From assembly GCF_030412015.1 (NCBI RefSeq), contig NZ_JASNRD010000010.1, positions 62,001 to 126,000 on the forward strand: 64,000 nt of DNA, given 5' to 3'. Below are positions 1 to 64,000 of the stretch, one piece after another. The notes under the pieces are model-generated. The model was not told the DNA's origin. It did no database searches and saw only the letters and a program-made list of their open reading frames with translations. Both the position numbers and the translations under genes were made by a program. Origin of the DNA: Massilia sp. YIM B02763 (GTDB lineage: Bacteria > Pseudomonadota > Gammaproteobacteria > Burkholderiales > Burkholderiaceae_D). How positions within the stretch are numbered: position 1 is the first letter of the stretch; every line of letters starts with the position of its first letter.

Positions 1-71
1 CGCGTGGCCAAGGTGCGGCAACGCGATACCGGCGTTGCAGCGTGCGTGAAATACAGATTAGTGCGTTTCAT
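1..71 (-). CDS. 5' end of an unidentified gene running off the window
   Basis: An ATG at 71 on the minus strand is preceded by a strong ribosome binding site (AGGAGAG, 6-7 bases upstream) and opens a frame without a stop to the window edge. The 23 visible residues begin MKRTNLYFTHAATP. It follows the PEP-CTERM gene by 31 bp in the same direction, so the two may be co-transcribed. Too little is visible to assign a function. The call rests on the ribosome binding site and the open frame alone. Confidence 0.4.
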   Translation of the reverse strand, partial: MKRTNLYFTHAATPVSRCRTLAT

Positions 72-102
72 CTTTCTCTCCTGTATGGTTGTGATGCGAG
101 GT

Positions 103-774
103 TCAAGCCACAGTCTTTGCCTGCTTCGATGTGAGGCTGCGCCGGCGAGCCAGAGCAGCAACGCCGAGTCCGCCCAACAGCATCGACCACGTCGCCGGCT
201 CGGGCACGGCCATAACGACATTGTTCGCCGCTGCCCAGTACACGGTGCCGTCGTCCTCCATGTTCTGGAAAGACACAGAGGTGAGCGGACGATCCGACAG
301 GAACGCGACAAACGCGTCCTGTGAAGCATTCGACAGCGTGAATGTCTCGCTGTCCGCACCGGACACCGCGCTTAGCACGATGGTGCGGTCCGGCATGAAG
401 GCGCCGAATGAATCGGTTCCGAAGAAGTTGCCACCGAAGCCGAATACCCCGGACGAGAACGCGTTGAACGTGATGACGTCGCTGGACATCGTTCCACTCA
501 GCCAGATATCGCCCCCGCTTCCCGACGGGTAAAAGCCGCTGTCGCCAGGTCCTGCACTTACCTGGTAGGTGTAGGCGCCGGCCAGGCGGCTCAGGGGGCT
601 GCCGGTTTCTACCATGGCCAGGTCGTCGAAGGTGTCGGTGGCCGAGCCGGACACCGCATTGAGAAAGGCAGCGCGGTCGGTGAAGACCGTGATGTCTGCA
701 TGTGCGGCGGAAGCCGCCATCGTCACGGCGCATGCGGCAAGCAGCTTCCGTGTAAGGAACAGACTGGAGTTCAT
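103..774 (-). CDS. PEP-CTERM sorting domain-containing secreted protein
   Basis: Predicted 223-residue exported protein. An N-terminal signal peptide (MNSSLFLTRKLLAACAV, probable cleavage after AHA near residue 26) precedes a Gly/Ser/Phe-rich, probably beta-rich body. The C-terminus from about residue 190 is a classic PEP-CTERM tail: VPEP motif, a short hydrophobic helix and an Arg cluster (ALARRR). In this family the tail is recognised by an exosortase and the protein goes to the cell surface or exopolysaccharide matrix. The start at 774 was chosen because AAAGGAA lies 7-8 bases upstream; an upstream in-frame start at 822 adds a charged extension in front of the signal peptide and is unlikely. 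The function of the body is unknown. No exosortase gene is in the window. Confidence 0.85.
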   Translation of the reverse strand: MNSSLFLTRKLLAACAVTMAASAAHADITVFTDRAAFLNAVSGSATDTFDDLAMVETGSPLSRLAGAYTYQVSAGPGDSGFYPSGSGGDIWLSGTMSSDVITFNAFSSGVFGFGGNFFGTDSFGAFMPDRTIVLSAVSGADSETFTLSNASQDAFVAFLSDRPLTSVSFQNMEDDGTVYWAAANNVVMAVPEPATWSMLLGGLGVAALARRRSLTSKQAKTVA

Positions 775-843
775 CTTGCGGTTCCTTTCGTATGCGCCTT
801 CCCGCTTCCTGCGGGAAGGCATTGTTATCGCGAACGCAAGCCC

Positions 844-1182
844 TCAAGCCGCCGCGGTCGATCCCATCCGGCGGCACTCCTCGGCGCAGCGCCGGCAAGC
901 AGCCGCGCAATCCTGGCAATGCTGCATCTGGTGCTTGGCGCACTCGTCACCGCACGCCTGGCAGATCTGGGCGCAAAGCTGGCAGAGCGCTCCGGCGAAT
1001 TCGCTGCCCCGGGCCATGAAGGCGGCAGCCAGCCGGCAGATCTGTGCGCAGTCCATGTCGAGTGCGATGCAGCGCGCCATCATCTTGACGTCGTCTTCCT
1101 GCAGGCAGGCCGTCGAACACATGTCGCAGGCGTCGGCGCAGGCGTTGCAGGCATCGATACATGATTGATACTGTTGTTGCAT
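844..1182 (-). CDS. Cytosolic four-helix-bundle copper storage protein (Csp3/DUF326-like)
   Basis: A 112-residue, very Cys-rich protein: I count 19 cysteines, mostly as CxxxC and CxxC pairs along predicted amphipathic helices (SCIDACNACADACDMC at the start, CQDCAAACRRCAEEC near the end). This is the pattern of the Csp copper storage proteins, whose four-helix bundle is filled with thiolate-bound Cu(I). No signal peptide or Tat motif is visible, so it should be the cytosolic (Csp3-like) type. The start at 1182 has AAGGAG 6 bases upstream; an ATG 12 codons earlier at 1218 lacks this. It lies downstream of copA-copB in the same direction, 86 bp after the copB stop, so it may be the third gene of that unit. 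The family is confident; the copper role is from family knowledge and context. Confidence 0.87.
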   Translation of the reverse strand: MQQQYQSCIDACNACADACDMCSTACLQEDDVKMMARCIALDMDCAQICRLAAAFMARGSEFAGALCQLCAQICQACGDECAKHQMQHCQDCAAACRRCAEECRRMGSTAAA

Positions 1183-1268
1183 GACGTTCTCCTTGAATGG
1201 TTGAAAATACCTCTTCAAAACGTCCCTATGGATAGTGCGGGGGTGGTCATGGCCACCCCGCTTCGTGA

Positions 1269-2387
1269 TCAGAACCAGATGCGCACGCCCGCAACGATCT
1301 GCGTGCTCTTGTTTCGTTCTCCCCTCGCCCGCGCATAGTCGGCGGTGTCGCCGAAGTTGCGCGCCCAGGTCACGCCGACATACGGGGCGAACTGGCGCCG
1401 GATCTCGTAGCGCAGGCGCAGGCCAAGTTCGAGATCGGACAGCCCGCTGCCCACGCCTCTGGCCGGATCGGAGCGGCTGTACAGGTTGGCCTCGACTTCG
1501 GGTTCGAGGATCAGCTGCTGCGTGAACAGCAGTTCGTAACGCACGTTGAAACGCGCGGCAAGCCTTCCACCGGACCAGTAGGCGGTCGCTTCCGTATCAA
1601 ACCAGTACGGCGCCAGGCCGCGCACGCCGAAGGCCAGCCAGTTGCGCGAATCGCCGCCACCGCTGTCGTGGCGTACGCCGAGTTGGGTACTCCAGAAGGT
1701 CGCGAAGGTGCGGTCCCACAAGGCTTCCGTACGCAGGGACTGTAGGTGCCCTCCGCGCCGCTCACCCTCGGCCTTGAACCAGGCCTTGTTGTAGTCGTTC
1801 CCGTACCACGCTTCGGCGTCTAGATTCTGGCCGTGTTCGCCGTCACCCTTCGCGTATTCGAACTTGTCGAGCAGGATCCGGCCGAAGCGCATCTCGTCGT
1901 TCATCTCGTTGCCTGGCAGGTGCGCGAAGCTCGTGCCTTCGGCATAGGCGTCCGGATCGCGGGCGTCGGGCGGTGGACTGCCGCCCTGCATCGGGCCCAT
2001 CTTCATGTCGTGGCCCATTCCGCCCATGCCGCCCATCGCTTGTCCCATGCTGTGGTCCATGCTTGGTTTGCCCTGTTGCGGCGCCGGCTTGGCGTCCTGC
2101 ACCCGGTCGTCACCCGCATGATTCATCTGCGAGTGATCCATCCCGGACTGGTCCATCTGCGATTTTTCCATCTGCGTGTGGTCCATCCGCGAATGGTCCA
2201 TCTGAGAATGGTCCATCTGGGAGTGATCCATTCCTTCCATCGTTTTGGACTGGCCCGTGCCGGATGTCTGGCCGGTTCCGCCCTCCTTCGGCGGCTCGGT
2301 CGTCTGGGCCGATGCCGCGTCCGCCGCCACGAGGCCAAAGATCAGCAGCGCGACCGCTGCACCGGTTTTCGTCGTTGCGGTTTTCAT
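1269..2387 (-). CDS. copB: Copper resistance outer membrane protein CopB
   Basis: CopB family protein, 372 residues. It has a signal peptide (residues 1-28, ending ASAQ), a His/Met-rich region of eight consecutive MDHSQ-type pentapeptides (residues 53-92), a second Met/Gly/His stretch (about 105-130), and a C-terminal ~200-residue beta-barrel domain ending in Phe (GVRIWF), as expected for an outer membrane protein. In Pseudomonas and related bacteria CopB binds copper and works with the multicopper oxidase CopA in periplasmic copper sequestration or export. The start at 2387 overlaps the copA stop by 4 bases (ATGA), so translation is probably coupled. An in-frame start at 2453 would lie inside copA and was rejected. 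Confidence 0.93.
   Translation of the reverse strand: MKTATTKTGAAVALLIFGLVAADAASAQTTEPPKEGGTGQTSGTGQSKTMEGMDHSQMDHSQMDHSRMDHTQMEKSQMDQSGMDHSQMNHAGDDRVQDAKPAPQQGKPSMDHSMGQAMGGMGGMGHDMKMGPMQGGSPPPDARDPDAYAEGTSFAHLPGNEMNDEMRFGRILLDKFEYAKGDGEHGQNLDAEAWYGNDYNKAWFKAEGERRGGHLQSLRTEALWDRTFATFWSTQLGVRHDSGGGDSRNWLAFGVRGLAPYWFDTEATAYWSGGRLAARFNVRYELLFTQQLILEPEVEANLYSRSDPARGVGSGLSDLELGLRLRYEIRRQFAPYVGVTWARNFGDTADYARARGERNKSTQIVAGVRIWF
2112..2231 (-). repeat. 15-bp tandem repeat encoding eight MDHSQ-type pentapeptides in CopB
   Basis: Eight in-frame 15-base units in copB encode MDHSQ, MDHSQ, MDHSR, MDHTQ, MEKSQ, MDQSG, MDHSQ and MNHAG. Met and His are the likely copper ligands. Exact nucleotide similarity between units suggests expansion by slippage or unequal exchange, so copy number may vary between strains. 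Confidence 0.85.
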
Positions 2388-4267
2388 GAAACGACCACCT
2401 CCCTGAACATGCCTGCTTCCATGTGATAAAGAAGATGGCAGTGGTAAGCCCAATGGCCTGGGGCGTCGGCCGTCACCCGGTAAGTGACGCGCTGGGCCGG
2501 CTGCACGTTAATCGTGTGCTTGCGGACCAGGAACTCCCCGCTCGGCGACTCGAGCTCGCTCCACATGCCATGCAGGTGGATCGGATGGTTCATCATGGTG
2601 TCGTTCACCAGTACGATGCGCAACCGCTCGCCGTGCCTGAAGTGGACGGGCTTGGACTCCGAAAACTTCTGGCCGTCGAAGGACCACATGAAGCGCTCCA
2701 TGTTGCCGGTGAGGTGCAATTCGATCTCGCGGGTCGGCTCACGGTCATCGACCGGTCCACCGATCGTGTGAAGATCGGCATAGGTCAGCACGCGCCTCCC
2801 GTTGTTGCGCAGATTGATGCCGGGGTCGTCGAGATTGGTGCGAGGCATGTCGACGTGCATGTCGACACCCGGGCCATACTCGGTGCGGGCGTGGGTGACT
2901 TTCGGAGGCGTGCCCTGGGCCATTGGCATCGTGTGGCCGCCGCCATGGCCGGCGTGCTGCATCGGCATCTGCATCTGCCCGTGGCCCTCGCCCATCCCGC
3001 TGTGAGACATGCCCGGCATGTCGTGCATGCCCTCCATCGAGTGCATGTCGTGCGGCGCCTTCCCTTCCTTGCCCGGCGCCTGGCCCATGCCCGACATGCC
3101 GCCCATGCTCCCCATTGCCATCGCGCCCATCATGTCCTGCATGGCCAGCCACTGGGGCGGATCCATATCGGGCACCGGGGCAGACATGCCCGCGCGCGGC
3201 GCCAGCGTCGCGCGCACGAAGCCGGAACGCCCGATCGACTGCGCGAAGATGGTGTAGGCCTGGTCGCCGGTTGGCTCGACCAGCACGTCATAGGTTTCGG
3301 CAACGGAAATCCGGAATTCGTCGACCGGCACGGGCTCGACGTCCTGTCCGTCCGCAGCGATCACCATCATTTTCAGACCCGGAATGCGAACGTCGAAGAT
3401 CGTCGTCGCCGAGCCGTTGATGAAGCGCAGCCTGACTTTCTCACCCGGACGGAACAAGCCGGTCCAGTTCCTGTCCGTAGGCGTACCATTGATCAGGTAG
3501 GCCATCCTCACGCCCAGGTTGCGGCTGGCGGTCACGTCGCTGAAGTCCGTCGGCAACATGCGCATCTGGTTCCACATCTTGCGCTTGTCGAGCGCGGCCC
3601 CGAGGCCGTTCTTCCGTATGTCGTCCAGGAACTGGCCGATGGTCGGCTGGTTGGTGTTGAAGAAGTCGCTCATTTTCTTGAGCTTGGCAAAGACCTTGGC
3701 AGGATCGCCATCGACCCAGTCCGACAGCATGACGACGTAGTCACGGTCCGCCTTCACCCGTTCACCGTTCTTCGGCTCGATCACGATCGAACCGGCCAGG
3801 CCGCTCTGCTCCTGGAATTCGGAATGGCTGTGGTACCAGTAGGTCCCGCTCTGCTTGACCTGGAAGCGATAGGTGAAGGTCTGGCCCGGAGGAATCCCGG
3901 TGAAACTGATGCCGGGCACGCCGTCCATCTCCGCCGGCACCAGGATGCCGTGCCAGTGAATGGAACTCGTGACCGGCAGCCGGTTGGTCACGCGCAGCGT
4001 CACGGTGTCGCCCTCGCTCCAGTACAGGACCGGCCCAGGAACCTGGCCGTTGACCGCGGTGGCGACCTGCGGTGCGCCAGTGAAGTTGACCGGCGCCGGC
4101 ACGATCTCCAGGTCGAATTCGGTGCCGCGCAAGATCGGCTGCGCGGCCTGACCGGCTGCCAGCAGTCTGGCTGGGACCAGCCCGGCGAGGGCGGCGGCCC
4201 CTGCGCCCTGCAGGAGCCGTCGTCGCCACCGGTTCACGGCACTCTCCTCAAAAACACGTTGCTGCAT
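2384..4267 (-). CDS. copA: Periplasmic multicopper oxidase CopA (Tat substrate)
   Basis: CopA-type multicopper oxidase, 627 residues, thought to oxidise Cu(I) to the less toxic Cu(II) in the periplasm. The N-terminus carries a twin-arginine-like signal (NRWRRRLLQG then a hydrophobic stretch, residues 12-40). All four copper-binding motifs are present: HWHG (104-107), HSH (146-148), HPIHLHG (561-567) and HCHLLYHMEAGM (609-620). A long Met/His/Gly-rich insert (about 375-455) is typical of CopA and absent from laccases. ATG 4267 has AGGGGA upstream; a GTG at 4237 with a perfect GAGGAG would give a shorter Tat signal and is a credible alternative start. First gene of copA-copB, coupled by a 4-base overlap. 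Confidence 0.95.
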   Translation of the reverse strand: MQQRVFEESAVNRWRRRLLQGAGAAALAGLVPARLLAAGQAAQPILRGTEFDLEIVPAPVNFTGAPQVATAVNGQVPGPVLYWSEGDTVTLRVTNRLPVTSSIHWHGILVPAEMDGVPGISFTGIPPGQTFTYRFQVKQSGTYWYHSHSEFQEQSGLAGSIVIEPKNGERVKADRDYVVMLSDWVDGDPAKVFAKLKKMSDFFNTNQPTIGQFLDDIRKNGLGAALDKRKMWNQMRMLPTDFSDVTASRNLGVRMAYLINGTPTDRNWTGLFRPGEKVRLRFINGSATTIFDVRIPGLKMMVIAADGQDVEPVPVDEFRISVAETYDVLVEPTGDQAYTIFAQSIGRSGFVRATLAPRAGMSAPVPDMDPPQWLAMQDMMGAMAMGSMGGMSGMGQAPGKEGKAPHDMHSMEGMHDMPGMSHSGMGEGHGQMQMPMQHAGHGGGHTMPMAQGTPPKVTHARTEYGPGVDMHVDMPRTNLDDPGINLRNNGRRVLTYADLHTIGGPVDDREPTREIELHLTGNMERFMWSFDGQKFSESKPVHFRHGERLRIVLVNDTMMNHPIHLHGMWSELESPSGEFLVRKHTINVQPAQRVTYRVTADAPGHWAYHCHLLYHMEAGMFREVVVS

Positions 4268-4544
4268 GAAGTATTCCCCTAGATGAAGTGATGAAACAAT
4301 TGCCGCAGTACGGGCCCGCGTCGCGCACGCAGGCGCATTCGCAGCAAACCTCGCTGCGCAGCTACGTGGCGGATGCGGCCTGCGCGCACTCCCAAAGCGT
4401 GCGGGCTCCGCGCGTGTTTCGTCGATATCGAAGTTCGAATGAAGATGAATGGCTGGCAGGCATCGATCGATGGCATGTCGCGTGCATCCCGCATGCGCGA
4501 CGTCTCCGACGGATGCCGGGAGAGCGTTCAGCCCACCTGGGAAG
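4268..4544. other. Intergenic region upstream of copA; no gene seen
   Basis: 277 bp between the copA start and the stop of the next minus-strand gene. Open frames here are short and lack ribosome binding sites or recognisable products. It must hold the promoter of copA-copB unless that operon is read from the 4961 promoter. I could not identify convincing -35/-10 boxes or a copper-regulator operator. Confidence 0.4.
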
Positions 4545-4961
4545 TCAACCGCGTGGCGGTCGCTCTATGCGGGATGGGATCCAGCCCGTGAAGGAGGAGA
4601 TTGGGGAAACGGAGTCAGTTGCAAACTGCTCTGCTGGAAACCCAGCAACTGCGAACGGCGGGGGCGCCGAGGCGCCGATATAGCCGGCACTGCACGCCCG
4701 GCAGGAAGAATGCTTTTGGTGGGCGCCACTATCGCAGGGCATGTCATGATCTGCGGCGACGCTGGCGTGCGCTTGTGCGGTCGACTGGGTCATCGACATC
4801 GCCATCTCATGCTCGTCGCAGTCATCCATGACCGTAGCTTCCGGGCTTGCCGATGTGGTATGCGCCATTCTGCATGGCGATGTGATCGTGGCGGCGATGC
4901 CCTGCACGGGCAGCGACACGATCAGTATCCATAGCATGAGGACTCGAACGAATGGGCGCAT
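4545..4961 (-). CDS. Small secreted Cys/His-rich protein of copper clusters (unknown function)
   Basis: A 138-residue protein with an N-terminal hydrophobic segment (MRPFVRVLMLWILIVSL then PVQGIAA, residues 1-24) that looks like a signal peptide. A His/Met/Asp/Cys-rich middle (CDEHEMAMSM, DHDMPCDSGAHQKHSSC) is followed by a CxxC-like pair (SCRAC) and a hydrophobic, Pro-rich C-terminal part ending RIERPPRG. It shares plan and end motif (ERPPR) with the divergently transcribed gene at 5077, so the two are probably paralogues. Similar small proteins occur beside cop/cus genes. Periplasmic or membrane-bound copper binding is inference. The start at 4961 precedes the signal sequence directly; an upstream in-frame start at 5060 adds an unlikely extension. 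Confidence 0.65.
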   Translation of the reverse strand: MRPFVRVLMLWILIVSLPVQGIAATITSPCRMAHTTSASPEATVMDDCDEHEMAMSMTQSTAQAHASVAADHDMPCDSGAHQKHSSCRACSAGYIGASAPPPFAVAGFPAEQFATDSVSPISSFTGWIPSRIERPPRG

Positions 4962-5076
4962 GTAAATCAGTCTAGCACATGCAAAAATGACATGTCCGCA
5001 CGATACGGCACCGCAACGTTCGAAGCTTACCTGCCGATGGGATTGCCGATACTTTCGCATATGCTAGAATGGACGT
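4962..5076. promoter_or_regulatory. Divergent promoter region with matching extended -10 elements
   Basis: The 115-bp space between the two divergent Cys/His-rich genes contains the same 15-base element once on each strand: GCATATGCTAGAATG (plus, 5057-5071) and GCATGTGCTAGACTG (minus, 4969-4983). Each contains an extended -10 (TGCTAGAAT or TGCTAGACT). On the plus strand TTGCCG (5043-5048) lies 16 bases before TAGAAT, a good -35. The plus -10 is only 6 bases before the GTG start, so that transcript may be nearly leaderless. Near the minus promoter, AAAAATGACATGTC resembles half of a CusR-type box (weak). Confidence 0.55.
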
Positions 5077-5472
5077 GTGAAAGCCATCCTGAAAGTCTTG
5101 ATCGTCTGGATGACGTTGCTGGCGGTGCCGCTCCAAGGCTTCGCTTCCGCGACGATGTCCTTCTGTGTGCCGCCAGTGGCGGCACTGGACAGTCACGACC
5201 ACGAATCGATGGCCGACGACGTCGACATGTCCAGTGCTCACGCCCATGACGAGCACACGGGTCCGGACATACAGGCCGATCATCATCCCGCGTCTCATCA
5301 TCAGGCCGGCAAGTGTGCCACCTGTGCGACATGCAGCGTCTGTTTGTCGATGGCACCGTCGTTCGTTGCCGTGCTACCGGCAACTGCTTCTTCGTCAACA
5401 ACCATTCCCTTTGACCGGCATCTCTTGCCATCGGTCTACCTTGCGCTTCTAGAGCGACCTCCACGCGTCTGA
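5077..5472 (+). CDS. Small secreted Cys/His-rich protein of copper clusters (unknown function)
   Basis: A 131-residue protein starting at GTG 5077. A signal-peptide-like N-terminus (MKAILKVLIVWMTLLAV then PLQGFAS) is followed by a His/Asp-rich segment (DSHDHESMADD, SSAHAHDEH, ADHHPASHH) and a CATCATCSVC cluster, then a hydrophobic region ending LALLERPPRV. It mirrors the divergent neighbour at 4545-4961 in size, layout and terminal motif. His, Met and paired Cys suggest metal binding in the periplasm; this is inference. A GTG start so close to the predicted -10 box is unusual. Confidence 0.65.
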   Translation: MKAILKVLIVWMTLLAVPLQGFASATMSFCVPPVAALDSHDHESMADDVDMSSAHAHDEHTGPDIQADHHPASHHQAGKCATCATCSVCLSMAPSFVAVLPATASSSTTIPFDRHLLPSVYLALLERPPRV

Positions 5473-5653
5473 CCTTTCACACTGCTGAACGTTTCGTTCC
5501 TGCCAAGGCACGGACGTACCTGGCTACGCCTTCGTTGCCGGCACCTCAGCGTGCACAGCCCTTCTTTATCTGTAACTAAAACGGACCGCGTCAGGCCGGC
5601 AAGCGCCGTCGCGCGTCCACTGCAATTGAGTTTTGACTGTTTTGGAGCTTCAA

Positions 5654-6019
5654 ATGACTCGTTTTTCTTCCCTGTTCAGCACCCTCCTCGTTTCCGCCGG
5701 CCTTGCACTGGCAACGGCCAATACATCGGCACAGATGCAGATGCAGGACCACAGCCAGCACCACGCCGCGCCTGCCGCTTCGCAGGATGATGCGAATGCG
5801 CTGACCGATGGCGAGGTCAAGAAAGTCGACAAGGACACCGGCAAGCTGACGGTACAACATGGCCCGCTGACCAATCTAAACATGCCTGGTATGACCATGT
5901 CCTTCAAGGTGCAGGATCCGGCAATGCTCGACCAAGTGAAAACTGGCGACAAGATCCGACTGCGTGTCGAACGCATCAACGGGACCTTCACCGTGACCAA
6001 ACTGGAAGCGGCCAACTAA
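5654..6019 (+). CDS. CusF-like periplasmic copper-binding protein
   Basis: A 121-residue protein with a signal peptide (MTRFSSLFSTLLVSAGLALA, cleavage near TSAQ), a short Met/Gln/His segment (MQMQDHSQHH) and a C-terminal CusF fold of about 75 residues. The CusF features are visible: GEVKKVDKDTGKLTVQHGPL, then the metal-site region LNMPGMTMSFKV and the GDKIRLRVERI strand. In E. coli CusF, His, two Met and a Trp bind Cu(I)/Ag(I); here the position equivalent to that Trp appears to be Leu/Asn (NLNMPGMTM), so affinity may differ. It heads a plus-strand run with copC, copD and the DUF411 gene. The start at 5654 has GGAG 7 bases upstream; an earlier in-frame start at 5633 lacks one. Confidence 0.85.
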   Translation: MTRFSSLFSTLLVSAGLALATANTSAQMQMQDHSQHHAAPAASQDDANALTDGEVKKVDKDTGKLTVQHGPLTNLNMPGMTMSFKVQDPAMLDQVKTGDKIRLRVERINGTFTVTKLEAAN

Positions 6020-6101
6020 AGCTGCAGGCGTTCTGTCGGCGCTGCGGGCAGAACGCTCCACACCCATACCTCGACCCAACCAAAGAATCAGGAATAAAAA
6101 C

Positions 6102-6467
6102 ATGCCCATCAAACACATTTTGGCCCTGGCCACCTTCGCTTTCGCAAGTACCGTAACTTCGGTCGCATTCGCACACGCCAAGTTGCAATCATCGGATCCC
6201 CAAGCCGGCAGCACGCTCGGAGATGCACCGAAGCAGGTGCGCCTCAAGTTCAACGAGGCGCTCGAGCCTGCGTTCAGCAAAATCAAAGTGATGGGACCCC
6301 AAAATAACGAAATCCCGGTCACCGCGACCACCGTCGACAAGGCGGATCCTACCGTCATGACGGCGCCGCTACCACCGCTGTCCTCGGGCGAGTATCACAT
6401 CCAGTGGTCGACGATGACCCACGACGGCCATAAGGCAAAGGGCGAAGTCACGTTCAAGGTCAAGTGA
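6102..6467 (+). CDS. copC: Periplasmic copper-binding protein CopC
   Basis: CopC/YobA family protein, 121 residues. The signal peptide ends VAFA, which exposes an N-terminal His (HAKLQSSDPQAG) as in CopC, where the free amino-terminal His is a Cu(II) ligand. The C-terminal part holds the DGHK motif whose Asp and His complete that site. The fold-typical stretch VRLKFNEALEPAFSKIKV is present. CopC hands copper to the membrane protein CopD. The copC stop overlaps the copD start by 4 bases (ATGA), which supports the pairing and translational coupling. Confidence 0.93.
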   Translation: MPIKHILALATFAFASTVTSVAFAHAKLQSSDPQAGSTLGDAPKQVRLKFNEALEPAFSKIKVMGPQNNEIPVTATTVDKADPTVMTAPLPPLSSGEYHIQWSTMTHDGHKAKGEVTFKVK

Positions 6468-7405
6468 TGGGGCTGGACCTGCAAGCTGTCCAGCACGTCG
6501 TCACTGCCCTCCTGAACGTCGCGGTAGCCCTCGTCACGGGAGCGAGCGCTTCGCGCTTGTGGATTAGTCGTGACGCATCCAGCTGGGCCGACGCGCGCCG
6601 CCAGTCCGTCCGCAAGACTGCCTTGACCGGTGTCGTCGTCGCTCTGGCCGCGAACGCGGCGCTGTTGTGGCTGGAATCGGCGGCCATGGCCGAGGTCCCA
6701 GTGACTGAAGCGGCTGGCGCCACCTGGTCGATGCTGACCTCGACACACCTTGGGCTCGCGTGGTCCATTGGGATGTTCGGGCTAGCCATGGCTACCTTCG
6801 GAACCTGCATGCGCGGCGATCGCAACCAGGTGCCTGCACTGCTGACTTTGGCGGCGCTTGCCGTATTCTGGTACACGCGCGGCATGGTCAGCCACGCCGC
6901 CAGCGAAGGCGACTTCAGCCTGCCCTTGCTGGCGGACTGGATCCACCTCGGCCTGATCAGCCTATGGGTCGGTGAAGTGTTCCTTGCTGGCGGGGTCATG
7001 TTGAGGGCAACCGAAAACATGGCCACGGCCGACAGACGCGCGCGGGCGGCTTATGTAGCGTCCCTATCCGGCTCGGCGACGTTCGCGCTTACCGGCATCT
7101 TGGCCACGGGCCTGTATGCAAGCTGGCGCAACCTGGGCGGATTCGAAAACCTGGTCGGCAACCCGTATGGCAAAACGCTTGTAGCGAAGCTGCTGCTCGT
7201 AGGCGTTGCGACGATGCTGGGTGGGATCAATCGCTTTGTCGTGATGCCGCCGTGGCTCGCGCGCGAGTCCGCAGGAAATGCCGCCCCCGAGCTTTTGCCG
7301 ATGCGGTTCAAGCGCATACTTTGGATCGAAGCGCTTGTATTGCTTGCGGTCGTTGTTCTGGCGGCCTGGCTTGCATCGACATCGCCCCCGGGCGAACAGA
7401 TGTAG
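6464..7405 (+). CDS. copD: Copper resistance inner membrane protein CopD
   Basis: CopD family protein, 313 residues, with about eight predicted membrane segments. Examples are LTGVVVALAANAALLWL near the N-terminus, LLTLAALAVFWYTRGMV in the middle and IEALVLLAVVVLAAWLAST at the end. Conserved His and acidic residues lie in membrane helices (WIHLGLISLWVGEVFLAG). CopD works with CopC and is proposed to move copper across the inner membrane. Its ATG overlaps the copC stop. A DUF411 gene follows after 79 bp on the same strand. Confidence 0.92.
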   Translation: MMGLDLQAVQHVVTALLNVAVALVTGASASRLWISRDASSWADARRQSVRKTALTGVVVALAANAALLWLESAAMAEVPVTEAAGATWSMLTSTHLGLAWSIGMFGLAMATFGTCMRGDRNQVPALLTLAALAVFWYTRGMVSHAASEGDFSLPLLADWIHLGLISLWVGEVFLAGGVMLRATENMATADRRARAAYVASLSGSATFALTGILATGLYASWRNLGGFENLVGNPYGKTLVAKLLLVGVATMLGGINRFVVMPPWLARESAGNAAPELLPMRFKRILWIEALVLLAVVVLAAWLASTSPPGEQM

Positions 7406-7484
7406 GACGTTCCAGCTGAGTGATAGTTGATTTGACGCTGGCAGCCGACCATATCCGTCGGCGCCAGCACTTAGGAGAAGGATT

Positions 7485-7928
7485 ATGTTAATCGGAAAAT
7501 TCAGAAATCTCGCGGTCGCTGCCCTGATCGGGCTGCCGACGCTCGCCAGCGCCGCAACCCAGGCCGTCGAGGTCTACAAGACCGCAACCTGCGGCTGCTG
7601 TGAAGAATGGGCCAAGCACCTGCGGGCCAACGGATTCAAGGTCAATGCGCACGATGTCGCCAATCCATCCGACACCCGCGAGAAAATGGGCATTCCCAAT
7701 CGGCTCGGCTCATGCCACACGGCAGTTGTCGGCGGTTATGCGATCGAAGGGCATGTGCCAGCCGCTGAGATCAAGCGGCTGCTTGCTGCGAAGCCGAAAG
7801 CGAAAGGGCTGGCCGTGCCGGCCATGCCGCCTGGCTCTCCTGGAATGGAGGGCCCAACGCGCATGCCGTACGACGTGCTACTGGTCCGCAACGACGGCAG
7901 TACGACGGTCTACAAGCACTACGACTGA
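7485..7928 (+). CDS. DUF411 family metal-binding exported protein
   Basis: A 147-residue protein with a signal peptide (MLIGKFRNLAVAALIGL, ending ASAA) and a DUF411 domain. The defining Cys motif KTATCGCCEEWAKHL (from about residue 30) and the second motif SCHTAVVGGYAIEGHVPA are both intact. DUF411 proteins have a thioredoxin-like outline and recur in copper resistance loci, where a metal-binding or delivery role is assumed but not well established. The C-terminus (MPYDVLLVRNDGSTTVYKHY) is also typical. The gene converges with the copper ATPase gene, 18 bp apart. Confidence 0.9.
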   Translation: MLIGKFRNLAVAALIGLPTLASAATQAVEVYKTATCGCCEEWAKHLRANGFKVNAHDVANPSDTREKMGIPNRLGSCHTAVVGGYAIEGHVPAAEIKRLLAAKPKAKGLAVPAMPPGSPGMEGPTRMPYDVLLVRNDGSTTVYKHYD

Positions 7929-7946
7929 GCGATCGGGCGCCTGCAG

Positions 7947-10319
7947 TTACTTCGCCGTGCCCCGCAGGCGCAGCGCGTTGGTGATCACGGATACCGAGCT
8001 CAGACTCATCGCCAACGCCGCGATCATCGGTGACAGCAGGCGGCCGGTGAACGGATAAAGCACGCCTGCTGCCAAAGGAATCCCGAGCGCGTTGTAGAAA
8101 AAAGCGAAGGCCAGATTCTGCCGCATGTTGCGCACGGTCTCCAGCGACAGCAGGCGCGCCCGCGCGATACCGCGCAGGTCGCCCTTGACCAAGGTGACGT
8201 GGGCCGAGTTGATGGCGACATCCGTTCCGGTACCCATCGCGATACCGACATTGGCCTTGGCCAGTGCGGGGGAGTCGTTGATGCCATCCCCTGCCATCGC
8301 AACCGTTTTCCCCTGCGCCTGCAGCCTTTCCACCAGTGCCAGCTTGTCCTGCGGCTTGACCTCGCCGTAGACTTCCGGGATGCCAAGCTTGGCCGCAACC
8401 GACCTGGCGGTCGTGACACCGTCGCCGGTCGCCATGACGACCGTGATGCCAGCCTCCTTGAGCGTTGCCAGCGCTTCCGGCGTGGTCTGCTTGACCGGGT
8501 CGGATACCGCCACCAGCCCTAGGAGCTGCCGATCGGCCGCCAGGTACATGACGCTTGCACCTTCCTGGCGCCAGCTTTCCGCCTGGGCCGTGAGTGGCTT
8601 CCAGTCGACCTTTTCGATGTCCATAAGCGCGGTATTTCCGAGGGCAATGCGCTTGCCCTCGACAACTCCACGCACGCCGATGCCGCTGGACGATTCGAAG
8701 GACTCCGGCTTGGCCAGGCCCAGCCCGCGGCTTAGCGCCTCGGCCACAATCGCATGGGCCAGCGGGTGTTCGCTGCCCTGGTCGATGCTGGCAGCGATCC
8801 GCAACACCTCCTGTTCGTCCCCGCCCGGGATCGCAGCGGCCGAATGGAACGCCGGCTTGCCTTCGGTGAGTGTCCCCGTCTTATCGACGATGAGGGTATC
8901 GATCTTGCGCATGCTCTCGATGGCCGCCGCATCGCGGAACAGGATGCCCTGCGTGGCGCCGCGGCCGGTAGCGGCCATGATGGACATTGGCGTCGCCAGC
9001 CCGAGCGCGCACGGGCAGGCAATAATCAGCACCGAGACGGCATTTACGAAGCCGTACACCCAGCTCGGCTCCGGACCGAAAAGCCCCCACCCGAGCAGCG
9101 TCAGCAAGGCTATGGTCACGACAATCGTCACGAAGTAGCCGGCCACCACGTCGGCCAGGCTCTGCATGGGCGCGCGCGAACGCTGTGCCTGGGCGACCAT
9201 CTGGACGATTTGCGACAGCATGGTCTCCGAGCCCACTTTTTCCGAGCGCACGACCAGACTGCCGCTGGCATTGATGGTTGCACCGATTACCTTGTCGCCC
9301 GGGCGCTTGGTTACGGGCACAGGCTCGCCGGTCAGCATGGACTCGTCGACCGCGCTTTCGCCCTCCAGGACAGTGCCGTCGACCGGCACCTTTTCGCCTG
9401 GCCGCACACGGAGCGCATCGCCGACGTGTACATGAGTCAAAGGAATGTCTTCTTCCGTGCCATCGGCGTTGATGCGGCGCGCCGTTTTCGGCGCCAGGCC
9501 CAGCAGGGATTTGATTGCTGCCGAGGTCTGCGAGCGTGCGCGCAGCTCCAGGATCTGTCCCAGTAGAGTCAGCGAAATGATGGCCGCGGCCGCCTCATAG
9601 TACACACCGATGCGTCCATGCATGGCAAAGGTTTGCGGAAATAGTCCGGGCGCGACGGTTGCGACTACGCTGTAGCAGTACGCTGCTGCGACGCCGAGCC
9701 CAATCAGCGTCCACATGTTGGGGCTGCGATTGCTGATGGACTGCACCCCGCGTGTAAAGAACGGCCATCCGGCCCACAGCACGACCGGTGTGCTCAGCAC
9801 GAGTTCGATCCAGCTTTGCCCGGGCAAGCCTCCTGTGAAGAACCGGTGCCCCGCCATCGCAAGGACGGTCACAATGACCGTCAGCGGCAGGGTCCACCAG
9901 AAACGGCGCTTGAAGTCCACTAGTTCCGGATTTTCTTCCTCTTCCAAGGACGGGAGCATGGGCTCGAGCGTCATGCCGCAAATCGGGCAGTTGCCAGGCT
10001 GCGGCTGCTGGATTTCAGGATGCATCGGGCAGGTATAGATCGTGCCTTCCGGCGCGGCGGGCGCCGGTTCATTGGCAGCGAGGCCTATATACTGCTGGGG
10101 CGACACCCGGAACTTGTCCATGCACCTGGCGCTGCAGAAATGATAAGTTTGCCCCTCGTGCCGAATTTCCCTGGCGGGGTCGGCGCCGACTTTCATTCCG
10201 CAGACCGGGTCAGTGAATGGCTTATCCCCAGTTCCGCTCTCATGGCGCACTCCGTGCCCAGGGCCATGCTCATGATGATGTTCGTGGCCGTCGTGATCGT
10301 GATGCGGCTGGTCGTTCAT
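7947..10319 (-). CDS. copA: Copper-exporting P1B-type ATPase CopA
   Basis: Inner membrane Cu(I)-translocating ATPase, 790 residues. A His-rich N-terminus ([18 protein letters not shown]) leads to a YHS domain (DPVCGMKV, then [10 protein letters not shown], residues 37-75) and a heavy-metal binding domain ([12 protein letters not shown], then [11 protein letters not shown], about 94-121) in place of classical N-terminal HMA domains. The catalytic core is complete: TGEPVPV, the membrane metal site CPC in [11 protein letters not shown] (about 436), the phosphorylated Asp in [11 protein letters not shown] (about 477), SEHPLAHAI and [13 protein letters not shown] (about 676). It follows copZ by 53 bp and should be read from the CueR-type promoter there. 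This gene is distinct from the multicopper oxidase, which is also named copA. Confidence 0.96.
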
Positions 10320-10372
10320 ATCGGAACCTTTCCTGGACTCGTTATTGCAAGTTCACATTGGGTACATCCGGC

Positions 10373-10579
10373 TCAGTCAGCCGCTACCTGAGTAGCCGGA
10401 TAGCCGGCAGCGGTAATCGCGGCGGCGACTGCATCCGGTGCTCTCGCGCTTTCCACACGGACGAGCTTGTCTTTCAACAGCACCTCGACTTTTGCATCCG
10501 GATCCAAGGTCTGCACGGTCCGGGTAACCCGGCTGGCGCAGCCGCCGCAGGACATCTTTTCTACCTTAAGCGTGTACAT
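10373..10579 (-). CDS. copZ: Copper chaperone, HMA domain (CopZ)
   Basis: A 68-residue single heavy-metal-associated domain. The Cu(I) motif is MSCGGCASRV (residues 9-18), giving the CxxC pair, and the beta-alpha-beta-beta-alpha-beta outline is intact (YTLKVEKM at the start, AAGYPATQVAAD at the end). CopZ-type chaperones buffer cytosolic Cu(I) and deliver it to the CopA ATPase, which is encoded immediately downstream. The ATG at 10579 has AGGAGG upstream. The promoter at 10611-10641 has the MerR-family layout. Confidence 0.95.
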   Translation of the reverse strand: MYTLKVEKMSCGGCASRVTRTVQTLDPDAKVEVLLKDKLVRVESARAPDAVAAAITAAGYPATQVAAD

Positions 10580-10610
10580 TGCTTTCCTCCTGTCTGATTG
10601 CTCCGATTAC

Positions 10611-10641
10611 AATGTAGACCTTCCCATGATAGGAAGGTCAA
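10611..10641 (-). promoter_or_regulatory. CueR/MerR-type operator-promoter of copZ-copA
   Basis: A perfect 8-base inverted repeat, GACCTTCC and GGAAGGTC with a 7-base spacer (10617-10639), lies between a -35 TTGACC (10636-10641, read on the minus strand) and a -10 TACATT (10611-10616). The -35 to -10 spacer is 19 bases, the overlong spacing that is the hallmark of MerR-family promoters, and ACCTTCC/GGAAGGT is the CueR-class operator sequence. The copZ start is 32 bases past the -10. Induction by Cu(I) through a CueR is inferred; no cueR gene is in this window. Confidence 0.9.
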
Positions 10642-10956
10642 GCTCTATCTGTGGTGATTTCACCGCGTAGACATATGATAATTGCCAGTGCCCAAAGAGA
10701 CCGCTTAACTCGTATTTCCAAGAAGCGGCAGGCCATAAGGGACAGCGAAGGTAATCAGGGCCGGAGCAATCACGATTCAGAAAAAGAACTTGTAGATTGT
10801 CTGCGCTTGGGCCACACCTACGCCACTCAATTCGTCTACACGCTCTGAGACGAGCCTGAATAGACGCGTTACCCGAACCGAAAGAGTTAAATACTCGCCA
10901 TTTAAGGTCGGTATAATTGACAACAAAATGTGGCGGTCCTAGACTACATCCTGACC
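10642..10956. promoter_or_regulatory. Intergenic region with a TATAAT promoter for the next gene
   Basis: 315 bp between the copZ operator and the next plus-strand gene. A consensus TATAAT lies at 10912-10917, about 40 bases before the ATG at 10957, but its -35 is poor. A 65-codon open frame from a GTG at 10651 has no ribosome binding site or recognisable features and was not called. Nothing else was identified. Confidence 0.45.
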
Positions 10957-11361
10957 ATGAGACTTCCTCGCACATCCCGACTGATTGCCGCAACAATACT
11001 GCTGTTTAGCATATTGTTCATGCAGCTCGCTGTGTCGGCCTATGCGTGCCCAGCTCTGAACTTGGGAAATGACGATCAGTTGACCTCGTCCGTGCATGCG
11101 AAGCCAGCCGACATGGTCGCATGCCAGGACATGGATATGGAACAGCCCAGCCTGTGCCATGCGTCCCACCAGACAGACAAGCAATCGCTCGACAAGCCGG
11201 CGACGCCACCGTTGGCGCCTTTCGTGGCGGTAGGGTACGGGCTTCCGATAAGCCTGAACACATTGACGTACCAGCGGCCTCTCGGCTGGCCTGCTCCCGC
11301 CTTCCTCACCTATGCGACGGCACCGCCCATAGCCATTCGCAACTGCTGTTTCCGCATTTGA
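10957..11361 (+). CDS. Small exported Cys/Met-containing protein upstream of cusCBA (unknown)
   Basis: A 134-residue protein with a signal peptide (LIAATILLFSILFMQLAVSA, cleavage before YACPAL). The mature part holds scattered Cys, Met and His (ACQDMDMEQPSLCHASHQ) and ends with a Cys pair near the C-terminus (RNCCFRI). I do not recognise a named domain. Its position directly ahead of the RND efflux genes and its Met/Cys/His content suggest a periplasmic metal-related accessory protein, by inference only. It resembles the two Cys/His-rich proteins at 4.5-5.5 kb in general plan but not in sequence motifs. Confidence 0.6.
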   Translation: MRLPRTSRLIAATILLFSILFMQLAVSAYACPALNLGNDDQLTSSVHAKPADMVACQDMDMEQPSLCHASHQTDKQSLDKPATPPLAPFVAVGYGLPISLNTLTYQRPLGWPAPAFLTYATAPPIAIRNCCFRI

Positions 11362-11435
11362 TCCTTCAGTTTGCATGATTCCTCATCGCTGCGCTTTTGC
11401 GCGGGCGGTGTTACTCAATGCATTCTGGAGGTTTG

Positions 11436-12752
11436 ATGTTTTCCCCACATATCATGGCGTCGCAAATGACGCCTTGTTCGACTGTTCGGTCTTCCCGGGC
11501 TGTCCTTCTTCTTGTATTTGCTGTCTCGCTTGTCCTTGGCAATCCTACGTTTGCCGCTGAAACGCCATTGACGCTGGCTGAAGCCCAGCAGCGGGCCATC
11601 GAGCGATCGCGAATGCTGGCGGCAAAAGACTACGCTGTCCAGTCCTCACGGGAGATGTCGGTCGCTGCCGGTCAGCTCCCAGATCCAGTCCTGAAGGTCG
11701 GTATCGATAACCTGCCGATCAATGGACAAGATCGCTTCAGCTTGACGCGTGACTTCATGACGATGCGACGGGTCGGTGTCATGCAAGAGCTGACGCGTTC
11801 CGACAAACGTCGCCTGCGTGCCGAACGGTTTGAACGCGAAGCGGAAAAGTCGATTGCGGAGAAAGCGGCCACGGCCGCGACAATCGAACGCGAGACCGCT
11901 TTGGCCTGGCTGGACCGTTACTACGCCGAAGCCATGTCGGCCGCAGTAGCCGAACAGATAGATCAGGCGAAGCTGGAAATCCAGGCGGCCGAGTCCGCGT
12001 ATCGGGCCGGCCGCGGCAACCAGGCCGACATCTTCAGTTCGCGCAGCGCACTTGCGGCCCTGGAGGACAAGGCTAGCGATATCGACCGCCGCATCGGCAA
12101 CGCTAAAATCGCACTGGCTCGGTGGATCGGTGACGCGGCGCAGCAGCCGTTGGGCGCCAAACCGGCGGTCGATACCATCCGCCTCAACGAGGCCACACTC
12201 GACACCCAGCTTAACCACCACCCAGAACTTGCCGTGCTGGCCAGGCAGGAAGACATCGCAGTCGCAGAAGCGCAACTTGCAAGAGCCAACAAGAAAGCGG
12301 ACTGGAGCGTCGAGGTCGCAGTGCAACAACGCGGCCCAGGGTATTCGGACATGGTGTCAATCGGCCTTTCGGTGCCCCTGCAGTGGGACCAGAAAAACCG
12401 CCAGGATCGCGAACTGTCTTCCAAGCTGGCTCAGGTCGAACGGGCGAGGGCCGAGCGCGAAGATATGTTGCGTGCCCATGTCGCCGAAGTGCGTGCCATG
12501 TTGAACGAGTGGCATACGGACAGGCAGCGACAAACCCGGTATGAGAAAGAACTGACCCCTCTGGCCAACTCCAGAACAACCGCGATCGTTGCCGCCTACC
12601 GGGGCGGAAAAGCCACGCTGGCGGACGTCATCGCCGCTCGTCGCAGTGAAATCGAAGTGCGCCTGCAGGCATTACAACTCGAGCAGGAAACCGACCGCTT
12701 GTGGGCGCAATTGAATTTTCTCTTTCCGCAAAACGGCGGTCCCGGCCACTGA
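11436..12752 (+). CDS. cusC: Outer membrane efflux protein, CusC/CzcC type
   Basis: TolC-family outer membrane channel, 438 residues. A long N-terminal signal region (hydrophobic VLLLVFAVSLVLGN, ending TFAA) precedes two outer-membrane-efflux repeats. Typical stretches are LTLAEAQQRAIERSRML at the start of the first helix and SAYRAGRGNQADIFSSRSAL in the first repeat. The paired motif in the second repeat is AAYRGGKATLADVIAARR. It forms the outer membrane exit duct of the tripartite RND pump with the adaptor and pump genes that follow. The start at 11436 has GGAGG four bases upstream. The next gene begins 26 bp downstream. Confidence 0.9.
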   Translation: MFSPHIMASQMTPCSTVRSSRAVLLLVFAVSLVLGNPTFAAETPLTLAEAQQRAIERSRMLAAKDYAVQSSREMSVAAGQLPDPVLKVGIDNLPINGQDRFSLTRDFMTMRRVGVMQELTRSDKRRLRAERFEREAEKSIAEKAATAATIERETALAWLDRYYAEAMSAAVAEQIDQAKLEIQAAESAYRAGRGNQADIFSSRSALAALEDKASDIDRRIGNAKIALARWIGDAAQQPLGAKPAVDTIRLNEATLDTQLNHHPELAVLARQEDIAVAEAQLARANKKADWSVEVAVQQRGPGYSDMVSIGLSVPLQWDQKNRQDRELSSKLAQVERARAEREDMLRAHVAEVRAMLNEWHTDRQRQTRYEKELTPLANSRTTAIVAAYRGGKATLADVIAARRSEIEVRLQALQLEQETDRLWAQLNFLFPQNGGPGH

Positions 12753-12778
12753 AAAGCCGGGCGAACAAGGATGTTTAT

Positions 12779-14338
12779 ATGGATACTAAAAAAATAACAA
12801 TTGCTCTGCTCGTGGCTGCTGCATTGGGCGCTGGTGGGTATGGCGTGTACAAGCTCGGCATGAATCAAGGGATGGGGATGTCAACCGTTCCACAAACGGC
12901 GTCCTCCGCCCAAGGGGCAGGTGTGAATCAAACCAATGGACGCAAGGTGCTTTACTGGCACGACCCGATGGTCCCGGGCCAGAAATTCGACAAGCCGGGC
13001 AAGTCACCGTTCATGGACATGGAACTGGTGCCCGTGTATGCGGATGAGGCTGGCGACGAAGGCAAGATCAGCATCAGTCCTCGCGTTGAACAGAACTTGG
13101 GTGTTCGTACCGCCGAAGTCACGAAAGCCAGGTTTGCCGCCAATGTGGAAGCTGTTGGCAGCGTCGCGTACAACGAGCGTGACGTCGCCGTGGTACAGGC
13201 GCGTAGCAACGGCTATGTCGAGCGGCTTTTCGTGCGTGCAGCGCTTGACCCGGTAAAGAAAGGCCAGCCGCTGGCCGCACTGTATGTACCCGACTGGGTA
13301 GCAGCACAGGAGGAATACCTCACCGCAATGAAAATGAACGGTCCCGGGACGGACGGACTGGCGGAAGGGGCGCGACAGCGTATGCGCCTGGCGGGCATGA
13401 CGGATGCGCAGATCCGTAGCGTCGAGTCCAGCGGCAAGGTGCAGCCCCGTTTGACCGTCAGCTCGCCGATCAATGGCGTGATCGGAGAACTGACAGTCCG
13501 TGAAGGGATGACGATCGCATCGGGCGCACCTATGTTCCGGATCAATGGACTCAGCACGGTCTGGGTCAACGCCGAGCTTCCTGAAGCCGCATCGGCCGAG
13601 GTGCGCCCAGGCACACTGGTGGAAGCCCGTACCCCTGCCCTGCCGGGCACAGTATTGAAGGGCAAGGTCAGCGCGATCCTGCCTGAAGTCGAGGCGGCAA
13701 CGCGCACATTGAAAGCGCGGGTCGAGCTGGCCAATCCCGGACAGCGACTGGTGCCGGGCATGTTTGCCACCGTGAACTTTACGCCCGCGGCGAGCGCGGA
13801 AACCTTGACGGTGCCGACGGAAGCAGTCATCCAGACCGGTAAGCGCAGTGTCGTGATGCTTGAACAGGGTCAAGGCAAATTCATGCCCGTCGATGTCCAG
13901 ATCGGCCGCGAGAGCAACGGCCAGACCGAAATCCTCAAAGGTCTCGACGTCGGGCAAAAAGTTGTTGTTTCAGGCCAGTTCCTGATCGATTCCGAAGCCA
14001 GCCTGCGAGGCACCACGAACCGGCTGAGCGGTCCTGCGCCGGCGGGAGACTCCAAGCCAAGCGCAGGGCCAACGACACATCGTGCGCATGGCAAGGTGGA
14101 GAACATCAACAAGGATGAAATCACGTTTTCGCACGATCCGATCCCGAGCATGCAGTGGCCGGCGATGACAATGGGGTTCAAGGTCCCGGCAGGAGGTGTA
14201 CCGAAAGATCTGGCGGTCGGCGACATGATGAACTTCGAATTCCAGCAGACCAAGGACGGAGCGTTCCAGATCACCAGCATGTCCCCTGCCGGCCCGTCGA
14301 TGCAGGGCATGAGCGGAATGGGAGACTCCAGGAAATGA
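12779..14338 (+). CDS. cusB: RND efflux periplasmic adaptor CusB with HMBD and C-terminal CusF-like domain
   Basis: Membrane fusion protein, 519 residues. After an N-terminal signal-anchor ([19 protein letters not shown]) comes a heavy-metal binding domain ([18 protein letters not shown] then [10 protein letters not shown], residues about 58-86). The usual adaptor follows: barrel-sandwich ([20 protein letters not shown]), helical hairpin, beta-barrel and membrane-proximal domain. The last ~85 residues are a fused CusF-like domain ([18 protein letters not shown] then [12 protein letters not shown]) with the Trp and two Met of the CusF metal site. This fusion could let the adaptor load Cu(I)/Ag(I) to the pump without a free chaperone. 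The stop overlaps the cusA start by 4 bases. Confidence 0.93.
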
Positions 14339-17300
14339 TCGCCAAACTCATTCGCTGGTCGATCCTCAATCGCTTCCTGGTCCTGCTTGCGACACTCGGC
14401 ATCACGGCCTGGGGCATCTATGCGCTGCAACGTACGCCTCTGGATGCGCTGCCCGACCTGTCCGACGTGCAGGTGATCATCCGCACATCCTATCCCGGCC
14501 AGGCGCCACAAATTGTCGAGAATCAGGTGACTTATCCGCTGACGACGACAATGCTGTCGGTACCCGGCGCGAAAACGGTGCGCGGCTATTCTTTCTTTGG
14601 CGACTCCTTCGTCTACATCCTGTTCGAGGACGGCACCGACCCCTACTGGGCACGCTCGCGCGTACTGGAATATTTGAACCAGGTTCAGTCGCGCCTGCCG
14701 CCACAGGCAAAGACAGCGCTCGGGCCGGATGCCAGTGGCGTTGGCTGGGTGTACGAGTATGCCCTAGTCGACCGTAGCGGCAAGATGGACCTGTCGCAGC
14801 TGCGCGCGTTCCAGGACTGGTTCCTCAAGTACGAGCTCAAGACGGTACCCAATGTGTCGGAAGTCGCAAGCCTGGGCGGCATGGTTCGTCAATACCAGAT
14901 CGTCCTCGATCCTGACAAGCTGCGGGCCTACAACATCGCGCATAACGTGATCATCGACGCCGTGCAAAAGGCCAACCAGGAGGCCGGTGGCTCCGTGCTC
15001 GAGCTGGGCGAAGCCGAATACATGGTGCGTGCGAGCGGTTATCTGCAATCGCTCGACGATTTTCGCAAGATCCCACTGATGACCTCCCAGGCTGGTGTTC
15101 CCGTCCTGCTCGGAGACGTCGCGCGAATCCAGCTGGGACCGGAAATGCGGCGCGGCATCTCCGAGCTGAACGGCGAAGGCGAAGTGGCGGGTGGCGTGAT
15201 CGTTATGCGCTCAGGGAAGAATGCACTGGAAACCATCGACGCGGTGAAAGCCAAACTGGCGTCTCTCAAGTCGAGTTTGCCTCCGGGCGTGGAGATCGTT
15301 CCGACCTATGACCGCTCGAACCTCATCCAGCGCGCTGTCGACAACCTCAGGGATAAGTTGGTGGAGGAGTTCATCGTTGTTGCGGTGGTGTGCGCAATCT
15401 TCCTGTTCCATCTGCGCTCCGCGCTGGTCGCGATCGTGACATTACCGATCGGTATTCTGACCGCCTTCATCATCATGCATTACCAGGGGGTGAACGCGAA
15501 CATCATGTCGCTCGGCGGTATTGCGATCGCGGTAGGCGCCATGGTGGACGCCGCCGTCGTCATGATCGAGAACGCACACAAGCATATCGAAGCGTGGAAT
15601 CACAAGCATCCCGGCGCAAAACTCGACGGAGAAGCGCGCTGGCGGGTCATTGGGGACGCCGCCGCCGAAGTCGGTCCGGCACTGTTCTTTTCGCTGTTGA
15701 TCATTGTGCTGTCGTTCATTCCGGTGTTTACGTTGGAAGCGCAGGAAGGACGGCTGTTCTCACCGCTTGCCTTCACGAAGACGTATTCGATGGCAGCCGC
15801 CGCGGGGCTGGCCGTGACCTTGATCCCGGTGCTGATGGGTTACCTGATCCGCGGACGGATTCCCGACGAACAGAAGAATCCGCTGAATCGCTTCCTGATC
15901 GTCCTGTACCGGCCGTTACTGGATGGCGTGCTGCGCTTTCCCAAGTCGACCCTGGTCGTCGCCGCCATGATTGCCGCCATCACCGTCTGGCCGATGACCC
16001 GGCTCGGCGGCGAATTCATGCCGCCTCTCGACGAAGGCGACCTTCTTTACATGCCGTCGGCGCTACCAGGGCTTTCGGTTGGCAAGGTGTCGCAGTTGTT
16101 GCAACAAACGGACCGCCTGATCAAGACGGTACCGGAAGTGCAAAGCGTCTTCGGCAAGGCGGGACGGGCCGAGACGGCGACCGACCCTGCTCCACTGGAG
16201 ATGTTCGAGACCACGATCCAGTTCAAGCCAAAGGATCAATGGCGGCCGGGAATGACACCGGATAAGCTGGTGGAAGAACTGGACCGCGTGGTCAAGGTGC
16301 CTGGGCTTTCCAACATCTGGGTCCCACCGATCCGCAACCGCATCGACATGCTGGCCACCGGAATCAAGAGTCCGGTCGGGGTCAAGGTGGCCGGTACCAG
16401 TCTGCAGGAGATCGACCGCGTTGCTGGCGAAATCGAACGGATCGTCAAGACGGTGCCCGGCGTTTCATCGGCACTTGCCGAACGTCTCAACGGTGGACGT
16501 TATATTGACGTCAATATCAATCGTGACCAGGCAGCGCGCTACGGCTTGAATATCGCCGATGTGCAGAGTGTCGTGTCGGCGGCAATCGGCGGCGACAACA
16601 TCGGCGAGACCGTCGAAGGCCTGCAGCGATTCCCGATCAATGTCCGCTATCCACGCGAAGTCAGGGATTCAGTCGAGAACCTCCGCCAGTTGCCGGTCCT
16701 GACGCCGCGCGGCGCACAGATTCGCCTGGGAGATGTAGCGACGGTCCGCATCAATGACGGCCCGCCCATGCTCAGGAGCGAAAATGCACGGCTGTCTGGC
16801 TGGGTGTACGTCGACATCCGCGGGCGTGACATGAGCTCGGTGGTGCGGGACATGCAGCAGGCTGTCGCCAAGCAGGTCAAGCTGCAGCCTGGCTATTCGA
16901 TTTCGTGGTCCGGTCAGTTCGAATACCTGGAACGCGCCAGCGCGAAGCTCAAGGTTGTCGTACCGGCGACGCTGCTGGTGATCTTTGTCCTTCTCTACCT
17001 GACATTCAAGCGCTTTGACGAAGCCATCCTGATCATGGCCACCCTGCCGTTCGCACTGGCAGGCGGCGTCTGGCTGCTCTGGATGCTCGGCCATCACCTG
17101 TCTGTCGCCAGCGCGGTCGGCTTCATTGCCCTTGCCGGCGTCGCGGCCGAGTTCGGGGTGATCATGCTGCTCTACCTGAAGCAGGCCTGGGAGGCTCACG
17201 TCACTGTCGGAAAGTCATCCGAGGCCGATTTGTTGGACGCCATTCGGGAAGGGGCGGTACAGCGCGTCCGGCCAAAAGCCATGACTGTGGCGGTGATCAT

Positions 17301-17511
17301 TGCAGGCCTTGTTCCGATCATGATCGCGTCCGGCACCGGCTCGGAAATCATGCAACGTATTGCTGCGCCGATGGTCGGCGGCATGTTGTCCGCGCCATTG
17401 CTGTCCATGTTTGTGGTTCCGGTTGTGTACCTGTTGATGCGCCGCCGGGAGTTACGAAAAGAGAACGCGCGAAGACCCGCCCACCAGGAGGCCAACTATG
17501 AAACTACATGA
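14335..17511 (+). CDS. cusA: Heavy-metal RND efflux pump CusA
   Basis: Inner membrane RND transporter of the heavy-metal efflux (HME) class, 1058 residues, the usual size. It exports Cu(I)/Ag(I) from periplasm or cytosol through the CusB-CusC conduit using proton flow. The HME signature in TM4, [20 protein letters not shown], supplies the conserved Asp of the proton relay. The N-terminus ([19 protein letters not shown]), the motif [19 protein letters not shown] in the first periplasmic half and the terminal helices are all intact. The start at 14335 forms an ATGA overlap with cusB; an open frame extends further upstream into cusB but has no start signal. Copper/silver specificity is inferred from the neighbourhood. 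Confidence 0.95.
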
Positions 17512-17633
17512 GCTTACCTCTGCACGGTGTCTCAAGGTCCGGCTCGTTTAGCAGGCCAGAGCGTAGACGGTTAAAACTTGCTGCAGGCAGGTTTGGTCGA
17601 GTTCAGTTTTCGCAGTCGTTGAAGGAGTCAATC

Positions 17634-17891
17634 ATGAAAAAATTTCTTGTCACCCTACTCAGCGTGATGTCATTCGCTACCGCTTTGCCGGCGTTCGCCG
17701 GTCCTGATTGGCAAATCATCGAGCACGGACGCAAGGTCAAGGCGGAGCGCATGCGACAGGAACAAGCTCAGCGCACCCAAGATGAGCAACAGAAAACCTT
17801 GCAATTGCCGGGTAACCAAACCGACAAGGAACAGATGATAAAGGCGTGCATGGAAATGATGAACAAGTCAAAGCAGCAGGCTGATCATTAA
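17634..17891 (+). CDS. Small exported charged Gln/Met-rich protein (unknown)
   Basis: An 85-residue protein with a signal peptide (KKFLVTLLSVMSFATALPAF, cleavage before AGPDWQ). The mature part is highly charged and helical with many Gln and Lys (ERMRQEQAQRTQDEQQKTLQ) and ends with a Met/Lys segment (MIKACMEMMNKSKQQADH). I recognise no domain. The ATG at 17634 has a strong GAAGGAG. It lies between cusA (122 bp upstream) and cusF (89 bp downstream) in the same direction, so a periplasmic accessory role in metal efflux is plausible by context only. Confidence 0.65.
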   Translation: MKKFLVTLLSVMSFATALPAFAGPDWQIIEHGRKVKAERMRQEQAQRTQDEQQKTLQLPGNQTDKEQMIKACMEMMNKSKQQADH

Positions 17892-17980
17892 TGAACCCGT
17901 ATCGGCAATCTTAGCCACAACAACTTGGCGTCCCGTCGCGGACTCAAGACTTTACTTTTATTCACTTGAGGAGAATTCTC

Positions 17981-18430
17981 ATGAAACGTTTTGCCCAACT
18001 GGCCTTTATTTCTGCACTGACCATTTCCGGAACCGCCTTCGGCCAGACAGGCGACATGAAGGGCATGGAAATGAAAAAGGGTTGCATGGACATGAAGGAT
18101 ATGAAAGGCATGGACATGAACAATATGAAAGGCATGAATATGGAGGGATGTAAGGAGATGATGAAGGAGAACACTGCCGACAGCAAAGTCCAAGGTACCT
18201 CCAAGGAAGGCACAGTACACAAGACGTCAGCCGTGGTGAAATCGGTAGATCCGGCCAACGGCAAGGTGACACTTGCCCATGACCAGGTAAAGACCCTGAA
18301 CTGGCCGGCAATGACGATGACTTTCGGCGTCAAGGACAAGTCTTTGCTCGACAAGCTCGCAGTCGGAAAGAAAGTGGACGTTGAGTTCACGCAGCAAGGA
18401 TCGAACTACGTCGTTTCAGCAGTTAAATAA
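17981..18430 (+). CDS. cusF: Periplasmic Cu(I)/Ag(I) chaperone CusF with Met-rich N-terminal extension
   Basis: A 149-residue exported protein. A signal peptide (MKRFAQLAFISALTISGTAF) is followed by about 45 residues rich in Met, Lys and Asp with three Cys (MKGMEMKKGCMDMKDMKGM). The C-terminal CusF domain has TSAVVKSVDPANGKVTLAHD and the complete metal site region LNWPAMTMTFGV, with the Trp, Met and Met of E. coli CusF; the matching His is in LAHDQ. CusF passes metal to CusB. Here the Met-rich extension probably adds binding capacity. The start at 17981 follows GAGGAG. This is the last intact gene of the copper cluster. Confidence 0.92.
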   Translation: MKRFAQLAFISALTISGTAFGQTGDMKGMEMKKGCMDMKDMKGMDMNNMKGMNMEGCKEMMKENTADSKVQGTSKEGTVHKTSAVVKSVDPANGKVTLAHDQVKTLNWPAMTMTFGVKDKSLLDKLAVGKKVDVEFTQQGSNYVVSAVK

Positions 18431-18457
18431 GCGGAATACGGGTCTTCAGCTCGGGTT

Positions 18458-19455
18458 CTATTCGTCAGCACAGTGACAATCCGGGTAGCCGCGACGGTAG
18501 ATCCGCCATCGCCGCTGTGCTGATTCTAATTGCTCGCGAGTTTTAGCTAATAACGCCCCGGAACCCGTAGCGTAGATAATTGCGTTCGTGAAGCGCTCGC
18601 CGAACATGATGGCGAATTGGTTTGCAACCTGCTTCCAGGTGCGCTGCGGCATCTTCCAATTTTTCTCGATGTTGCGCAAGGCCAGAAATAACAATTTGGT
18701 CGCGGCCTCGTCGCTCGGGAAGTGACCGCGGTTCTTGACGATCTTGCGAAGGGGCATATGCAGGCTCTCGATGGCGTTGGTCGTGTAGATAATCGTGCGC
18801 ACTTCCGGCGGGTAGGCAAAGAAGGGAATCACCTGCTACCATTGAAGTCGCCACATCGCGGCTACAGTCGGGAATTTGGTGTCCCATGGTCCGGCTGCAA
18901 ACGCATCCAGCGCCGCTTCGGCCAGCTCGGCGTTGGCGGCGTGGTAAATCGGCTTGAGCACCGCTGCCAGTTCCTTACGGTCCTTCCAGGCCGCTAGCGT
19001 GGTCGAGTTGCGGATCAGGTGCACGATGCACGTCTGGATCTGCGCCTGTGGATACACGGCCTTGATGGGCTCCGGGAAGCCGCGCAGGCCATCGACGACG
19101 GCGATCAGGACATCGTCCAGGCCACGGTTCTTGAGTTCGTTAAAAACCCTCAGCCAGAACTTGGCGCCTTCGGTCTGTTCGATCCACAGTCCCAGCACCT
19201 CCTTACGGCCATCGGCACGAATGCCCAAGGCCAGATACACGGCCTTGTTTTTGACGCTGCCTTCATCCCGGATTTTCAGGCGCAGAGCATCGAAATACAC
19301 GATCGGATACATCGTTTCAAGCGGCCTTTGCTGCCATTGCGTGACCTCTTCGAGCACCTCGTCGGTGATAGTCGAAATCAGGTCCGGCGACACCTCAGTG
19401 CCGTACAGTTCCAGCAAATGCGCCTGAATCTCGCACACGCTCATTCCACGGGACC
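18458..19455 (-). pseudogene. IS256-family transposase, truncated and interrupted by a stop codon
   Basis: Remnant of a mutator/IS256-type transposase (normally about 400 residues). Homology begins near RGMSVCEIQAHLLELYGTE (about 19455), so the first ~100 residues are missing, and runs to FAIMFGERF near the natural end. The catalytic DDE residues are visible in IVYFDALRLKI, AVVDGLRGFPEPI and TTNAIESLH. Within one reading frame, W-TAG-QVIPFFAYPP at 18836-18838 replaces the usual W-Gln-Gln, a single CAG to TAG change. The tail after GERFTN does not look like transposase, so the 3' end may also be rearranged. The element is inactive unless complemented. No terminal inverted repeats were found. 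Confidence 0.85.
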
Positions 19456-19952
19456 TTGACATTGGTGCCAATTTGCTGGGACGGTGGTGCAGAGACGCCA
19501 ACGTGGAAGGCCCTGCCAAGAATCCGTTGGGGCTATAACCAGATGACGCCGGTCCGCGGGCCAACCCTCGATGTCATCGTCCAGTGCTAGCCAGCGCTCG
19601 CCCCCCCCCGTTCTTCGGCATCGCCGGTAATGGCGTCATGTCTCCGCTGCGGGGGGAACCGCAGCATCGAACCCTGCCAGATTGTCCCTACTACTCGCGC
19701 GCGCAGCGCCGGTGGCAGCTGCTGCACAGCAAATTCGTAGCCCAGTATTCGCACCCAACTAGTCGCTAGCGATATACGAACCTCTGGAAATGCCTCCAAA
19801 ATACATGCTAAAAGTGGTGCATTCTCGAAGAGAAGGCGATCCGTCGGCCGCCCATTTTGATATATCCGCGGCCGTAACGGCTCAGCCTTAGTAATGCGTA
19901 CATCAGATGGGTGCAGAACGCCATCATAATCGAGATAGAGTATAGGGCCCAT
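19441..19952 (-). pseudogene. HAD-like protein (HAD_SAK_2-like) frameshifted at a run of nine C
   Basis: The N-terminal 110 residues (MGPILYLDYDGVLHPSDV, then RISLATSWVRILG) look like the small HAD phosphatase domain known from bacterial RNA-repair and related proteins; DYDG provides the nucleophile. At 19601-19609 a run of nine C shifts the frame to a quick stop. Reading on in the shifted frame gives ERWLALDDDIEGWPADRRHL, the expected DDD motif and C-terminal part, then a stop at 19441. One extra base, or two fewer, in the run would restore about 170 residues, the usual length. It is either a slippage-switchable gene, a decayed gene or a sequencing error. The last ~20 codons may come from the adjoining IS remnant. 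Confidence 0.6.
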
Positions 19953-20273
19953 ACAAAATAATCTACGCCTGCGAGAGCGAAAACGCGTACAACTCTCTAC
20001 AGCATATTAAACTCCGGCCTTGATTTCGTTTAGACCCACTAAACCATAAGTTCAAATCCAGTTATCGCCAGCGGCTTGCCGCGACGATTACCGTGCTGCC
20101 GGAGCGTGTGGACTTCAAGGGACATTGCGGCCAAAGCGTCAGTGTTCTGCTGCGCTCACGATAATGGACGAGCGTAGACTGGTTCACGCTATCCCAATCC
20201 ATTAAAAACGCCAGCATAAGCGTCCTCGATTGTCGTCAATAAATTGATGGTAACGGCCGAGAGTACATATACG
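19953..20273. other. Gene-free AT-richer stretch
   Basis: About 320 bp without a supported gene, between the broken HAD gene and the MbcA-like gene. No ribosome-binding-site-led frame, tRNA, long repeat or clear promoter pair was seen. Its lower GC than the chromosome on the right suits the decayed end of a mobile island. Confidence 0.4.
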
Positions 20274-20561
20274 CTAAGTGTACACGCAGTATTCCAATCT
20301 CAACAAATGCTCTCTTACCAACTGTACCTCACCAGCCTGCACTAAATCAGCTGGCCGCATTCCGTTGAAGGCGAGCGCTGGCTTGGTAAACCAGTCCCAA
20401 GCGGCTGAATAGTCATTTCCAAACACGCGAAAAACATAGGGCGAGATGGCATTCCATATCTTTAGATTCCCGCCGAAAATTACATAAGTTTTTCGTACGT
20501 TATAACGGATGGCGCGGTTAAGATGAAAATACCGCCGCTTCTTACGATTTCTTGCATTCAT
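20274..20561 (-). CDS. MbcA/ParS/Xre-type toxin-binding domain protein (orphan)
   Basis: A 95-residue basic protein. The C-terminal half (NAISPYVFRVFGNDYSAAWD, then the FTKPALAFNGMRPADLVQ region) matches the DUF2384 domain found at the C-terminus of Xre/MbcA antitoxins. Conserved points are VFG, the W..P..A..G..P.DL core and the terminal LLRLEYCVYT helix. The N-terminal ~40 residues are Arg/Lys-rich and lack a clear HTH. No RES-domain toxin is adjacent, unlike the complete pair at 53.6-54.7 kb. It starts 53 bp after the stop of the 124-residue gene upstream, so the two probably form an operon. The start at 20561 is the best ATG, though its ribosome binding site is weak. Confidence 0.6.
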   Translation of the reverse strand: MNARNRKKRRYFHLNRAIRYNVRKTYVIFGGNLKIWNAISPYVFRVFGNDYSAAWDWFTKPALAFNGMRPADLVQAGEVQLVREHLLRLEYCVYT

Positions 20562-20614
20562 ACTCTGGAACCTGACTGCTATTGCGAAACAGTTGAATAC
20601 CGGCAGGCGGGGTA

Positions 20615-20989
20615 CTATACGGACGCCGACATGGGAACTGACCAATTTAGGATATCTCCCATGCGCCGAACAATCCACTTTGCTTCGCTCAATGTCATCC
20701 AAGATTTACTCAATATGTCCAAGTACCATTGGAGCATCTCGGATTCGGTCCGACGCGTCAACTTGTCGGCCTTATCTCGCTTGGCTTCAGAAGCGAGGTC
20801 TTGCGCAATCTCTTCACAGCCTATCCAACGCTCATACACCTCAGGAGGCGTAGACCCCGCAGGGTAGAACGTACCTTTGTACTGCACTACAAGGATTTTC
20901 AGCTGAGTACCCGGAACCGCGCCGGTCGAGACGCCACGAGGAAAATCTGACGGAACTTTCGCGTACTCGCTTTCGTCATATTCGGTCAT
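20615..20989 (-). CDS. Small protein of unknown function paired with an MbcA-like gene
   Basis: A 124-residue soluble acidic/basic mixed protein (begins MTEYDESEYAKVPSDF). Visible features are a short beta-rich N-terminal part (LKILVVQYKGTFYPAGSTPP) followed by helices with VYERWIGCEEIAQDLASEA and a Trp-rich C-terminal part (WMTLSEAKWIVRRMGDILNW). I recall similar small proteins beside DUF2384 genes in mobile islands but cannot name the family. The MbcA-like gene follows in the same direction. A toxin-antitoxin or regulator pair is a possibility, not shown. Confidence 0.55.
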   Translation of the reverse strand: MTEYDESEYAKVPSDFPRGVSTGAVPGTQLKILVVQYKGTFYPAGSTPPEVYERWIGCEEIAQDLASEAKRDKADKLTRRTESEMLQWYLDILSKSWMTLSEAKWIVRRMGDILNWSVPMSASV

Positions 20990-21239
20990 AGCACGATCCC
21001 ATTTTCACGTTTGACAAACACTCCGACTGCTGGGGATAGGAGCGGAAATGTAAAACGATCTTTCTACCGCATCTACCTTCGCCTCAAACCGCGAAGCTTA
21101 CGAGCCTAAGAACAATAAAAAAACCATAAGTACCCATGCGAAACCACGGGTCTCCGTCATTTAGAGCGACCTCCATGCCACACAACTTTAGTTTAATAGC
21201 ATGCACATTTACGCTTGCACAACTTAAATGCTGACGTCC
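20990..21239. other. AT-rich intergenic region
   Basis: About 250 bp upstream of the minus-strand pair at 20.3-21.0 kb and downstream of the gene ending at 21240. It should hold a promoter for that pair; no convincing boxes or terminator stem were recognised. Confidence 0.35.
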
Positions 21240-21770
21240 TTAGAAACCCGGGTCAAATTCCTTTGCCTCCGACCAAACACAGCGCGGAGCAACGATATCT
21301 TCCCCACTTACCTCAAGGAAATCATCTTTCTCGACTGACCCGTCGGCCGCTACAAAAATTCGCGCAAACCCGCCTTCGGCTACGGCCCCTTCCAAAATCT
21401 TAACAATTCGCTTTAACTGGAAATTTCCTCTACCATCTCGCCGCGTTTGAACATGAATCCGAAAATCAGAAATTTTCTCGCAAAGACAGAAATCAAAAAT
21501 GTCCTCAACCTTATCGAATATGAAGCGCTGCTGCGGACCATACCCCCCCACAGGGGAAATATCTAAATGAAATATTTGCGAATTCAGAGGCACTTCAAAA
21601 AACCGATATCTGCGTAAGCCCGGCTGTTGAAACATCTGGCGTATCACTTCTAAACGATCGCTGTCTTCCCAGTTGTCGTAAGCATGGAACACTTGTAATA
21701 CCTTCCAATATAAGAGCCCGGCTGCGCATAGTGCGGCAAACCAGAGGAAGTACCGCTCACTGGTGCGCAA
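21240..21770 (-). CDS. Membrane-anchored protein of unknown function
   Basis: A 176-residue protein with one N-terminal hydrophobic segment (YFLWFAALCAAGLLYWKVL, residues 7-25), probably a signal anchor. A mixed alpha/beta soluble domain follows (QIFHLDISPVGGYGPQQRF, DIFDFCLCEKISDFRIHV, EGGFARIFVAADGSVEKDDF). No known domain is recognised. The only start in the open frame is a TTG at 21770, without a good ribosome binding site, and a stop lies ten codons upstream; the 5' end could therefore be decayed. It is divergent from the XRE regulator gene, and the 32-bp palindrome lies 27 bp upstream of its start. Confidence 0.45.
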   Translation of the reverse strand: MRTSERYFLWFAALCAAGLLYWKVLQVFHAYDNWEDSDRLEVIRQMFQQPGLRRYRFFEVPLNSQIFHLDISPVGGYGPQQRFIFDKVEDIFDFCLCEKISDFRIHVQTRRDGRGNFQLKRIVKILEGAVAEGGFARIFVAADGSVEKDDFLEVSGEDIVAPRCVWSEAKEFDPGF

Positions 21771-21796
21771 GCGCAGCGCTGTAGTAACGTTTGTAG

Positions 21797-21828
21797 ACTA
21801 TACACTACATTTAAATGTAGCGTATAGT
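21797..21828. promoter_or_regulatory. 32-bp palindromic operator between divergent genes
   Basis: The two arms, ACTATACACTACATTT and AAATGTAGCGTATAGT, are perfect reverse complements except for one pair (A versus G at position 8). The centre is TTTAAA. The site ends 30 bp before the ATG of the XRE-type regulator at 21859 and lies 27 bp from the start of the divergent gene at 21770. A symmetric site of this length fits two or more dimers of an HTH protein, so autoregulation by the neighbouring XRE protein is a reasonable inference. Confidence 0.7.
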
Positions 21829-21858
21829 ACATCGTAAGAACCGTGGTCCGCGGGCATC

Positions 21859-22200
21859 ATGCCAGCCATGACCTCGACACCCGAAAAAAATACCGAACAC
21901 AGGGATCCGGTGTGCACGGCTGTTGGCAGGACGTTGAAGCGTCTACGAATCTCCTCAAAAATGAGTCAAGAGGGTCTTGCGTTCGCAGCGGAGGTCGACC
22001 GAGTTTTTGTCTCCAAGATTGAGCGTGGGATTGCGAACCCATCTCTTTTGACACTAACTAGTTTATGTTTAGCGCTCGGCGTGACACTTCCGGATCTTCT
22101 CAAGGACGTAGATCTCTCATCAGTCTCGCGCAATGGACAGCGCCGACGGGCGAACTCAGCACAGCCTGTTCTAAAAGTGCAAAAGGGACGTTTGCGGTAA
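21859..22200 (+). CDS. XRE-family helix-turn-helix transcriptional regulator
   Basis: A 113-residue protein with a Cro/C1-type HTH domain at about residues 21-80. Features include VGRTLKRLRISSKMSQEGLA (helices 1-2), AEVDRVFVSKIERGIANPSL (recognition helix and wing) and TSLCLALGVTLPDLL. The C-terminal 30 residues are basic and unstructured (QRRRANSAQPVLKVQKGRLR). The size resembles island or phage repressors and restriction-modification controller proteins, but no restriction or methylase gene adjoins it. A start at ATG 21859 or at the second ATG (21868) is possible. The 32-bp palindrome upstream is the likely operator. Confidence 0.85.
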   Translation: MPAMTSTPEKNTEHRDPVCTAVGRTLKRLRISSKMSQEGLAFAAEVDRVFVSKIERGIANPSLLTLTSLCLALGVTLPDLLKDVDLSSVSRNGQRRRANSAQPVLKVQKGRLR

Positions 22201-22255
22201 TAGGCGCACCTGTTGATGGCTTACCATTATGTGTTCAGCAAGAAAATTCGCACTT

Positions 22256-22386
22256 ACCGGCTGTGGATATGTTGGGCGAGCACCCGCCCAACACCGTGGG
22301 GATAAGCTGTGCACGGGGGTGCACAACATGAACCCGTTGTACACGCCCCGCACACAGCTTACCCCCACTTACCCACAGCGGCCGGT
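22256..22386. repeat. Large dyad structure with DnaA-box-like 9-mers near the island end
   Basis: The core, 22296-22368, is an imperfect palindrome: arms of 32 and 33 bases agree at 28 positions (GTGGGGATAAGCTGTG against GTGGGGGTAAGCTGTG in the outer half) around an 8-base loop. Outside it, CCGGCTGTGGATA (22258-22270) is mirrored by TTACCCACAGCGGCCGG (22369-22386, two-base insertion). A 9-base stem, TGTTGGGCG/CGCCCAACA, lies at 22270-22293. Four 9-mers are one or two mismatches from the DnaA box TTATCCACA: 22262-22270, 22297-22305, 22359-22367 and 22369-22377. It could be a replication origin, a recombinase-binding end or a strong hairpin; function is not shown. Confidence 0.6.
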
Positions 22387-22456
22387 TGGACCTCATGCAG
22401 CTAGAGCGACCATTATCATTGAGAGAGATAGTTTGTCCAAGACCAAAGAGCAGCCT

Positions 22457-22768
22457 ATGAGTACAGAATCTCTGAGTTCTGACAATGTGACCAAACCGTT
22501 CAACATCGCCTCGTACGCGCTGCTGACGCACATGATGGCCCAGCAGGCCGGCCTGGAAGTGGGCGACTTCATCTGGACCGGCGGCGACTGCCACCTGTAC
22601 TCGAACCACCTGGAACAGGTGCAGCTGCAGTTGTCGCGCGAAGAGCGCCCGTTGCCCAAGCTGGTCATCAAGCGCAAGCCGGATTCGCTGTTCGACTACA
22701 CCTTCGACGACTTCGAGGTCGTCGGCTACGACCCGCACCCGGCCATCAAGGCACCGGTCGCCGTCTGA
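22457..22768 (+). pseudogene. thyA: 3' remnant of thymidylate synthase gene thyA fused to island sequence
   Basis: From residue 14 on, this 103-codon frame is the C-terminal ~90 residues of ThyA. It starts at [20 protein letters not shown], includes the nucleotide-binding stretch [12 protein letters not shown], and ends with [14 protein letters not shown], the invariant end of the family. The first ~175 residues are missing, including the Arg loop and the catalytic Cys in the PCH motif, so it cannot be an enzyme. The 13 codons ahead ([13 protein letters not shown]) and everything upstream are AT-richer island sequence, which places the junction at about 22,496. folA follows after 9 bp as in intact thyA-folA operons. 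A complete thyA may exist at the island's other end. Confidence 0.88.
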
Positions 22769-22777
22769 GGAGCGCAC

Positions 22778-23266
22778 ATGAGCAAGCACTTGACCATCGT
22801 CGTCGCCATGGATGCACGGCGCGGCATCGGCATCGACAACAAGCTGCCCTGGCACCTGCCGGAAGACCTGGCGCACTTCAAGCGCGTCACGCTCGGCCAT
22901 CCGATCGTCATGGGCCGCAAGACCTTCGACTCGATCGGCCGTCCGCTGCCGGGGCGGCGCAATATCGTCGTCACGCGCAACGCCGACTGGCGCCATGAAG
23001 GCGTCGAGGTCGCGCACTCGCTGCGGGATGCCGTGGCGCTGGCCGGCGGCGAATCGGCGAGCATCATCGGCGGCGCCCAGATCTTCGCCGAAGCGCTGGA
23101 CCTGGCCGACCGCATGATCGTCACCCATATCGACAAGCAGTACGCGTGCGACACCTTCTTCCCCGAGATCGACCCGGCGCGCTGGACGGCCGTGGCGAGC
23201 GAGCCGCAGCGCTCGGAGGCCGAGGGCGTCGAGTTCTCCTTCGTCACCTACGACAAGGTCGGGTAG
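22778..23266 (+). CDS. folA: Dihydrofolate reductase
   Basis: DHFR, 162 residues, which reduces dihydrofolate to tetrahydrofolate with NADPH. Family motifs are intact: VVAMDARRGIGIDNKLPWHL (substrate loop with the Pro-Trp), HFKRVTLGHPIVMGRKTFDS (NADPH binding), GRPLPGRRNIVVTRN and ASIIGGAQIFAEAL. The terminal region RSEAEGVEFSFVTYDKV is also typical. It begins 9 bp after the thyA remnant, so its original promoter upstream of thyA has been replaced by island sequence. Expression must now come from the island end or from an internal promoter. Confidence 0.95.
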   Translation: MSKHLTIVVAMDARRGIGIDNKLPWHLPEDLAHFKRVTLGHPIVMGRKTFDSIGRPLPGRRNIVVTRNADWRHEGVEVAHSLRDAVALAGGESASIIGGAQIFAEALDLADRMIVTHIDKQYACDTFFPEIDPARWTAVASEPQRSEAEGVEFSFVTYDKVG

Positions 23267-23310
23267 CTCCCGCCTCACCGTTTTACAGCTATACAGCAAT
23301 CGAGCACCCC

Positions 23311-23925
23311 ATGTCAGGACACGGTTTCCACGTCCATGGTCCGCACGACCATGCAGTCGAACACGCCGCGCAGCACGGCAGCGACGGCTTTTCCAACAAC
23401 ATCGCCGTGATGACGGCCGTGCTGGCCACGGTCGGCGCACTGTTCGGCTACCTCGGCGGCGCGACGCAGAACGACGCCGCCCTCTTCAAGAACGATGCCG
23501 CGATCGCCAAGACGACGGCGGCGAACGCCTGGAACTACTACCAGGCCAAGTCCAGCCGCCAGAACCTGGCCGAGCTGGCCGCCACGCTGCCGGGCGTGGA
23601 CGGGGCCAAGTACAAGGCCGACGCCGCCCGCTACGAGGCGCAGAAGGCGGACATCAAGAAAGAGGCCGAGAAGTACGAGGCCGAAGCGGAGCGGTACAAC
23701 GCGAAGTCCGAGCGCGCGCTGCACACCCACCACCAGTGGGCGCTGGCGACCACGGCCGAACAGATCGCCATTTCGCTGGCGGCGATCACGCTGCTCACGC
23801 GGCGCCGCTGGCTGCTCGGCGCCACGTACGCGGTGGCGGGCATCGGCCTGCTGCTGGGCGCGTTCGCGTGGCTGCATGTCGATCCGATCGGCGCGCTGCT
23901 GGCGGGCGGGGCCGCGCCGCATTGA
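23311..23925 (+). CDS. DUF4337 family membrane protein
   Basis: A 204-residue protein with a His-rich N-terminus (SGHGFHVHGPHDHAVEHAAQ). Then come a hydrophobic helix (NNIAVMTAVLATVGALFGYL), a long charged coiled-coil-like middle (YKADAARYEAQKADIKKEAE) and two C-terminal membrane helices (EQIAISLAAITLLT and LLGATYAVAGIGLLLGAFAW). This layout matches DUF4337, whose function is unknown. The ATG at 23311 directly precedes the conserved start; an open frame extends upstream into folA but has no start signal. Confidence 0.8.
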   Translation: MSGHGFHVHGPHDHAVEHAAQHGSDGFSNNIAVMTAVLATVGALFGYLGGATQNDAALFKNDAAIAKTTAANAWNYYQAKSSRQNLAELAATLPGVDGAKYKADAARYEAQKADIKKEAEKYEAEAERYNAKSERALHTHHQWALATTAEQIAISLAAITLLTRRRWLLGATYAVAGIGLLLGAFAWLHVDPIGALLAGGAAPH

Positions 23926-24195
23926 TGCGCTCCGAGGGCGCCGTTCAGCACCCGAGTCAGAGCGCTTTGAAAAGCAACACCGGGCTCTGCCCCCTCCCGC
24001 CATGCATGCCGTCCCGTCATCTTGATTAAACAAGAGTGCGCCACAATATGGACCGTCTGGCTATCCTGGCAAAATATTTTGCACGGGACCGGACAATTTC
24101 TGCGAAAATCCGCTTCTCTTTTTTTCCAGTGCCGTGCCGGCCGCCATCCATGACCTGGACGGCGGCGTGCACGGCGCTTCGTTTTGGAGCTGTCC
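23926..24195. other. Intergenic region before the amino acid decarboxylase gene
   Basis: 270 bp, more AT-rich than its flanks near 24,040-24,130. It should carry the promoter of the decarboxylase gene. I see no convincing consensus boxes, riboswitch-like fold or small gene. Confidence 0.35.
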
Positions 24196-26451
24196 ATGAA
24201 ATTTCGTTTCCCCATCGTCATCATTGACGAGGATTTCCGTTCCGAGAACACGTCGGGTCTCGGCATTCGCGCGCTCGCCGCGGCAATGGAGAAGGAAGGC
24301 ATGGAAGTCCTGGGCCTGACCAGCTACGGCGACCTGGCCCAGTTCGCCCAGCAGCAGTCGCGCGCCTCGGCCTTCGTGCTGTCGATCGACGATGAGGAAT
24401 TCGGTGGCGGCACCCACGAGGAAGCCGAGGTCGCCCTGGCCGGCCTGCGCGCCTTCGTCCAGGAGATCCGCCACAAGAACTCGGACATCCCCATCTACAT
24501 CTACGGCGAGACCCGCACCAGCCGCCACATCCCGAACGACATCCTGAAGGAGCTGCACGGCTTCATCCACATGTTCGAGGACACGCCGGAATTCGTCGCG
24601 CGCCACATCATCCGCGAAGCCAAGGCCTACCTGGACTCGCTGGCGCCGCCGTTCTTCCGCGCGCTGGTGAACTACGCCAACGACGGCTCGTACTCCTGGC
24701 ACTGCCCGGGCCACTCGGGCGGCGTGGCCTTCCTGAAGTCGCCGATCGGCCAGATGTTCCACCAGTTCTTCGGCGAGAACATGCTGCGCGCCGACGTCTG
24801 CAACGCCGTCGAGGAACTGGGCCAGCTGCTGGACCACACCGGCCCCGTCGCCAAGTCGGAGCGCAATGCCGCGCGCATCTACAACGCGGACCACTGCTAC
24901 TTCGTCACCAACGGCACCTCGACCTCGAACAAGATGGTCTGGCACTCGACCGTGGCGCCGGGCGACATCGTCGTCGTCGACCGCAACTGCCACAAGTCGA
25001 TCCTGCACTCGATCATCATGTGCGGCGCGATCCCCGTGTTCCTGATGCCGACCCGGAACAACCTGGGCATCATCGGCCCGATCCCGCTGGAAGAGTTCTC
25101 GCCCGAGTCGATCCGCAGGAAGATCGAGGCGAACCCGTTCGCCCGCGACGCCAAGAACAAGAAGCCGCGCATCCTGACCATCACGCAGTCGACCTACGAC
25201 GGCGTCGTCTACAACGTCGAGACCCTGCGCGAGCTGCTGGACGGCGAGATCGACACGCTGCACTTCGACGAAGCCTGGCTGCCGCACGCGACCTTCCACG
25301 ACTTCTACAAGAACATGCACGCCATCGGCCGCGACCGCCCGCGCGCCAAGCAGTCGATGATCTTCTCGACCCAGTCGACGCACAAGCTGCTGGCGGGCCT
25401 GTCGCAGGCATCGCAGGTGCTGGTGCGCGAATCGGAAACCGTGCAGCTGGACCAGGACGCGTTCAACGAAGCCTACCTGATGCACACCTCGACCTCGCCG
25501 CAGTACTCGATCATCGCCTCGTGCGACGTCGCCGCCGCGATGATGGAAGCGCCGGGCGGCACAGCCCTCGTCGAGGAGTCGATCTATGAAGCGCTGGACT
25601 TCCGCCGCGCCATGCAGAAGGTCGACGCCGAGTACGGCGACGACTGGTGGTTCAAGGTCTGGGGTCCGCAGGACTTCAGCGAGGAAGGCATCGGCACCCA
25701 GGCCGACTGGATGATCCACGCCGAGGACGACTGGCACGGCTTCGGCAAGCTGGCCGAAGGCTTTAACATGCTGGACCCGATCAAGGCGACCGTCGTCACC
25801 CCGGGCCTGTCGCTGGACGGCTCGTTCGGCGAGTCCGGCATCCCGGCCTCGATCGTGACCAAGTACCTGGCCGAGCACGGCGTCATCATCGAGAAGTGCG
25901 GCCTGTATTCGTTCTTCATCATGTTCACCATCGGCATCACCAAGGGCCGCTGGAACACGCTGGTCACGGCGCTGCAGCAGTTCAAGGACGACTACGACCG
26001 CAACCAGCCGATGTGGCGCATCATGCCGGAATTCACGGCCGCCAACCCGCGCTACGAGTCCTGGGGCCTGCGCGACCTGTGCCAGCAGATCCACGACTTC
26101 TACAAGTCGCGCGACGTGGCGCGCCTGACGACGGAGATGTACCTGTCGGACATGGTCCCGGCGATGAAGCCGTCGGACGCGTTCGCCAAGATGGCGCACC
26201 GCGAGATCGAGCGCGTGGCGATCGAGGAGCTGGAAGGCCGCATCACCGCCATCCTGCTGACCCCGTACCCGCCGGGCATCCCGCTGCTGATCCCGGGCGA
26301 GCGCTTCAACAAGACCATCGTCGACTACCTGCGCTTCGCGCGCGACTTCAACGAGCGCTTCCCGGGCTTCGAAACGGACGTGCACGGCCTGGTGAAACGC
26401 GAGGTCGACGGCAAGCGCGGCTACTTCGTGGATTGCGTGAAGCAGGACTGA
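24196..26451 (+). CDS. Orn/Lys/Arg decarboxylase class I (PLP-dependent)
   Basis: A 751-residue fold-type I PLP decarboxylase of the bacterial inducible lysine/arginine/ornithine type. It has an N-terminal CheY-like wing domain (FPIVIIDEDFRSENTSGLGI), the PLP-binding core and a C-terminal domain. The PLP lysine is Lys397 in STQSTHKLLAGLSQASQV, and the cofactor Asp lies in HFDEAWLPHATF. PGHSGGVAFLKSPIG and ADHCYFVTNGTSTSNKMVWH are further family motifs. The product would be cadaverine, agmatine or putrescine; the substrate cannot be fixed from sequence alone. The start at 24196 gives the family's N-terminus. A strong bidirectional terminator follows the gene. Confidence 0.92.
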   Translation: MKFRFPIVIIDEDFRSENTSGLGIRALAAAMEKEGMEVLGLTSYGDLAQFAQQQSRASAFVLSIDDEEFGGGTHEEAEVALAGLRAFVQEIRHKNSDIPIYIYGETRTSRHIPNDILKELHGFIHMFEDTPEFVARHIIREAKAYLDSLAPPFFRALVNYANDGSYSWHCPGHSGGVAFLKSPIGQMFHQFFGENMLRADVCNAVEELGQLLDHTGPVAKSERNAARIYNADHCYFVTNGTSTSNKMVWHSTVAPGDIVVVDRNCHKSILHSIIMCGAIPVFLMPTRNNLGIIGPIPLEEFSPESIRRKIEANPFARDAKNKKPRILTITQSTYDGVVYNVETLRELLDGEIDTLHFDEAWLPHATFHDFYKNMHAIGRDRPRAKQSMIFSTQSTHKLLAGLSQASQVLVRESETVQLDQDAFNEAYLMHTSTSPQYSIIASCDVAAAMMEAPGGTALVEESIYEALDFRRAMQKVDAEYGDDWWFKVWGPQDFSEEGIGTQADWMIHAEDDWHGFGKLAEGFNMLDPIKATVVTPGLSLDGSFGESGIPASIVTKYLAEHGVIIEKCGLYSFFIMFTIGITKGRWNTLVTALQQFKDDYDRNQPMWRIMPEFTAANPRYESWGLRDLCQQIHDFYKSRDVARLTTEMYLSDMVPAMKPSDAFAKMAHREIERVAIEELEGRITAILLTPYPPGIPLLIPGERFNKTIVDYLRFARDFNERFPGFETDVHGLVKREVDGKRGYFVDCVKQD

Positions 26452-26494
26452 GTCAGGCACGACGCAGGCCCGGAGCAAACCGGGCCCGCGCATG

Positions 26495-26520
26495 AAAAAA
26501 GGGGCCGAGGCCCCTTTTTT
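26495..26520. terminator. Bidirectional Rho-independent terminator
   Basis: A perfect 12-base inverted repeat, AAAAAAGGGGCC and GGCCCCTTTTTT with a GA loop, lies between the convergent decarboxylase and dcd genes. The GC stem is flanked by A6 and T6, so it can end transcription from both sides. Confidence 0.92.
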
Positions 26521-26542
26521 ATTGTCCGCAACGGCCGGCCGC

Positions 26543-27109
26543 TCAGGTCTTGGGCAGCGTCACGCCGTGCTGGCCCTGGTACTTGCCGCCACGGTCCTTG
26601 TACGAGGTTTCGCAGACTTCGTCGCTTTCGAAGAACAGCACCTGGGCGCAACCTTCGCCCGCGTAGATCTTGGCCGGCAGCGGCGTCGTGTTCGAGAACT
26701 CCAGCGTCACATAGCCCTCCCACTCCGGTTCGAACGGGGTGACGTTGACGATGATGCCGCAGCGCGCATAGGTCGACTTGCCCAGGCAGACCGTCAGCAC
26801 GTTGCGCGGGATGCGGAAGTACTCGATGGTGCGGGCCAGCGCGAAGGAATTCGGCGGGATGATGCAGACGTCGCTCTTGATGTCGACGAAGGAGTTCGAA
26901 TCGAAGTTCTTCGGGTCGACGATCGTGCTGTTGATGTTGGTGAAGACCTTGAATTCGTCGGCGCAGCGGATGTCGTAGCCGTACGAGGAGGTACCCCACG
27001 AAATGATCTTGCGGCCGTCGGCCTCGCGCACCTGGTTGGGCGAGAACGGTTCGATCATGCCGTGCTGTTCCGCCATCCGGCGTATCCATTTGTCGCTCTT
27101 GATACTCAT
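26543..27109 (-). CDS. dcd: dCTP deaminase
   Basis: Dcd, 188 residues, the expected length. It deaminates dCTP to dUTP, the precursor for dTMP synthesis. Motifs are intact: [20 protein letters not shown] at the start, [13 protein letters not shown] (about residues 52-64), [13 protein letters not shown] and [12 protein letters not shown]-like strands before the terminal [14 protein letters not shown]. Its dUTP-generating role connects to thymidylate synthesis, which is of interest given the broken thyA 4 kb away; this is coincidence of position, not evidence of linkage. Confidence 0.95.
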
Positions 27110-27170
27110 CGCTGGGCTTCTCTTTAGTGAAGATGTAAATCCCGCGATTCTACGCTATTCCCGCCCGTTT

Positions 27171-28004
27171 TTATATGGCAGCCGCCATGCGGCCGGCATG
27201 ACGTTCCGGCGCCTGGGCCAGCAGGCGCGCGATCATTTCGTGCGTGAGCCGGGCCGTCAGTTGCGGCGACTCCATCGGATACAGGTGGGTGCCGGGAATC
27301 ATGACAAGGTTGTCGCCGACGAGGCGCCGAGTCGCGTCCAGGCCGGCCCGGCGCAGCTCGAGCGAGTCGGTCCCGGCGACGAAGCCGATGGGCACGGGGA
27401 ATGGCGCGCGCAGGATGCGGTCCATGTCGTGCGGGAGCGTGCTGTAGATCTCGGATTCCACCTCGCGCGAGAAGCGCAGCTGGACGCCGTCCGCGTGCGG
27501 CACGAGGCCGTGGTCGAGGTAGTCGTCGAGCGCGCCGGGCGCCCAGGCGCGGAACAGCGGCTTGGCATGGAAATGGTCGTAGGCCGCCTGGCGCGACGGC
27601 CACACATGGCGCCGGCGCAGGGCGATGCCGCCCGGCGACAGGCGCCGTCCCAGCCCCAGCGCCTTGGCCAGGCGCCACACGAGCGCGCGCCAGCCGCCGA
27701 CGACCGGGGAATCCAGCATCACGACGCAGCGCGCCAGCGCCGGCCGGCGCGCCGCCGCGAGCATGGCCACCGCGCCGCCCAGCGAATGGCCGACGACGAT
27801 GGGCGGCTCGGGATAGGCCGCGAGCTGCGCGCTCAGTTCCTCGACCAGGCCCTCCCAGTTGTCGTCGACGGGATAGCGCGGATCGTGGCCCAGCATGTCC
27901 GTCGTGCGCACGTCGTAGTCGTCGCGCAGCGCGTCGAGCAGCCGGCCGTAGGCGCCGGACGGATAACTGTTCCCATGGACGAAATGCAGCAGCGGTCGGG
28001 TCAT
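27171..28004 (-). CDS. Alpha/beta hydrolase
   Basis: A 277-residue alpha/beta-hydrolase fold protein. HFVHGNSYPSGAYGRLLDAL is the oxyanion-loop region, VVGHSLGGAVAML carries the nucleophile Ser (about residue 90), and HLYPMESPQLTARLTHEMI near the C-terminus holds the catalytic His. There is a cap-like insert in the middle (RHVWPSRQAAYDHF). The substrate is unknown. The start at 28004 begins just before the first beta strand; an in-frame ATG 19 codons upstream at 28061 is possible but neither has a good ribosome binding site. No operon partner is apparent. Confidence 0.85.
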   Translation of the reverse strand: MTRPLLHFVHGNSYPSGAYGRLLDALRDDYDVRTTDMLGHDPRYPVDDNWEGLVEELSAQLAAYPEPPIVVGHSLGGAVAMLAAARRPALARCVVMLDSPVVGGWRALVWRLAKALGLGRRLSPGGIALRRRHVWPSRQAAYDHFHAKPLFRAWAPGALDDYLDHGLVPHADGVQLRFSREVESEIYSTLPHDMDRILRAPFPVPIGFVAGTDSLELRRAGLDATRRLVGDNLVMIPGTHLYPMESPQLTARLTHEMIARLLAQAPERHAGRMAAAI

Positions 28005-28079
28005 CGCGGGGGCACGTGAAAGAGCACGTAAAAACACGGGCACCCATTGTAATGCTGTCATCGCGCCCCTGTGGCCTTA

Positions 28080-28994
28080 TTAGAGGGAAACACCTACGGT
28101 CAACGTGACCGTATAGCCCTCCGTGACGGAACCCGCCACCGTTCCCATCTGCAGCGTGACACCGTCGTTGAACACATTGTCCGTCGCATAGCTGATGCTC
28201 GACAGGTTGCGCGCGCTGGACGCGTAGGCGCTCGTCGCATACACGGTGTTCAGCACGTCCATGGGGAAGGTGAACTGCGAGGTCTTGATCTTGTTGGCGG
28301 CGCTGGTGGCCGCCGACAGGCTGCGGTAGACCTCGAAGTGCACGTGCGGCATGCGTCCCGCATAGCAGCCGGGGAAGATCGTGGTGAAGGTCACGACGCC
28401 GTCCGCATCCGCCTCCTGCACGCCGCGCAGGTAGTTCTCGTTCGTCAGGCCGCTCGCGTACATCGAGTAGTTGCCGTCGCGGTCGCAGTGCCACAGGTAC
28501 AGCGCTGAACCCGGGATCGTCGCGCAGCTCGCGCCCACGTTCACCAGCTGCAGCTTGATGGTGAGCGGGATGCCCGCCGCGGTGGCGCTGCCCGTGGCCA
28601 CGCTGGTGCGGATGTCGCTGCGCACGATGCCGGACAGCGCCAGCGCATTGGCCACGCCGGTGGCATTGCGGTTGCTGCCGTCGCCCGGATACGGACCGGC
28701 CGTCTCCTCGGGGATGACGGCGCAGCCGGCGCCCGTAGTGCCGGTGCTGCCCGTGCTGCCCGTGCTGCCGGTGGTCGTGGAACCCGTGCCCGTCGAGGCG
28801 GTGCCGGACGTGCTCGCGCTGCCGTCCGCACTGTCCGAGCCGCCGCCGCACCCGGCCAGCGGGAGGCCCGCGGCGCCGAGGCCGGCGAACAGCCAGCGCA
28901 GCGACGTACGGCGGTCGGCGGCCGTCGTCAACAGGCGTTCGAGGTCGGCCTGCAGGCCGTGGTCATGGTCGTCGATGTGGCGCATGTCGTCCAT
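28080..28994 (-). CDS. Intradiol ring-cleavage dioxygenase-like exported lipoprotein
   Basis: A 304-residue protein. After a His/Asp-rich N-terminus it has an Arg-containing signal (DRRTSLRWLFAGLGAAGLPL) ending in a lipobox-like LAGC, then a low-complexity Ser/Thr/Gly linker (about residues 55-90) and a dioxygenase-like beta domain. ETAGPYPGD matches the start of intradiol dioxygenases. Candidate iron ligands are Tyr in DRDGNYSMY, Tyr in PGCYAGR, and the two His in MPHVHFEVY, so the Fe(III) site looks complete. Export and a lipid anchor are unusual for catechol dioxygenases, which are normally cytosolic. Natural substrate unknown. The Spy-like gene ends 6 bp upstream, so co-transcription is possible. 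Confidence 0.82.
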   Translation of the reverse strand: MDDMRHIDDHDHGLQADLERLLTTAADRRTSLRWLFAGLGAAGLPLAGCGGGSDSADGSASTSGTASTGTGSTTTGSTGSTGSTGTTGAGCAVIPEETAGPYPGDGSNRNATGVANALALSGIVRSDIRTSVATGSATAAGIPLTIKLQLVNVGASCATIPGSALYLWHCDRDGNYSMYASGLTNENYLRGVQEADADGVVTFTTIFPGCYAGRMPHVHFEVYRSLSAATSAANKIKTSQFTFPMDVLNTVYATSAYASSARNLSSISYATDNVFNDGVTLQMGTVAGSVTEGYTVTLTVGVSL

Positions 28995-29000
28995 GTCTCC

Positions 29001-29558
29001 TTATTCGCCGCCGCGCTGGCTCGCCGGGTCGCCGCGTTCGGGACCGCCGGCGCGACCGGGGCCGTGCTGGCGGCGCTTGCGCCATTCGGTGCGCTGCTCC
29101 GGCGTCAGCACGGCCAGCAGCTGGGCGTCGGTGCGCACGCGCAGCAGCTCGGCGGCGGCGATGGCCTGGCCGAGGTCGCGCGACAGCGCGGCCGCCCTGG
29201 CATCGTCGAACCGTTCGGCGCGGCCCAGCTCGCGCAGGCCGTCCTCGGCCTTGCGGATCGCCTTCTCGTGCTCGCGGCGCTGCGGCGCCTGGGCGTGCAT
29301 GATGTTGAACACCTTGTCCTGCTGGGCTTCCGTCAGCGCCAGGTCGTGGAAGCGCCAGAACGGCATGCCCGGACCGGGGCCATGGCCGCGGCGACCGGGA
29401 CCGGGACCGGGAACATGCGCGCCGGGGCCGCCCGGCGGCGCATCGGGGATGACGGCGTCGTCGTCCGGCGCGGCTGCCGATGCGGCGGCACCGGCGAACG
29501 AAGTAATGAGCGAGGTGGCGAGCAGCGCGACGGCCACCGGTCGGCGAATGGATTTCAT
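29001..29558 (-). CDS. Spy/CpxP-like periplasmic protein
   Basis: A 185-residue exported protein. The signal peptide (IRRPVAVALLATSLITSFAG, ending ASAA) precedes a Pro/Gly/His-rich linker (HVPGPGPGRRGHGPGPGMPF) and a helical domain. The domain has two LTxxQ-like motifs, LALTEAQQDKVFNIMH and AVLTPEQRTEWRKRR, the signature of the Spy/CpxP/LTxxQ family of periplasmic chaperones and stress sensors. It is divergent from a CpxRA-like two-component system, the usual partner, and the space between holds tandem GTAAA boxes. The start at 29558 was chosen from the signal peptide; ATGs at 29567 and 29591 are in frame. Confidence 0.82.
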   Translation of the reverse strand: MKSIRRPVAVALLATSLITSFAGAAASAAAPDDDAVIPDAPPGGPGAHVPGPGPGRRGHGPGPGMPFWRFHDLALTEAQQDKVFNIMHAQAPQRREHEKAIRKAEDGLRELGRAERFDDARAAALSRDLGQAIAAAELLRVRTDAQLLAVLTPEQRTEWRKRRQHGPGRAGGPERGDPASQRGGE

Positions 29559-29607
29559 GGCGAGCATCCTGTGTGGTTCGGAGGACCCCATTGTCAGTTG
29601 TCGCCAT

Positions 29608-29643
29608 GTAAAGAGGAGTTAGTCCCTTGTAAAACGAGGTAAA
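29608..29643. promoter_or_regulatory. Tandem GTAAA boxes (CpxR-like binding site)
   Basis: Three GTAAA pentamers in the same orientation start at 29608, 29629 and 29639. The last two form GTAAA-N5-GTAAA, the known CpxR box layout in enterobacteria, and the first lies 21 bases (two helical turns) before them. They sit between the divergent Spy-like gene and the response regulator gene, where a CpxR homologue would control both. That betaproteobacterial CpxR uses this same box is inference. Confidence 0.6.
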
Positions 29644-29694
29644 GGCGAGCGGCCCGCCCTGCCCGCATGCACGGCGCTTTGCTAAGATGCGAGC

Positions 29695-30381
<687 letters not shown>

Positions 30382-30383
30382 CG

Positions 30384-31907
30384 ATGGGCCGGCTGTTCTG
30401 GAAGTTCTTCCTGTCGATCCTGCTGGCCCAGGTGGCGGCCACGATCGGCATCGGCGGCACCATCTGGCTGCGCGACCAGGCGCGCCAGCGCAGCGGCGAG
30501 CCGACGCTGGACGCCAGCCCGCCGGCCACCATCATGCTCGATGCCGCCCGCGCCACGCTCAAGCACGCGGGCGTGGACGGCCTGCGCGAACTGGCGGCGA
30601 CGAGCCGCCGCATGCGCCTGTACGTCCTGGACGAACAGGGCCGCGAACTGCTGGGCCGGCCCGTGCCGGCGCGGCTGCGCGAGGAAGTCGAGCGGAGCCT
30701 GACGGGCGATGGCCCCACCTGGGCCGTGACCCGCCTGTCCGGTGCCGACGGCCGCAGCTACCTCGCGTTCGCCTCGCGTGCCCCGCGTCCGCAAGGACCG
30801 GAGGGCATGCCGCGCGGCTTCGGCATCGAGGGAGCCCCCTTCGCGCCGGGCATGGACCAGCAGCCCCCCGGCCCCGGCATGCAACCCGGCCCCGGCGTGC
30901 CGCCAGGTCCGGGCATGGAACGGGGCGGCCCCCGCGGTCCCGGCGGCGCCTGGCTCGGCCTGCCGCCGGAATTCGGGCGCCACGTGGGCCGCTGGCTGCC
31001 GATCGTCGCCGCGACGCTGGCCAGCCTGCTGTTCGCCGCCCTGCTCGCCTGGTACTTCTCGCGTCCCATCCGCGCGCTGCGCAGCGCCTTCGAAGCGGCC
31101 GCCGCCGGCGACCTGGCGCCGAAGTTCGCCGCAAACCGCCCGCGCCTGATCGGCGACGAGCTGGCCGAACTGGGCCAGGACTTCGACCGCATGAGCGCAC
31201 GCCTGCGCGCCCTGATGGACGGCCAGCGCCGCCTGCTGCACGACGTGTCGCACGAACTGCGCTCGCCGCTGGCGCGCCTGCAGGCCGCGATCGGCCTGGC
31301 CCACCAGCAGCCGGACCGCATCCAGCCGACCCTGGAACGCATCGAGCGCGAGAGCGTGCGCATGGACCGCCTGGTCGGCGAGCTGCTGACGCTGTCGCGC
31401 CTGGAAGCGTCGGCCCAGCTGCCCGCCGGCGAAGCGATCGACCTCGTCGAGATGGTCGACCAGATCGCGGACGACGCACGGTTCGAGAGCGGCGCCCGCA
31501 TCGACGTCGACGCGCCGACGCCCGTCACGCTGCACGGCGCCCCGGACCTGCTGTGGAGTGCCGTCGAGAACATCGTGCGCAACGCCGTCAAGCACGGCGC
31601 GGGCGGCCGCGTCGAGATCGGTGTCCACCCGGACGGCGCGCAGGTGCACATCGAGGTACAGGACCAGGGCCCTGGTATCGCCGAGGAACACCTGGGCGAC
31701 GTGTTCGAACCCTTCTTCCGCTCGAACCCGACCCGGAACAACGTCGACGGCCACGGCCTGGGCATGGCGATCGCCAAGCGCGTGGTCGAGACGCACGGCG
31801 GGCGGATTGCCGCCGCCAACCGCGAGGCGGGCGGGATGCGGGTGACGATCACGCTGCCGCTGGCCCAGCGCCAGCCCGAACGCCGCGCCGGGCAGCGCGC
31901 GGCCTAG
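30384..31907 (+). CDS. cpxA: CpxA-like sensor histidine kinase
   Basis: A 507-residue membrane kinase. TM1 is near residues 8-28 (FFLSILLAQVAATIGIGGTI). The periplasmic domain of about 175 residues carries a Pro/Gly/Met-rich stretch (DQQPPGPGMQPGPGVPPGPG). TM2 is at about 205-225, followed by a HAMP domain (SRPIRALRSAFEAAAAGDL), the H box LLHDVSHELRSPLARLQ (His near 290) and the ATPase domain with NIVRNAVKHG (N box), QDQGPGI and GHGLGMAIAKR. It starts 2 bp after the response regulator. Its stop codon shares bases with the convergent comEC stop (CTAG at 31904-31907). Confidence 0.9.
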   Translation: MGRLFWKFFLSILLAQVAATIGIGGTIWLRDQARQRSGEPTLDASPPATIMLDAARATLKHAGVDGLRELAATSRRMRLYVLDEQGRELLGRPVPARLREEVERSLTGDGPTWAVTRLSGADGRSYLAFASRAPRPQGPEGMPRGFGIEGAPFAPGMDQQPPGPGMQPGPGVPPGPGMERGGPRGPGGAWLGLPPEFGRHVGRWLPIVAATLASLLFAALLAWYFSRPIRALRSAFEAAAAGDLAPKFAANRPRLIGDELAELGQDFDRMSARLRALMDGQRRLLHDVSHELRSPLARLQAAIGLAHQQPDRIQPTLERIERESVRMDRLVGELLTLSRLEASAQLPAGEAIDLVEMVDQIADDARFESGARIDVDAPTPVTLHGAPDLLWSAVENIVRNAVKHGAGGRVEIGVHPDGAQVHIEVQDQGPGIAEEHLGDVFEPFFRSNPTRNNVDGHGLGMAIAKRVVETHGGRIAAANREAGGMRVTITLPLAQRQPERRAGQRAA

Positions 31908-34276
31908 CCGGGACCGGCGCCGTACCAGTAACGGGGATGCGTGCGCCGGTAGCTCGTGGCGACGACCGCGGCGCCGACCTCGAACACGACCGCTCCCGTT
32001 TCGTCCGTCCGCACCCGCTCCACGCCCAGCGCCCGGTAGCGCTCGACCACCTCCGCCTTCGGGTGGCGATAGCGGTTGCGGTGGCCGACCTGGAACACGG
32101 CCGTGCGCGGCCGCACCGCCTCCAGGAACGCGGGCGTCGACGACGTCCCGCTGCCGTGATGCGGCACCAGCAGCACGTCGGCGCGCAGGCCGGCCGCATC
32201 CCGCGCCACCAGCTGACGCTCCTGGGCCGCCTCGATATCGCCCGCCAGCAGCACCGCATGGCGGCCGTTCCCGATGCGCAGCACGCAGCTCTTCCCGTTC
32301 GCCTTCAGGCCCGCGTCCCCGTGGCTCGCCGGCGCGGGATGCAGCATCTCGAAACGGATGCCGTCCCAGTCCCAGCGCTGGCCGGCGGCGCACGGCACGT
32401 GGCGGCGGGCGGCGCGCACGGCGGGATGGGCGGGCGGCAGCGACGACGCCAGCCAGCCCGTTTCGATTTCTCCCAGCACGGCGATGGCGCCGCCCGTATG
32501 GTCGGTGTCGCCGTGGCTGACGACCATGCCGTCCAGCGCCCCGATGCCGCGCATGCGCAGGTAAGGGAGAATGACGCGGTTGCCGGCGTCCGCTCCCGGC
32601 CCGTAGGCCGGACCGGTGTCATACAGCAGGCGGTGACCGCGCGTTTCGACGAGCAAGGCCATGCCCTGCCCCACGTCGAACGCCGTGACGCGGAAGGTGC
32701 CGGCGGCCGGACTGTCGGGGACCTGCGCCAGCAGGGGCAGCCAGGCGACGGCGCCGGTCCAGCGGTGCGGCCAGCCGCGCGGCGTCAGCAGCCACAGCGT
32801 GCCGCCCAGCGCCAGCACGAAGACCCACGGCGACGGCACAGGCGCCCGCCAGACCGCGGCGGGCAGCGCCGCCAGCTGCTCCAGCAGGCCGGCGAGCAGC
32901 GCCACGCAGGCGTGGGCCAGCGCCAGCATCCAGCCGCACAGCGGTGCCGGCAGCAGGCTGCCGGCCAGCGCCAGCGGCGTGACGACGAAACTCACCAGCG
33001 GGATGGCGAACGCGTTCGCGAGCGGCGCGACCAGGGACACCTGGCCGAACAGCAACATCGTCAGCGGCACCAGTCCGAGCGTGACGGCCCATTGCGTGCG
33101 CCCGGCGGACAGCAGCGCCCCCTGCCAGCCGCGACGGCGCGCCCCGATGCGGCCATGGCCCGCGAACAGGATCGTCGCGACGGCGCCGAACGACAGCCAG
33201 AAGCCCGGCCACAGCACGGCCCACGGGTCCAGGAGGACGACGACGAACAGCGCCGCGCACAGCACGTGCGAGACGGCGCCGATGCGTCCCAGCCACAGCG
33301 CCAGCGCGACCACCGACAGCATGTACAGCGTGCGCTGCGCCGGCACGCCGAAGCCGGCCAGCAGCACGTACAGCAGCGCGACGACGGCGCCCGCCAACGC
33401 CGCCACCTTCTGCGCGGGCAGCAGCAGCGGCAGCTGGGCATCGGTGAAGAAGGAACGGCGCCACAGGCTCGACGCGGCCAGCGCCGCCATCCCCGCGATC
33501 ATCGTGATGTGCAGGCCGGAGATCGAGATCAGGTGGCCGATCCCCGTCCGGTTGAACACCTGCCAGTCGGCCCCGTCGATGCCGCGCTGGTCGCCGATCA
33601 CGAGGGCCACGATGACGCCCGCGTACGGCTTGCCATCCAGCGCGCCTACGATGCGCGCGCGCAGCCCGGCGCGGCTGCGCTCGACCAGGTTGCCGAAGCC
33701 AGGGACGAAGCGGTCCAGGCGCCGGTTCGCGCCGGGCGACTGCCGCACGTAGCCGGTCGCGCGCACGCCCTGCTCCAGCAGCCACGCTTCGTAGTCGAAG
33801 CCGCCGGGGTTCGCGTTGCCATGGGGCCGCTGCAGGCGTACGGTGAGCTGCCAACGCTCGCCCGGCTGGACGTCGCCGGCCGCCGCCCCGTCGCGCCCGG
33901 CGTACCACGACAGCGCGATGCGCGGCGGCACGGCCGGCGCGCCGCCGACGACGCGCTCGACGGCAAGATTGAAACGTACGCCGCCGTCGAAGCGGACAGG
34001 CAGGTTGTCGACGGTGCCGACCAGCGCGATGTCGCGCCCCTCGTCGGCCGGCGCCAGCCCGTCGGCAAGCGCACCGGCCGCAAGCCATGCGGCCCAGGCA
34101 AAACCCAGCAGGACGCCGCCGGCACCCTGGAACAGCGCCCGCCATGCGCGATACCGAACGGCGCCGCCGGCGGCCAGCAGGGCCAGCCCTAGCGCCCACG
34201 CCGGCCATCCCGGGAGCACCGGCTGGCACTGCAACAGGGCGGCGCCGGCGACAAAGCCCAGGATGACGATCCGCAT
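31904..34276 (-). CDS. comEC: DNA internalisation protein ComEC/Rec2
   Basis: A 790-residue polytopic membrane protein that forms the inner membrane channel for single-stranded DNA during natural transformation. It has an N-terminal DUF4131 part with soluble OB-like segment, a Competence domain with many membrane helices (IGHLISISGLHITMIAGMAA is its signature) and a C-terminal metallo-beta-lactamase-like domain. In that domain the metal site is visible in VVSHGDTDHTGGAIAVL and VLLVPHHGSGTSS. The length is typical of proteobacterial ComEC. It is convergent with the kinase gene, sharing stop-codon bases. Competence of this strain is not shown. Confidence 0.93.
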   Translation of the reverse strand: MRIVILGFVAGAALLQCQPVLPGWPAWALGLALLAAGGAVRYRAWRALFQGAGGVLLGFAWAAWLAAGALADGLAPADEGRDIALVGTVDNLPVRFDGGVRFNLAVERVVGGAPAVPPRIALSWYAGRDGAAAGDVQPGERWQLTVRLQRPHGNANPGGFDYEAWLLEQGVRATGYVRQSPGANRRLDRFVPGFGNLVERSRAGLRARIVGALDGKPYAGVIVALVIGDQRGIDGADWQVFNRTGIGHLISISGLHITMIAGMAALAASSLWRRSFFTDAQLPLLLPAQKVAALAGAVVALLYVLLAGFGVPAQRTLYMLSVVALALWLGRIGAVSHVLCAALFVVVLLDPWAVLWPGFWLSFGAVATILFAGHGRIGARRRGWQGALLSAGRTQWAVTLGLVPLTMLLFGQVSLVAPLANAFAIPLVSFVVTPLALAGSLLPAPLCGWMLALAHACVALLAGLLEQLAALPAAVWRAPVPSPWVFVLALGGTLWLLTPRGWPHRWTGAVAWLPLLAQVPDSPAAGTFRVTAFDVGQGMALLVETRGHRLLYDTGPAYGPGADAGNRVILPYLRMRGIGALDGMVVSHGDTDHTGGAIAVLGEIETGWLASSLPPAHPAVRAARRHVPCAAGQRWDWDGIRFEMLHPAPASHGDAGLKANGKSCVLRIGNGRHAVLLAGDIEAAQERQLVARDAAGLRADVLLVPHHGSGTSSTPAFLEAVRPRTAVFQVGHRNRYRHPKAEVVERYRALGVERVRTDETGAVVFEVGAAVVATSYRRTHPRYWYGAGPG

Positions 34277-34393
34277 GACGCTGGCCCCTCCGGCGCACGA
34301 ACTCGGTAGCGGCTATATTACGCAGCCGGGCGGGTGGCAGGCGCCCCACGCCGCGCTCGGATGATCTGCAGCAGCCCTGCTATCCCGGTGCAA

Positions 34394-36247
34394 TTACTCC
34401 GGATTCATGCGCGGCAGCGCCGTACACAGCTGGTAACGGTAGGTGCGGCGGGCCACCGCGGCATCGTAGACCTTGCAGCTGGCCGCCTCGACGGCGATGC
34501 CGTAGCCCGCCAGGTGCTGCGCCGCGGTGGCGACGATGGCGCGGTTGGGCGTGTCCAGGTCGATCTCGCGCTGCTCCGGAGGCAGCGCGAGGGTGCAGCC
34601 GCCTCCAGGCAGGCGCTGCACGTGCGCCTGCAGCCGTACGACGCGGCCCAGCCGGTCCAGCTTCGCGCAGCCGGCCGCATCGTCCGTCAATCCCAGCCAC
34701 CGGGCCACCGCCAGCTTGTTCTCCAGCGTATTCAGTTTTTCGTGCTTCACCGCGCCCAGCAGCACGTAATGCGGGCCGGCGCGTTCGGCCACCGCCTGGC
34801 GCATGCGCTCACGCCATGCCGGCGACTCGGGGAAGCCGGTGCCGACGCCGATGAACTTCAGTTGTGGCGGCAACATGGTCGCGAGCCACGCCATGGGCGG
34901 CTCCGGCTGGGCGATGAAGACCACGCTCCGCGCCGGCGCCGGGAATGCGGGCACTTCGGCGCTGTAGGCGCGCTCGCCCCACAGCGCATTGCCCCAGCGG
35001 GGCGTCGGAATGGCACACAGCAGCAGCACGACGAGCGTCACGCCCGCCAGGCGATGCACCGTGCGCTCCTGGACGGCAATGGCACGCCACAGCAGCCAGA
35101 TCGCCAGCGGCACCAGCAACTCCAGCGCGACCAGGTAGCGGTAGATGCTGAACGTGCGCATCCAGACGAGATAGGACAGGCCCACGAACAGCAGGAAGAA
35201 GCGCGCGCGCGGACCGATCGACGGCACGCGCGCGCCGCGCCAGCGGCGCAGCAGCAACGCCAGGCCCGAGGCGGCGAACAGCACATAGGCGACGGGCCAC
35301 ATGACGAGCCGCGTCGCCACTTCCGTGACGCGGCCGGAATCGGCGGCGAAAATGAACGGCCACAGCACGTACTCGCGCAGCGTCCTGGGCAGGAAATAGG
35401 CGTCGATGACGCCGTTCTCCGTCGCCCAGGGGCTGTGGAAGATATTGTTAAATTGCGGGAACAAGGGGTTGCCGAACATCTGCCACATCTTGTGGAACCA
35501 CCATCCCCCCGTCAGCGCCAACCCGGCCAGGCCCCCGATCCCGAACAGGACGGCCAGCATCATCCGCCGGCGCCATGGCAGCGGCAAGGCGATGCAGGCC
35601 AGCAGCAGCGCCACCGCATACGGGGCGTTGGTCAGCTTCAATCCCGTTCCCAGGCCCACCAGCAAGCCGGCCCCCAGCACGACCGGGGCCGCCTTCGCGA
35701 CGCGGTCCGCCAGCGCGTCCCAGCGCGACAACATCAGGTAGAGCGCGCCCAGCACCAGCAAGGCCGTCGTATTGTCCCCCATCGTGTTGCCCAGCTCGCC
35801 GCGAAAACCCGGCCCGAGAATACAGACGCAGGCCAGCAGCAGCGGCAGGCGCACGCCCCGGTCCATGCCGGTCAGGCAGCGCGCGATCCCGAACAGCAGC
35901 AGGAAGTTCATGCCATGCAGCGCCCCCATGACGAAGCCGGCCGCGGGCGGCGACAACCATTGGTGCAAGCCGTAGTACAGCAAGTCCAGCGTGGGATTGA
36001 AATAGGTCTGGAAGCGCGCGGGCGCGAGGTCGAAGCCGATGCGGTCGTTCAGCAGCGCGTAGACGTTGTACAGGTGGTAGTTGCGCAGGTCCCAGTTGTC
36101 GTCCTGGCCGATGACGACCGCCGCCAGACCGAACAGCACGGGGACGAGCAGCGCGAACACCAATGGCGCGCGCGGCCGGTCCAGGAAGGCCGTGCGGCGC
36201 ATGCACCAGGCGTCCATTGCCGCCAGCGCGCGGCGCACGGAGGTCAT
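34394..36247 (-). CDS. Polytopic membrane protein, possibly GT-C-type glycosyltransferase-like
   Basis: A 617-residue protein with roughly ten predicted membrane helices in the first 420 residues (for example PLVFALLVPVLFGLAAVVIG and LLVGLGTGLKLTNAPYAVAL) and a soluble C-terminal domain of about 190 residues. The first extracytoplasmic loop contains DDNWDLRNYHLYNVYALLND, with the acidic and aromatic residues expected at the active site of GT-C glycosyltransferases. The soluble part has several Cys (DDAAGCAKLD, AASCKVYD). I cannot name the family. It stands alone: 117 bp separate it from the comEC start and 273 bp from the next gene. Confidence 0.75.
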   Translation of the reverse strand: MTSVRRALAAMDAWCMRRTAFLDRPRAPLVFALLVPVLFGLAAVVIGQDDNWDLRNYHLYNVYALLNDRIGFDLAPARFQTYFNPTLDLLYYGLHQWLSPPAAGFVMGALHGMNFLLLFGIARCLTGMDRGVRLPLLLACVCILGPGFRGELGNTMGDNTTALLVLGALYLMLSRWDALADRVAKAAPVVLGAGLLVGLGTGLKLTNAPYAVALLLACIALPLPWRRRMMLAVLFGIGGLAGLALTGGWWFHKMWQMFGNPLFPQFNNIFHSPWATENGVIDAYFLPRTLREYVLWPFIFAADSGRVTEVATRLVMWPVAYVLFAASGLALLLRRWRGARVPSIGPRARFFLLFVGLSYLVWMRTFSIYRYLVALELLVPLAIWLLWRAIAVQERTVHRLAGVTLVVLLLCAIPTPRWGNALWGERAYSAEVPAFPAPARSVVFIAQPEPPMAWLATMLPPQLKFIGVGTGFPESPAWRERMRQAVAERAGPHYVLLGAVKHEKLNTLENKLAVARWLGLTDDAAGCAKLDRLGRVVRLQAHVQRLPGGGCTLALPPEQREIDLDTPNRAIVATAAQHLAGYGIAVEAASCKVYDAAVARRTYRYQLCTALPRMNPE

Positions 36248-36520
36248 GCGCGGGCCTCTTTGTTCGAAGCCGGGTTCGAAGCCGGGTGCGCCCTGGACGT
36301 CGGCTTGCGACGCCGTCCCTGGATCTGCAAATCCAGAGTGTCAGGCGACAGGGGCAGATCGGCAAGACGTAAAGCGCACAGGAGAATCATGATAATAGCC
36401 AGTGAAAACGAGGCCATTATTATAATTTCTTTTAGGCATCTTTATGCGAGCAGCCGTGGTACCCGTGCTGGCCGGCACTACTGGGCGGCAACTGCGGCGT
36501 TGTCGTCCAGCGCCATGTCG
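36248..36520. other. Intergenic region with a local AT-rich patch
   Basis: 273 bp between the membrane protein gene and the end of the type VI immunity operon. An AT-rich patch at 36,390-36,440 includes TATAATTTCTTTTAG and probably promoter elements. No gene or clear terminator stem was found. Confidence 0.35.
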
Positions 36521-37627
36521 TCAGTCTCGTAGCTCGACACTGGGCTGGACGCTGCGCAGCTTTTGCCACATCGTCGCGCGCGGCAGGAGCAGTGCCTGCG
36601 GCATCCGCTCCCCTTGCCTGATGAACTGTACCGCGCCCCCTTGCACGTCGACGCCGGGCCCACTCTCGCTGCAACGCCACCACCCGGACTGAGGACACTG
36701 GTCTCCGGCACCCACGGTCGCGCCACGCGCTTCCCACATGAACCCGTAACCTGTCGTGAAATTCAGCTCGCGCACCTTTTCCAGCACTTCTTCGCCACCG
36801 ATGCCATTGATGACGCGCGTCTGTTCGCGCAACTTCGTGATACGCAGCAGTTCGTCGGCGCTAGCGGCAGCGTCTGTTTCAGCAACCCTGGCCAGCAAGT
36901 CGGCATCTGCGCCGCCTCCAGGCATGCTGGACAGTCCAACAGCCAAGTCAGGATGATTGGCCAGCCCCATGTGCATCGCGATATGCTCGTTCTTGTGCGT
37001 CGGCAAAGGTTCCACGAAGCTTCCACGCCAGATACAGAAGCCTGGTGCAAACGGCACCTCGTCCTCGCCACGCAGCTGCAACCGTGCCAGCAACGCTTCG
37101 GCTTCTGCCGCACTGCTTTCTTTTGTGAACTTCGCAGACAGAGAAAAGCTGAATCCGTCGAGATGTGCATGTGATTCGACCGACACCGACTCCATGGGTA
37201 CGCGCCGTTCTCCTTCCATCAGATAACCGCGACTTCGCCCATGGATGAAGGTCCGCCCGCGCATCCCGGGAACACGCAGGTCGCGCGCCTCGACCATGCC
37301 GCCTTGTTTACCGTCGGCACCAGATACAGCGATGTCTGCCTCGCGGGCCGTCATGCGCTTGACGAAATCCGACTCGCTCTCCTCGACCGTGTCGACCTCG
37401 AATCCCGAAATCATCTGACGCGACAACGTCACCTCTGCCCGAGCCGGGACATCGATGAGGAAACGACCAACGCATACGGTTCTCATCATCGCGCTCATCT
37501 TTTCCACTTCGGACATATCTCTCGCACGGTAATGGCAGTCGACGCCCCAGATACCGACGAATGCAAGCAGCACGGCCGGGAGCAGGCGCTTCTTCCAGCC
37601 GGCGTAGGTCCTCTTCAAGGAGAACAT
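36521..37627 (-). CDS. Tli4-like type VI secretion immunity protein
   Basis: A 368-residue protein with an N-terminal signal anchor (RLLPAVLLAFVGIWGVDC) and a periplasmic Tli4-like body. It includes TVCVGRFLIDVPARAEV and SFSLSAKFTKESSAAEAEAL, and the domain end is marked by ELNFTTGYGFMWEARG. A C-terminal ~55-residue unit (CPQSGWWRCSESGPG then GERMPQALLLPRATMWQKLR) is shared with the neighbouring larger protein. Tli4 proteins neutralise the phospholipase effector Tle4 in the periplasm. This paralogue ends the operon, 24 bp after the larger immunity gene, and may protect against a related lipase. Confidence 0.82.
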   Translation of the reverse strand: MFSLKRTYAGWKKRLLPAVLLAFVGIWGVDCHYRARDMSEVEKMSAMMRTVCVGRFLIDVPARAEVTLSRQMISGFEVDTVEESESDFVKRMTAREADIAVSGADGKQGGMVEARDLRVPGMRGRTFIHGRSRGYLMEGERRVPMESVSVESHAHLDGFSFSLSAKFTKESSAAEAEALLARLQLRGEDEVPFAPGFCIWRGSFVEPLPTHKNEHIAMHMGLANHPDLAVGLSSMPGGGADADLLARVAETDAAASADELLRITKLREQTRVINGIGGEEVLEKVRELNFTTGYGFMWEARGATVGAGDQCPQSGWWRCSESGPGVDVQGGAVQFIRQGERMPQALLLPRATMWQKLRSVQPSVELRD

Positions 37628-37651
37628 GGGCAGCTCGAATTCGCCGAATGA

Positions 37652-39328
37652 TCAAGACTTGCCATCGACGTTTGCTTCCGCCTCTGCGCGCCGCACCAGT
37701 TGCCACGTGCTTCGACGCTGGATGACGTCGGGTCCGGGAGAACGTCCGAACAGGCCGGACGGCACCTGGAACGTCGCCGCAGGCAGTACGGCGCCACGGG
37801 CAAACCAGCGTGTCCCGTCGAGCGCATGTGTCTCATCGCAGCGCCACCAGCCGCTCGCCGGGCAGACTTCGCCCGTGCGTGCACAGCTTCCTGTTGCCGT
37901 GCCCGAGTCTGCGGTTGCGCTCGCATCGCACGCTGCGCTTGGCACTCCCGCCGGCACCAAGGTAACGAGCACGGGCGTGCGCGGCCGTTGGCGCCGGTCC
38001 ACCAGTTTCCAGACTGTCGGCTGGGCAGGCTCCGTACTCGGCTGTATCCCTCGCATCTTTTGCCACACCGTCTGGCGCGGCAGCAACAGCGCCTGTGGCA
38101 TCCGCTCGCCTTTCCGGAGGTACTGCACCGCGCCGCCATGGACGTCGAGACCCGGCCCCCCTTCATTGCAGCGCCACCAGCCGGAATATGGACATGGTTC
38201 TCCCGCCCGCGCCGTGGTCCCCAGCAGCGGGGCCGGAGGTTCCGGCGCGGCCACCGGCCCAGGCGGACTCGAAGGTCGCAGGCGAATGCTGGACGAGATC
38301 CTGTCCCACAATGCGACCAGCGCGTCCTCGTGCAGCGTCGAATCGACCGGCTTGCCTCCGGCGCGCGGATTGGTGCCCGTCTCCATCTGGAGCAAGAGAT
38401 AGGGGCGCAGTGGATCGTCCTTGACCCCGCTCATCTCCCACATGAAGTTGTAGCCCGTCGTGAAGTTCAGTTCCCGCACGCGCTCCAGCACTTCCTCGCC
38501 TGGCAATCCGTTGATGCTGCGATGGCTGGCGCGCAGCTTACTGACACGCAATAGCTCTTCCGGACGCGATTCAGCATCGACCTCGGCCACGCGGGCAAGC
38601 AGTCCAGTCTCCTCGCTGTTTCCCGGCATGATGGAAAACGCCAGCGCGAGATCGGGGTGGCCCGGCAGCCCAAGATGCATCGCGGCATGCTCCGCCTTCC
38701 GCACCGGTAGCGGTTCCGCGAACACGGCCGCTTCGGTGCAGAAGCCGGCGACGGCGGGAATCTCGTCGTGGGCCCGTAGCCGGAGCCTGGCCAGCACGGC
38801 TTCGGCGAGTGCCGCCTCGGCCTCGTCCGCATATTCCGCGGACAGGGAAAAAGTGTAGCCGCCGATGTGGCCGTGGGCTTCGACGGATACGAAGTCGAGA
38901 TCCACCCGCCGGTCGCCCTCCATGTAATGGGTGCGTTTGCGGCCGTAGACGAGCGTACGGCCGATCATGCCGGCAACACGAAGATCGCGCGCCTCCACCA
39001 GGCCGCCTTTTCCGTCGGTCGACGGTCCACGCGAGGCGATATCCGTTTCGCGCACGCCGACCCGCTTGCGAAACGCCTCCTCGCTTTCCTGTACGGTCTC
39101 GAGCTCGAACCCTCCCACCGTTTCGCGCGACACACTGAACTCCGCCGTGGCCGGCACGTCGACGAGGAATCGACCGACGCATACCGTTTTGATGTTTTCC
39201 GTCATTTTCGCCACCTCGGATCTGTCCCGTGCGCTGCGGACATGGCTGGCAGCCCACGTGCCTGCGCACGCCAGGACTGCGAGCAAAACGATGAGCTGCC
39301 GCCACCCGCGCTTGCTTGCTCGCGTCAT
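37652..39328 (-). CDS. Tli4-like type VI secretion immunity protein with two GWWRC units
   Basis: A 558-residue paralogue of the preceding protein. It has a signal anchor (LIVLLAVLACAGTWAASHV) and the same body (TVCVGRFLVDVPATAEF, GYTFSLSAEYADEAEAAL, ELNFTTGYNFMWEMSG). The C-terminus carries two GWWRC units instead of one: CPYSGWWRCNEGGPG with GERMPQALLLPRQTVWQKMR, and a diverged copy CPASGWWRCDETHALDG ending RRSTWQLVRR. ATG 39328 overlaps the lipase effector stop by 4 bases (ATGA), so effector and immunity are translationally coupled, making this the likely cognate immunity protein. An open frame runs further upstream into the effector but has no start signal. Confidence 0.84.
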   Translation of the reverse strand: MTRASKRGWRQLIVLLAVLACAGTWAASHVRSARDRSEVAKMTENIKTVCVGRFLVDVPATAEFSVSRETVGGFELETVQESEEAFRKRVGVRETDIASRGPSTDGKGGLVEARDLRVAGMIGRTLVYGRKRTHYMEGDRRVDLDFVSVEAHGHIGGYTFSLSAEYADEAEAALAEAVLARLRLRAHDEIPAVAGFCTEAAVFAEPLPVRKAEHAAMHLGLPGHPDLALAFSIMPGNSEETGLLARVAEVDAESRPEELLRVSKLRASHRSINGLPGEEVLERVRELNFTTGYNFMWEMSGVKDDPLRPYLLLQMETGTNPRAGGKPVDSTLHEDALVALWDRISSSIRLRPSSPPGPVAAPEPPAPLLGTTARAGEPCPYSGWWRCNEGGPGLDVHGGAVQYLRKGERMPQALLLPRQTVWQKMRGIQPSTEPAQPTVWKLVDRRQRPRTPVLVTLVPAGVPSAACDASATADSGTATGSCARTGEVCPASGWWRCDETHALDGTRWFARGAVLPAATFQVPSGLFGRSPGPDVIQRRSTWQLVRRAEAEANVDGKS

Positions 39329-40995
39329 GGCATCTTCTGCACCAGCTTGACAATGAGATGTTGGGTCAGTAGCAGGACGGCGTCGTGATTGTAGGCGTCC
39401 TGGTGATCGAATCCGCGCATGTCGAACACCTGGCCCGCCTGCCCGCGGGGGCCGGCGCCGGATTGCTGGGGCACCGTGCCATCGCCGGCCGCGTCCTGGC
39501 GGGCCGGAACGAAATGGAGCTCGCTGCGTCCCTCGACGCGGACTTTTCGACCGCCGCCCTGTCCATAGCCTGCGCGCGTGGCCGAGCGCAGGTTCGCCTC
39601 GGTAAATACTCCTCCCTTGCCGGGATCGCGGGCCACCCAGTGAATCGCACCGAACGCCATCTGTTCGGGGTCGGCGCCGTAGAAAGCGTAAGTATTCGGA
39701 TGGTAATACGTGTCCAGCATGTTCCTGTGGAAGTGTTCGGCCTGGTCGATCGCCATGCCGATGGCGCCGCGCACCGCATTTTCGTCGCCATGGTACTTCC
39801 TGGCCGGATCGGCAAGGGCGGGATCGACCATCCGATACCACGAATCGAGGTCGCGATACAGGTCGTAAGGGTTCCCGACCGGCAGATGCACCACACCGCG
39901 CGATACGTCCTTGTTGTTGACGCGGCTGACAATGTTAAGGTGAAGCCAGGGCTGCGGATAACGATGGTTCGGTAACAGTTCCAGCACGCCTGGCGATGTG
40001 CCCATCACCGCCATCGTGGTCTCCGGCTGCGTGCCGAGGATATCGGCGACCGCCTCGGCTTTCATATTGTCGACCTTGCCGTTCGTCGGGCTCCATTTCT
40101 CCGTCCCGCATGCGATCCGGCGGTAACAGACCGGCGCACCGAGCGCCGGCATCGCGCCGTGCACGACGCCGAGGATCCGCTCCGGGATCTGCTTGGCACA
40201 GGCACGGGCGACGAGGCCACCCATCGAATGCGTCACGAGTATCACTTTCTCGCAGCTGCGCTTGCTCTCCGTCCAGAACGCGATCGTCCGCTCGATGCGC
40301 CTGCGCAGCTGCTTCGCCGAGACCTCGCACGACTCGAGCCAGTTATACCCGCACGCATACACCGGAAAGTAATACTGCGCATGCTTCTCCAGCTCGGTCT
40401 CCGTGATCTTCTCCGTCGTGCGTACGCCCCAACGGGCTGGATCGCATGCGATGACGTCGCGCCAGTGCCGGCATATGACGCGCACGTTGTCGAGCGGATC
40501 CATGTCGAAGGTGTGGTTCAAGCCCACGTGCAGCCCGTACAGCAAGGCGCCATAGGAATCCCAGTGCACTTCGCCCCAGCGCAGCAGGCGCGCTTCCGCC
40601 TCCGACAAGCCGTAGTTGCGCGCTTCCAGCGGCAGGTGGATGTCGCCACGGGCATCGACTTCCAGCGTGTCGGGATCGAGGATCTTCTGGCGCACCTTGG
40701 GCGTGAGTTCCCGCCACTTGCGCGCCGTCTTCAACCCCTCGAACTTCCCATTCGGCGCCCGCCACGCCGCCTCCCCCGGACTGAGCGCCTTGTTCGCCCG
40801 CTTCGCAGGACTGGTCGCCGCCCGCAGATTGCTCCCCATGATCCCCGGCACCACGATCACCGGGATCACCTTCGACGGTGGCAGCGTGAAGCGGCCGCGC
40901 GTGGTGAAGGCGGTCGGGGTCAGGACAGTGCGGCCGGTCCAGCTGCCGTCCGGCTGCGGGACGAGGTTGGGCAAGGGGCGGGTCGGGTCGGCCAT
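39325..40995 (-). CDS. Type VI lipase effector (Tle4/PGAP1/LCAT-like alpha/beta hydrolase)
   Basis: A 556-residue lipase without a signal peptide. VIPVIVVPGIMGSNLRA is the LCAT/PGAP1-type oxyanion region, VILVTHSMGGLVARAC carries the catalytic Ser (about residue 256), and AAGDGTVPQQSG followed by FDHQDAYNH supplies a likely Asp and His. It is encoded 32 bp after VgrG and overlaps a Tli4-like immunity gene, the standard layout of a VgrG-linked antibacterial phospholipase. Tle4 is the best-fitting class because of the Tli4 immunity, but the class is inference. VgrG would deliver it to the target cell periplasm. Confidence 0.86.
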   Translation of the reverse strand: MADPTRPLPNLVPQPDGSWTGRTVLTPTAFTTRGRFTLPPSKVIPVIVVPGIMGSNLRAATSPAKRANKALSPGEAAWRAPNGKFEGLKTARKWRELTPKVRQKILDPDTLEVDARGDIHLPLEARNYGLSEAEARLLRWGEVHWDSYGALLYGLHVGLNHTFDMDPLDNVRVICRHWRDVIACDPARWGVRTTEKITETELEKHAQYYFPVYACGYNWLESCEVSAKQLRRRIERTIAFWTESKRSCEKVILVTHSMGGLVARACAKQIPERILGVVHGAMPALGAPVCYRRIACGTEKWSPTNGKVDNMKAEAVADILGTQPETTMAVMGTSPGVLELLPNHRYPQPWLHLNIVSRVNNKDVSRGVVHLPVGNPYDLYRDLDSWYRMVDPALADPARKYHGDENAVRGAIGMAIDQAEHFHRNMLDTYYHPNTYAFYGADPEQMAFGAIHWVARDPGKGGVFTEANLRSATRAGYGQGGGRKVRVEGRSELHFVPARQDAAGDGTVPQQSGAGPRGQAGQVFDMRGFDHQDAYNHDAVLLLTQHLIVKLVQKMP

Positions 40996-41027
40996 GCGCG
41001 CTCCGTGTCGGGTGAAGGGGGCCCCGC

Positions 41028-43859
41028 TCAGCGGGAAGTGTCGTCGTCGGGGAGGAAGGCGATGTCCACCTCGCCGATCACTTCGCCGGTGAGGAGGGAG
41101 GTGCGGCCTTGGGCGTCGGTGCGGCCCGCCACGACGCGGCCATCCTCGAAGGTGGCGCGGTAGCGCTGGTTCGGCACCGGCTGGCCCGTCTGCTGGTGCG
41201 TCAGCACCACGTATTCGTCGGTATGCAGGTGCGACACGGGCATGTCCAGGCCGCCCGGCGCGGCGCCGTCCGGCCCCAGGTGCACGAATTCGGCCGCCTT
41301 GTGCACTTCGCGCGCGTGGCTCTGGTGCGTGATGGAGCCGTCGGCCCAGTCGGTCTGGGCGCCGGGCGCCACCACGCGCACGGTCGGGGCATCGAGCTCG
41401 ATGCGCTCCGCGGCGATCAGGCTGATGCGGCCGGACGACTTGATCTGGATATTGCCCTGGTGGGCGTGGATGACGATGTCGCCGCGCCCCGCCACCAGCT
41501 TGACGCCCAGCTCGTGGGCGAACAGGGCGACGCTGCGGGCGGCGCGCAGGAACAGGTTGCGGCCCGCCGCCACTTCCGTGTCGCCGGCGCTGACGACGTC
41601 GACCTTGCTGGCCGCGCCCAGCGCCAGGTTGTCGTTGCTGGCGACGATGATGCCGGCAGGCGCCGTCGCCGCCAGGATCGGCGCGCCGCCGCCCGCCTGC
41701 CCTTCGGCGACGTTGCTGCCCGCGTGCCAGCGCTTGAGCTTGTCGACGAGCTGGCCGAGACGCTCTCCGGCCGGCGGTTCGTCCGGCCGTTCGTTGGCGC
41801 CATGGACGGCCGCCAGCTTGCCGACCTCGTCCAGGATGCCCTGCAGGACGTCGGCCAGGCCGACGAGGCCGGCGCGGTCGAGCTGGCCGCCCGCGGCCCC
41901 CGGGCTGGGCTCGGCGCTGATCAAGACGCCCTGGGCACCGCGCACGGCCACGGACAGGTCGCTGCGCAGTTCGGCGCCCTCCCCGCGCGGCGTTGCGGCC
42001 GCGCCGCTGCTGTTGCCGACCCGCGGCTGCGCCAGCCAGCCGAGATTGAGTTCCGAGCTGCCGTGGTCGCTGGCCAGCTGGGCGCTGATCTCGCCGCGCG
42101 TATCGTCGAAGCGCAGCTGGCTGCCGCGCCCACCCTGCACCTCGCGCGAGCGCGTGCCCGACACGTAGCGGTTGGCCGGCAGTTCGCCGGCACCGGCGAA
42201 CGCGGGCGGCGCCGCGCGGCCGTTATAGAGCTGGGCCAGCACGATGGGCCGGTCCGGATCGCCGCCCAGGAAAGCGACCAGTACTTCGGTGCCGACGCGC
42301 GGCAGGCCGATGGCGCCCGACTGCTGGCGGCTGCCGCTGCCGTTGCCGGCCCAGTTGGACGCCACGCGCACCCAGGCCGAATCGGCCGGCGAATCCGAGG
42401 CGCCGTCACCCTGCGCATGGGCGTGGTCGCCCGCGCGCATGCCGGGAAAGCGGATCTTGACGCGGCCCAGCGCATCGCAGTGCACCTCCTCGCCCGGCGG
42501 GCCGACGACGATGGCGCTCTGCAGCTGCGGATGCGGCAGGTCGGTGCGCGGGTCGAACGCGGGGACGATGGGAATGCCGCGCCGCACGGCAGTGAAACCG
42601 ACGTGCACCCCCGGCACCCCCGGCTGCCCCTGCTGCGGCGTGCTCCAGGCGCCGCCCGTATCCAGCGACGCCAGCAGGCGCCGGGCGCGCGCCTCGAGTT
42701 CGCGCGGCAGGTTGCTGTCCGCCGCGAGGCGCAGCTCCGTGATGACGAAGTCGCGTTCGGGCGCCGGGTGCAGGTCGATCTCCGGATGGTCTTCCAGCGT
42801 GAAGTACTCGCCGGCGCAGAAGTCGCGCACGCTGCCTTCGCCATGGAAGCACTTGCTCTCGAACTCGTGGCGGCTCATGCGCACCTGGCCCAGGCGCCAG
42901 TGGTCCTCGACGTCGTTGCCGGCATGCGGCATCTCGACCAGGTAGTCGTCCAGCGTGGCCGCCAGGCGGTTGCCGCTGGGGCCCTGGTCGGCGCTGCTCG
43001 TCGCGCTGGCCGTCATGAACTGGGGTCCGCCCGGATGCTTGTAGTCCCAGCTGTGGCGCGTGGTGACGCCCGGCCGCAGGCGGCGCGCTGCGGTCCAGGA
43101 AGTGATGGTGTCGCGGCCGTCGGCGGCGGCGTCGCGGTGGTAGCGCACGCTGCCGGCGCTGCTGCGCGGGAGCGCGTTCGCGTCGCCGAACAGCACCAGC
43201 GTGTGGGCGGGCGTGCGGTCGTGGGACGGATCGACGGCCGTGTCGCGGCTGCGTCCGGGGCGGAACACCCAGGCGACGCCACGCCGGCGCAACAGGCGCC
43301 GTACGAAGGCGGCATCCGATTCGTTGTGCTGCATGGTCTGCTCGCGCGGCGGGAACTGGCGCAGGTCGAACAACGGATCCAGTTCCAGCTCGAAGGCGGC
43401 ACCCAGCACCGTGTTCGCATGGCGCCATTCGTCGCACAGCGCCTGCACGATCTCCAGTTCGTTCTGGTGGCGGAACACGCGGCTGTTGGTGCGCTTGTCC
43501 ATGACGGCGAACACGTCGCGCAGCACCAGCTCGTAGGCGGCCAGGCCGCCGTCGGCGTCGCCGGCGCGCGCCTCGGTGACGATGCCGCACACGCTGCGCA
43601 GCTGCCGGCGGTCGGTGACGAACTGGATCTCGGCCGGCAGCGCGATCAGTTCCTTGAGCGGCAGCGTCGGATTGCTGCACAGGCAGGCGACGCGGTAGTC
43701 GATGCCCCCGCACACCGCTTCGCTGCCCTGCACGCGCTGCGGCAGCAGCACGTCTTCGAGCAGGCCACTGCCGTGGGCCAGGCGCAGGCGCAGGGGCCGG
43801 TGCGCGGTGCTCAGGGATTTTTCGTGCTGCAGGATGCGCAGGAACTCGCCGCCGATTTC
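41028..43859 (-). CDS. vgrG: Type VI secretion spike protein VgrG (TssI)
   Basis: About 943 residues. It has gp27-like N-terminal domains (GGEFLRILQHEKSLSTAHR, then RVACLCSNPTLPL), a gp5-like OB domain (VVGPPGEEVHCDALGRVKI), a DUF2345 beta-helix region (NLFLRAARSVALFAHELGVK, KSSGRISLIAAERIELDAP) and a C-terminal ~70-residue transthyretin-like extension (LHTDEYVVLTHQQTGQPVPN onwards). The extension is probably where the adjacent lipase docks. GTG 43859 has GAGGAG 5 bases upstream and starts at the conserved domain; ATG 43913 in the same frame is an alternative. No other tss genes are in the window, so this is an orphan VgrG module. Confidence 0.92.
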   Translation of the reverse strand, partial: EIGGEFLRILQHEKSLSTAHRPLRLRLAHGSGLLEDVLLPQRVQGSEAVCGGIDYRVACLCSNPTLPLKELIALPAEIQFVTDRRQLRSVCGIVTEARAGDADGGLAAYELVLRDVFAVMDKRTNSRVFRHQNELEIVQALCDEWRHANTVLGAAFELELDPLFDLRQFPPREQTMQHNESDAAFVRRLLRRRGVAWVFRPGRSRDTAVDPSHDRTPAHTLVLFGDANALPRSSAGSVRYHRDAAADGRDTITSWTAARRLRPGVTTRHSWDYKHPGGPQFMTASATSSADQGPSGNRLAATLDDYLVEMPHAGNDVEDHWRLGQVRMSRHEFESKCFHGEGSVRDFCAGEYFTLEDHPEIDLHPAPERDFVITELRLAADSNLPRELEARARRLLASLDTGGAWSTPQQGQPGVPGVHVGFTAVRRGIPIVPAFDPRTDLPHPQLQSAIVVGPPGEEVHCDALGRVKIRFPGMRAGDHAHAQGDGASDSPADSAWVRVASNWAGNGSGSRQQSGAIGLPRVGTEVLVAFLGGDPDRPIVLAQLYNGRAAPPAFAGAGELPANRYVSGTRSREVQGGRGSQLRFDDTRGEISAQLASDHGSSELNLGWLAQPRVGNSSGAAATPRGEGAELRSDLSVAVRGAQGVLISAEPSPGAAGGQLDRAGLVGLADVLQGILDEVGKLAAVHGANERPDEPPAGERLGQLVDKLKRWHAGSNVAEGQAGGGAPILAATAPAGIIVASNDNLALGAASKVDVVSAGDTEVAAGRNLFLRAARSVALFAHELGVKLVAGRGDIVIHAHQGNIQIKSSGRISLIAAERIELDAPTVRVVAPGAQTDWADGSITHQSHAREVHKAAEFVHLGPDGAAPGGLDMPVSHLHTDEYVVLTHQQTGQPVPNQRYRATFEDGRVVAGRTDAQGRTSLLTGEVIGEVDIAFLPDDDTSR

Positions 43860-44025
43860 CACATTCTCTCCTCTCCGGTCGCCCCATTGCGGCACGAGAG
43901 GGAATTTTTTCATGCTTCACCAAACGCGGAATTGGCTTGGCTCAGAATGCCCCGGTGCGAACTTTACTTGTGTGGCATGGTCGCACGCGGCACGGCGGAT
44001 GGCGCGCATGCGCGCAGGATGACAT

Positions 44026-44829
44026 TCAGGCGCCGACGAGCGGTGCGAGGCGCGGCATCGCCGCCAGCGCGGCGCGCATCGACGCCGCGCGCACCTCGTC
44101 CTCCGCAATGCCGCGCAGTTCGGCCAGCATGCGCCCGATCCGCGGGAGTTCCTCGGGGCTGTTGCGGCCCGGGTGGACCCATGCCGGCGCGATGTCCGGC
44201 GCATCCGTCTCGAGCACGATGGCGTCGAGCGGCAGCTCGGCCGCCAGGCGCCGGATCTGCAGCGCGCGCGTAAACGTCATGGCGCCGCCGAAGCCCAGGT
44301 GGAACCCCAGGTCGATGAAGTTCTGGGCCTGCTGGAAGCTGCCGTTGAACGCATGGGCGATGCCGCCCGCCGGACGGATCTGGCGCACGTGCTTCAGTAC
44401 CTGGTCCTGCGAACGGCGCACATGGGTCAGCACGGGCAGGTCGAAGTCGCGCGCGATGCGCAGCTGCTCGCGGAAGAAGCGCTCCTGCTTGGCGCGCATG
44501 ACCGGCTCGCACAGCATGGGGATGAAGTAATCCAGGCCGATCTCGCCGATGGCCACGAAGCGCGGGTCGGACAGCGATTGCTCCACACGCACGCGCAGGA
44601 AGGCCAGGTCCTCGTCGGTGGCGCGCGGCACGAAGATCGGGTGGATGCCCAGCGCATAGCTGGCGTTGGGCGCCCCCGCCGCCAGCGCGCGCACGCCGTC
44701 GAACGCGGCCGCCTCCACCGCCGGGATCACGATCATCCCGACGCCCAGCGCGCCCGCGCGCCGCGCGACGTCCAGCGATTCGGCGCCGAATTCGTGGGCG
44801 TCGAGGTGGCAGTGGGTGTCGATCCACAT
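44026..44829 (-). CDS. tatD: TatD-family metal-dependent hydrolase
   Basis: A 267-residue TIM-barrel hydrolase. The N-terminal metal motif is MWIDTHCHLDAHEFG. Further metal ligands are in FVAIGEIGLDYF (Glu), LPVLTHVRRSQDQ (His), GGIAHAFNGSF (His) and DAIVLETDAPDIAP (Asp). TatD enzymes act as 3'-5' DNases or D-amino-acid-tRNA-related hydrolases; the biological substrate is uncertain. The start at 44829 begins directly with the metal motif; an in-frame ATG at 44850 overlaps the lolD stop. It is probably co-transcribed with lolC-lolD. Confidence 0.92.
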   Translation of the reverse strand: MWIDTHCHLDAHEFGAESLDVARRAGALGVGMIVIPAVEAAAFDGVRALAAGAPNASYALGIHPIFVPRATDEDLAFLRVRVEQSLSDPRFVAIGEIGLDYFIPMLCEPVMRAKQERFFREQLRIARDFDLPVLTHVRRSQDQVLKHVRQIRPAGGIAHAFNGSFQQAQNFIDLGFHLGFGGAMTFTRALQIRRLAAELPLDAIVLETDAPDIAPAWVHPGRNSPEELPRIGRMLAELRGIAEDEVRAASMRAALAAMPRLAPLVGA

Positions 44830-44846
44830 GGCGTTCGTCCCGCGCG

Positions 44847-45560
44847 TCAAGCCCGTGCCGGATGCAGGCCCTGGTCGGTCAGGCGCAGCATGCGGTCGCA
44901 GCGGCGCGCCAGCTCGGGGTCGTGGGTGACGATGACGAAGGCGGTGCCGAGCGTCCTGGACAGCTCCAGCATCAGGTCGAAGATCGCCTGCGCCGTGCCG
45001 TGGTCCAGGTTGCCGGTGGGTTCGTCGGCCAGCACGCAGGCCGGTTCCGTCACCAGCGCCCGCGCCAGCGCCACGCGCTGGCGTTCGCCGCCCGACAATT
45101 CGCCCGGGCGGTGCACGGCACGCTTGGTCAGGCCCACGCGCGCGAGCATCGCCTCGGCGCGGCGCACCGCGTCCTCGCGCTCCACGCGGCGGATCAACAG
45201 GGGCATGGCGACGTTGTCGAGCGCCGAGAATTCCGGCAGCAGGTGGTGGAACTGGTAGACGAAGCCCAGCGAGGAGTTGCGCAATTCGCCGCGCCGGGTT
45301 TCCGACAGCGTGGCGAAATCCTCGCCCTGCAGCGCCACGGTGCCCGTGCTGGGCGTATCCAGGCCGCCGAGGATGTGCAGCAGCGTCGACTTGCCCGATC
45401 CGGACGCGCCGACGATCGCCACGCGCTCGCCGCGGGCGATCGAGAAGTCGATGTGGTCCAACACCTGGACGGCATAGTCGCCCTGGCGGAAGGTCTTGCC
45501 CACGCCGCGGGCGGAAAGGACCGGCGTGCCGGCAGTCGATTGGTTCATGGTCTCACTCAT
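44847..45560 (-). CDS. lolD: Lipoprotein-releasing ABC transporter ATPase LolD
   Basis: A 237-residue ABC ATPase. Walker A is [18 protein letters not shown], the signature is [15 protein letters not shown], Walker B is [14 protein letters not shown], and the switch His is in [10 protein letters not shown]. It energises release of outer-membrane lipoproteins from the inner membrane to LolA. The start at 45560 gives an 8-base overlap with the lolC stop (ATGAGTGA), so the two are translationally coupled. A second ATG at 45548 is possible. Confidence 0.95.
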
Positions 45561-46818
45561 AACGCAGGGCCTGGGCCGGTTTGACACGGGATGCCGTAAA
45601 GCTCGGATAGATCGTCGCGACGAAGGCCAGCAGCACCGAGACGCCGCCGATCTTGATAACGTCGGGCCAGCGCATGTCCGACGGGATCTCGCTGATCAAA
45701 TAGATATCCTTGGACAGGAACTGGATGCCGAGCAGGTGTTCGATGAAGGGCACGATGACGTCGATGTTCAGCGCCACCAGCACGCCGAGCGCGACGCCCA
45801 CGACCGTGCCGATGATGCCGACCAGCGCCCCCTGCACCATGAAGATCTTCATGATGGACGGAGGGGATGCGCCGAGCGTGCGCAGGATCGCGATGTCGGC
45901 CTGCTTGTCCGTCACCGTCATCACCAGCGTCGACACCAGGTTGAACGCGGCCACGGCGATGATCAGCGTGAGGATGATGAACATCATGCGCTTTTCCGTC
46001 TGCACGGCGGCGAACCAGTTGGCGTTGAGCTTGGACCAGTCGCGCACCACGAGGTCGCCCGGCATCGATGCCTTCAGCTGCTGGGCCACCTGCGGCGCCT
46101 GGTGCATGTCGGCGATGCGCAGGCGCAGGCCGGACGGAGACTGCTGGCGCACCATGCGCTGGGCGTCCTCGATGTCGACGAAGGCCATGCTGGAATCGAA
46201 TTCGTAGTGGCCCGCCTCGAAGATGCCGGACACGGTGAACAGGCGCGAGCGCGGCACCAGGCCGGCCGGCGTCATCGTGCCCTGGGCCAGCAGCATGTTG
46301 ACCTTGTCGCCGATGCCCACGCCCAGCGAACGCGCCAGCGCATAGCCCAGCACGATGTTGAACCGGCCCGGCTGCAGGCTCTCGATGCTGCCCTGGCGAA
46401 TCTGCTTCGCGACACTCGACACTTCATGTTCCTTGGACGGCAGGATGCCGCGGATGACGGCCGGCTTCATCGTGTCGTCCTTCACCAGCAGGCCCTGGGT
46501 CTCGACGAACGGGGCGGCGCCGCGCACGGCCGGGTTGCGCCGCGCTTCCTGCTCGGCCTGCCGCCAGTCCGGCATGGCGCCGCTGGCGTCGAACACTTCG
46601 ATATGGGCGAGCACGGACAGCATGCGGTCCGTCACTTCCTTCTGGAAGCCGTTCATCACGGACAGCACCACGATCAGCGCCGCCACCCCGAGCGCGATGC
46701 CGGACACCGAGATCAGGGAAATGAAGGAAATGAAGCTGTTGCGGCTGCTGCGCTTGCCGGCCCGCGTGTAGCGCAGGCCGACCAGCCATTCGTACGGCAA
46801 TTTGTGGATGATGCTCAT
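45553..46818 (-). CDS. lolC: Lipoprotein-releasing ABC transporter permease LolC/E type
   Basis: A 421-residue permease with four membrane helices. TM1 is in [20 protein letters not shown], a large MacB-type periplasmic domain follows ([20 protein letters not shown] onwards), and three helices form the C-terminal FtsX-like domain ([40 protein letters not shown]). The family start is [20 protein letters not shown] at 46818; an in-frame ATG at 46884 adds an unlikely extension. Only one permease gene is linked to lolD. That fits the LolF-type arrangement with a homodimeric permease, though a second permease could be elsewhere in the genome. Confidence 0.93.
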
Positions 46819-47014
46819 GGCCCATGTAAATCTTTCTGGACCCGCAGTGTGCCATACAAAGCTCATCCGTGTGGTAATTGTCACAATTGGTTTGAATTTT
46901 CAAGCGCTTGCGTGCGCTGCCGCACGATTGAATTCCGGTTGCATTGCCGTGACAAGTGGTTAAGGTGAGTCGATTGGCCACCACCGGCCATGCCCCCATT
47001 ACCAGGAGGAACAT
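46819..47014. promoter_or_regulatory. Divergent intergenic region, lolC and ferritin-like genes
   Basis: 196 bp, AT-rich at 46,860-46,910, with promoters expected in both directions. A short inverted repeat, AATTGTCACAATT-like (46,875-46,888), and an AAGCGCTTGCGTGCGC stretch are visible. The ribosome binding site of the plus gene (AGGAGG, about 47,002) is strong. No regulator site was assigned. Confidence 0.35.
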
Positions 47015-48253
47015 ATGGCATTCAGCCTGTTCGACTCGAAAGGTACGTCCATCGAGAACCAGCGCTATACCTGGCGCGACATGGTACGCAAACCGCTCAG
47101 CAAGCTCGACGACGATGCATTCACCCGCGTGCGCGTCATCATGATGAACGGCATCGAAATCGAGGCGCTGCGCTTCTCGCACATGGCGGCGCGCTTCAAC
47201 AAGGAACTGCGCCTGCCGCTCGCCCTCGTGCGCCGCTCCGAGCAGCACCAGGCGACGATGATCAACTGGCTGCTGTCGCCCGACCACTCGCCGCTCGAGA
47301 TCACCATCGCCTACGAGCAGGTCGCCATCGAGCTGACCGCCGCCGTGGCCCAGCGCGAGCCCGACCCGTACCTGGCCCAGACCTACCGCTACGGCCTGCT
47401 GGAGGACTTCGACCACATCTACCGCTACTCGGCGCTGCTCGACCGCCTCGAAGGCAAGGACCCCAACAACATCACGCAGAGCTATACGGACATCATCCCG
47501 GCGCGCCCGACCTGGGAGCACCACCGCCATCCGTCGGACGACCTGGTCGACCACTACGACCGCACCCAGGCCCACATGCTCAGCAAGCTGCACGCGCTGA
47601 CCATCACCTCCACCGAGGCCCAGACCCACAATTACTACATGAACGTGGGCCCCGTGTTCGCCGACCCGATCGCGCGCCAGCTGTACGCCGAGATCGCCTC
47701 GGTCGAGGAACAGCACGTGACGCAGTACGAATCGATGCTGGATCCGTCCGAGACCTGGCTCGAGCAGTGGGTACTGCACGAGGCCAACGAGTGCTACAAC
47801 TATTACAGCTGCGTCGAGTCCGAGACCAACCCGCGCATCAAGGCCATCTGGGAACGCTTCCTGGACTACGAACTGGGCCACTTCCACGTCGCCGCGGAAG
47901 CCTTCCAGAAGTACGAGGGCCGCGACGTGGCCGAGATCGTCACCGGCCCGTTCGAACGGCCCATCGAACTCAAGAGCCAGCGCGATTTCTACCGCGCCGT
48001 GCTCGTGAACGAGGTCGACCTGCGCCGCAACGGCACCCAGTTCGTGCCGAAGGAACAGGAAAGCCAGGACAGCCGCGACTACCGCGCCATGCTGCACGCC
48101 GAGGGCGAGGCGAGCCAGCCGATCTCGGCCGGCTACATCTGGGTGCCCGGCACCGAGCTGATGACGCGCGGCCCCGCCAGCGGCGCCACGATCCCGACCG
48201 GCACCACGGCTGCCGCCATGATGCGCGCCAATCCCGGCGCGCTGCCGCACTAA
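47015..48253 (+). CDS. Ferritin-like di-iron domain protein (unknown function)
   Basis: A 412-residue soluble, helical protein. Residue patterns of a ferritin/rubrerythrin-like four-helix bundle are visible: YEQVAIELTAAV with LLEDFDHIYRYSAL in one half, and EIASVEEQHVTQYESM with WERFLDYELGHFHVAAEAF in the other. These supply repeated E and ExxH metal ligands, so it may contain one bundle built from long helices or two in tandem. No signal peptide. The Ala/Gly/Thr-rich C-terminus is probably disordered. A second ferritin-like gene follows after 21 bp. Iron binding, oxidase or stress roles are inference; I do not recognise a characterised member. Confidence 0.65.
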   Translation: MAFSLFDSKGTSIENQRYTWRDMVRKPLSKLDDDAFTRVRVIMMNGIEIEALRFSHMAARFNKELRLPLALVRRSEQHQATMINWLLSPDHSPLEITIAYEQVAIELTAAVAQREPDPYLAQTYRYGLLEDFDHIYRYSALLDRLEGKDPNNITQSYTDIIPARPTWEHHRHPSDDLVDHYDRTQAHMLSKLHALTITSTEAQTHNYYMNVGPVFADPIARQLYAEIASVEEQHVTQYESMLDPSETWLEQWVLHEANECYNYYSCVESETNPRIKAIWERFLDYELGHFHVAAEAFQKYEGRDVAEIVTGPFERPIELKSQRDFYRAVLVNEVDLRRNGTQFVPKEQESQDSRDYRAMLHAEGEASQPISAGYIWVPGTELMTRGPASGATIPTGTTAAAMMRANPGALPH

Positions 48254-48274
48254 CGACAGGAATCGGAGGAAGAA

Positions 48275-49099
48275 ATGGCAGAACAGAAGGAACACGTGGG
48301 CATGAACAAGACGGGCGTGCAGATGGCGCCGCTGCAGACGAAGGCCATGCTCGACGACGACAACATCATCACCCGCGGCACGCCCGGCGACGAGACGGCG
48401 ATGGCCCAGCTGCGCCAGTCCTATATCGCCGAGGAAGACGGGCTCGGCTCCATTCCCGTGCCGGCCACGATGAAGGGCATGGTCAGCATGGGCGTGCACA
48501 TGCTCAAGGGCGACAGCCCGCAGATCCTGCTCGACAAGATGGCCGAGCGCCTGGCGATGGAGCGCACGGCCACGCGCCTGTACGACGCGCTGCTGACCAA
48601 GCTCGACGCGCTGGGCGAAGGCACGCTGTCGATCACGCGCGAACAGGTGGCCAGCATCCGCGGGGACGAGGCGCGCCACGCGCTGCTGATGCGCGACGCG
48701 ATCGCGACGATGGGCGGCGACCCGACGGCGCAGACCCCGAGCGCCGACCTGGTCGGCGTGGAGGCGATGGGCCTGGTGCAGGTGCTCAGCGATCCGCGCA
48801 CCAGCCTGGCGCAGTCGCTGCATGCGATCCTGACGGCCGAGCTGAGCGACGGCGTGGGCTGGGAAACCCTGATCGCCCTCGCCTCGGAAAGCGGGCAGGA
48901 CGAGATGGTCGAGGGCTTCAGCGACGCGCTGCTGCAGGAGCGCAAGCACCAGGCCATGATCCAGACCTGGTACGAGGAAGCCGTGGGCCTGGACAGCACC
49001 GCGTCCCAGGCCGCGGCGGCCAGCACCGGCCAGGCCAGCACGGCCAATACCGGCACCGCGATGCCGGACGCGGGGTCGGCACCGGGCAAGCATTCCTGA
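48275..49099 (+). CDS. Ferritin-like domain protein (unknown function)
   Basis: A 274-residue protein whose middle (about 75-240) looks like a ferritin-like bundle. Candidate ligand motifs are AERLAMERTATRLYDAL, IRGDEARHALLMRDAI, ILTAELSDGVGWETLIALA and LLQERKHQAMIQTW, i.e. two Glu-ExxH-type pairs. N- and C-terminal tails are low complexity (SQAAAASTGQASTANTGTAM). It is 21 bp after the preceding ferritin-like gene with its own AGGAGG-like site, so the two form an operon. They share the domain type but little obvious sequence, so are probably distinct subunits or enzymes. Confidence 0.65.
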   Translation: MAEQKEHVGMNKTGVQMAPLQTKAMLDDDNIITRGTPGDETAMAQLRQSYIAEEDGLGSIPVPATMKGMVSMGVHMLKGDSPQILLDKMAERLAMERTATRLYDALLTKLDALGEGTLSITREQVASIRGDEARHALLMRDAIATMGGDPTAQTPSADLVGVEAMGLVQVLSDPRTSLAQSLHAILTAELSDGVGWETLIALASESGQDEMVEGFSDALLQERKHQAMIQTWYEEAVGLDSTASQAAAASTGQASTANTGTAMPDAGSAPGKHS

Positions 49100-49191
49100 C
49101 GCCGTCCGGGCCGGATGTCCGGCCCGGCAAGCCGCCGGTGTCCGCGCGAGCGCATTTCTCGCGGACACCCTATTTGGCCTACAATACGGGT

Positions 49192-50259
49192 ATGGCCCAA
49201 CTTACGCTCGTCCTGCCGTTCGCCCTCCCCGCCCCCGAATTCGCGCCCGAACTGGTCCGCGCCCTGCAAGCGCCGGCCCTGGCCGCGCTCTTGTCGAAAT
49301 CATCATCTTCGCGCCGTCTGCCGCTGCCCGCCGCCGCCCGCGCCCTGCCGCACGAATTGTGGATCGCCGACGCGCTGGGGCTGTCGCACGGCGACCAGGG
49401 ACTGGTGCCGGGCGTCGCGGCGGGCGCGATGCGCGGCTTCGGCCTCGATCCTGGCGACGGACGCTGGTTCGTCGTCAACCCCACGCACATCCAGATCGCC
49501 CGTACCCATTTGCTGATGGGCGACACGCGCCAGCTCGACCTGCGCGAGGACGAGGGCCGCGCCCTGTTCGACAGCGCCCGCTCCTGCTTCGAGGAAGCCG
49601 GCCATGCGCTCGAATACGGCGCCGCCGACACCTGGTTCATGCGCGCCGACGCCTGGGACGAGATCAGCACCTCGAGCCCGGATGCGGCCGTGGGCATGAA
49701 CCTGACCGACTGGATGCCGTCCGGCCCGCCGGCGCGCGCGTTCCGCAAGCTGCAGAACGAGGTGCAGGTGACCTGGTACACGCACCCCGTGAATGCCGAG
49801 CGCGAGGCACGCGGCCAGTCCGCCATCAATTCCTTCTGGCCGTGGGGCGAAGCGAGCATGGCCACCGAACACGCGAACATGCTGGTCGCGAACGCCGGCC
49901 TGCGCAGCTTCCATCCGCCGCGGCTTGCCGCATGGTCGGTGCCCGGCTGGCTGGGCGCGCTGGCCCAGGAGCGTCCCGCAAGGCCGGCCGACGTGCTCGG
50001 CAAGCTGGACGGGTCGCTGCTGCTCGTGTGCGGCAACGTGGCGGCGCCGGCCATCGCCGCCGACTGGGGCGGCTGGCTGGAGCAGATGCAGCTGCTCGAA
50101 ACCGAACTGTTCGCGCCCGTGCTGGAACGTGTCCGCGCCGGCGCCGTCAAGGACCTGCGCCTGGTGCTGAGCCACCGCGACGGCCACCTGGAAACCACGA
50201 CGACCCCGATGGCCCAGCGCAAGTTCTGGCGCCGTCCGACCCTGGAATCACTGATGTGA
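49192..50259 (+). CDS. Conserved protein coupled to recJ (COG4255-like, function uncertain)
   Basis: A 355-residue soluble protein. Recognisable stretches are GDGRWFVVNPTHIQIARTHL, DAAVGMNLTDWMPSGPPARA, QSAINSFWPWGEASM and KDLRLVLSHRDGHLETT. Relatives occur just before recJ in Burkholderiales and have been labelled RpfE-like or phosphoglycerate-mutase-like (alkaline phosphatase superfamily). I see no complete metal site that would prove an enzyme. The ATG at 49192 starts at the conserved N-terminus. The stop overlaps the GTG start of recJ by 4 bases, so the two are translated together. Confidence 0.7.
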   Translation: MAQLTLVLPFALPAPEFAPELVRALQAPALAALLSKSSSSRRLPLPAAARALPHELWIADALGLSHGDQGLVPGVAAGAMRGFGLDPGDGRWFVVNPTHIQIARTHLLMGDTRQLDLREDEGRALFDSARSCFEEAGHALEYGAADTWFMRADAWDEISTSSPDAAVGMNLTDWMPSGPPARAFRKLQNEVQVTWYTHPVNAEREARGQSAINSFWPWGEASMATEHANMLVANAGLRSFHPPRLAAWSVPGWLGALAQERPARPADVLGKLDGSLLLVCGNVAAPAIAADWGGWLEQMQLLETELFAPVLERVRAGAVKDLRLVLSHRDGHLETTTTPMAQRKFWRRPTLESLM

Positions 50260-51953
50260 AGACCCGTATCTCGATCCGCCCCTGCCCCGTGCGCAGCAGC
50301 GAAATGCTGCGCCAGGGCGGGATCCACCCCGTGCTGGCGCGCGTGTACGCCGCGCGCGGCCTGAGCGACGCGCGCGAGCTGGCCAGCGAACTGCAGGCCC
50401 TGCTGCCGCCCGCCCAGCTGCGCTGCATCGACGCCGCCGCCGCCTACCTGGCCGACGCCATTGGCGCCGGCAAGAAGATGACCATCGTCGCCGACTACGA
50501 CTGCGACGGCGCCACCGCCTGCGCCGTGGCCCTGCGCGGCCTGCGCGCGATGGGCGCGACGGTCGACTACATCGTCCCCAACCGCTTCGAGTACGGCTAC
50601 GGCCTCACGCCGGAGATCGTCGAACTGACGGCGCGCGAGAAGCACCCCGACATCATCATCACCGTCGACAACGGCATCGCCAGCATCGACGGCGTGGAGG
50701 CGGCCAAGCGGCGCGGCATCGACGTCGTCGTCACCGACCACCACCTGCCCGGCGACACGCTGCCGGACGCGCGCGTGATCGTCAACCCGAACCAGCCGGA
50801 GTGCGGCTTCCCCAGCAAGCACCTGGCCGGCGTCGGCGTCGTGTTCTACGTGCTGCTGGCGCTGCGCGCGGAGCTGCGCCGGCGCGGCGTGTTCGACGCC
50901 CAGACCCAGCCCAAGCTCGACAACCTGCTCGACCTGGTGGCACTGGGCACCGTGGCCGACGTGGTCAAGCTCGACACCAACAACCGCATCCTCGTGGCGC
51001 AGGGCCTGAAGCGCATGCGCGCCGGCCGCATGCACGCGGGCGTGGCGGCGCTGTTCCGCGTGGCTGGACGCGAGGCGCGCACCGCCTCGCCGTTCGACCT
51101 GGGCTTCGCGCTGGGCCCGCGCCTGAACGCCGCCGGACGGCTGGAAGACATGTCGCTCGGGATCGAGTGCCTGACGACGGACGACGAGGGCCGCGCCTGG
51201 GCCATCGCCCAGGAACTCAACGACATCAACCTGAAGCGCCGCGAGATCGAGGCCGACATGCAGGGAACGGCCCTCTTGCACCTGGACGAGTTCAATCCGG
51301 CCGACGCCAGCACCATCGCCGTGTTCGACGACGGCTGGCACCAGGGCGTGATCGGCATCGTCGCCTCGCGCCTGAAGGAAAAGTTCTACCGCCCGACGAT
51401 CACCTTCGCGCCCGCGGGCGACGGCTGGATCAAGGGTTCCGGGCGCTCGATCCCGGGCTTCCACCTGCGCGACGCGCTCGACCTCGTGTCCAAGCGCGTG
51501 CCCGGCCTGATCGACAAGTTCGGCGGCCACGCGATGGCGGCTGGCCTCACCATTCGCGCCGAGCACTTCGACACGTTCACCCAGGCCTTCGAGGCCGTGG
51601 GCCGCGCCTGGCTGACGGAGGCGCAGCTGGAACGCGTGGTGGAGACGGACGGCCCGCTGGAAGACGATTTCTACTCGACCCAGTTCATCGAGCTGCTCGA
51701 CGGCCAGGTCTGGGGCCAGGGCTTCGCCCCGCCCGTGTTCTGCGACGAGTTCCGCGTGGTGAGTCAGCGCATCCTGAAGGACAAGCACCTGAAATTGCTG
51801 CTGGAACGGAACGGCCGCCGCTACGACGCCATCTGGTTCGGCCACACGGACGCGCTGGGCGACCAGGCCAGGGTGGCGTTCCGGCTCGATACGAACGAGT
51901 ACAACGGCGTGACCAAGGTGCAGCTGCTGGTGGAGCACGCGGAGCCGGCGTAA
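50256..51953 (+). CDS. recJ: Single-stranded-DNA-specific exonuclease RecJ
   Basis: A 565-residue DHH-family 5'-3' ssDNA exonuclease used in recombination and mismatch repair. Metal and catalytic motifs are intact: VADYDCDGATA (residues 79-89), ITVDNGIAS, DVVVTDHHLPGD (DHH about 161-163), LVALGTVADVV and the DHHA1 motif GKGSGRS-like region KGSGRSIPGFHLRDAL with DKFGGHAMAAGLTI. The start is GTG 50256, overlapping the previous stop; an open frame runs upstream through that gene but has no start signal. A 29-bp inverted repeat follows the gene. Confidence 0.95.
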   Translation: MKTRISIRPCPVRSSEMLRQGGIHPVLARVYAARGLSDARELASELQALLPPAQLRCIDAAAAYLADAIGAGKKMTIVADYDCDGATACAVALRGLRAMGATVDYIVPNRFEYGYGLTPEIVELTAREKHPDIIITVDNGIASIDGVEAAKRRGIDVVVTDHHLPGDTLPDARVIVNPNQPECGFPSKHLAGVGVVFYVLLALRAELRRRGVFDAQTQPKLDNLLDLVALGTVADVVKLDTNNRILVAQGLKRMRAGRMHAGVAALFRVAGREARTASPFDLGFALGPRLNAAGRLEDMSLGIECLTTDDEGRAWAIAQELNDINLKRREIEADMQGTALLHLDEFNPADASTIAVFDDGWHQGVIGIVASRLKEKFYRPTITFAPAGDGWIKGSGRSIPGFHLRDALDLVSKRVPGLIDKFGGHAMAAGLTIRAEHFDTFTQAFEAVGRAWLTEAQLERVVETDGPLEDDFYSTQFIELLDGQVWGQGFAPPVFCDEFRVVSQRILKDKHLKLLLERNGRRYDAIWFGHTDALGDQARVAFRLDTNEYNGVTKVQLLVEHAEPA

Positions 51954-51977
51954 GTTGAAGTACCGCTGCATCACACG

Positions 51978-52060
51978 CCGTCATTCCCGCGCAGGCGGGA
52001 ATCCATGCTGAGCATCGTCGTTCACTTCAGTATGGATTCCCGCCTGCGCGGGAATGACGG
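51978..52060. repeat. 29-bp perfect inverted repeat, dRS3-like, between convergent genes
   Basis: Arms 51978-52006 and 52032-52060 are exact reverse complements around a 25-base loop. Each arm itself contains ATTCCCGC..GCGGGAAT, the core of the short mobile repeats found in many Neisseria and other betaproteobacteria. It lies between recJ and the convergent transporter gene and could form a terminator-like hairpin or an mRNA-stabilising stem. Confidence 0.85.
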
Positions 52061-52079
52061 TTTTACATGGGCGTATCCT

Positions 52080-53372
52080 TCAGGCTGCAGTGGCCTCCAC
52101 GCGTGATCCCCGCCACGGCCGATACAGCGCCAGCGCCGCGATCAACCCGCACGCCGCCGCCGCCGCCATCCAGTACCCCGGCGCCGCCTTGTCCCCCGTC
52201 GCCTGGATCAGCCAGGTCGAGATCACGGGCGTGAATCCGCCGAAGACGGCCGTCGCCAGGCTGTAGGCCAGCGAGAAGCCCACCGTGCGCACGTGCGCCG
52301 GCATGATTTCCGTGAGGGCGACGACGGTCGCGCCGTTGTAGCTGGCGTACATGAAGGACAGCCACAGTTCCGCTTCCAGCATGTGGGCGAAGGTGGTGTC
52401 GTTCACGAGCCAGGACAGCACCGGGTGCGCCGTCAGGATCGGCAGCACGGTGAAGGTGACCAGCAGCGGCCAGCGGCCGATGCGGTCCGACAGCGCGCCC
52501 ATCACGGGCAGCCAGATGAAGTTCGACAGGCCGATGCAGAAGGTGGCCAGCAGGCTGTCGGCGGCGGACAGTTTCAGCACGCTCTTGCCGAAGGTCGGCG
52601 CGTACACGGTGATCAGGTAGAACGAGACGGTCGTCATCACCACCAGCATCATCCCCAGCACGACGAGGCGCCAGTTGGCGGCGATGGAATGCAGGATCTC
52701 GCGGAATGCCGGGCGGTGCTTGCGCGCCTTGAATTCCTCCGTCTCCTGCAGGTGGCGGCGGATCACGAACACGATCGGGATGATCATGCAGCCGATGAAG
52801 AAGGGAATGCGCCAGCCCCACTCGCCCACTTCGGCCGGCGAGAGCGCGCGGTTGAGCGCGAAGCCCAGCGCCGCCGCCGCCATGATCGCGGCCTGCTGGC
52901 TGGCCGACTGCCAGCTCACGTAGAAGCCCTTGCGGCCCGGCGGCGCCATCTCGGCCAGGTACACGGACACGCCGCCCAGTTCGACGCCGGCCGAGAAGCC
53001 CTGCAGCAGGCGCCCGAGCACGACGAGGATGGGCGCGAAGATGCCGATGGTCGCATAGCCGGGGACGAAGGCGATCAGGATGGTGCCGCAGGACATGATG
53101 AGCAGCGTCAGGATCAGGCCCTTGCGGCGGCCGATGCGGTCGATCACCCCGCCCAGCACGACGGCGCCCAGGGGACGCATCAGGAAGCCGGCGCCGAACG
53201 CCACGAAGGTCGCCATTAGCGACACGTACTCGTTCCCCGAGGGGAAGAAGGTGCTGGCGATATAGGTCGCGTAGAAGCCGTACAGGAAGAAGTCGAACAT
53301 TTCGAGGAAGTTGCCGCTGGTGACGCGAATGACGGTCGCGAGCGGCGATGGCGCCTGGTGGGCCTGGGTCAT
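52080..53372 (-). CDS. MFS carboxylate:H+ symporter (MHS family, CitA/TcuC-like)
   Basis: A 430-residue, 12-helix major facilitator of the metabolite:H+ symporter group. Typical motifs are [20 protein letters not shown] in TM1, [20 protein letters not shown] (loop 2-3 signature with D-R-x-G-R-R), [20 protein letters not shown] in TM4 and the central loop [15 protein letters not shown]. Members carry citrate, tricarballylate or related carboxylates; the exact substrate is not fixed. The terminal ~15 residues are variable. The divergent toxin-antitoxin genes begin 217 bp upstream. Confidence 0.9.
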
Positions 53373-53589
53373 GGAACACTCCTGTTCTTGTTGCGTCGTG
53401 ACGTCGCTGGGAAGTATTTACCGGCGCGTATTGATCGTGTCACGGCATCTCATGTGCTGTGATTGCTTGTTCGATTGTATAGAACCGCGGCGGGCGCTGC
53501 AGGACGCGGGATATTCGCGCCCGCGCACCATGGGCCGCTTGCACTTTATCCGGAACCGGAGTATAAAAAGACCAGAACTGGAGGAATCC

Positions 53590-54027
53590 ATGAATCTTGC
53601 CTACGCGTATCCCAAAAGCCGCTTCGAACCCATCCAGCTCGTCGACCTGAACGCCCGCGCCGAACGGGAACGCCTGTCGGCCTCCGCCCTCGCCGGTTTC
53701 TTCCGCCTGATGGAGGCCTGGCGCGTGCGCGACGAGGATGCGCGCGAATTGCTGGGCGGCCTGTCCTCGTCCTCGTTCTACGAATGGAAGAAGAAGCCGC
53801 AGCGGGTGCTCGAGGTCGACCGCATCACCCGCGTATCCTACCTGCTGGGCATCTATAAATCCCTGCACATTTTGTATGGCGACAAGCTCGCCGACGAGTG
53901 GGTGCACCTGCCGAACACGAACCCCGTGTTCCAGGGCCGCACGCCGCTGGCGACGATGCTGGGCGGCGGCCTGCTGGCCATGCAGACCGTGCGCCGGCTG
54001 CTCGACGCCCGGCGCGGAGGGCTGTAG
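53590..54027 (+). CDS. Xre/MbcA/ParS-type antitoxin of a RES toxin
   Basis: A 145-residue protein. The N-terminal half is helical with an HTH-like region (ERLSASALAGFFRLMEAWRV, LLGGLSSSSFYEWKKKPQ). The C-terminal DUF2384 toxin-binding domain has RVSYLLGIYKSLHILYGDK, WVHLPNTNPVFQGRTPLATM and a final Met/Arg-rich helix. Such antitoxins bind the active-site cleft of RES-domain toxins and repress their own operon. The ATG at 53590 has GGAGGA upstream. The toxin gene starts on the base after this stop codon. Confidence 0.9.
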   Translation: MNLAYAYPKSRFEPIQLVDLNARAERERLSASALAGFFRLMEAWRVRDEDARELLGGLSSSSFYEWKKKPQRVLEVDRITRVSYLLGIYKSLHILYGDKLADEWVHLPNTNPVFQGRTPLATMLGGGLLAMQTVRRLLDARRGGL

Positions 54028-54726
54028 ATGGGCGTCCCGCGCGCCATCCCGCGCCTGACCGCGCTGCGCCGCTTCGACACCTGCCGCCTGATTCCGTCGC
54101 GCTTCGCCGATGCCGAGGATTCCGTGCTGGCCCCGCTGGCCGGCGGCGACGATGCGCTGCTGCGCGACCTGTTCGACCTCGACAACGCCACCAACGACCG
54201 CCTGCGCGGCGAGTCCGGCCTCCTGCCGGGCATCGGCGTGGACGAGCTGGTGTTCGGCGTGCCCAATTTCCGCATCATCAACGCGGCCTATACGTATGCC
54301 AGGCCGGAAGGCAGCCGCTTCAACGACGGCGAGCGCGGTGCCTGGTATTGCGCCTTCGAGGCGGAGACGGCGCTGGCCGAGGTCGCGTTCCACAAGACCG
54401 TCGAGTACCAGGAAATCGGCCGCTTCGACGACAGCGTCTCCTACCAGGCGCTGCTGGCGGACTTCAGCGCCGGCTTCCACGACCTGCGCGACGACGACGC
54501 CTGGGCGCCCTGCCTCGATCCGGGCAGCTACGTGGCGTCGCAAGGGCTGGCTGCGCGGCTGCTGGATGCGGGCTCGATGGGCGTGATCTACCCCAGCGTG
54601 CGCCACGCCGGGGGCACGAACCTGGCCTGCTTCCGGCCCGCACTCGTGGGTAATGTCCGCAAGGGGCACGCGTATCGGTTAACATGGGCGGGTTCGCCGA
54701 TTCCGCAGGTCGAACCCATCCGATAG
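54028..54726 (+). CDS. RES-domain NAD+-degrading toxin
   Basis: A 232-residue protein with a RES domain. The family's Arg, Glu and Ser residues are visible: TYARPEGSRFNDGERGAWYC (Arg-x-Ser-x-x region), FEAETALAEVAFHK (Glu-rich helix) and YPSVRHAGGTNLACFRP (Ser and the terminal motif). RES toxins deplete NAD+ and stop growth. The gene is adjacent to its antitoxin without a gap, which is the normal order (antitoxin first). DUF2288 follows after 6 bp and may be co-transcribed. Confidence 0.9.
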   Translation: MGVPRAIPRLTALRRFDTCRLIPSRFADAEDSVLAPLAGGDDALLRDLFDLDNATNDRLRGESGLLPGIGVDELVFGVPNFRIINAAYTYARPEGSRFNDGERGAWYCAFEAETALAEVAFHKTVEYQEIGRFDDSVSYQALLADFSAGFHDLRDDDAWAPCLDPGSYVASQGLAARLLDAGSMGVIYPSVRHAGGTNLACFRPALVGNVRKGHAYRLTWAGSPIPQVEPIR

Positions 54727-54732
54727 ACGAGC

Positions 54733-55068
54733 ATGACAAACGAATCACTGAAACTGGATCCGCTGAAAGACAGCGAGCTGCACGACAAGATCAACCGCGA
54801 GACCGCGCGCATCGCCTGGTCCGAACTGGAACGCCACTTCGCCCACGGCGTGGTGGTGTACGTGAGCGAGGACCTCGACCTGGTCGAGGTGGCGCTGCGC
54901 GTGGCGCACGACGACAAGGCCAGCGTCAGCCGCTGGATGAGCGAAGGCAAGCTGGCCAAGGTCTCCGACCTGCAGGCCCAGACCTGGCAGGCGGCCGACG
55001 CCCAGCTGTGGGCGTCCGTGGTGAGCCCCTTCGTGCTGGTGCAGCCGGAGAAGAAGCAGCTGCATTAA
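54733..55068 (+). CDS. DUF2288 family protein
   Basis: A 111-residue acidic soluble protein matching DUF2288. Recognisable parts are LHDKINRETARIAWSELERH, FAHGVVVYVSEDLDLVEVAL and the terminal WASVVSPFVLVQPEKKQL. Its function is unknown. It lies 6 bp after the RES toxin gene in the same direction, but DUF2288 is generally a housekeeping-type gene without known link to toxin-antitoxin systems. Confidence 0.85.
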   Translation: MTNESLKLDPLKDSELHDKINRETARIAWSELERHFAHGVVVYVSEDLDLVEVALRVAHDDKASVSRWMSEGKLAKVSDLQAQTWQAADAQLWASVVSPFVLVQPEKKQLH

Positions 55069-55084
55069 GAGCAAACACGCCCAC

Positions 55085-55168
55085 CGTCGCCCCTGCGCAG
55101 GCAGGGGCCCAATGTCGGCCGAGTCGTCGCGCATGCAACATTGGGTCCCTGCCTTCGCAGGGACGACG
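55085..55168. repeat. 31-bp imperfect inverted repeat between convergent genes
   Basis: Arms 55085-55115 and 55138-55168 agree at 28 of 31 positions when one is reversed and complemented; each arm contains CCCTGCG.AGGCAGGG. It resembles the design of the recJ-proximal repeat (a short palindrome duplicated in inverse order) but has a different core. It sits between the DUF2288 and chemoreceptor genes, which converge, and may act as a terminator. Confidence 0.75.
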
Positions 55169-55174
55169 AGGGAT

Positions 55175-56785
55175 TCAGGCCGCGTACGCCAGTCGCGGCT
55201 GACCCGCTGCGGGGAGCCGCACCGCCTGCCCCGCCTCCTCGAGCTGGAACACGTTCACCAGTCCCGCCAGCTCGCCGGCCTGCTGCTGCAGCGACTGCGC
55301 CGCCGCCGCCGCTTCCTCGACCAGGGCCGCGTTCTGGATCGTCATCTCGTCCAGCTTGACGATGGCGCCGTCGACCTGCTCGATGTCGGCGCTCTGGGCC
55401 TGGGTGGCGGCCGAGATCTCGGCCATGATGGCCGTGACGCGGCCGATCCGTTCGACCACGGCGCGCATCGTCTCGCCGGCCTGGCCGACGAGTTGGGTGC
55501 CGGCGCCGACCTTGCCGACGGAATCCTCGATCAACGCCTTGATTTCCTTGGCCGCGGCCGCCGAACGCTGGGCCAGGCCACGCACCTCGGCGGCGACCAC
55601 GGCGAAGCCGCGCCCCTGCTCGCCCGCGCGCGCCGCCTCGACGGCGGCGTTGAGGGCCAGGATATTGGTCTGGAAGGCGATGCCGTCGATGACGGAAATG
55701 ATGTCCACGATGCGTGTCGACGCCTCGCTGATGAGGGTCATCGTGGCGACCACGTCGTCGACGGTGGCGCCACCCTGGCGCGACACGCTCGACGCGTCCG
55801 CGGCCAGCTTGCTCGCTTCCTGCGCATAGTCGGCGTTGCGGCGTACCGACTCGATCAGGTCCTTCATCGTGCCGGCCACGCGCGCCAGTTCGGCGGCCTG
55901 GCTCTCGGTGCGCTGCGACAGGTCGACGTTGCCGGTGGCGATCTCGCTCGACGCCGCGGCGATCGCCTCGGTACCCGTGCGCACCCGGCCGACGATGCCG
56001 GACAGGCTGTTGCGCATCTCGCTCATGGCCGCCAGCAGGCTGGCCGGCGCCGCGCGGCGCGTGTCGACGTCGACGTGCAGCTGTCCGTGCGCGATCGCCT
56101 GGGCGACGCCGGCCGCATAGGCGGGCTCGCCGCCGAGCTGGCGCACCAGCTGGCGCACGATGGCGATGCCGACGCCGGCGGCCAGCAGCACGCACAGCAC
56201 GGCCAGCACGCCGATCGTCAGGCGCGCCGACGATGCGGTGGCTCCGGCGGCCGCGCTGGCCCTGGTGCTGCCCGCCTGCAGGTCCTTCAGCAGGACGTCG
56301 ATGTCGGCGACGATGCGGCGGCGCAGCGGCGTGCATTCGTTCGCCAGGAAGGCGCTGTAGCCGTCCATGTCGCCCGACGTCCGGTAGCCACGCGGGCGGC
56401 GTAGCTCGCGCGCCATGGCCTCCAGCTCCTCGCGGGTCTTGCGGTATTGCGGGTCGGCGCCCATGACGGCGTCCAGCCGTCCGAGCGCCGCCATGTAGGC
56501 GGCGACATGGTGGTCGATCAGGTCCAGTTCCCGCGCCACCTCGGCGCCGTCCTTGAAGACATAGGCGTTGCGGGCCGAGATGCCGGTCTGGTCGAGCGCC
56601 TCGCGCACTTCGTACAGCGGCTCGAGCTGGGTCGCGCGCAGGCGATCGGCGCCGGCCAGCGCCCGCTCGATGTCGTTGACACGCAGCACGGCGAACAGCG
56701 CCAGCACGAGCGTCACGCCGACGACCAGTGCGAATGCCAGCGTCAGCCTGGCGGCAATTCCCGGACCTTTGGATTGTTTGCTCAC
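55175..56785 (-). CDS. Methyl-accepting chemotaxis protein
   Basis: A 536-residue chemoreceptor. TM1 ([20 protein letters not shown], about 11-30) is followed by a four-helix-bundle-type periplasmic domain of about 150 residues, and TM2 is at about 188-208 ([20 protein letters not shown]). A HAMP segment and a cytoplasmic signalling domain complete it, with the hairpin tip [20 protein letters not shown] and [20 protein letters not shown]. Methylation-type Glu/Gln pairs are present along the helices. The C-terminus (ends GQPRLAYAA) has no CheR-binding pentapeptide. Ligand unknown. Divergent from the HTH-GAF gene. Confidence 0.93.
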
Positions 56786-57018
56786 TTTTTCCTCGTTTAA
56801 TTAGGGAAAATTTCAGCATTTCCCCAGAAATGGCATTATTGATGAAATTGTGCCACAGAAATTTCTTAAGGGAAGCACAATTGAAAAGACGGCATTTCAG
56901 TGTGCGAATTTGTAACAATTCGTGAGAATGTTTAAGTAGCAACTATCTTCGATGATGTAATAGTTGGAGAGAATCTGGTCCCGTAAATCCGTTATACTGG
57001 CGGAATACGAGGAAGTTT
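56786..57018. promoter_or_regulatory. AT-rich divergent promoter region
   Basis: 233 bp between divergent chemoreceptor and HTH-GAF genes, clearly AT-richer than the flanks. A TATACT (about 56,992-56,997) is a good -10 for the plus gene, about 22 bases before its ATG, and GAGGAAG is its ribosome binding site. The -35 is not clear. No dyad operator for the HTH protein was identified. Confidence 0.45.
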
Positions 57019-57762
57019 ATGTTGAGCAACTTAAAAGACGACGATCCGATTCTGACCACGAGCGAAGTGGCCCGCCTGCTCGGCGTGGCGACGAGCACGG
57101 TGCAGATCTGGATGGAAAGCGGCGCCATCGAATCCTGGAAAACCCCGGGAGGACACCGCCGTACGCGCCTGAGCCTGGTACAAGGCCTCATGCATGGCGA
57201 CGACCAGGCGCGCGCCACCCCGAACCCGAGCACCGACAAGGAATACCAGCCTGCCCCGCTGCCGAACTATCCGGTACCGGGCAACGAGCGCACCCGCCTG
57301 GCGGCGCTGGCCGCATCGGGCCTGGTCGACACGGAAGACGAGCCGCGCTTCGACCGCGTGGTGCGCCTGGCCGCCATGGTGACCGGTTCGCCGATCGCGC
57401 TGATCTCCCTGCTGACCTCCACGCGCCAGTGGTTCAAGGCCCGCGTCGGGCTTTCGGCGCGCGAGACGCCGCGCGACTGGGCGTTCTGCTCGCACACGAT
57501 CCTGAAGAACGAACTGTTCGTCGTGGAAGACGCGCTCGAGGACGAGCGCTTCCGCAACAACCCGCTCGTGCTGCAGGAGCCGCACATCCGCTTCTACGCG
57601 GGCATTCCGCTGCGCGACAAGTCCGGCCAGCCGCTGGGCAGCCTGTGCGTGATCGACCGCGAACCGCGCCGCCTGCGCGCGGCCGAAGTCCAGAGCCTGA
57701 TGGACCTGGCCGACATCGCGGCGGCGGAGATCGCCGCGGGCGCCGGCAAGCAGCGTCATTAA
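57019..57762 (+). CDS. One-component regulator: MerR/excisionase-like HTH fused to a GAF domain
   Basis: A 247-residue protein. The N-terminal 58 residues form a MerR/BldC/excisionase-type HTH (DPILTTSEVARLLGVATSTV, then ESWKTPGGHRRTRLS). After a linker (60-95) comes a GAF domain (FDRVVRLAAMVTGSPIALIS, WFKARVGLSARETPRDWAFC, IRFYAGIPLRDKSGQPLGSL, CVIDREPRRL). The DWAFCSHTIL and Cys-containing core could hold a redox or ligand site. The combination suggests direct ligand-controlled DNA binding. Targets unknown; the divergent chemoreceptor gene is a candidate by position. Confidence 0.85.
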   Translation: MLSNLKDDDPILTTSEVARLLGVATSTVQIWMESGAIESWKTPGGHRRTRLSLVQGLMHGDDQARATPNPSTDKEYQPAPLPNYPVPGNERTRLAALAASGLVDTEDEPRFDRVVRLAAMVTGSPIALISLLTSTRQWFKARVGLSARETPRDWAFCSHTILKNELFVVEDALEDERFRNNPLVLQEPHIRFYAGIPLRDKSGQPLGSLCVIDREPRRLRAAEVQSLMDLADIAAAEIAAGAGKQRH

Positions 57763-57775
57763 TCTCGGCGTGCAT

Positions 57776-57801
57776 GGTGGGCACGTGGTGCCCACCCTAC
57801 G
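57776..57801. repeat. REP-like palindrome with CCCTACG tail, copy 1
   Basis: GGTGGGCAC-GTG-GTGCCCACC followed by CTACG: a 9-base perfect stem with a 3-base loop. A near-identical unit occurs at 63866-63891 and a related inverted one at 63943-63969. It lies 13 bp after the HTH-GAF stop and could end transcription. Confidence 0.75.
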
Positions 57802-57888
57802 ATCGGCGATAAAAATGTCGCGCCCGGTGCATGATGCGCGACGCAGGGTCGGCATCGCATGCCCGCCAGGCCGCTGCCGACCACCGCA

Positions 57889-58305
57889 TCAATAACCCGG
57901 ACCGCGCCCTTCGCGCACCCGGTGCTGCAAGGCATGCGCCGCTTCGCGCATCCATTCCCCCGCACGCACGGGATCCGGTTCGCGCATCGCCAGCTCCTGC
58001 AAGGCTTCCGGATACTCGAGCTGCGCCGCCAGCGCGAGCCAGCGCCGCGCGGCCGCCTCGTCGCGCGGCCCGCCCTCGCCTGCCATCTGCATCTGGGCCA
58101 GCGTGAACATGGCGGCCGGCACCCCGCCGGCGGCGGCACGCGCGAACGCGGCGCGCGCCGCGGCGGCGTCGGGCGCCATGCCGAGGCCATTGCGCTGCTT
58201 CAGTCCCAGTTCCCAGTCGGCCAGCGCCCGCGGCGGCAAGCCGTCGGCCGCATGCCCCAGCACGGTAGCGGCGAGCAGGGTCGCCGCCAGCAAGCCGCGT
58301 CTCAT
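57889..58305 (-). CDS. Sel1-repeat-like exported protein
   Basis: A 138-residue protein with a signal peptide (RRGLLAATLLAATVLGHA) and two Sel1/TPR-like helical repeats. The repeats are GLGMAPDAAAARAAFARAAA with GVPAAMFTLAQMQMAGEGG, and DEAAARRWLALAAQLEYPEA with LQELAMREPD. Such repeats mediate protein-protein contacts. The start overlaps the cpdB stop by 4 bases, so the two are probably translated from one message. Function unknown. Confidence 0.78.
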   Translation of the reverse strand: MRRGLLAATLLAATVLGHAADGLPPRALADWELGLKQRNGLGMAPDAAAARAAFARAAAGGVPAAMFTLAQMQMAGEGGPRDEAAARRWLALAAQLEYPEALQELAMREPDPVRAGEWMREAAHALQHRVREGRGPGY

Positions 58306-60311
58306 TTGGCCAGGTCGATCGCGTACAGCGCGAAACCCTTGCCCTGGCCGTCGTCGGCGCGCAGCTCCGACACATCGTCCAGGCCCGCCGCGCGCGCCAG
58401 GTCGATCTTGCCGGGAGCGGAATGGAACACCACGGGGCCGGCCGTCTTGACGGCGGAGAAGCGCCAGCTGCGCTGGGCGCCGTCCGCCTTCAGGGACAAT
58501 GCCTTGCGCGCGCGGATGAAGGAGATCAGCACGTCGCGGTTGGTGTCGGGCGACGCGAACACGGTCTTGCTGCCGTCCAGGCCGGGGAAGTTGCCGCCGC
58601 CGCTGGCGCGGTAGTTATTGGTGGCGACGAGGAATTCCTGGCCGTCCGCCACCGGCTTGCCGTTCAGCCGAAGCTTGGCCACGCGCTGGCCCGGCGCCTT
58701 CGTCACGTCGATCTCGTACTGCAGTTCGGCCGACGTCGGGGTGTCGAAGTTGAAGGCCGGGTACTGCGGGTTGACCAGCTCCTGCGCTTCCGTGCGCGCC
58801 GGATCGATCGTATTGAAACGCGCGGCCGATTTTTCCAGCCAGGCCTTGAGGCCCTTGCCGTCGACCTTCACGACGTACAGCGCATTCGGGTACAGGTACA
58901 GGTCGGCCGCGTTGTTCAGCGCCAGGCTGCCCGGCGCCACGTCCGTATAGTCGGCCGCGCCGCCGAAGCCCGTCTTGAACGGGGCCGTCATCGACAGCAC
59001 GGGCAGGCTCGCATACTGCGGCAGGTTGGCGGCCACGTACTTGCGCACGTAATCCGTCTGCGCCGCGTTCACGACCTGCAGCGCCGAGACGTCGCCCACG
59101 TCGGCGAAATACGTCGACATGCGGAACGAGGTGCTGCCCACCGGCGTCTTCACGTAGCGGATCGTGGCCTCGTGCTCGGCGCGCACCAGGGCCGCCACTT
59201 GCGGGTCGGCCGCGACGAAGGATTTGTCGGCCCGCTGCGTCGAGCGGGTTTCGACGCTGCTCGCCTGCGGCTGCGACACCCAGCGCTTGCCGTCGTAGCG
59301 CAGGGCCAGCTTGACCACGCCCAGGTTCTTGCCCCACAGGTTGGCCATCACGGTCGGCACGCCGAACACCGTGCCCTTCGCCTTGTCGACGTGCGGCAGG
59401 TTGAATTGCGGGACCGTGCTGGCAGGGTTCGGGAACAGCTGGTGCGAATGGCCCAGCAGCATGGCGTCGATGCCGGGCACCTGGGCCAGGTGCCAGTTGC
59501 CGTTCTCCATGTCCCGCCGGTAGGGCCTGTCGTCCAGGCCGCCGTGCGAGATCACGACGACGACGTCGGCGCCCTTGGCCCGCATTTCCGGAATATAGCG
59601 CTTGGCCGTCTCCACCAGCCCTTCCGTATAGACCTTCCCTTCGAGCCAGCGCTTGTCCCACGAGAGGATCGTGGGCGGCGTGAAGCCGATGATGCCCACC
59701 TTGACGGTGGCCTCGACCGGCTTGCCGTCGGCGCCGACGGCCGCGATCTTCTTGTCGAGGATGCGGTAAGGCGCGAAGAGGGGCTGCTTCGTCTTGACGC
59801 TGTAGACGTTCGCCAGCACCTGCGGGAAGGCGGGCCCGGCGCAATGCTTGCCCGTCTTCGTGCCGTCGGCGCCGAAGTCGTTGCCGCTGACCTGGCCGAG
59901 GAATTGCAGGCCGTAGTTGAAATCGTGGTTGCCGATGCCGGCGCCGTCGTAGCCCAGCCGTTGCATCACCTTGTAGATGCCCAGCAGTTCGCCGCAGGCG
60001 ACCGGCTCGACCTGGGCCTGGTAGTCGCCCAGGGCCGTGCCCTGGATCGTGTCGCCGTTATCGAACAGCATGGTGTTCGGAAAATCGCGCCGCGCCTGGG
60101 CGATCAGCGTCGCCGTGCGGTCCAGGCCCAGCGATGCGTCGTCGGCCAGCTTGAAGTAATCGTAGCCGAGCACGTTCTGGTGCACGTCCGTCGTTTCCAG
60201 CAGCGCGAGCGTGGCCGTGCTGCCCGCTTGCTGGGCGGCCGCGTGGCCACCGGCGGCCAGCAGCGCGGCGGGAAGGAGAGCAAGGCGGAACGACGGGAAG
60301 ATGGGCTTCAT
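58302..60311 (-). CDS. cpdB: 2',3'-cyclic-nucleotide 2'-phosphodiesterase/3'-nucleotidase
   Basis: A 669-residue exported enzyme. It has a signal peptide (FRLALLPAALLAAGGHAAAQ) and an N-terminal metallophosphatase domain with LALLETTDVHQNVLGYDYFK, FDNGDTIQGTALGDY, GIGNHDFNYGLQFL, VVVVISHGGLDDRP and LLGHSHQLFP as metal ligands. A C-terminal 5'-nucleotidase domain follows (FGGAADYTDVAPGSLALNNA, VATNNYRASGGGNFPGL). It hydrolyses 2',3'-cyclic nucleotides and 3'-nucleotides in the periplasm for phosphate and nucleoside salvage. The Sel1-repeat gene is coupled downstream. Confidence 0.93.
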   Translation of the reverse strand: MKPIFPSFRLALLPAALLAAGGHAAAQQAGSTATLALLETTDVHQNVLGYDYFKLADDASLGLDRTATLIAQARRDFPNTMLFDNGDTIQGTALGDYQAQVEPVACGELLGIYKVMQRLGYDGAGIGNHDFNYGLQFLGQVSGNDFGADGTKTGKHCAGPAFPQVLANVYSVKTKQPLFAPYRILDKKIAAVGADGKPVEATVKVGIIGFTPPTILSWDKRWLEGKVYTEGLVETAKRYIPEMRAKGADVVVVISHGGLDDRPYRRDMENGNWHLAQVPGIDAMLLGHSHQLFPNPASTVPQFNLPHVDKAKGTVFGVPTVMANLWGKNLGVVKLALRYDGKRWVSQPQASSVETRSTQRADKSFVAADPQVAALVRAEHEATIRYVKTPVGSTSFRMSTYFADVGDVSALQVVNAAQTDYVRKYVAANLPQYASLPVLSMTAPFKTGFGGAADYTDVAPGSLALNNAADLYLYPNALYVVKVDGKGLKAWLEKSAARFNTIDPARTEAQELVNPQYPAFNFDTPTSAELQYEIDVTKAPGQRVAKLRLNGKPVADGQEFLVATNNYRASGGGNFPGLDGSKTVFASPDTNRDVLISFIRARKALSLKADGAQRSWRFSAVKTAGPVVFHSAPGKIDLARAAGLDDVSELRADDGQGKGFALYAIDLAK

Positions 60312-60476
60312 GGGCTGTAAAGATGGCTAGAAATGGAGGGAACGAGGATCGATCATAAGGGAGCAGCATGTTATCAAGCAAGATTCGGGCGAGACGATCA
60401 CGCTTTCATGGGGCGATCGGGCGCTCTCGGGTATAATCGAGGGTTCGATTCAACCACTGACAATACGCTAGAGACC

Positions 60477-61581
60477 ATGGAAGCTGAACGCATCAACGCC
60501 CTCTCCGCCCTGCTGAATGACCTGAGCAGCCGTGAAGCCGAACTTCGGAGGTATCTTTGACTTCGATAAGAAGTCGGAGAAACTAGAGCAGGTCAACCAG
60601 GAAATGGAAGACCCCGCGATCTGGAACGACCAGAAGCGGGCGCAAGACATGGGCCGCGAAAAGAAAGCCCTCGAAGGCGTCGTGCTGACGCTGGAAAAGG
60701 CGCGCGCGGACCTGACCGACGCATCGGACCTGTTCGAGATGGCCCGCGAGGAAGGCGACGACGCCACCATCGAGGCCGTCGAGGGCGATGCCGAGGAGAT
60801 CAAGAAGGTCATCGAGGCGATGGAATTCCGCCGCATGTTCAGCAACCCGATGGACCATGCGAACTGCTTCATCGACATCCAGGCCGGCGCCGGCGGCACC
60901 GAAGCCCAGGACTGGGCCTCGATGCTGATGCGCCAGTACCTGCGCTACTGCGAACGCAAGGGCTTCAAGGCCGAGGTCATGGAAGTGTCCGAGGGCGAGG
61001 TCGCCGGCATCAAGACCGCGACCATCAAGGTCGAGGGCGAGTACGCCTACGGCCACCTGCGCACCGAGACCGGCGTGCACCGCCTGGTGCGCAAGTCGCC
61101 GTTCGACTCGGCCAACGGCCGCCACACCTCGTTCACGTCGCTGTTCGTGTACCCCGAGGTCGACGAATCGATCGAAATCGAGATCAACCCGGCCGACGTG
61201 CGCATCGACACCTACCGCGCGTCGGGCGCCGGCGGCCAGCACATCAACAAGACCGACTCCGCCGTGCGCCTGACGCACGCGCCTTCGGGTATCGTGGTGC
61301 AGTGCCAGAACGACCGCTCGCAGCACCGCAACAAGGCCGAGGCCTTCGACATGCTGCGCGCCAAGCTGTACGAGCTGGAGCTGCGCAAACGCATGAGCGA
61401 GCAGCAGAAGCTGGAAGACTCCAAGACCGACGTCGGCTGGGGCCACCAGATCCGTTCCTACGTCCTGGACCAGTCGCGCATCAAGGACTTGCGCACCGGC
61501 TTCGAGACGGGCAACACCAAGAACGTGCTGGATGGCGACCTCGACGACTTCATTTCCGCGTCCTTGAAACAGGGCGTGTAA
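60477..61581 (+). CDS. prfB: Peptide chain release factor 2, programmed +1 frameshift
   Basis: RF2 reads UAA and UGA stop codons. The first 27 codons ([20 protein letters not shown] to RRYL) end at an in-frame TGA at 60558-60560. The remaining 340 codons are in the +1 frame from GAC at 60559, giving 367 residues, the normal RF2 length. The tripeptide SPF (anticodon mimic, in [15 protein letters not shown]) and GGQ in [18 protein letters not shown] are intact. Low RF2 favours frameshifting at the internal UGA, so RF2 autoregulates. The gene is not broken. The HAD gene and lysS follow in the same direction. Confidence 0.97.
60547..60561 (+). promoter_or_regulatory. prfB programmed frameshift site
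   Basis: GGAGG (60547-60551), then TAT, CTT and TGA C. The internal Shine-Dalgarno-like GGAGG three bases before CTT, and the weak UGA-C stop context, are the known stimulators of +1 slippage from CUU to UUU in RF2 mRNAs. Confidence 0.95.
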
Positions 61582-61605
61582 ACGCAACCGAGGAAAGCAC
61601 CTACG

Positions 61606-62274
61606 ATGACCACGAACGCGCGCGCATTCATCTTCGACATGGACGGTACCATCGTCGACAACATGGCCTACCACACCAGGTCGTGGCTGGAATTCTTCGC
61701 CCGCCGCGGCAAGCTGTACGAAGCGGATGCGTTCTTCCGCGAAACGGCCGGTGCCCAGGGCCGCGAGATCCTGCGCGCGCGCCTCGGCCCCGAGGTATCG
61801 GACGAGGATATCCGCGCGCTGGCGCTGGAAAAGGATGCGCTGTACCGCGAGATGTACGGTCCCTACCGCCGTGCCATCGAGGGCCTGGACCAACTGGTCA
61901 CGGGCGCGCGCAACCGCGGCGTCAAGCTGGCCGTGGCCACCTCGGCGCCGCCGCTGAACATCGTGTTCACCCTCGACGAGCTGGACCTGCGCGCGCGCTT
62001 CGACACGGTCGTGGGCGCCGCCGACGTGGCCCACGGCAAGCCGCATCCGGACGTGTTCCTGAAGGCGGCGGAGCGCCTCGGCGTCGATCCGGCCGACTGC
62101 ATCGTGTTCGAGGACGCGCCGATGGGCGTGGAAGCGGCGCGCCGCGCCGGCATGCGTGCCGTCGTCATCACCACCACGCTGCCCGCCGAAGCGTTCGCCG
62201 AGTACGACAACGTGATCCGCGTGGTCAACGATTATGCCGATCTATCCGTTGATGACCTCTGCGCCAGCTTGTAA
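61606..62274 (+). CDS. HAD-family phosphatase (beta-phosphoglucomutase-like)
   Basis: A 222-residue HAD hydrolase. Motif I is FIFDMDGTIVDNM (nucleophile Asp), motif II is LAVATSAPPLN, and motifs III/IV are in AAHGKPHPDVFLKAA-like VAHGKPHPDVFLKAAERLGV and CIVFEDAPMGVEAARRAGMR. The small helical cap after motif I is of the subclass seen in beta-phosphoglucomutases and sugar-phosphate phosphatases. Substrate unknown. It lies 24 bp after prfB and 25 bp before lysS, inserted between genes that are neighbours in many bacteria. Confidence 0.9.
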   Translation: MTTNARAFIFDMDGTIVDNMAYHTRSWLEFFARRGKLYEADAFFRETAGAQGREILRARLGPEVSDEDIRALALEKDALYREMYGPYRRAIEGLDQLVTGARNRGVKLAVATSAPPLNIVFTLDELDLRARFDTVVGAADVAHGKPHPDVFLKAAERLGVDPADCIVFEDAPMGVEAARRAGMRAVVITTTLPAEAFAEYDNVIRVVNDYADLSVDDLCASL

Positions 62275-62299
62275 ATAGAATAAACCTGAAATAGATACC

Positions 62300-63853
62300 A
62301 TGAGCACCGACAACCAAGAACAGGGTAACACCCAGCAAGAGCACGCCAACCTCGTCGCCGACGACAACAAGATCATCGCCGAGCGCCGCGCCAAGCTGGC
62401 GGCCCTGCGCGAAAAGGGCCAGCCGTTCCCGAACGACTTCGTCCCGCAGCACAAGGCGGCCGACCTGGCCGAGCAGTTCAACGGCTGGACCCGCGAGCAG
62501 CTGGAAGCCGAGCCGCAGGCCGTCGTCGTCGCCGGCCGCATGATGCTGCGCCGCGAGGCGGGCAAGAAGGCCGTCTTCGCCACGCTGCAGGACTCGTCGG
62601 GCCCGCGCGCCGACGGCCGCATCCAGATCTACGTCACCCTCGACAACACGGGCGAGGAGACGATGGAAGCGCTGCGCACCTACGACCTGGGCGACATCCT
62701 GGGCGTGGAAGGCACCCTGTTCAAGACCAAGACGGACGAGCTGACCGTCAAGGTGACGAAGCTGCGCCTCGTCACCAAGTCGCTGCGCCCGCTGCCGGAC
62801 AAGTTCCACGGCCTGGCCGACCAGGAAACCAAGTACCGCCAGCGATACGTCGACCTGATCGTCAGCGAAGAGACGCGCCGCACCTTCAAGGCGCGCACCG
62901 CCGCCATGGCCTCGATCCGCCGCTTCATGCAGGACCACCAGTTCATGGAAGTCGAGACCCCGATGCTGCACCCGATCCCGGGCGGCGCCGCGGCCAAGCC
63001 CTTCATCACGCACCACAACGCGCTCGACATGCAGATGTACCTGCGCATCGCGCCGGAACTGTACCTGAAGCGCCTCGTCGTGGGCGGCTTCGACCGCGTG
63101 TTCGAGATCAACCGCAACTTCCGCAACGAGGGCGTGTCGATCCGCCACAATCCGGAATTCACGATGATGGAGTTCTACGCGGCCTATACGGACTACAAGT
63201 GGATCATGGACTTCACGGAAGCCGTGATCCGCCAGGCCGCCGTGGACGCCCACGGCACCGCCGAGCTGACCTACGGCGGCCGCGCGCTGGACCTGGGCAA
63301 ACCGTTCCAGCGCCTGACCATCGTCCAGGCGATCGACAAGTACGCCCCGGGCTACACGGAAGCGCAGCTGAACGACGCCACCTTCCTGCGCGAGGAACTG
63401 CTGAAGTTCGGCGTCAAGCCGCTGGCCCACGTCGGCCTCGGCGCGCTGCAGCTGGCCCTGTTCGAAGAGACGGCCGAAGCCCAGCTGTGGGAACCGACCT
63501 TCATCATCGACTACCCGGTCGAAGTGTCGCCGCTGGCCCGCGCCTCGGACACCCGCGAAGGCATCACCGAGCGCTTCGAGCTGTTCATGGTCGGCCGCGA
63601 GATCGCCAACGGCTTCTCCGAGCTGAACGATCCGGAAGACCAGTCGGCCCGCTTCCTGGCCCAGGTCGATGCCAAGGAAGCCGGCGACGACGAGGCGATG
63701 TACTACGACGCCGACTACATCCGCGCGCTGGAATACGGCATGCCGCCGGCCGGCGGCTGCGGCATCGGCATCGACCGCCTGATGATGATCATCACCGACT
63801 CGCCGAACATCCGCGACGTGCTGCTGTTCCCGCACCTGCGCAAGGAAGATTGA
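62300..63853 (+). CDS. lysS: Lysyl-tRNA synthetase (class II)
   Basis: LysS, 517 residues, charges tRNA-Lys. The N-terminal OB-fold anticodon-binding domain spans about residues 50-170 ([20 protein letters not shown]). The class II core has motif 1 near [20 protein letters not shown], motif 2 in [20 protein letters not shown] and motif 3 in [20 protein letters not shown]. It lies in a prfB-HAD-lysS run and is followed by a REP-like palindrome and a strong terminator. Confidence 0.97.
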
Positions 63854-63865
63854 TCGGCAGGCTAT

Positions 63866-63891
63866 GGTGGGCACGGGGTGCCCACCCTACG
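63866..63891. repeat. REP-like palindrome with CCCTACG tail, copy 2
   Basis: GGTGGGCAC-GGG-GTGCCCACC followed by CTACG, differing from the copy at 57776-57801 only in the loop. It lies 12 bp after the lysS stop, just before the terminator. Confidence 0.78.
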
Positions 63892-63896
63892 AAGAA

Positions 63897-63921
63897 GGGG
63901 CGCCGATGGCGCCCCTTTTTT
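63897..63921 (+). terminator. Rho-independent terminator after lysS
   Basis: Perfect 8-base stem GGGGCGCC/GGCGCCCC with a 3-base GAT loop followed by six T. It ends the prfB-HAD-lysS transcription run. Confidence 0.9.
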
Positions 63922-63942
63922 GTGATCCGTCACGTCAATTAC

Positions 63943-63969
63943 CGTAGGGTGGACGGCTCGCCGTCCACG
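63943..63969. repeat. REP-like palindrome with CGTAGGG head, copy 3 (inverted, diverged)
   Basis: CGTAGG followed by GTGGACGGC-TC-GCCGTCCAC. The CGTAGGGTGG head is the reverse complement of the CCACCCTACG tail of the two other copies, and the stem sequence differs. It lies in non-coding sequence at the window end. Confidence 0.65.
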
Positions 63970-64000
63970 CGTCCAAGCGGCCCATGCTTGACGGCGCGGC

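Follow-up and report, generated by a model that had tools for sequence, protein, structure and literature searches.

The usual expectation is that mobile elements keep out of essential genes or else repair them, and thyA, a gene required for making DNA building blocks, is essential when thyX is absent. The window (the whole stretch of 64,000 nucleotides analysed here, C2:62001-126000 of G000, the 5.9-Mb draft genome of Massilia sp. YIM B02763) holds the right-hand end of a large metal-resistance island which stops inside thyA. The locus raises the question of how an island came to lie within this gene and what supplies thymidylate synthase to the host. The reading that we favour, with a probability of roughly 0.85 and from assembled sequence, is that a site-specific mobile element has split thyA and has brought with it a substitute thyA which would take over from the host gene.

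The Split thyA Gene of the Host

A Pfam thymidylate synthase search of G000 gave matches in three places, all on one contig and one strand, namely a 5' piece of the host gene, an intact gene and a 3' remnant (Table 1). These three places confirm the initial annotation, which had recognized a thyA remnant from about 22,496 without the catalytic Cys and N-terminal part; its coordinate proved exact to the base, being the first base of a spacer (see below), and both of the missing parts are found in the 5' piece. The element between the two halves is 68,650 bp in length (C2:15846-84495), its left end lying 46 kb beyond the window (window coordinate -46154). Both thyA halves and the left junction on C2 bear out the proposal that an integrative element had recombined inside thyA, and the left junction and integrase genes sought upstream are both present where they had been predicted.

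Table 1. Features of the element, its junctions and the interrupted thyA locus; plain positions are those of the window, the others carry the name of their contig or locus.
Feature	Position	Strand	Description or basis
Element, right-hand part	1..22495	.	Junctions; ends nearly identical in two further Massilia genomes
Hairpin-forming block near right end	22256..22386	.	DNA fold z-score -7.19, 0/200 shuffles as good
Right terminal arm ATGTGACCAAA	22485..22495	+	Imperfect inverted repeat of left arm, 8/11 bases
Right spacer CCGTTC	22496..22501	.	6 bp, Pro-Phe codons of host thyA
Left terminal arm CTTTGCCACAT	L004:7846-7856		Partner of right arm, 8/11 bases
Host thyA 5' piece	C2:15321-15845		PF00303 positions 1-178, catalytic Cys included; 68.6 kb upstream of 3' remnant
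Host thyA 3' remnant	22502..22768, to stop	+	PF00303 174-266, E 4.2e-36 (match C2:84487-84765)
Open frame, 103 aa	22457..22768	+	Element-coded ATG start and thyA 3' remnant; translation
folA	22778..23266	+	ORF; host gene directly 3' of remnant, named by sequence and position
Carried intact thyA	C2:16061-16885		Profile positions 1-265
Gene A	142 bp after carried thyA		1009 aa; no Pfam/NCBIfam match above cut-off
Gene B	Second in module		827 aa; tyrosine-recombinase motifs
Gene C	Third in module		178 aa; weak coiled-coil-type matches
Gene D	Fourth in module		441 aa; Pfam phage-integrase family, E 9.9e-7

It had also been suggested that the element rebuilds the host gene from an element-borne copy of its displaced 3' end, the carrying of which is common among phages and islands. 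The left junction refutes this for the present element, since the left host piece remains truncated and is continued by a short tail of foreign sequence ending in a stop, while the intact gene is a separate one inside the element which differs throughout and has its own start; the probability of this model is close to nil.

The remnant does keep an open frame with an island-encoded start and folA does follow in its normal place, as the initial annotation had stated. Such an element-coded start and open frame occur in all four of the Massilia elements described below, and a folA homolog follows the remnant in the other three as well (after a gap of ~130 bases in G820). In G171, a genome of another family in the same order, the frame is also open, from an unrelated start with AAGGA before it, and is also followed by folA. 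In G551, from elsewhere in the class, the frame is blocked by a stop and folA is not the next gene. Where open, the remnant frame may keep the downstream folA translated.

Terminal Arms and Spacers

At the left junction the host gene (...CTGGGCGTG) is followed by the spacer CCATTT and the element arm CTTTGCCACAT, and at the right junction the element arm ATGTGACCAAA is followed by the spacer CCGTTC and host sequence (AACATCGCC). The 11-bp imperfect inverted arms directly abut the 6-bp spacer and thyA is interrupted at a Pro-Phe codon pair. A direct repeat at the junctions had been expected; by-eye comparison of the two gave the imperfect 6-bp spacer as the sole repeat.

The arms are identical in G781 (Massilia norwichensis) and G787 and nearly so in G820 (M. 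yuzhufengensis), with left/right spacers of CCATTT/CCCTTC, CCGTTC/CCGTTC and CCGTAT/CCCTTC, respectively. Among 30 native thyA genes of the genus, the six bases at the site were CCCTTC (15), CCGTTC (12), CCATTC (2) or CCTTTC (1), with CCATTT present in none of them. Judged against this survey, the right spacer is host-like in all four elements, and the left spacer, at the thyA/recombinase end, is non-host in three, both spacers of G787 being CCGTTC. The pattern fits a 6-bp footprint such as those of the elements known as SEs and of Tn554, but at the opposite end from that of SEs, and CCATTT was presumably derived from an earlier thyA host.

The right end of the element has a hairpin-forming block (Table 1) which is conserved in M. 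yuzhufengensis. DnaA-box-like 9-mers (one mismatch allowed) number 11 in the window against 4.1 expected, and three of these (22262, 22297 and 22369) lie inside the block, which could be a replication or recombinase site. A consensus promoter directed outward was found neither at the right end, where the one match points inward, nor at the end of the G171 element, and the stretch 20000-22490 of the window had no match among plasmids. Small genes at 20274-22200 encode an HTH regulator, an MbcA/ParS-like antitoxin and two proteins without assignment; by eye they resemble those near the module of an element in rtcB (L022), suggesting a common element backbone. No conjugation genes were recognized by eye in the list of element ORFs.

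Spread Among Massilia and Relatives

A thymidylate synthase match was present in 61 of 62 genomes of the genus, and in four of the 62 (G000, G781, G787 and G820) the gene is in two pieces accompanied by an intact extra copy. That the split is an artefact of assembly or deletion might be supposed given that most of these genomes are drafts and that both junctions lie mid-contig on a single contig in G000 only; the element ends are on separate contigs in G781 and G820, and in G787 the element would span the ends of one contig. Against this, four separate assemblies agree to the base on two identical junctions, for which reason an assembly artefact was rejected and this explanation as a whole is held to be highly improbable.

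The first 12 kb of the element in G781 and G787, and its last 6.5 kb (G781) or 2.5 kb (G787), are 99.9% identical to the element of the window, whereas the host thyA 5' pieces of G000, G781 and G787 share only 86.9-90.8% identity with one another, which indicates recent horizontal movement. The G820 element is a diverged relative, with identities of 84.5% for the carried ThyA, 51% for A, 54-57% for B, 49% for C and 66% for D. A pattern scan for D across 84,980 species genomes, which detects close relatives only, returned just M. norwichensis and M. yuzhufengensis. With B alone as the query, matches at an E-value of 0.001 came from 10 of 399 order genomes, and a B profile at 1e-5 matched 5 of 335, marking the module group as rare in the order.

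The Carried thyA as a Probable Replacement Gene

The carried thyA starts 209 bp inside the left end, lies in the orientation of the host gene and encodes an intact protein of 278 aa (thymidylate synthase, E 1e-114). It is diverged over its whole length, with ~62% amino-acid identity to a native Massilia ThyA. A search of nine genomes, among them G171, G128 (a genome of another family) and the four Massilia genomes with a split gene, detected no thyX, and the carried thyA is therefore the only intact thymidylate synthase gene detected in those genomes. The island accordingly interrupts a gene that is essential to its host. A scan found no consensus promoter before the carried thyA. The attachment sequence of the carried gene of G000 also differs (CCCGTTCAACTGTACG vs CC[G/C]TTCAA[C/T]ATCGC in the host), an alteration which may guard the carried thyA against insertion.

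In the trees, a single group (97/86), separate from the native ThyA of Burkholderiales, holds the carried ThyA proteins of Massilia, G171 and G128. It also includes ThyA from two genomes belonging to another gammaproteobacterial family (69-70% identity), with chromosomal neighbors that look ordinary by eye. Host pieces from G000, G171 and G551 are placed among the native genes. For the IMG/VR contig L155 (see below), the carried ThyA is sister to the host piece of the same contig, and G551 carries one of a different type. In the class ThyA tree, 6 of 29 class loci are without a ThyA row and the G128 host piece is left out.

Three genus genomes (G298, G797 and G785; L073, L071 and L072) possess the carried-type thyA only, in the normal locus behind threonine aldolase, with folA 3.6 and 5.7 kb further on in two of them and with no element-end motifs found at any of the three loci. 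These genomes may represent takeover at its final stage, or they may descend from the lineage that supplied the element with its gene. They also lend some weight to a different order of events, in which a host gained a second thyA by another route and the element later struck the redundant original. In the 99.9%-identical elements of three genomes, on the other hand, the carried gene always lies 209 bp inside the end, and none of the 62 genus genomes was noticed to combine an intact native thyA with a whole carried-type one, making prior gain very improbable. Separately, the only thyA match of G769 (L074:8885-9856) is a very divergent long form with ~37% identity to the native protein.

Recombination Genes

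Behind the carried thyA are four genes (A-B-C-D), of which D is the ordinary recombinase. The order A-B-C-D with the ordinary recombinase last is found in G000, G820, G128, G056, G389 and G255. Across six divergent elements, the ARR arginines, HxxR, later H and Y of protein B are kept without exception, and in D the R, HxxR and Y are kept in 6/6 and the GH in 5/6 (GQ in G389). A profile of D also matches the structures of XerH, XerA and XerD. Protein B gave a sub-threshold score against the Pfam integrase family (18.2 bits, cut-off 27.1), and its profile had no match among PDB sequences.

Searches with A alone yielded one weak plasmid record and, besides its own genome, one weak match among 369 genomes of the class, and structure prediction of A from six sequences was of low confidence (mean pLDDT 44, pTM 0.27). 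PADLOC returned nothing for A, B, D or four proteins from the right end. Gene A of G787 (L067:7857-10885) is present as two ORFs, though the left 12 kb is 99.9% identical to that of the window element. Another recombinase module of four genes, arranged in GInt-like order, occurs in G000 beside what appears by eye to be a comM-like fragment, in L023 (G000:C19:4001-24000), 6334-11270.

Other Elements Which Split thyA

The initial annotation had suggested that thyA as the choice of site may be new, but this island is not alone in it. Two further loci, G551 and L155, turn out to be cut at the same site or within a few codons of it, and two others, G171 and G128, elsewhere in the gene. In G171 thyA is cut near profile position 210 by an element of ~33 kb, in which an intact thyA lies 16 bp past a four-gene module of GInt-like order and is inverted relative to the host gene. 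In G128 the cut in thyA comes after profile position 96 and the genes run A-B-C-D-thyA with a gap of 10 bp; no right end was found for this element. In G551 the cut is at the Massilia site (L143:5584-7884 and L144:7965-8231), and a different thymidylate synthase of 307 aa lies behind a serine-resolvase gene, the contig ending before other recombination genes.

L155 (contig IMGVR_UViG_2585427853_000004) holds a distant relative of the Massilia element. Its thyA 5' piece ends near residue 176, and next come an intact thyA, then A and B, which are 26 and 31% identical to the Massilia proteins, and a C-like ORF (28%, E 0.003). After this come two ORFs and then, by eye, a putative start of D; the Massilia D protein had no match on the contig. 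L155 is filed as viral; carrying thyA, A, B and C, it looks like an integrated element and may be misclassified.

A split thyA with an intact copy was found in 4/62 genomes of the genus, 3/399 of the order (including G000) and one further genome among 369 of the class, the latter two counts being lower bounds because only 30 order and 19 class genomes were re-examined. The 30 comprised 26 with at least two matches and four with one, and a similar number with two matches, mostly of a divergent type, fell outside the re-examination; the 19 comprised 18 with at least two matches, and at least four with two were left out. G655, G714 and G663 have split-like thyA matches on short contigs.

Pairing of the Carried thyA With Its Target

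The recombinase modules retrieved were compared according to where they lie. An intact thyA is found beside the module in 5/5 modules located in thyA (G000, G820, L155, G128 and G171; G781 and G787 were excluded as near copies), and a thyA match near the module in 0/13 located elsewhere. The Fisher p-value of 1.2e-4 is nominal, since the loci share ancestry and thyA was sought only within the stretch retrieved for each locus, which for L021 was just 5.8 kb. The 13 modules consist of seven genome places from the B search (G109 and G365 left out) and six plasmid records, and their targets include rtcB once (Pfam) and comM-like genes three times (by eye), with one module next to umuDC (annotation). 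In a Providencia plasmid (NZ_CP145930.1, L156:3582-11663), an A-B-C-D module is flanked directly by umuD and a umuC gene, which follow it, and on the opposite side by a gene for a class A beta-lactamase.

In the B-protein tree, a clade supported at 100/100 unites G128 with the elements of rtcB, comM (two) and umuDC and with two plasmid elements, and leaves out the Massilia elements, which implies that thyA was captured at least twice. This tree has long branches, flagged as possibly false joins, and G171, L155, G000 and G820 are inseparable in it from the GInt-like rows. Having a different gene order and a different site, G171 probably represents a third capture. These sequences thus comprise three module types, three thyA sites and at least two separate captures.

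These data also bear on whether the carried thyA is chance cargo and the insertion in thyA a coincidence. Islands often carry housekeeping-like genes, and the modules are rare, so that the samples are small. Both the 5/5 vs 0/13 pairing and the position of the G128 B protein, which groups with proteins of elements at other targets and not with those of the Massilia elements, speak against chance; this reading was rejected on these two grounds and is considered improbable.

Proposed Mechanism and Significance

Returning to the replacement of thyA by the element, the following course of events is proposed. The recombinases would act on a 6-bp core within thyA, cutting it and inserting the element as a circular copy, with the spacer of the circle joined to the thyA core, and the host thyA would die. 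The carried thyA, ~0.2 kb downstream of the truncated host gene and transcribed probably from the host thyA promoter, would then take over thymidylate synthesis. The replacement gene would in this way render usable a target which is otherwise costly or lethal, and the cell would from then on depend upon the island. The evidence throughout is assembled sequence.

It is possible, though we would put the chance at somewhat below even, that this reflects a general strategy. Elements aimed at an essential gene would have to carry a diverged, functional substitute, altered at the attachment sequence so as not to be a target itself, which would make a lethal site safe and the island undeletable; thyA copies passed between unrelated elements would then form a mobile lineage able to replace the native gene. 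Elements with at least two, and probably three, separate recombinase lineages land in thyA and bring their own thyA, which would account both for islands inside an essential gene and for the one-step swap of a core gene for a foreign one. For annotators, a "broken" or duplicate thyA may be the flag of such an island.

Comparison With Known Systems

In a search of the open-access literature, with subscription papers outside its scope, no paper was found on a thyA-splitting island carrying its own thyA. The closest case is that of Pseudomonas putida KT2440, in which a 65-kb island splits tmk and a dNMP kinase takes over, as shown by genetics, and which the available text of the report describes as the first example of its kind (PMC10653934). 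Strains carrying the replacement kinase alone are also reported there. In both islands an essential gene of the thymidylate pathway is split and a foreign replacement lies at one end near tyrosine recombinase genes. They differ in that the tmk replacement comes from another enzyme family, whereas here thyA is replaced by thyA, and in that the shared genes of the tmk case are described as those for a TetR regulator, a pair of recombinases and an unknown protein, where the thyA island has A-B-C-D, a comparison made by description. With the thyA island beside it, the tmk case becomes a testable rule, in which a substitute is carried by elements in essential genes and not by those in dispensable ones.

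With GInts the island shares four adjacent recombination genes, site-specific insertion and variable cargo, going by the available description (PMC5385486). Of the four, GInts have three recombinase-like and one small, and in the island B and D carry recombinase motifs and C is small. The sequence comparison was made with loci of GInt-like order, the published reference GInts being known by description; in it B and D match their counterparts by profile comparison (E 8.7e-14 and 2.1e-18) and A gave no match (E 0.083). By this matching the GInt-like loci read D-A-B-C, with the ordinary recombinase first, whereas in the thyA island it is last. In the GInt order itself (ginA-B-C-D) the ordinary recombinase opens the series and the small gene closes it, which is likewise not the arrangement of the island. 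According to the available description, GInt insertion probably does not fully inactivate the target genes, unlike that of the thyA island (PMC5385486).

SEs and Tn554 were compared by description and not by sequence. Like SEs, as described in the accessible part of the report, the island has a system of four proteins that includes an ordinary and a large recombinase, split attB halves, imperfect inverted ends, a 6-bp spacer and a 6-bp footprint (PMC10214605). The SE order intA-tfp-intB-srap at the left end is replaced here by thyA, A, B, C and D, and the footprint spacer, which in SEs is far from the recombinase genes, is at the recombinase end. SEs are reported from a subset of Gammaproteobacteria (PMC10214605). 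Tn554 has recombinases, a small protein and a 6-bp footprint in common with the island (PMC10214605), but it consists of three genes without a counterpart of the fourth protein and occurs in different hosts. Replacement of the target gene, present in the thyA island, is not mentioned for SEs or GInts in the available parts of those sources.

The likeness to GInts and SEs is one of style, membership in neither family being established. By analogy, the thyA island is an element which works like the tmk island and uses GInt/SE-like recombination, and it belongs to a broad group with several tyrosine recombinases and a small coiled-coil protein, in which GInts and SEs are included.
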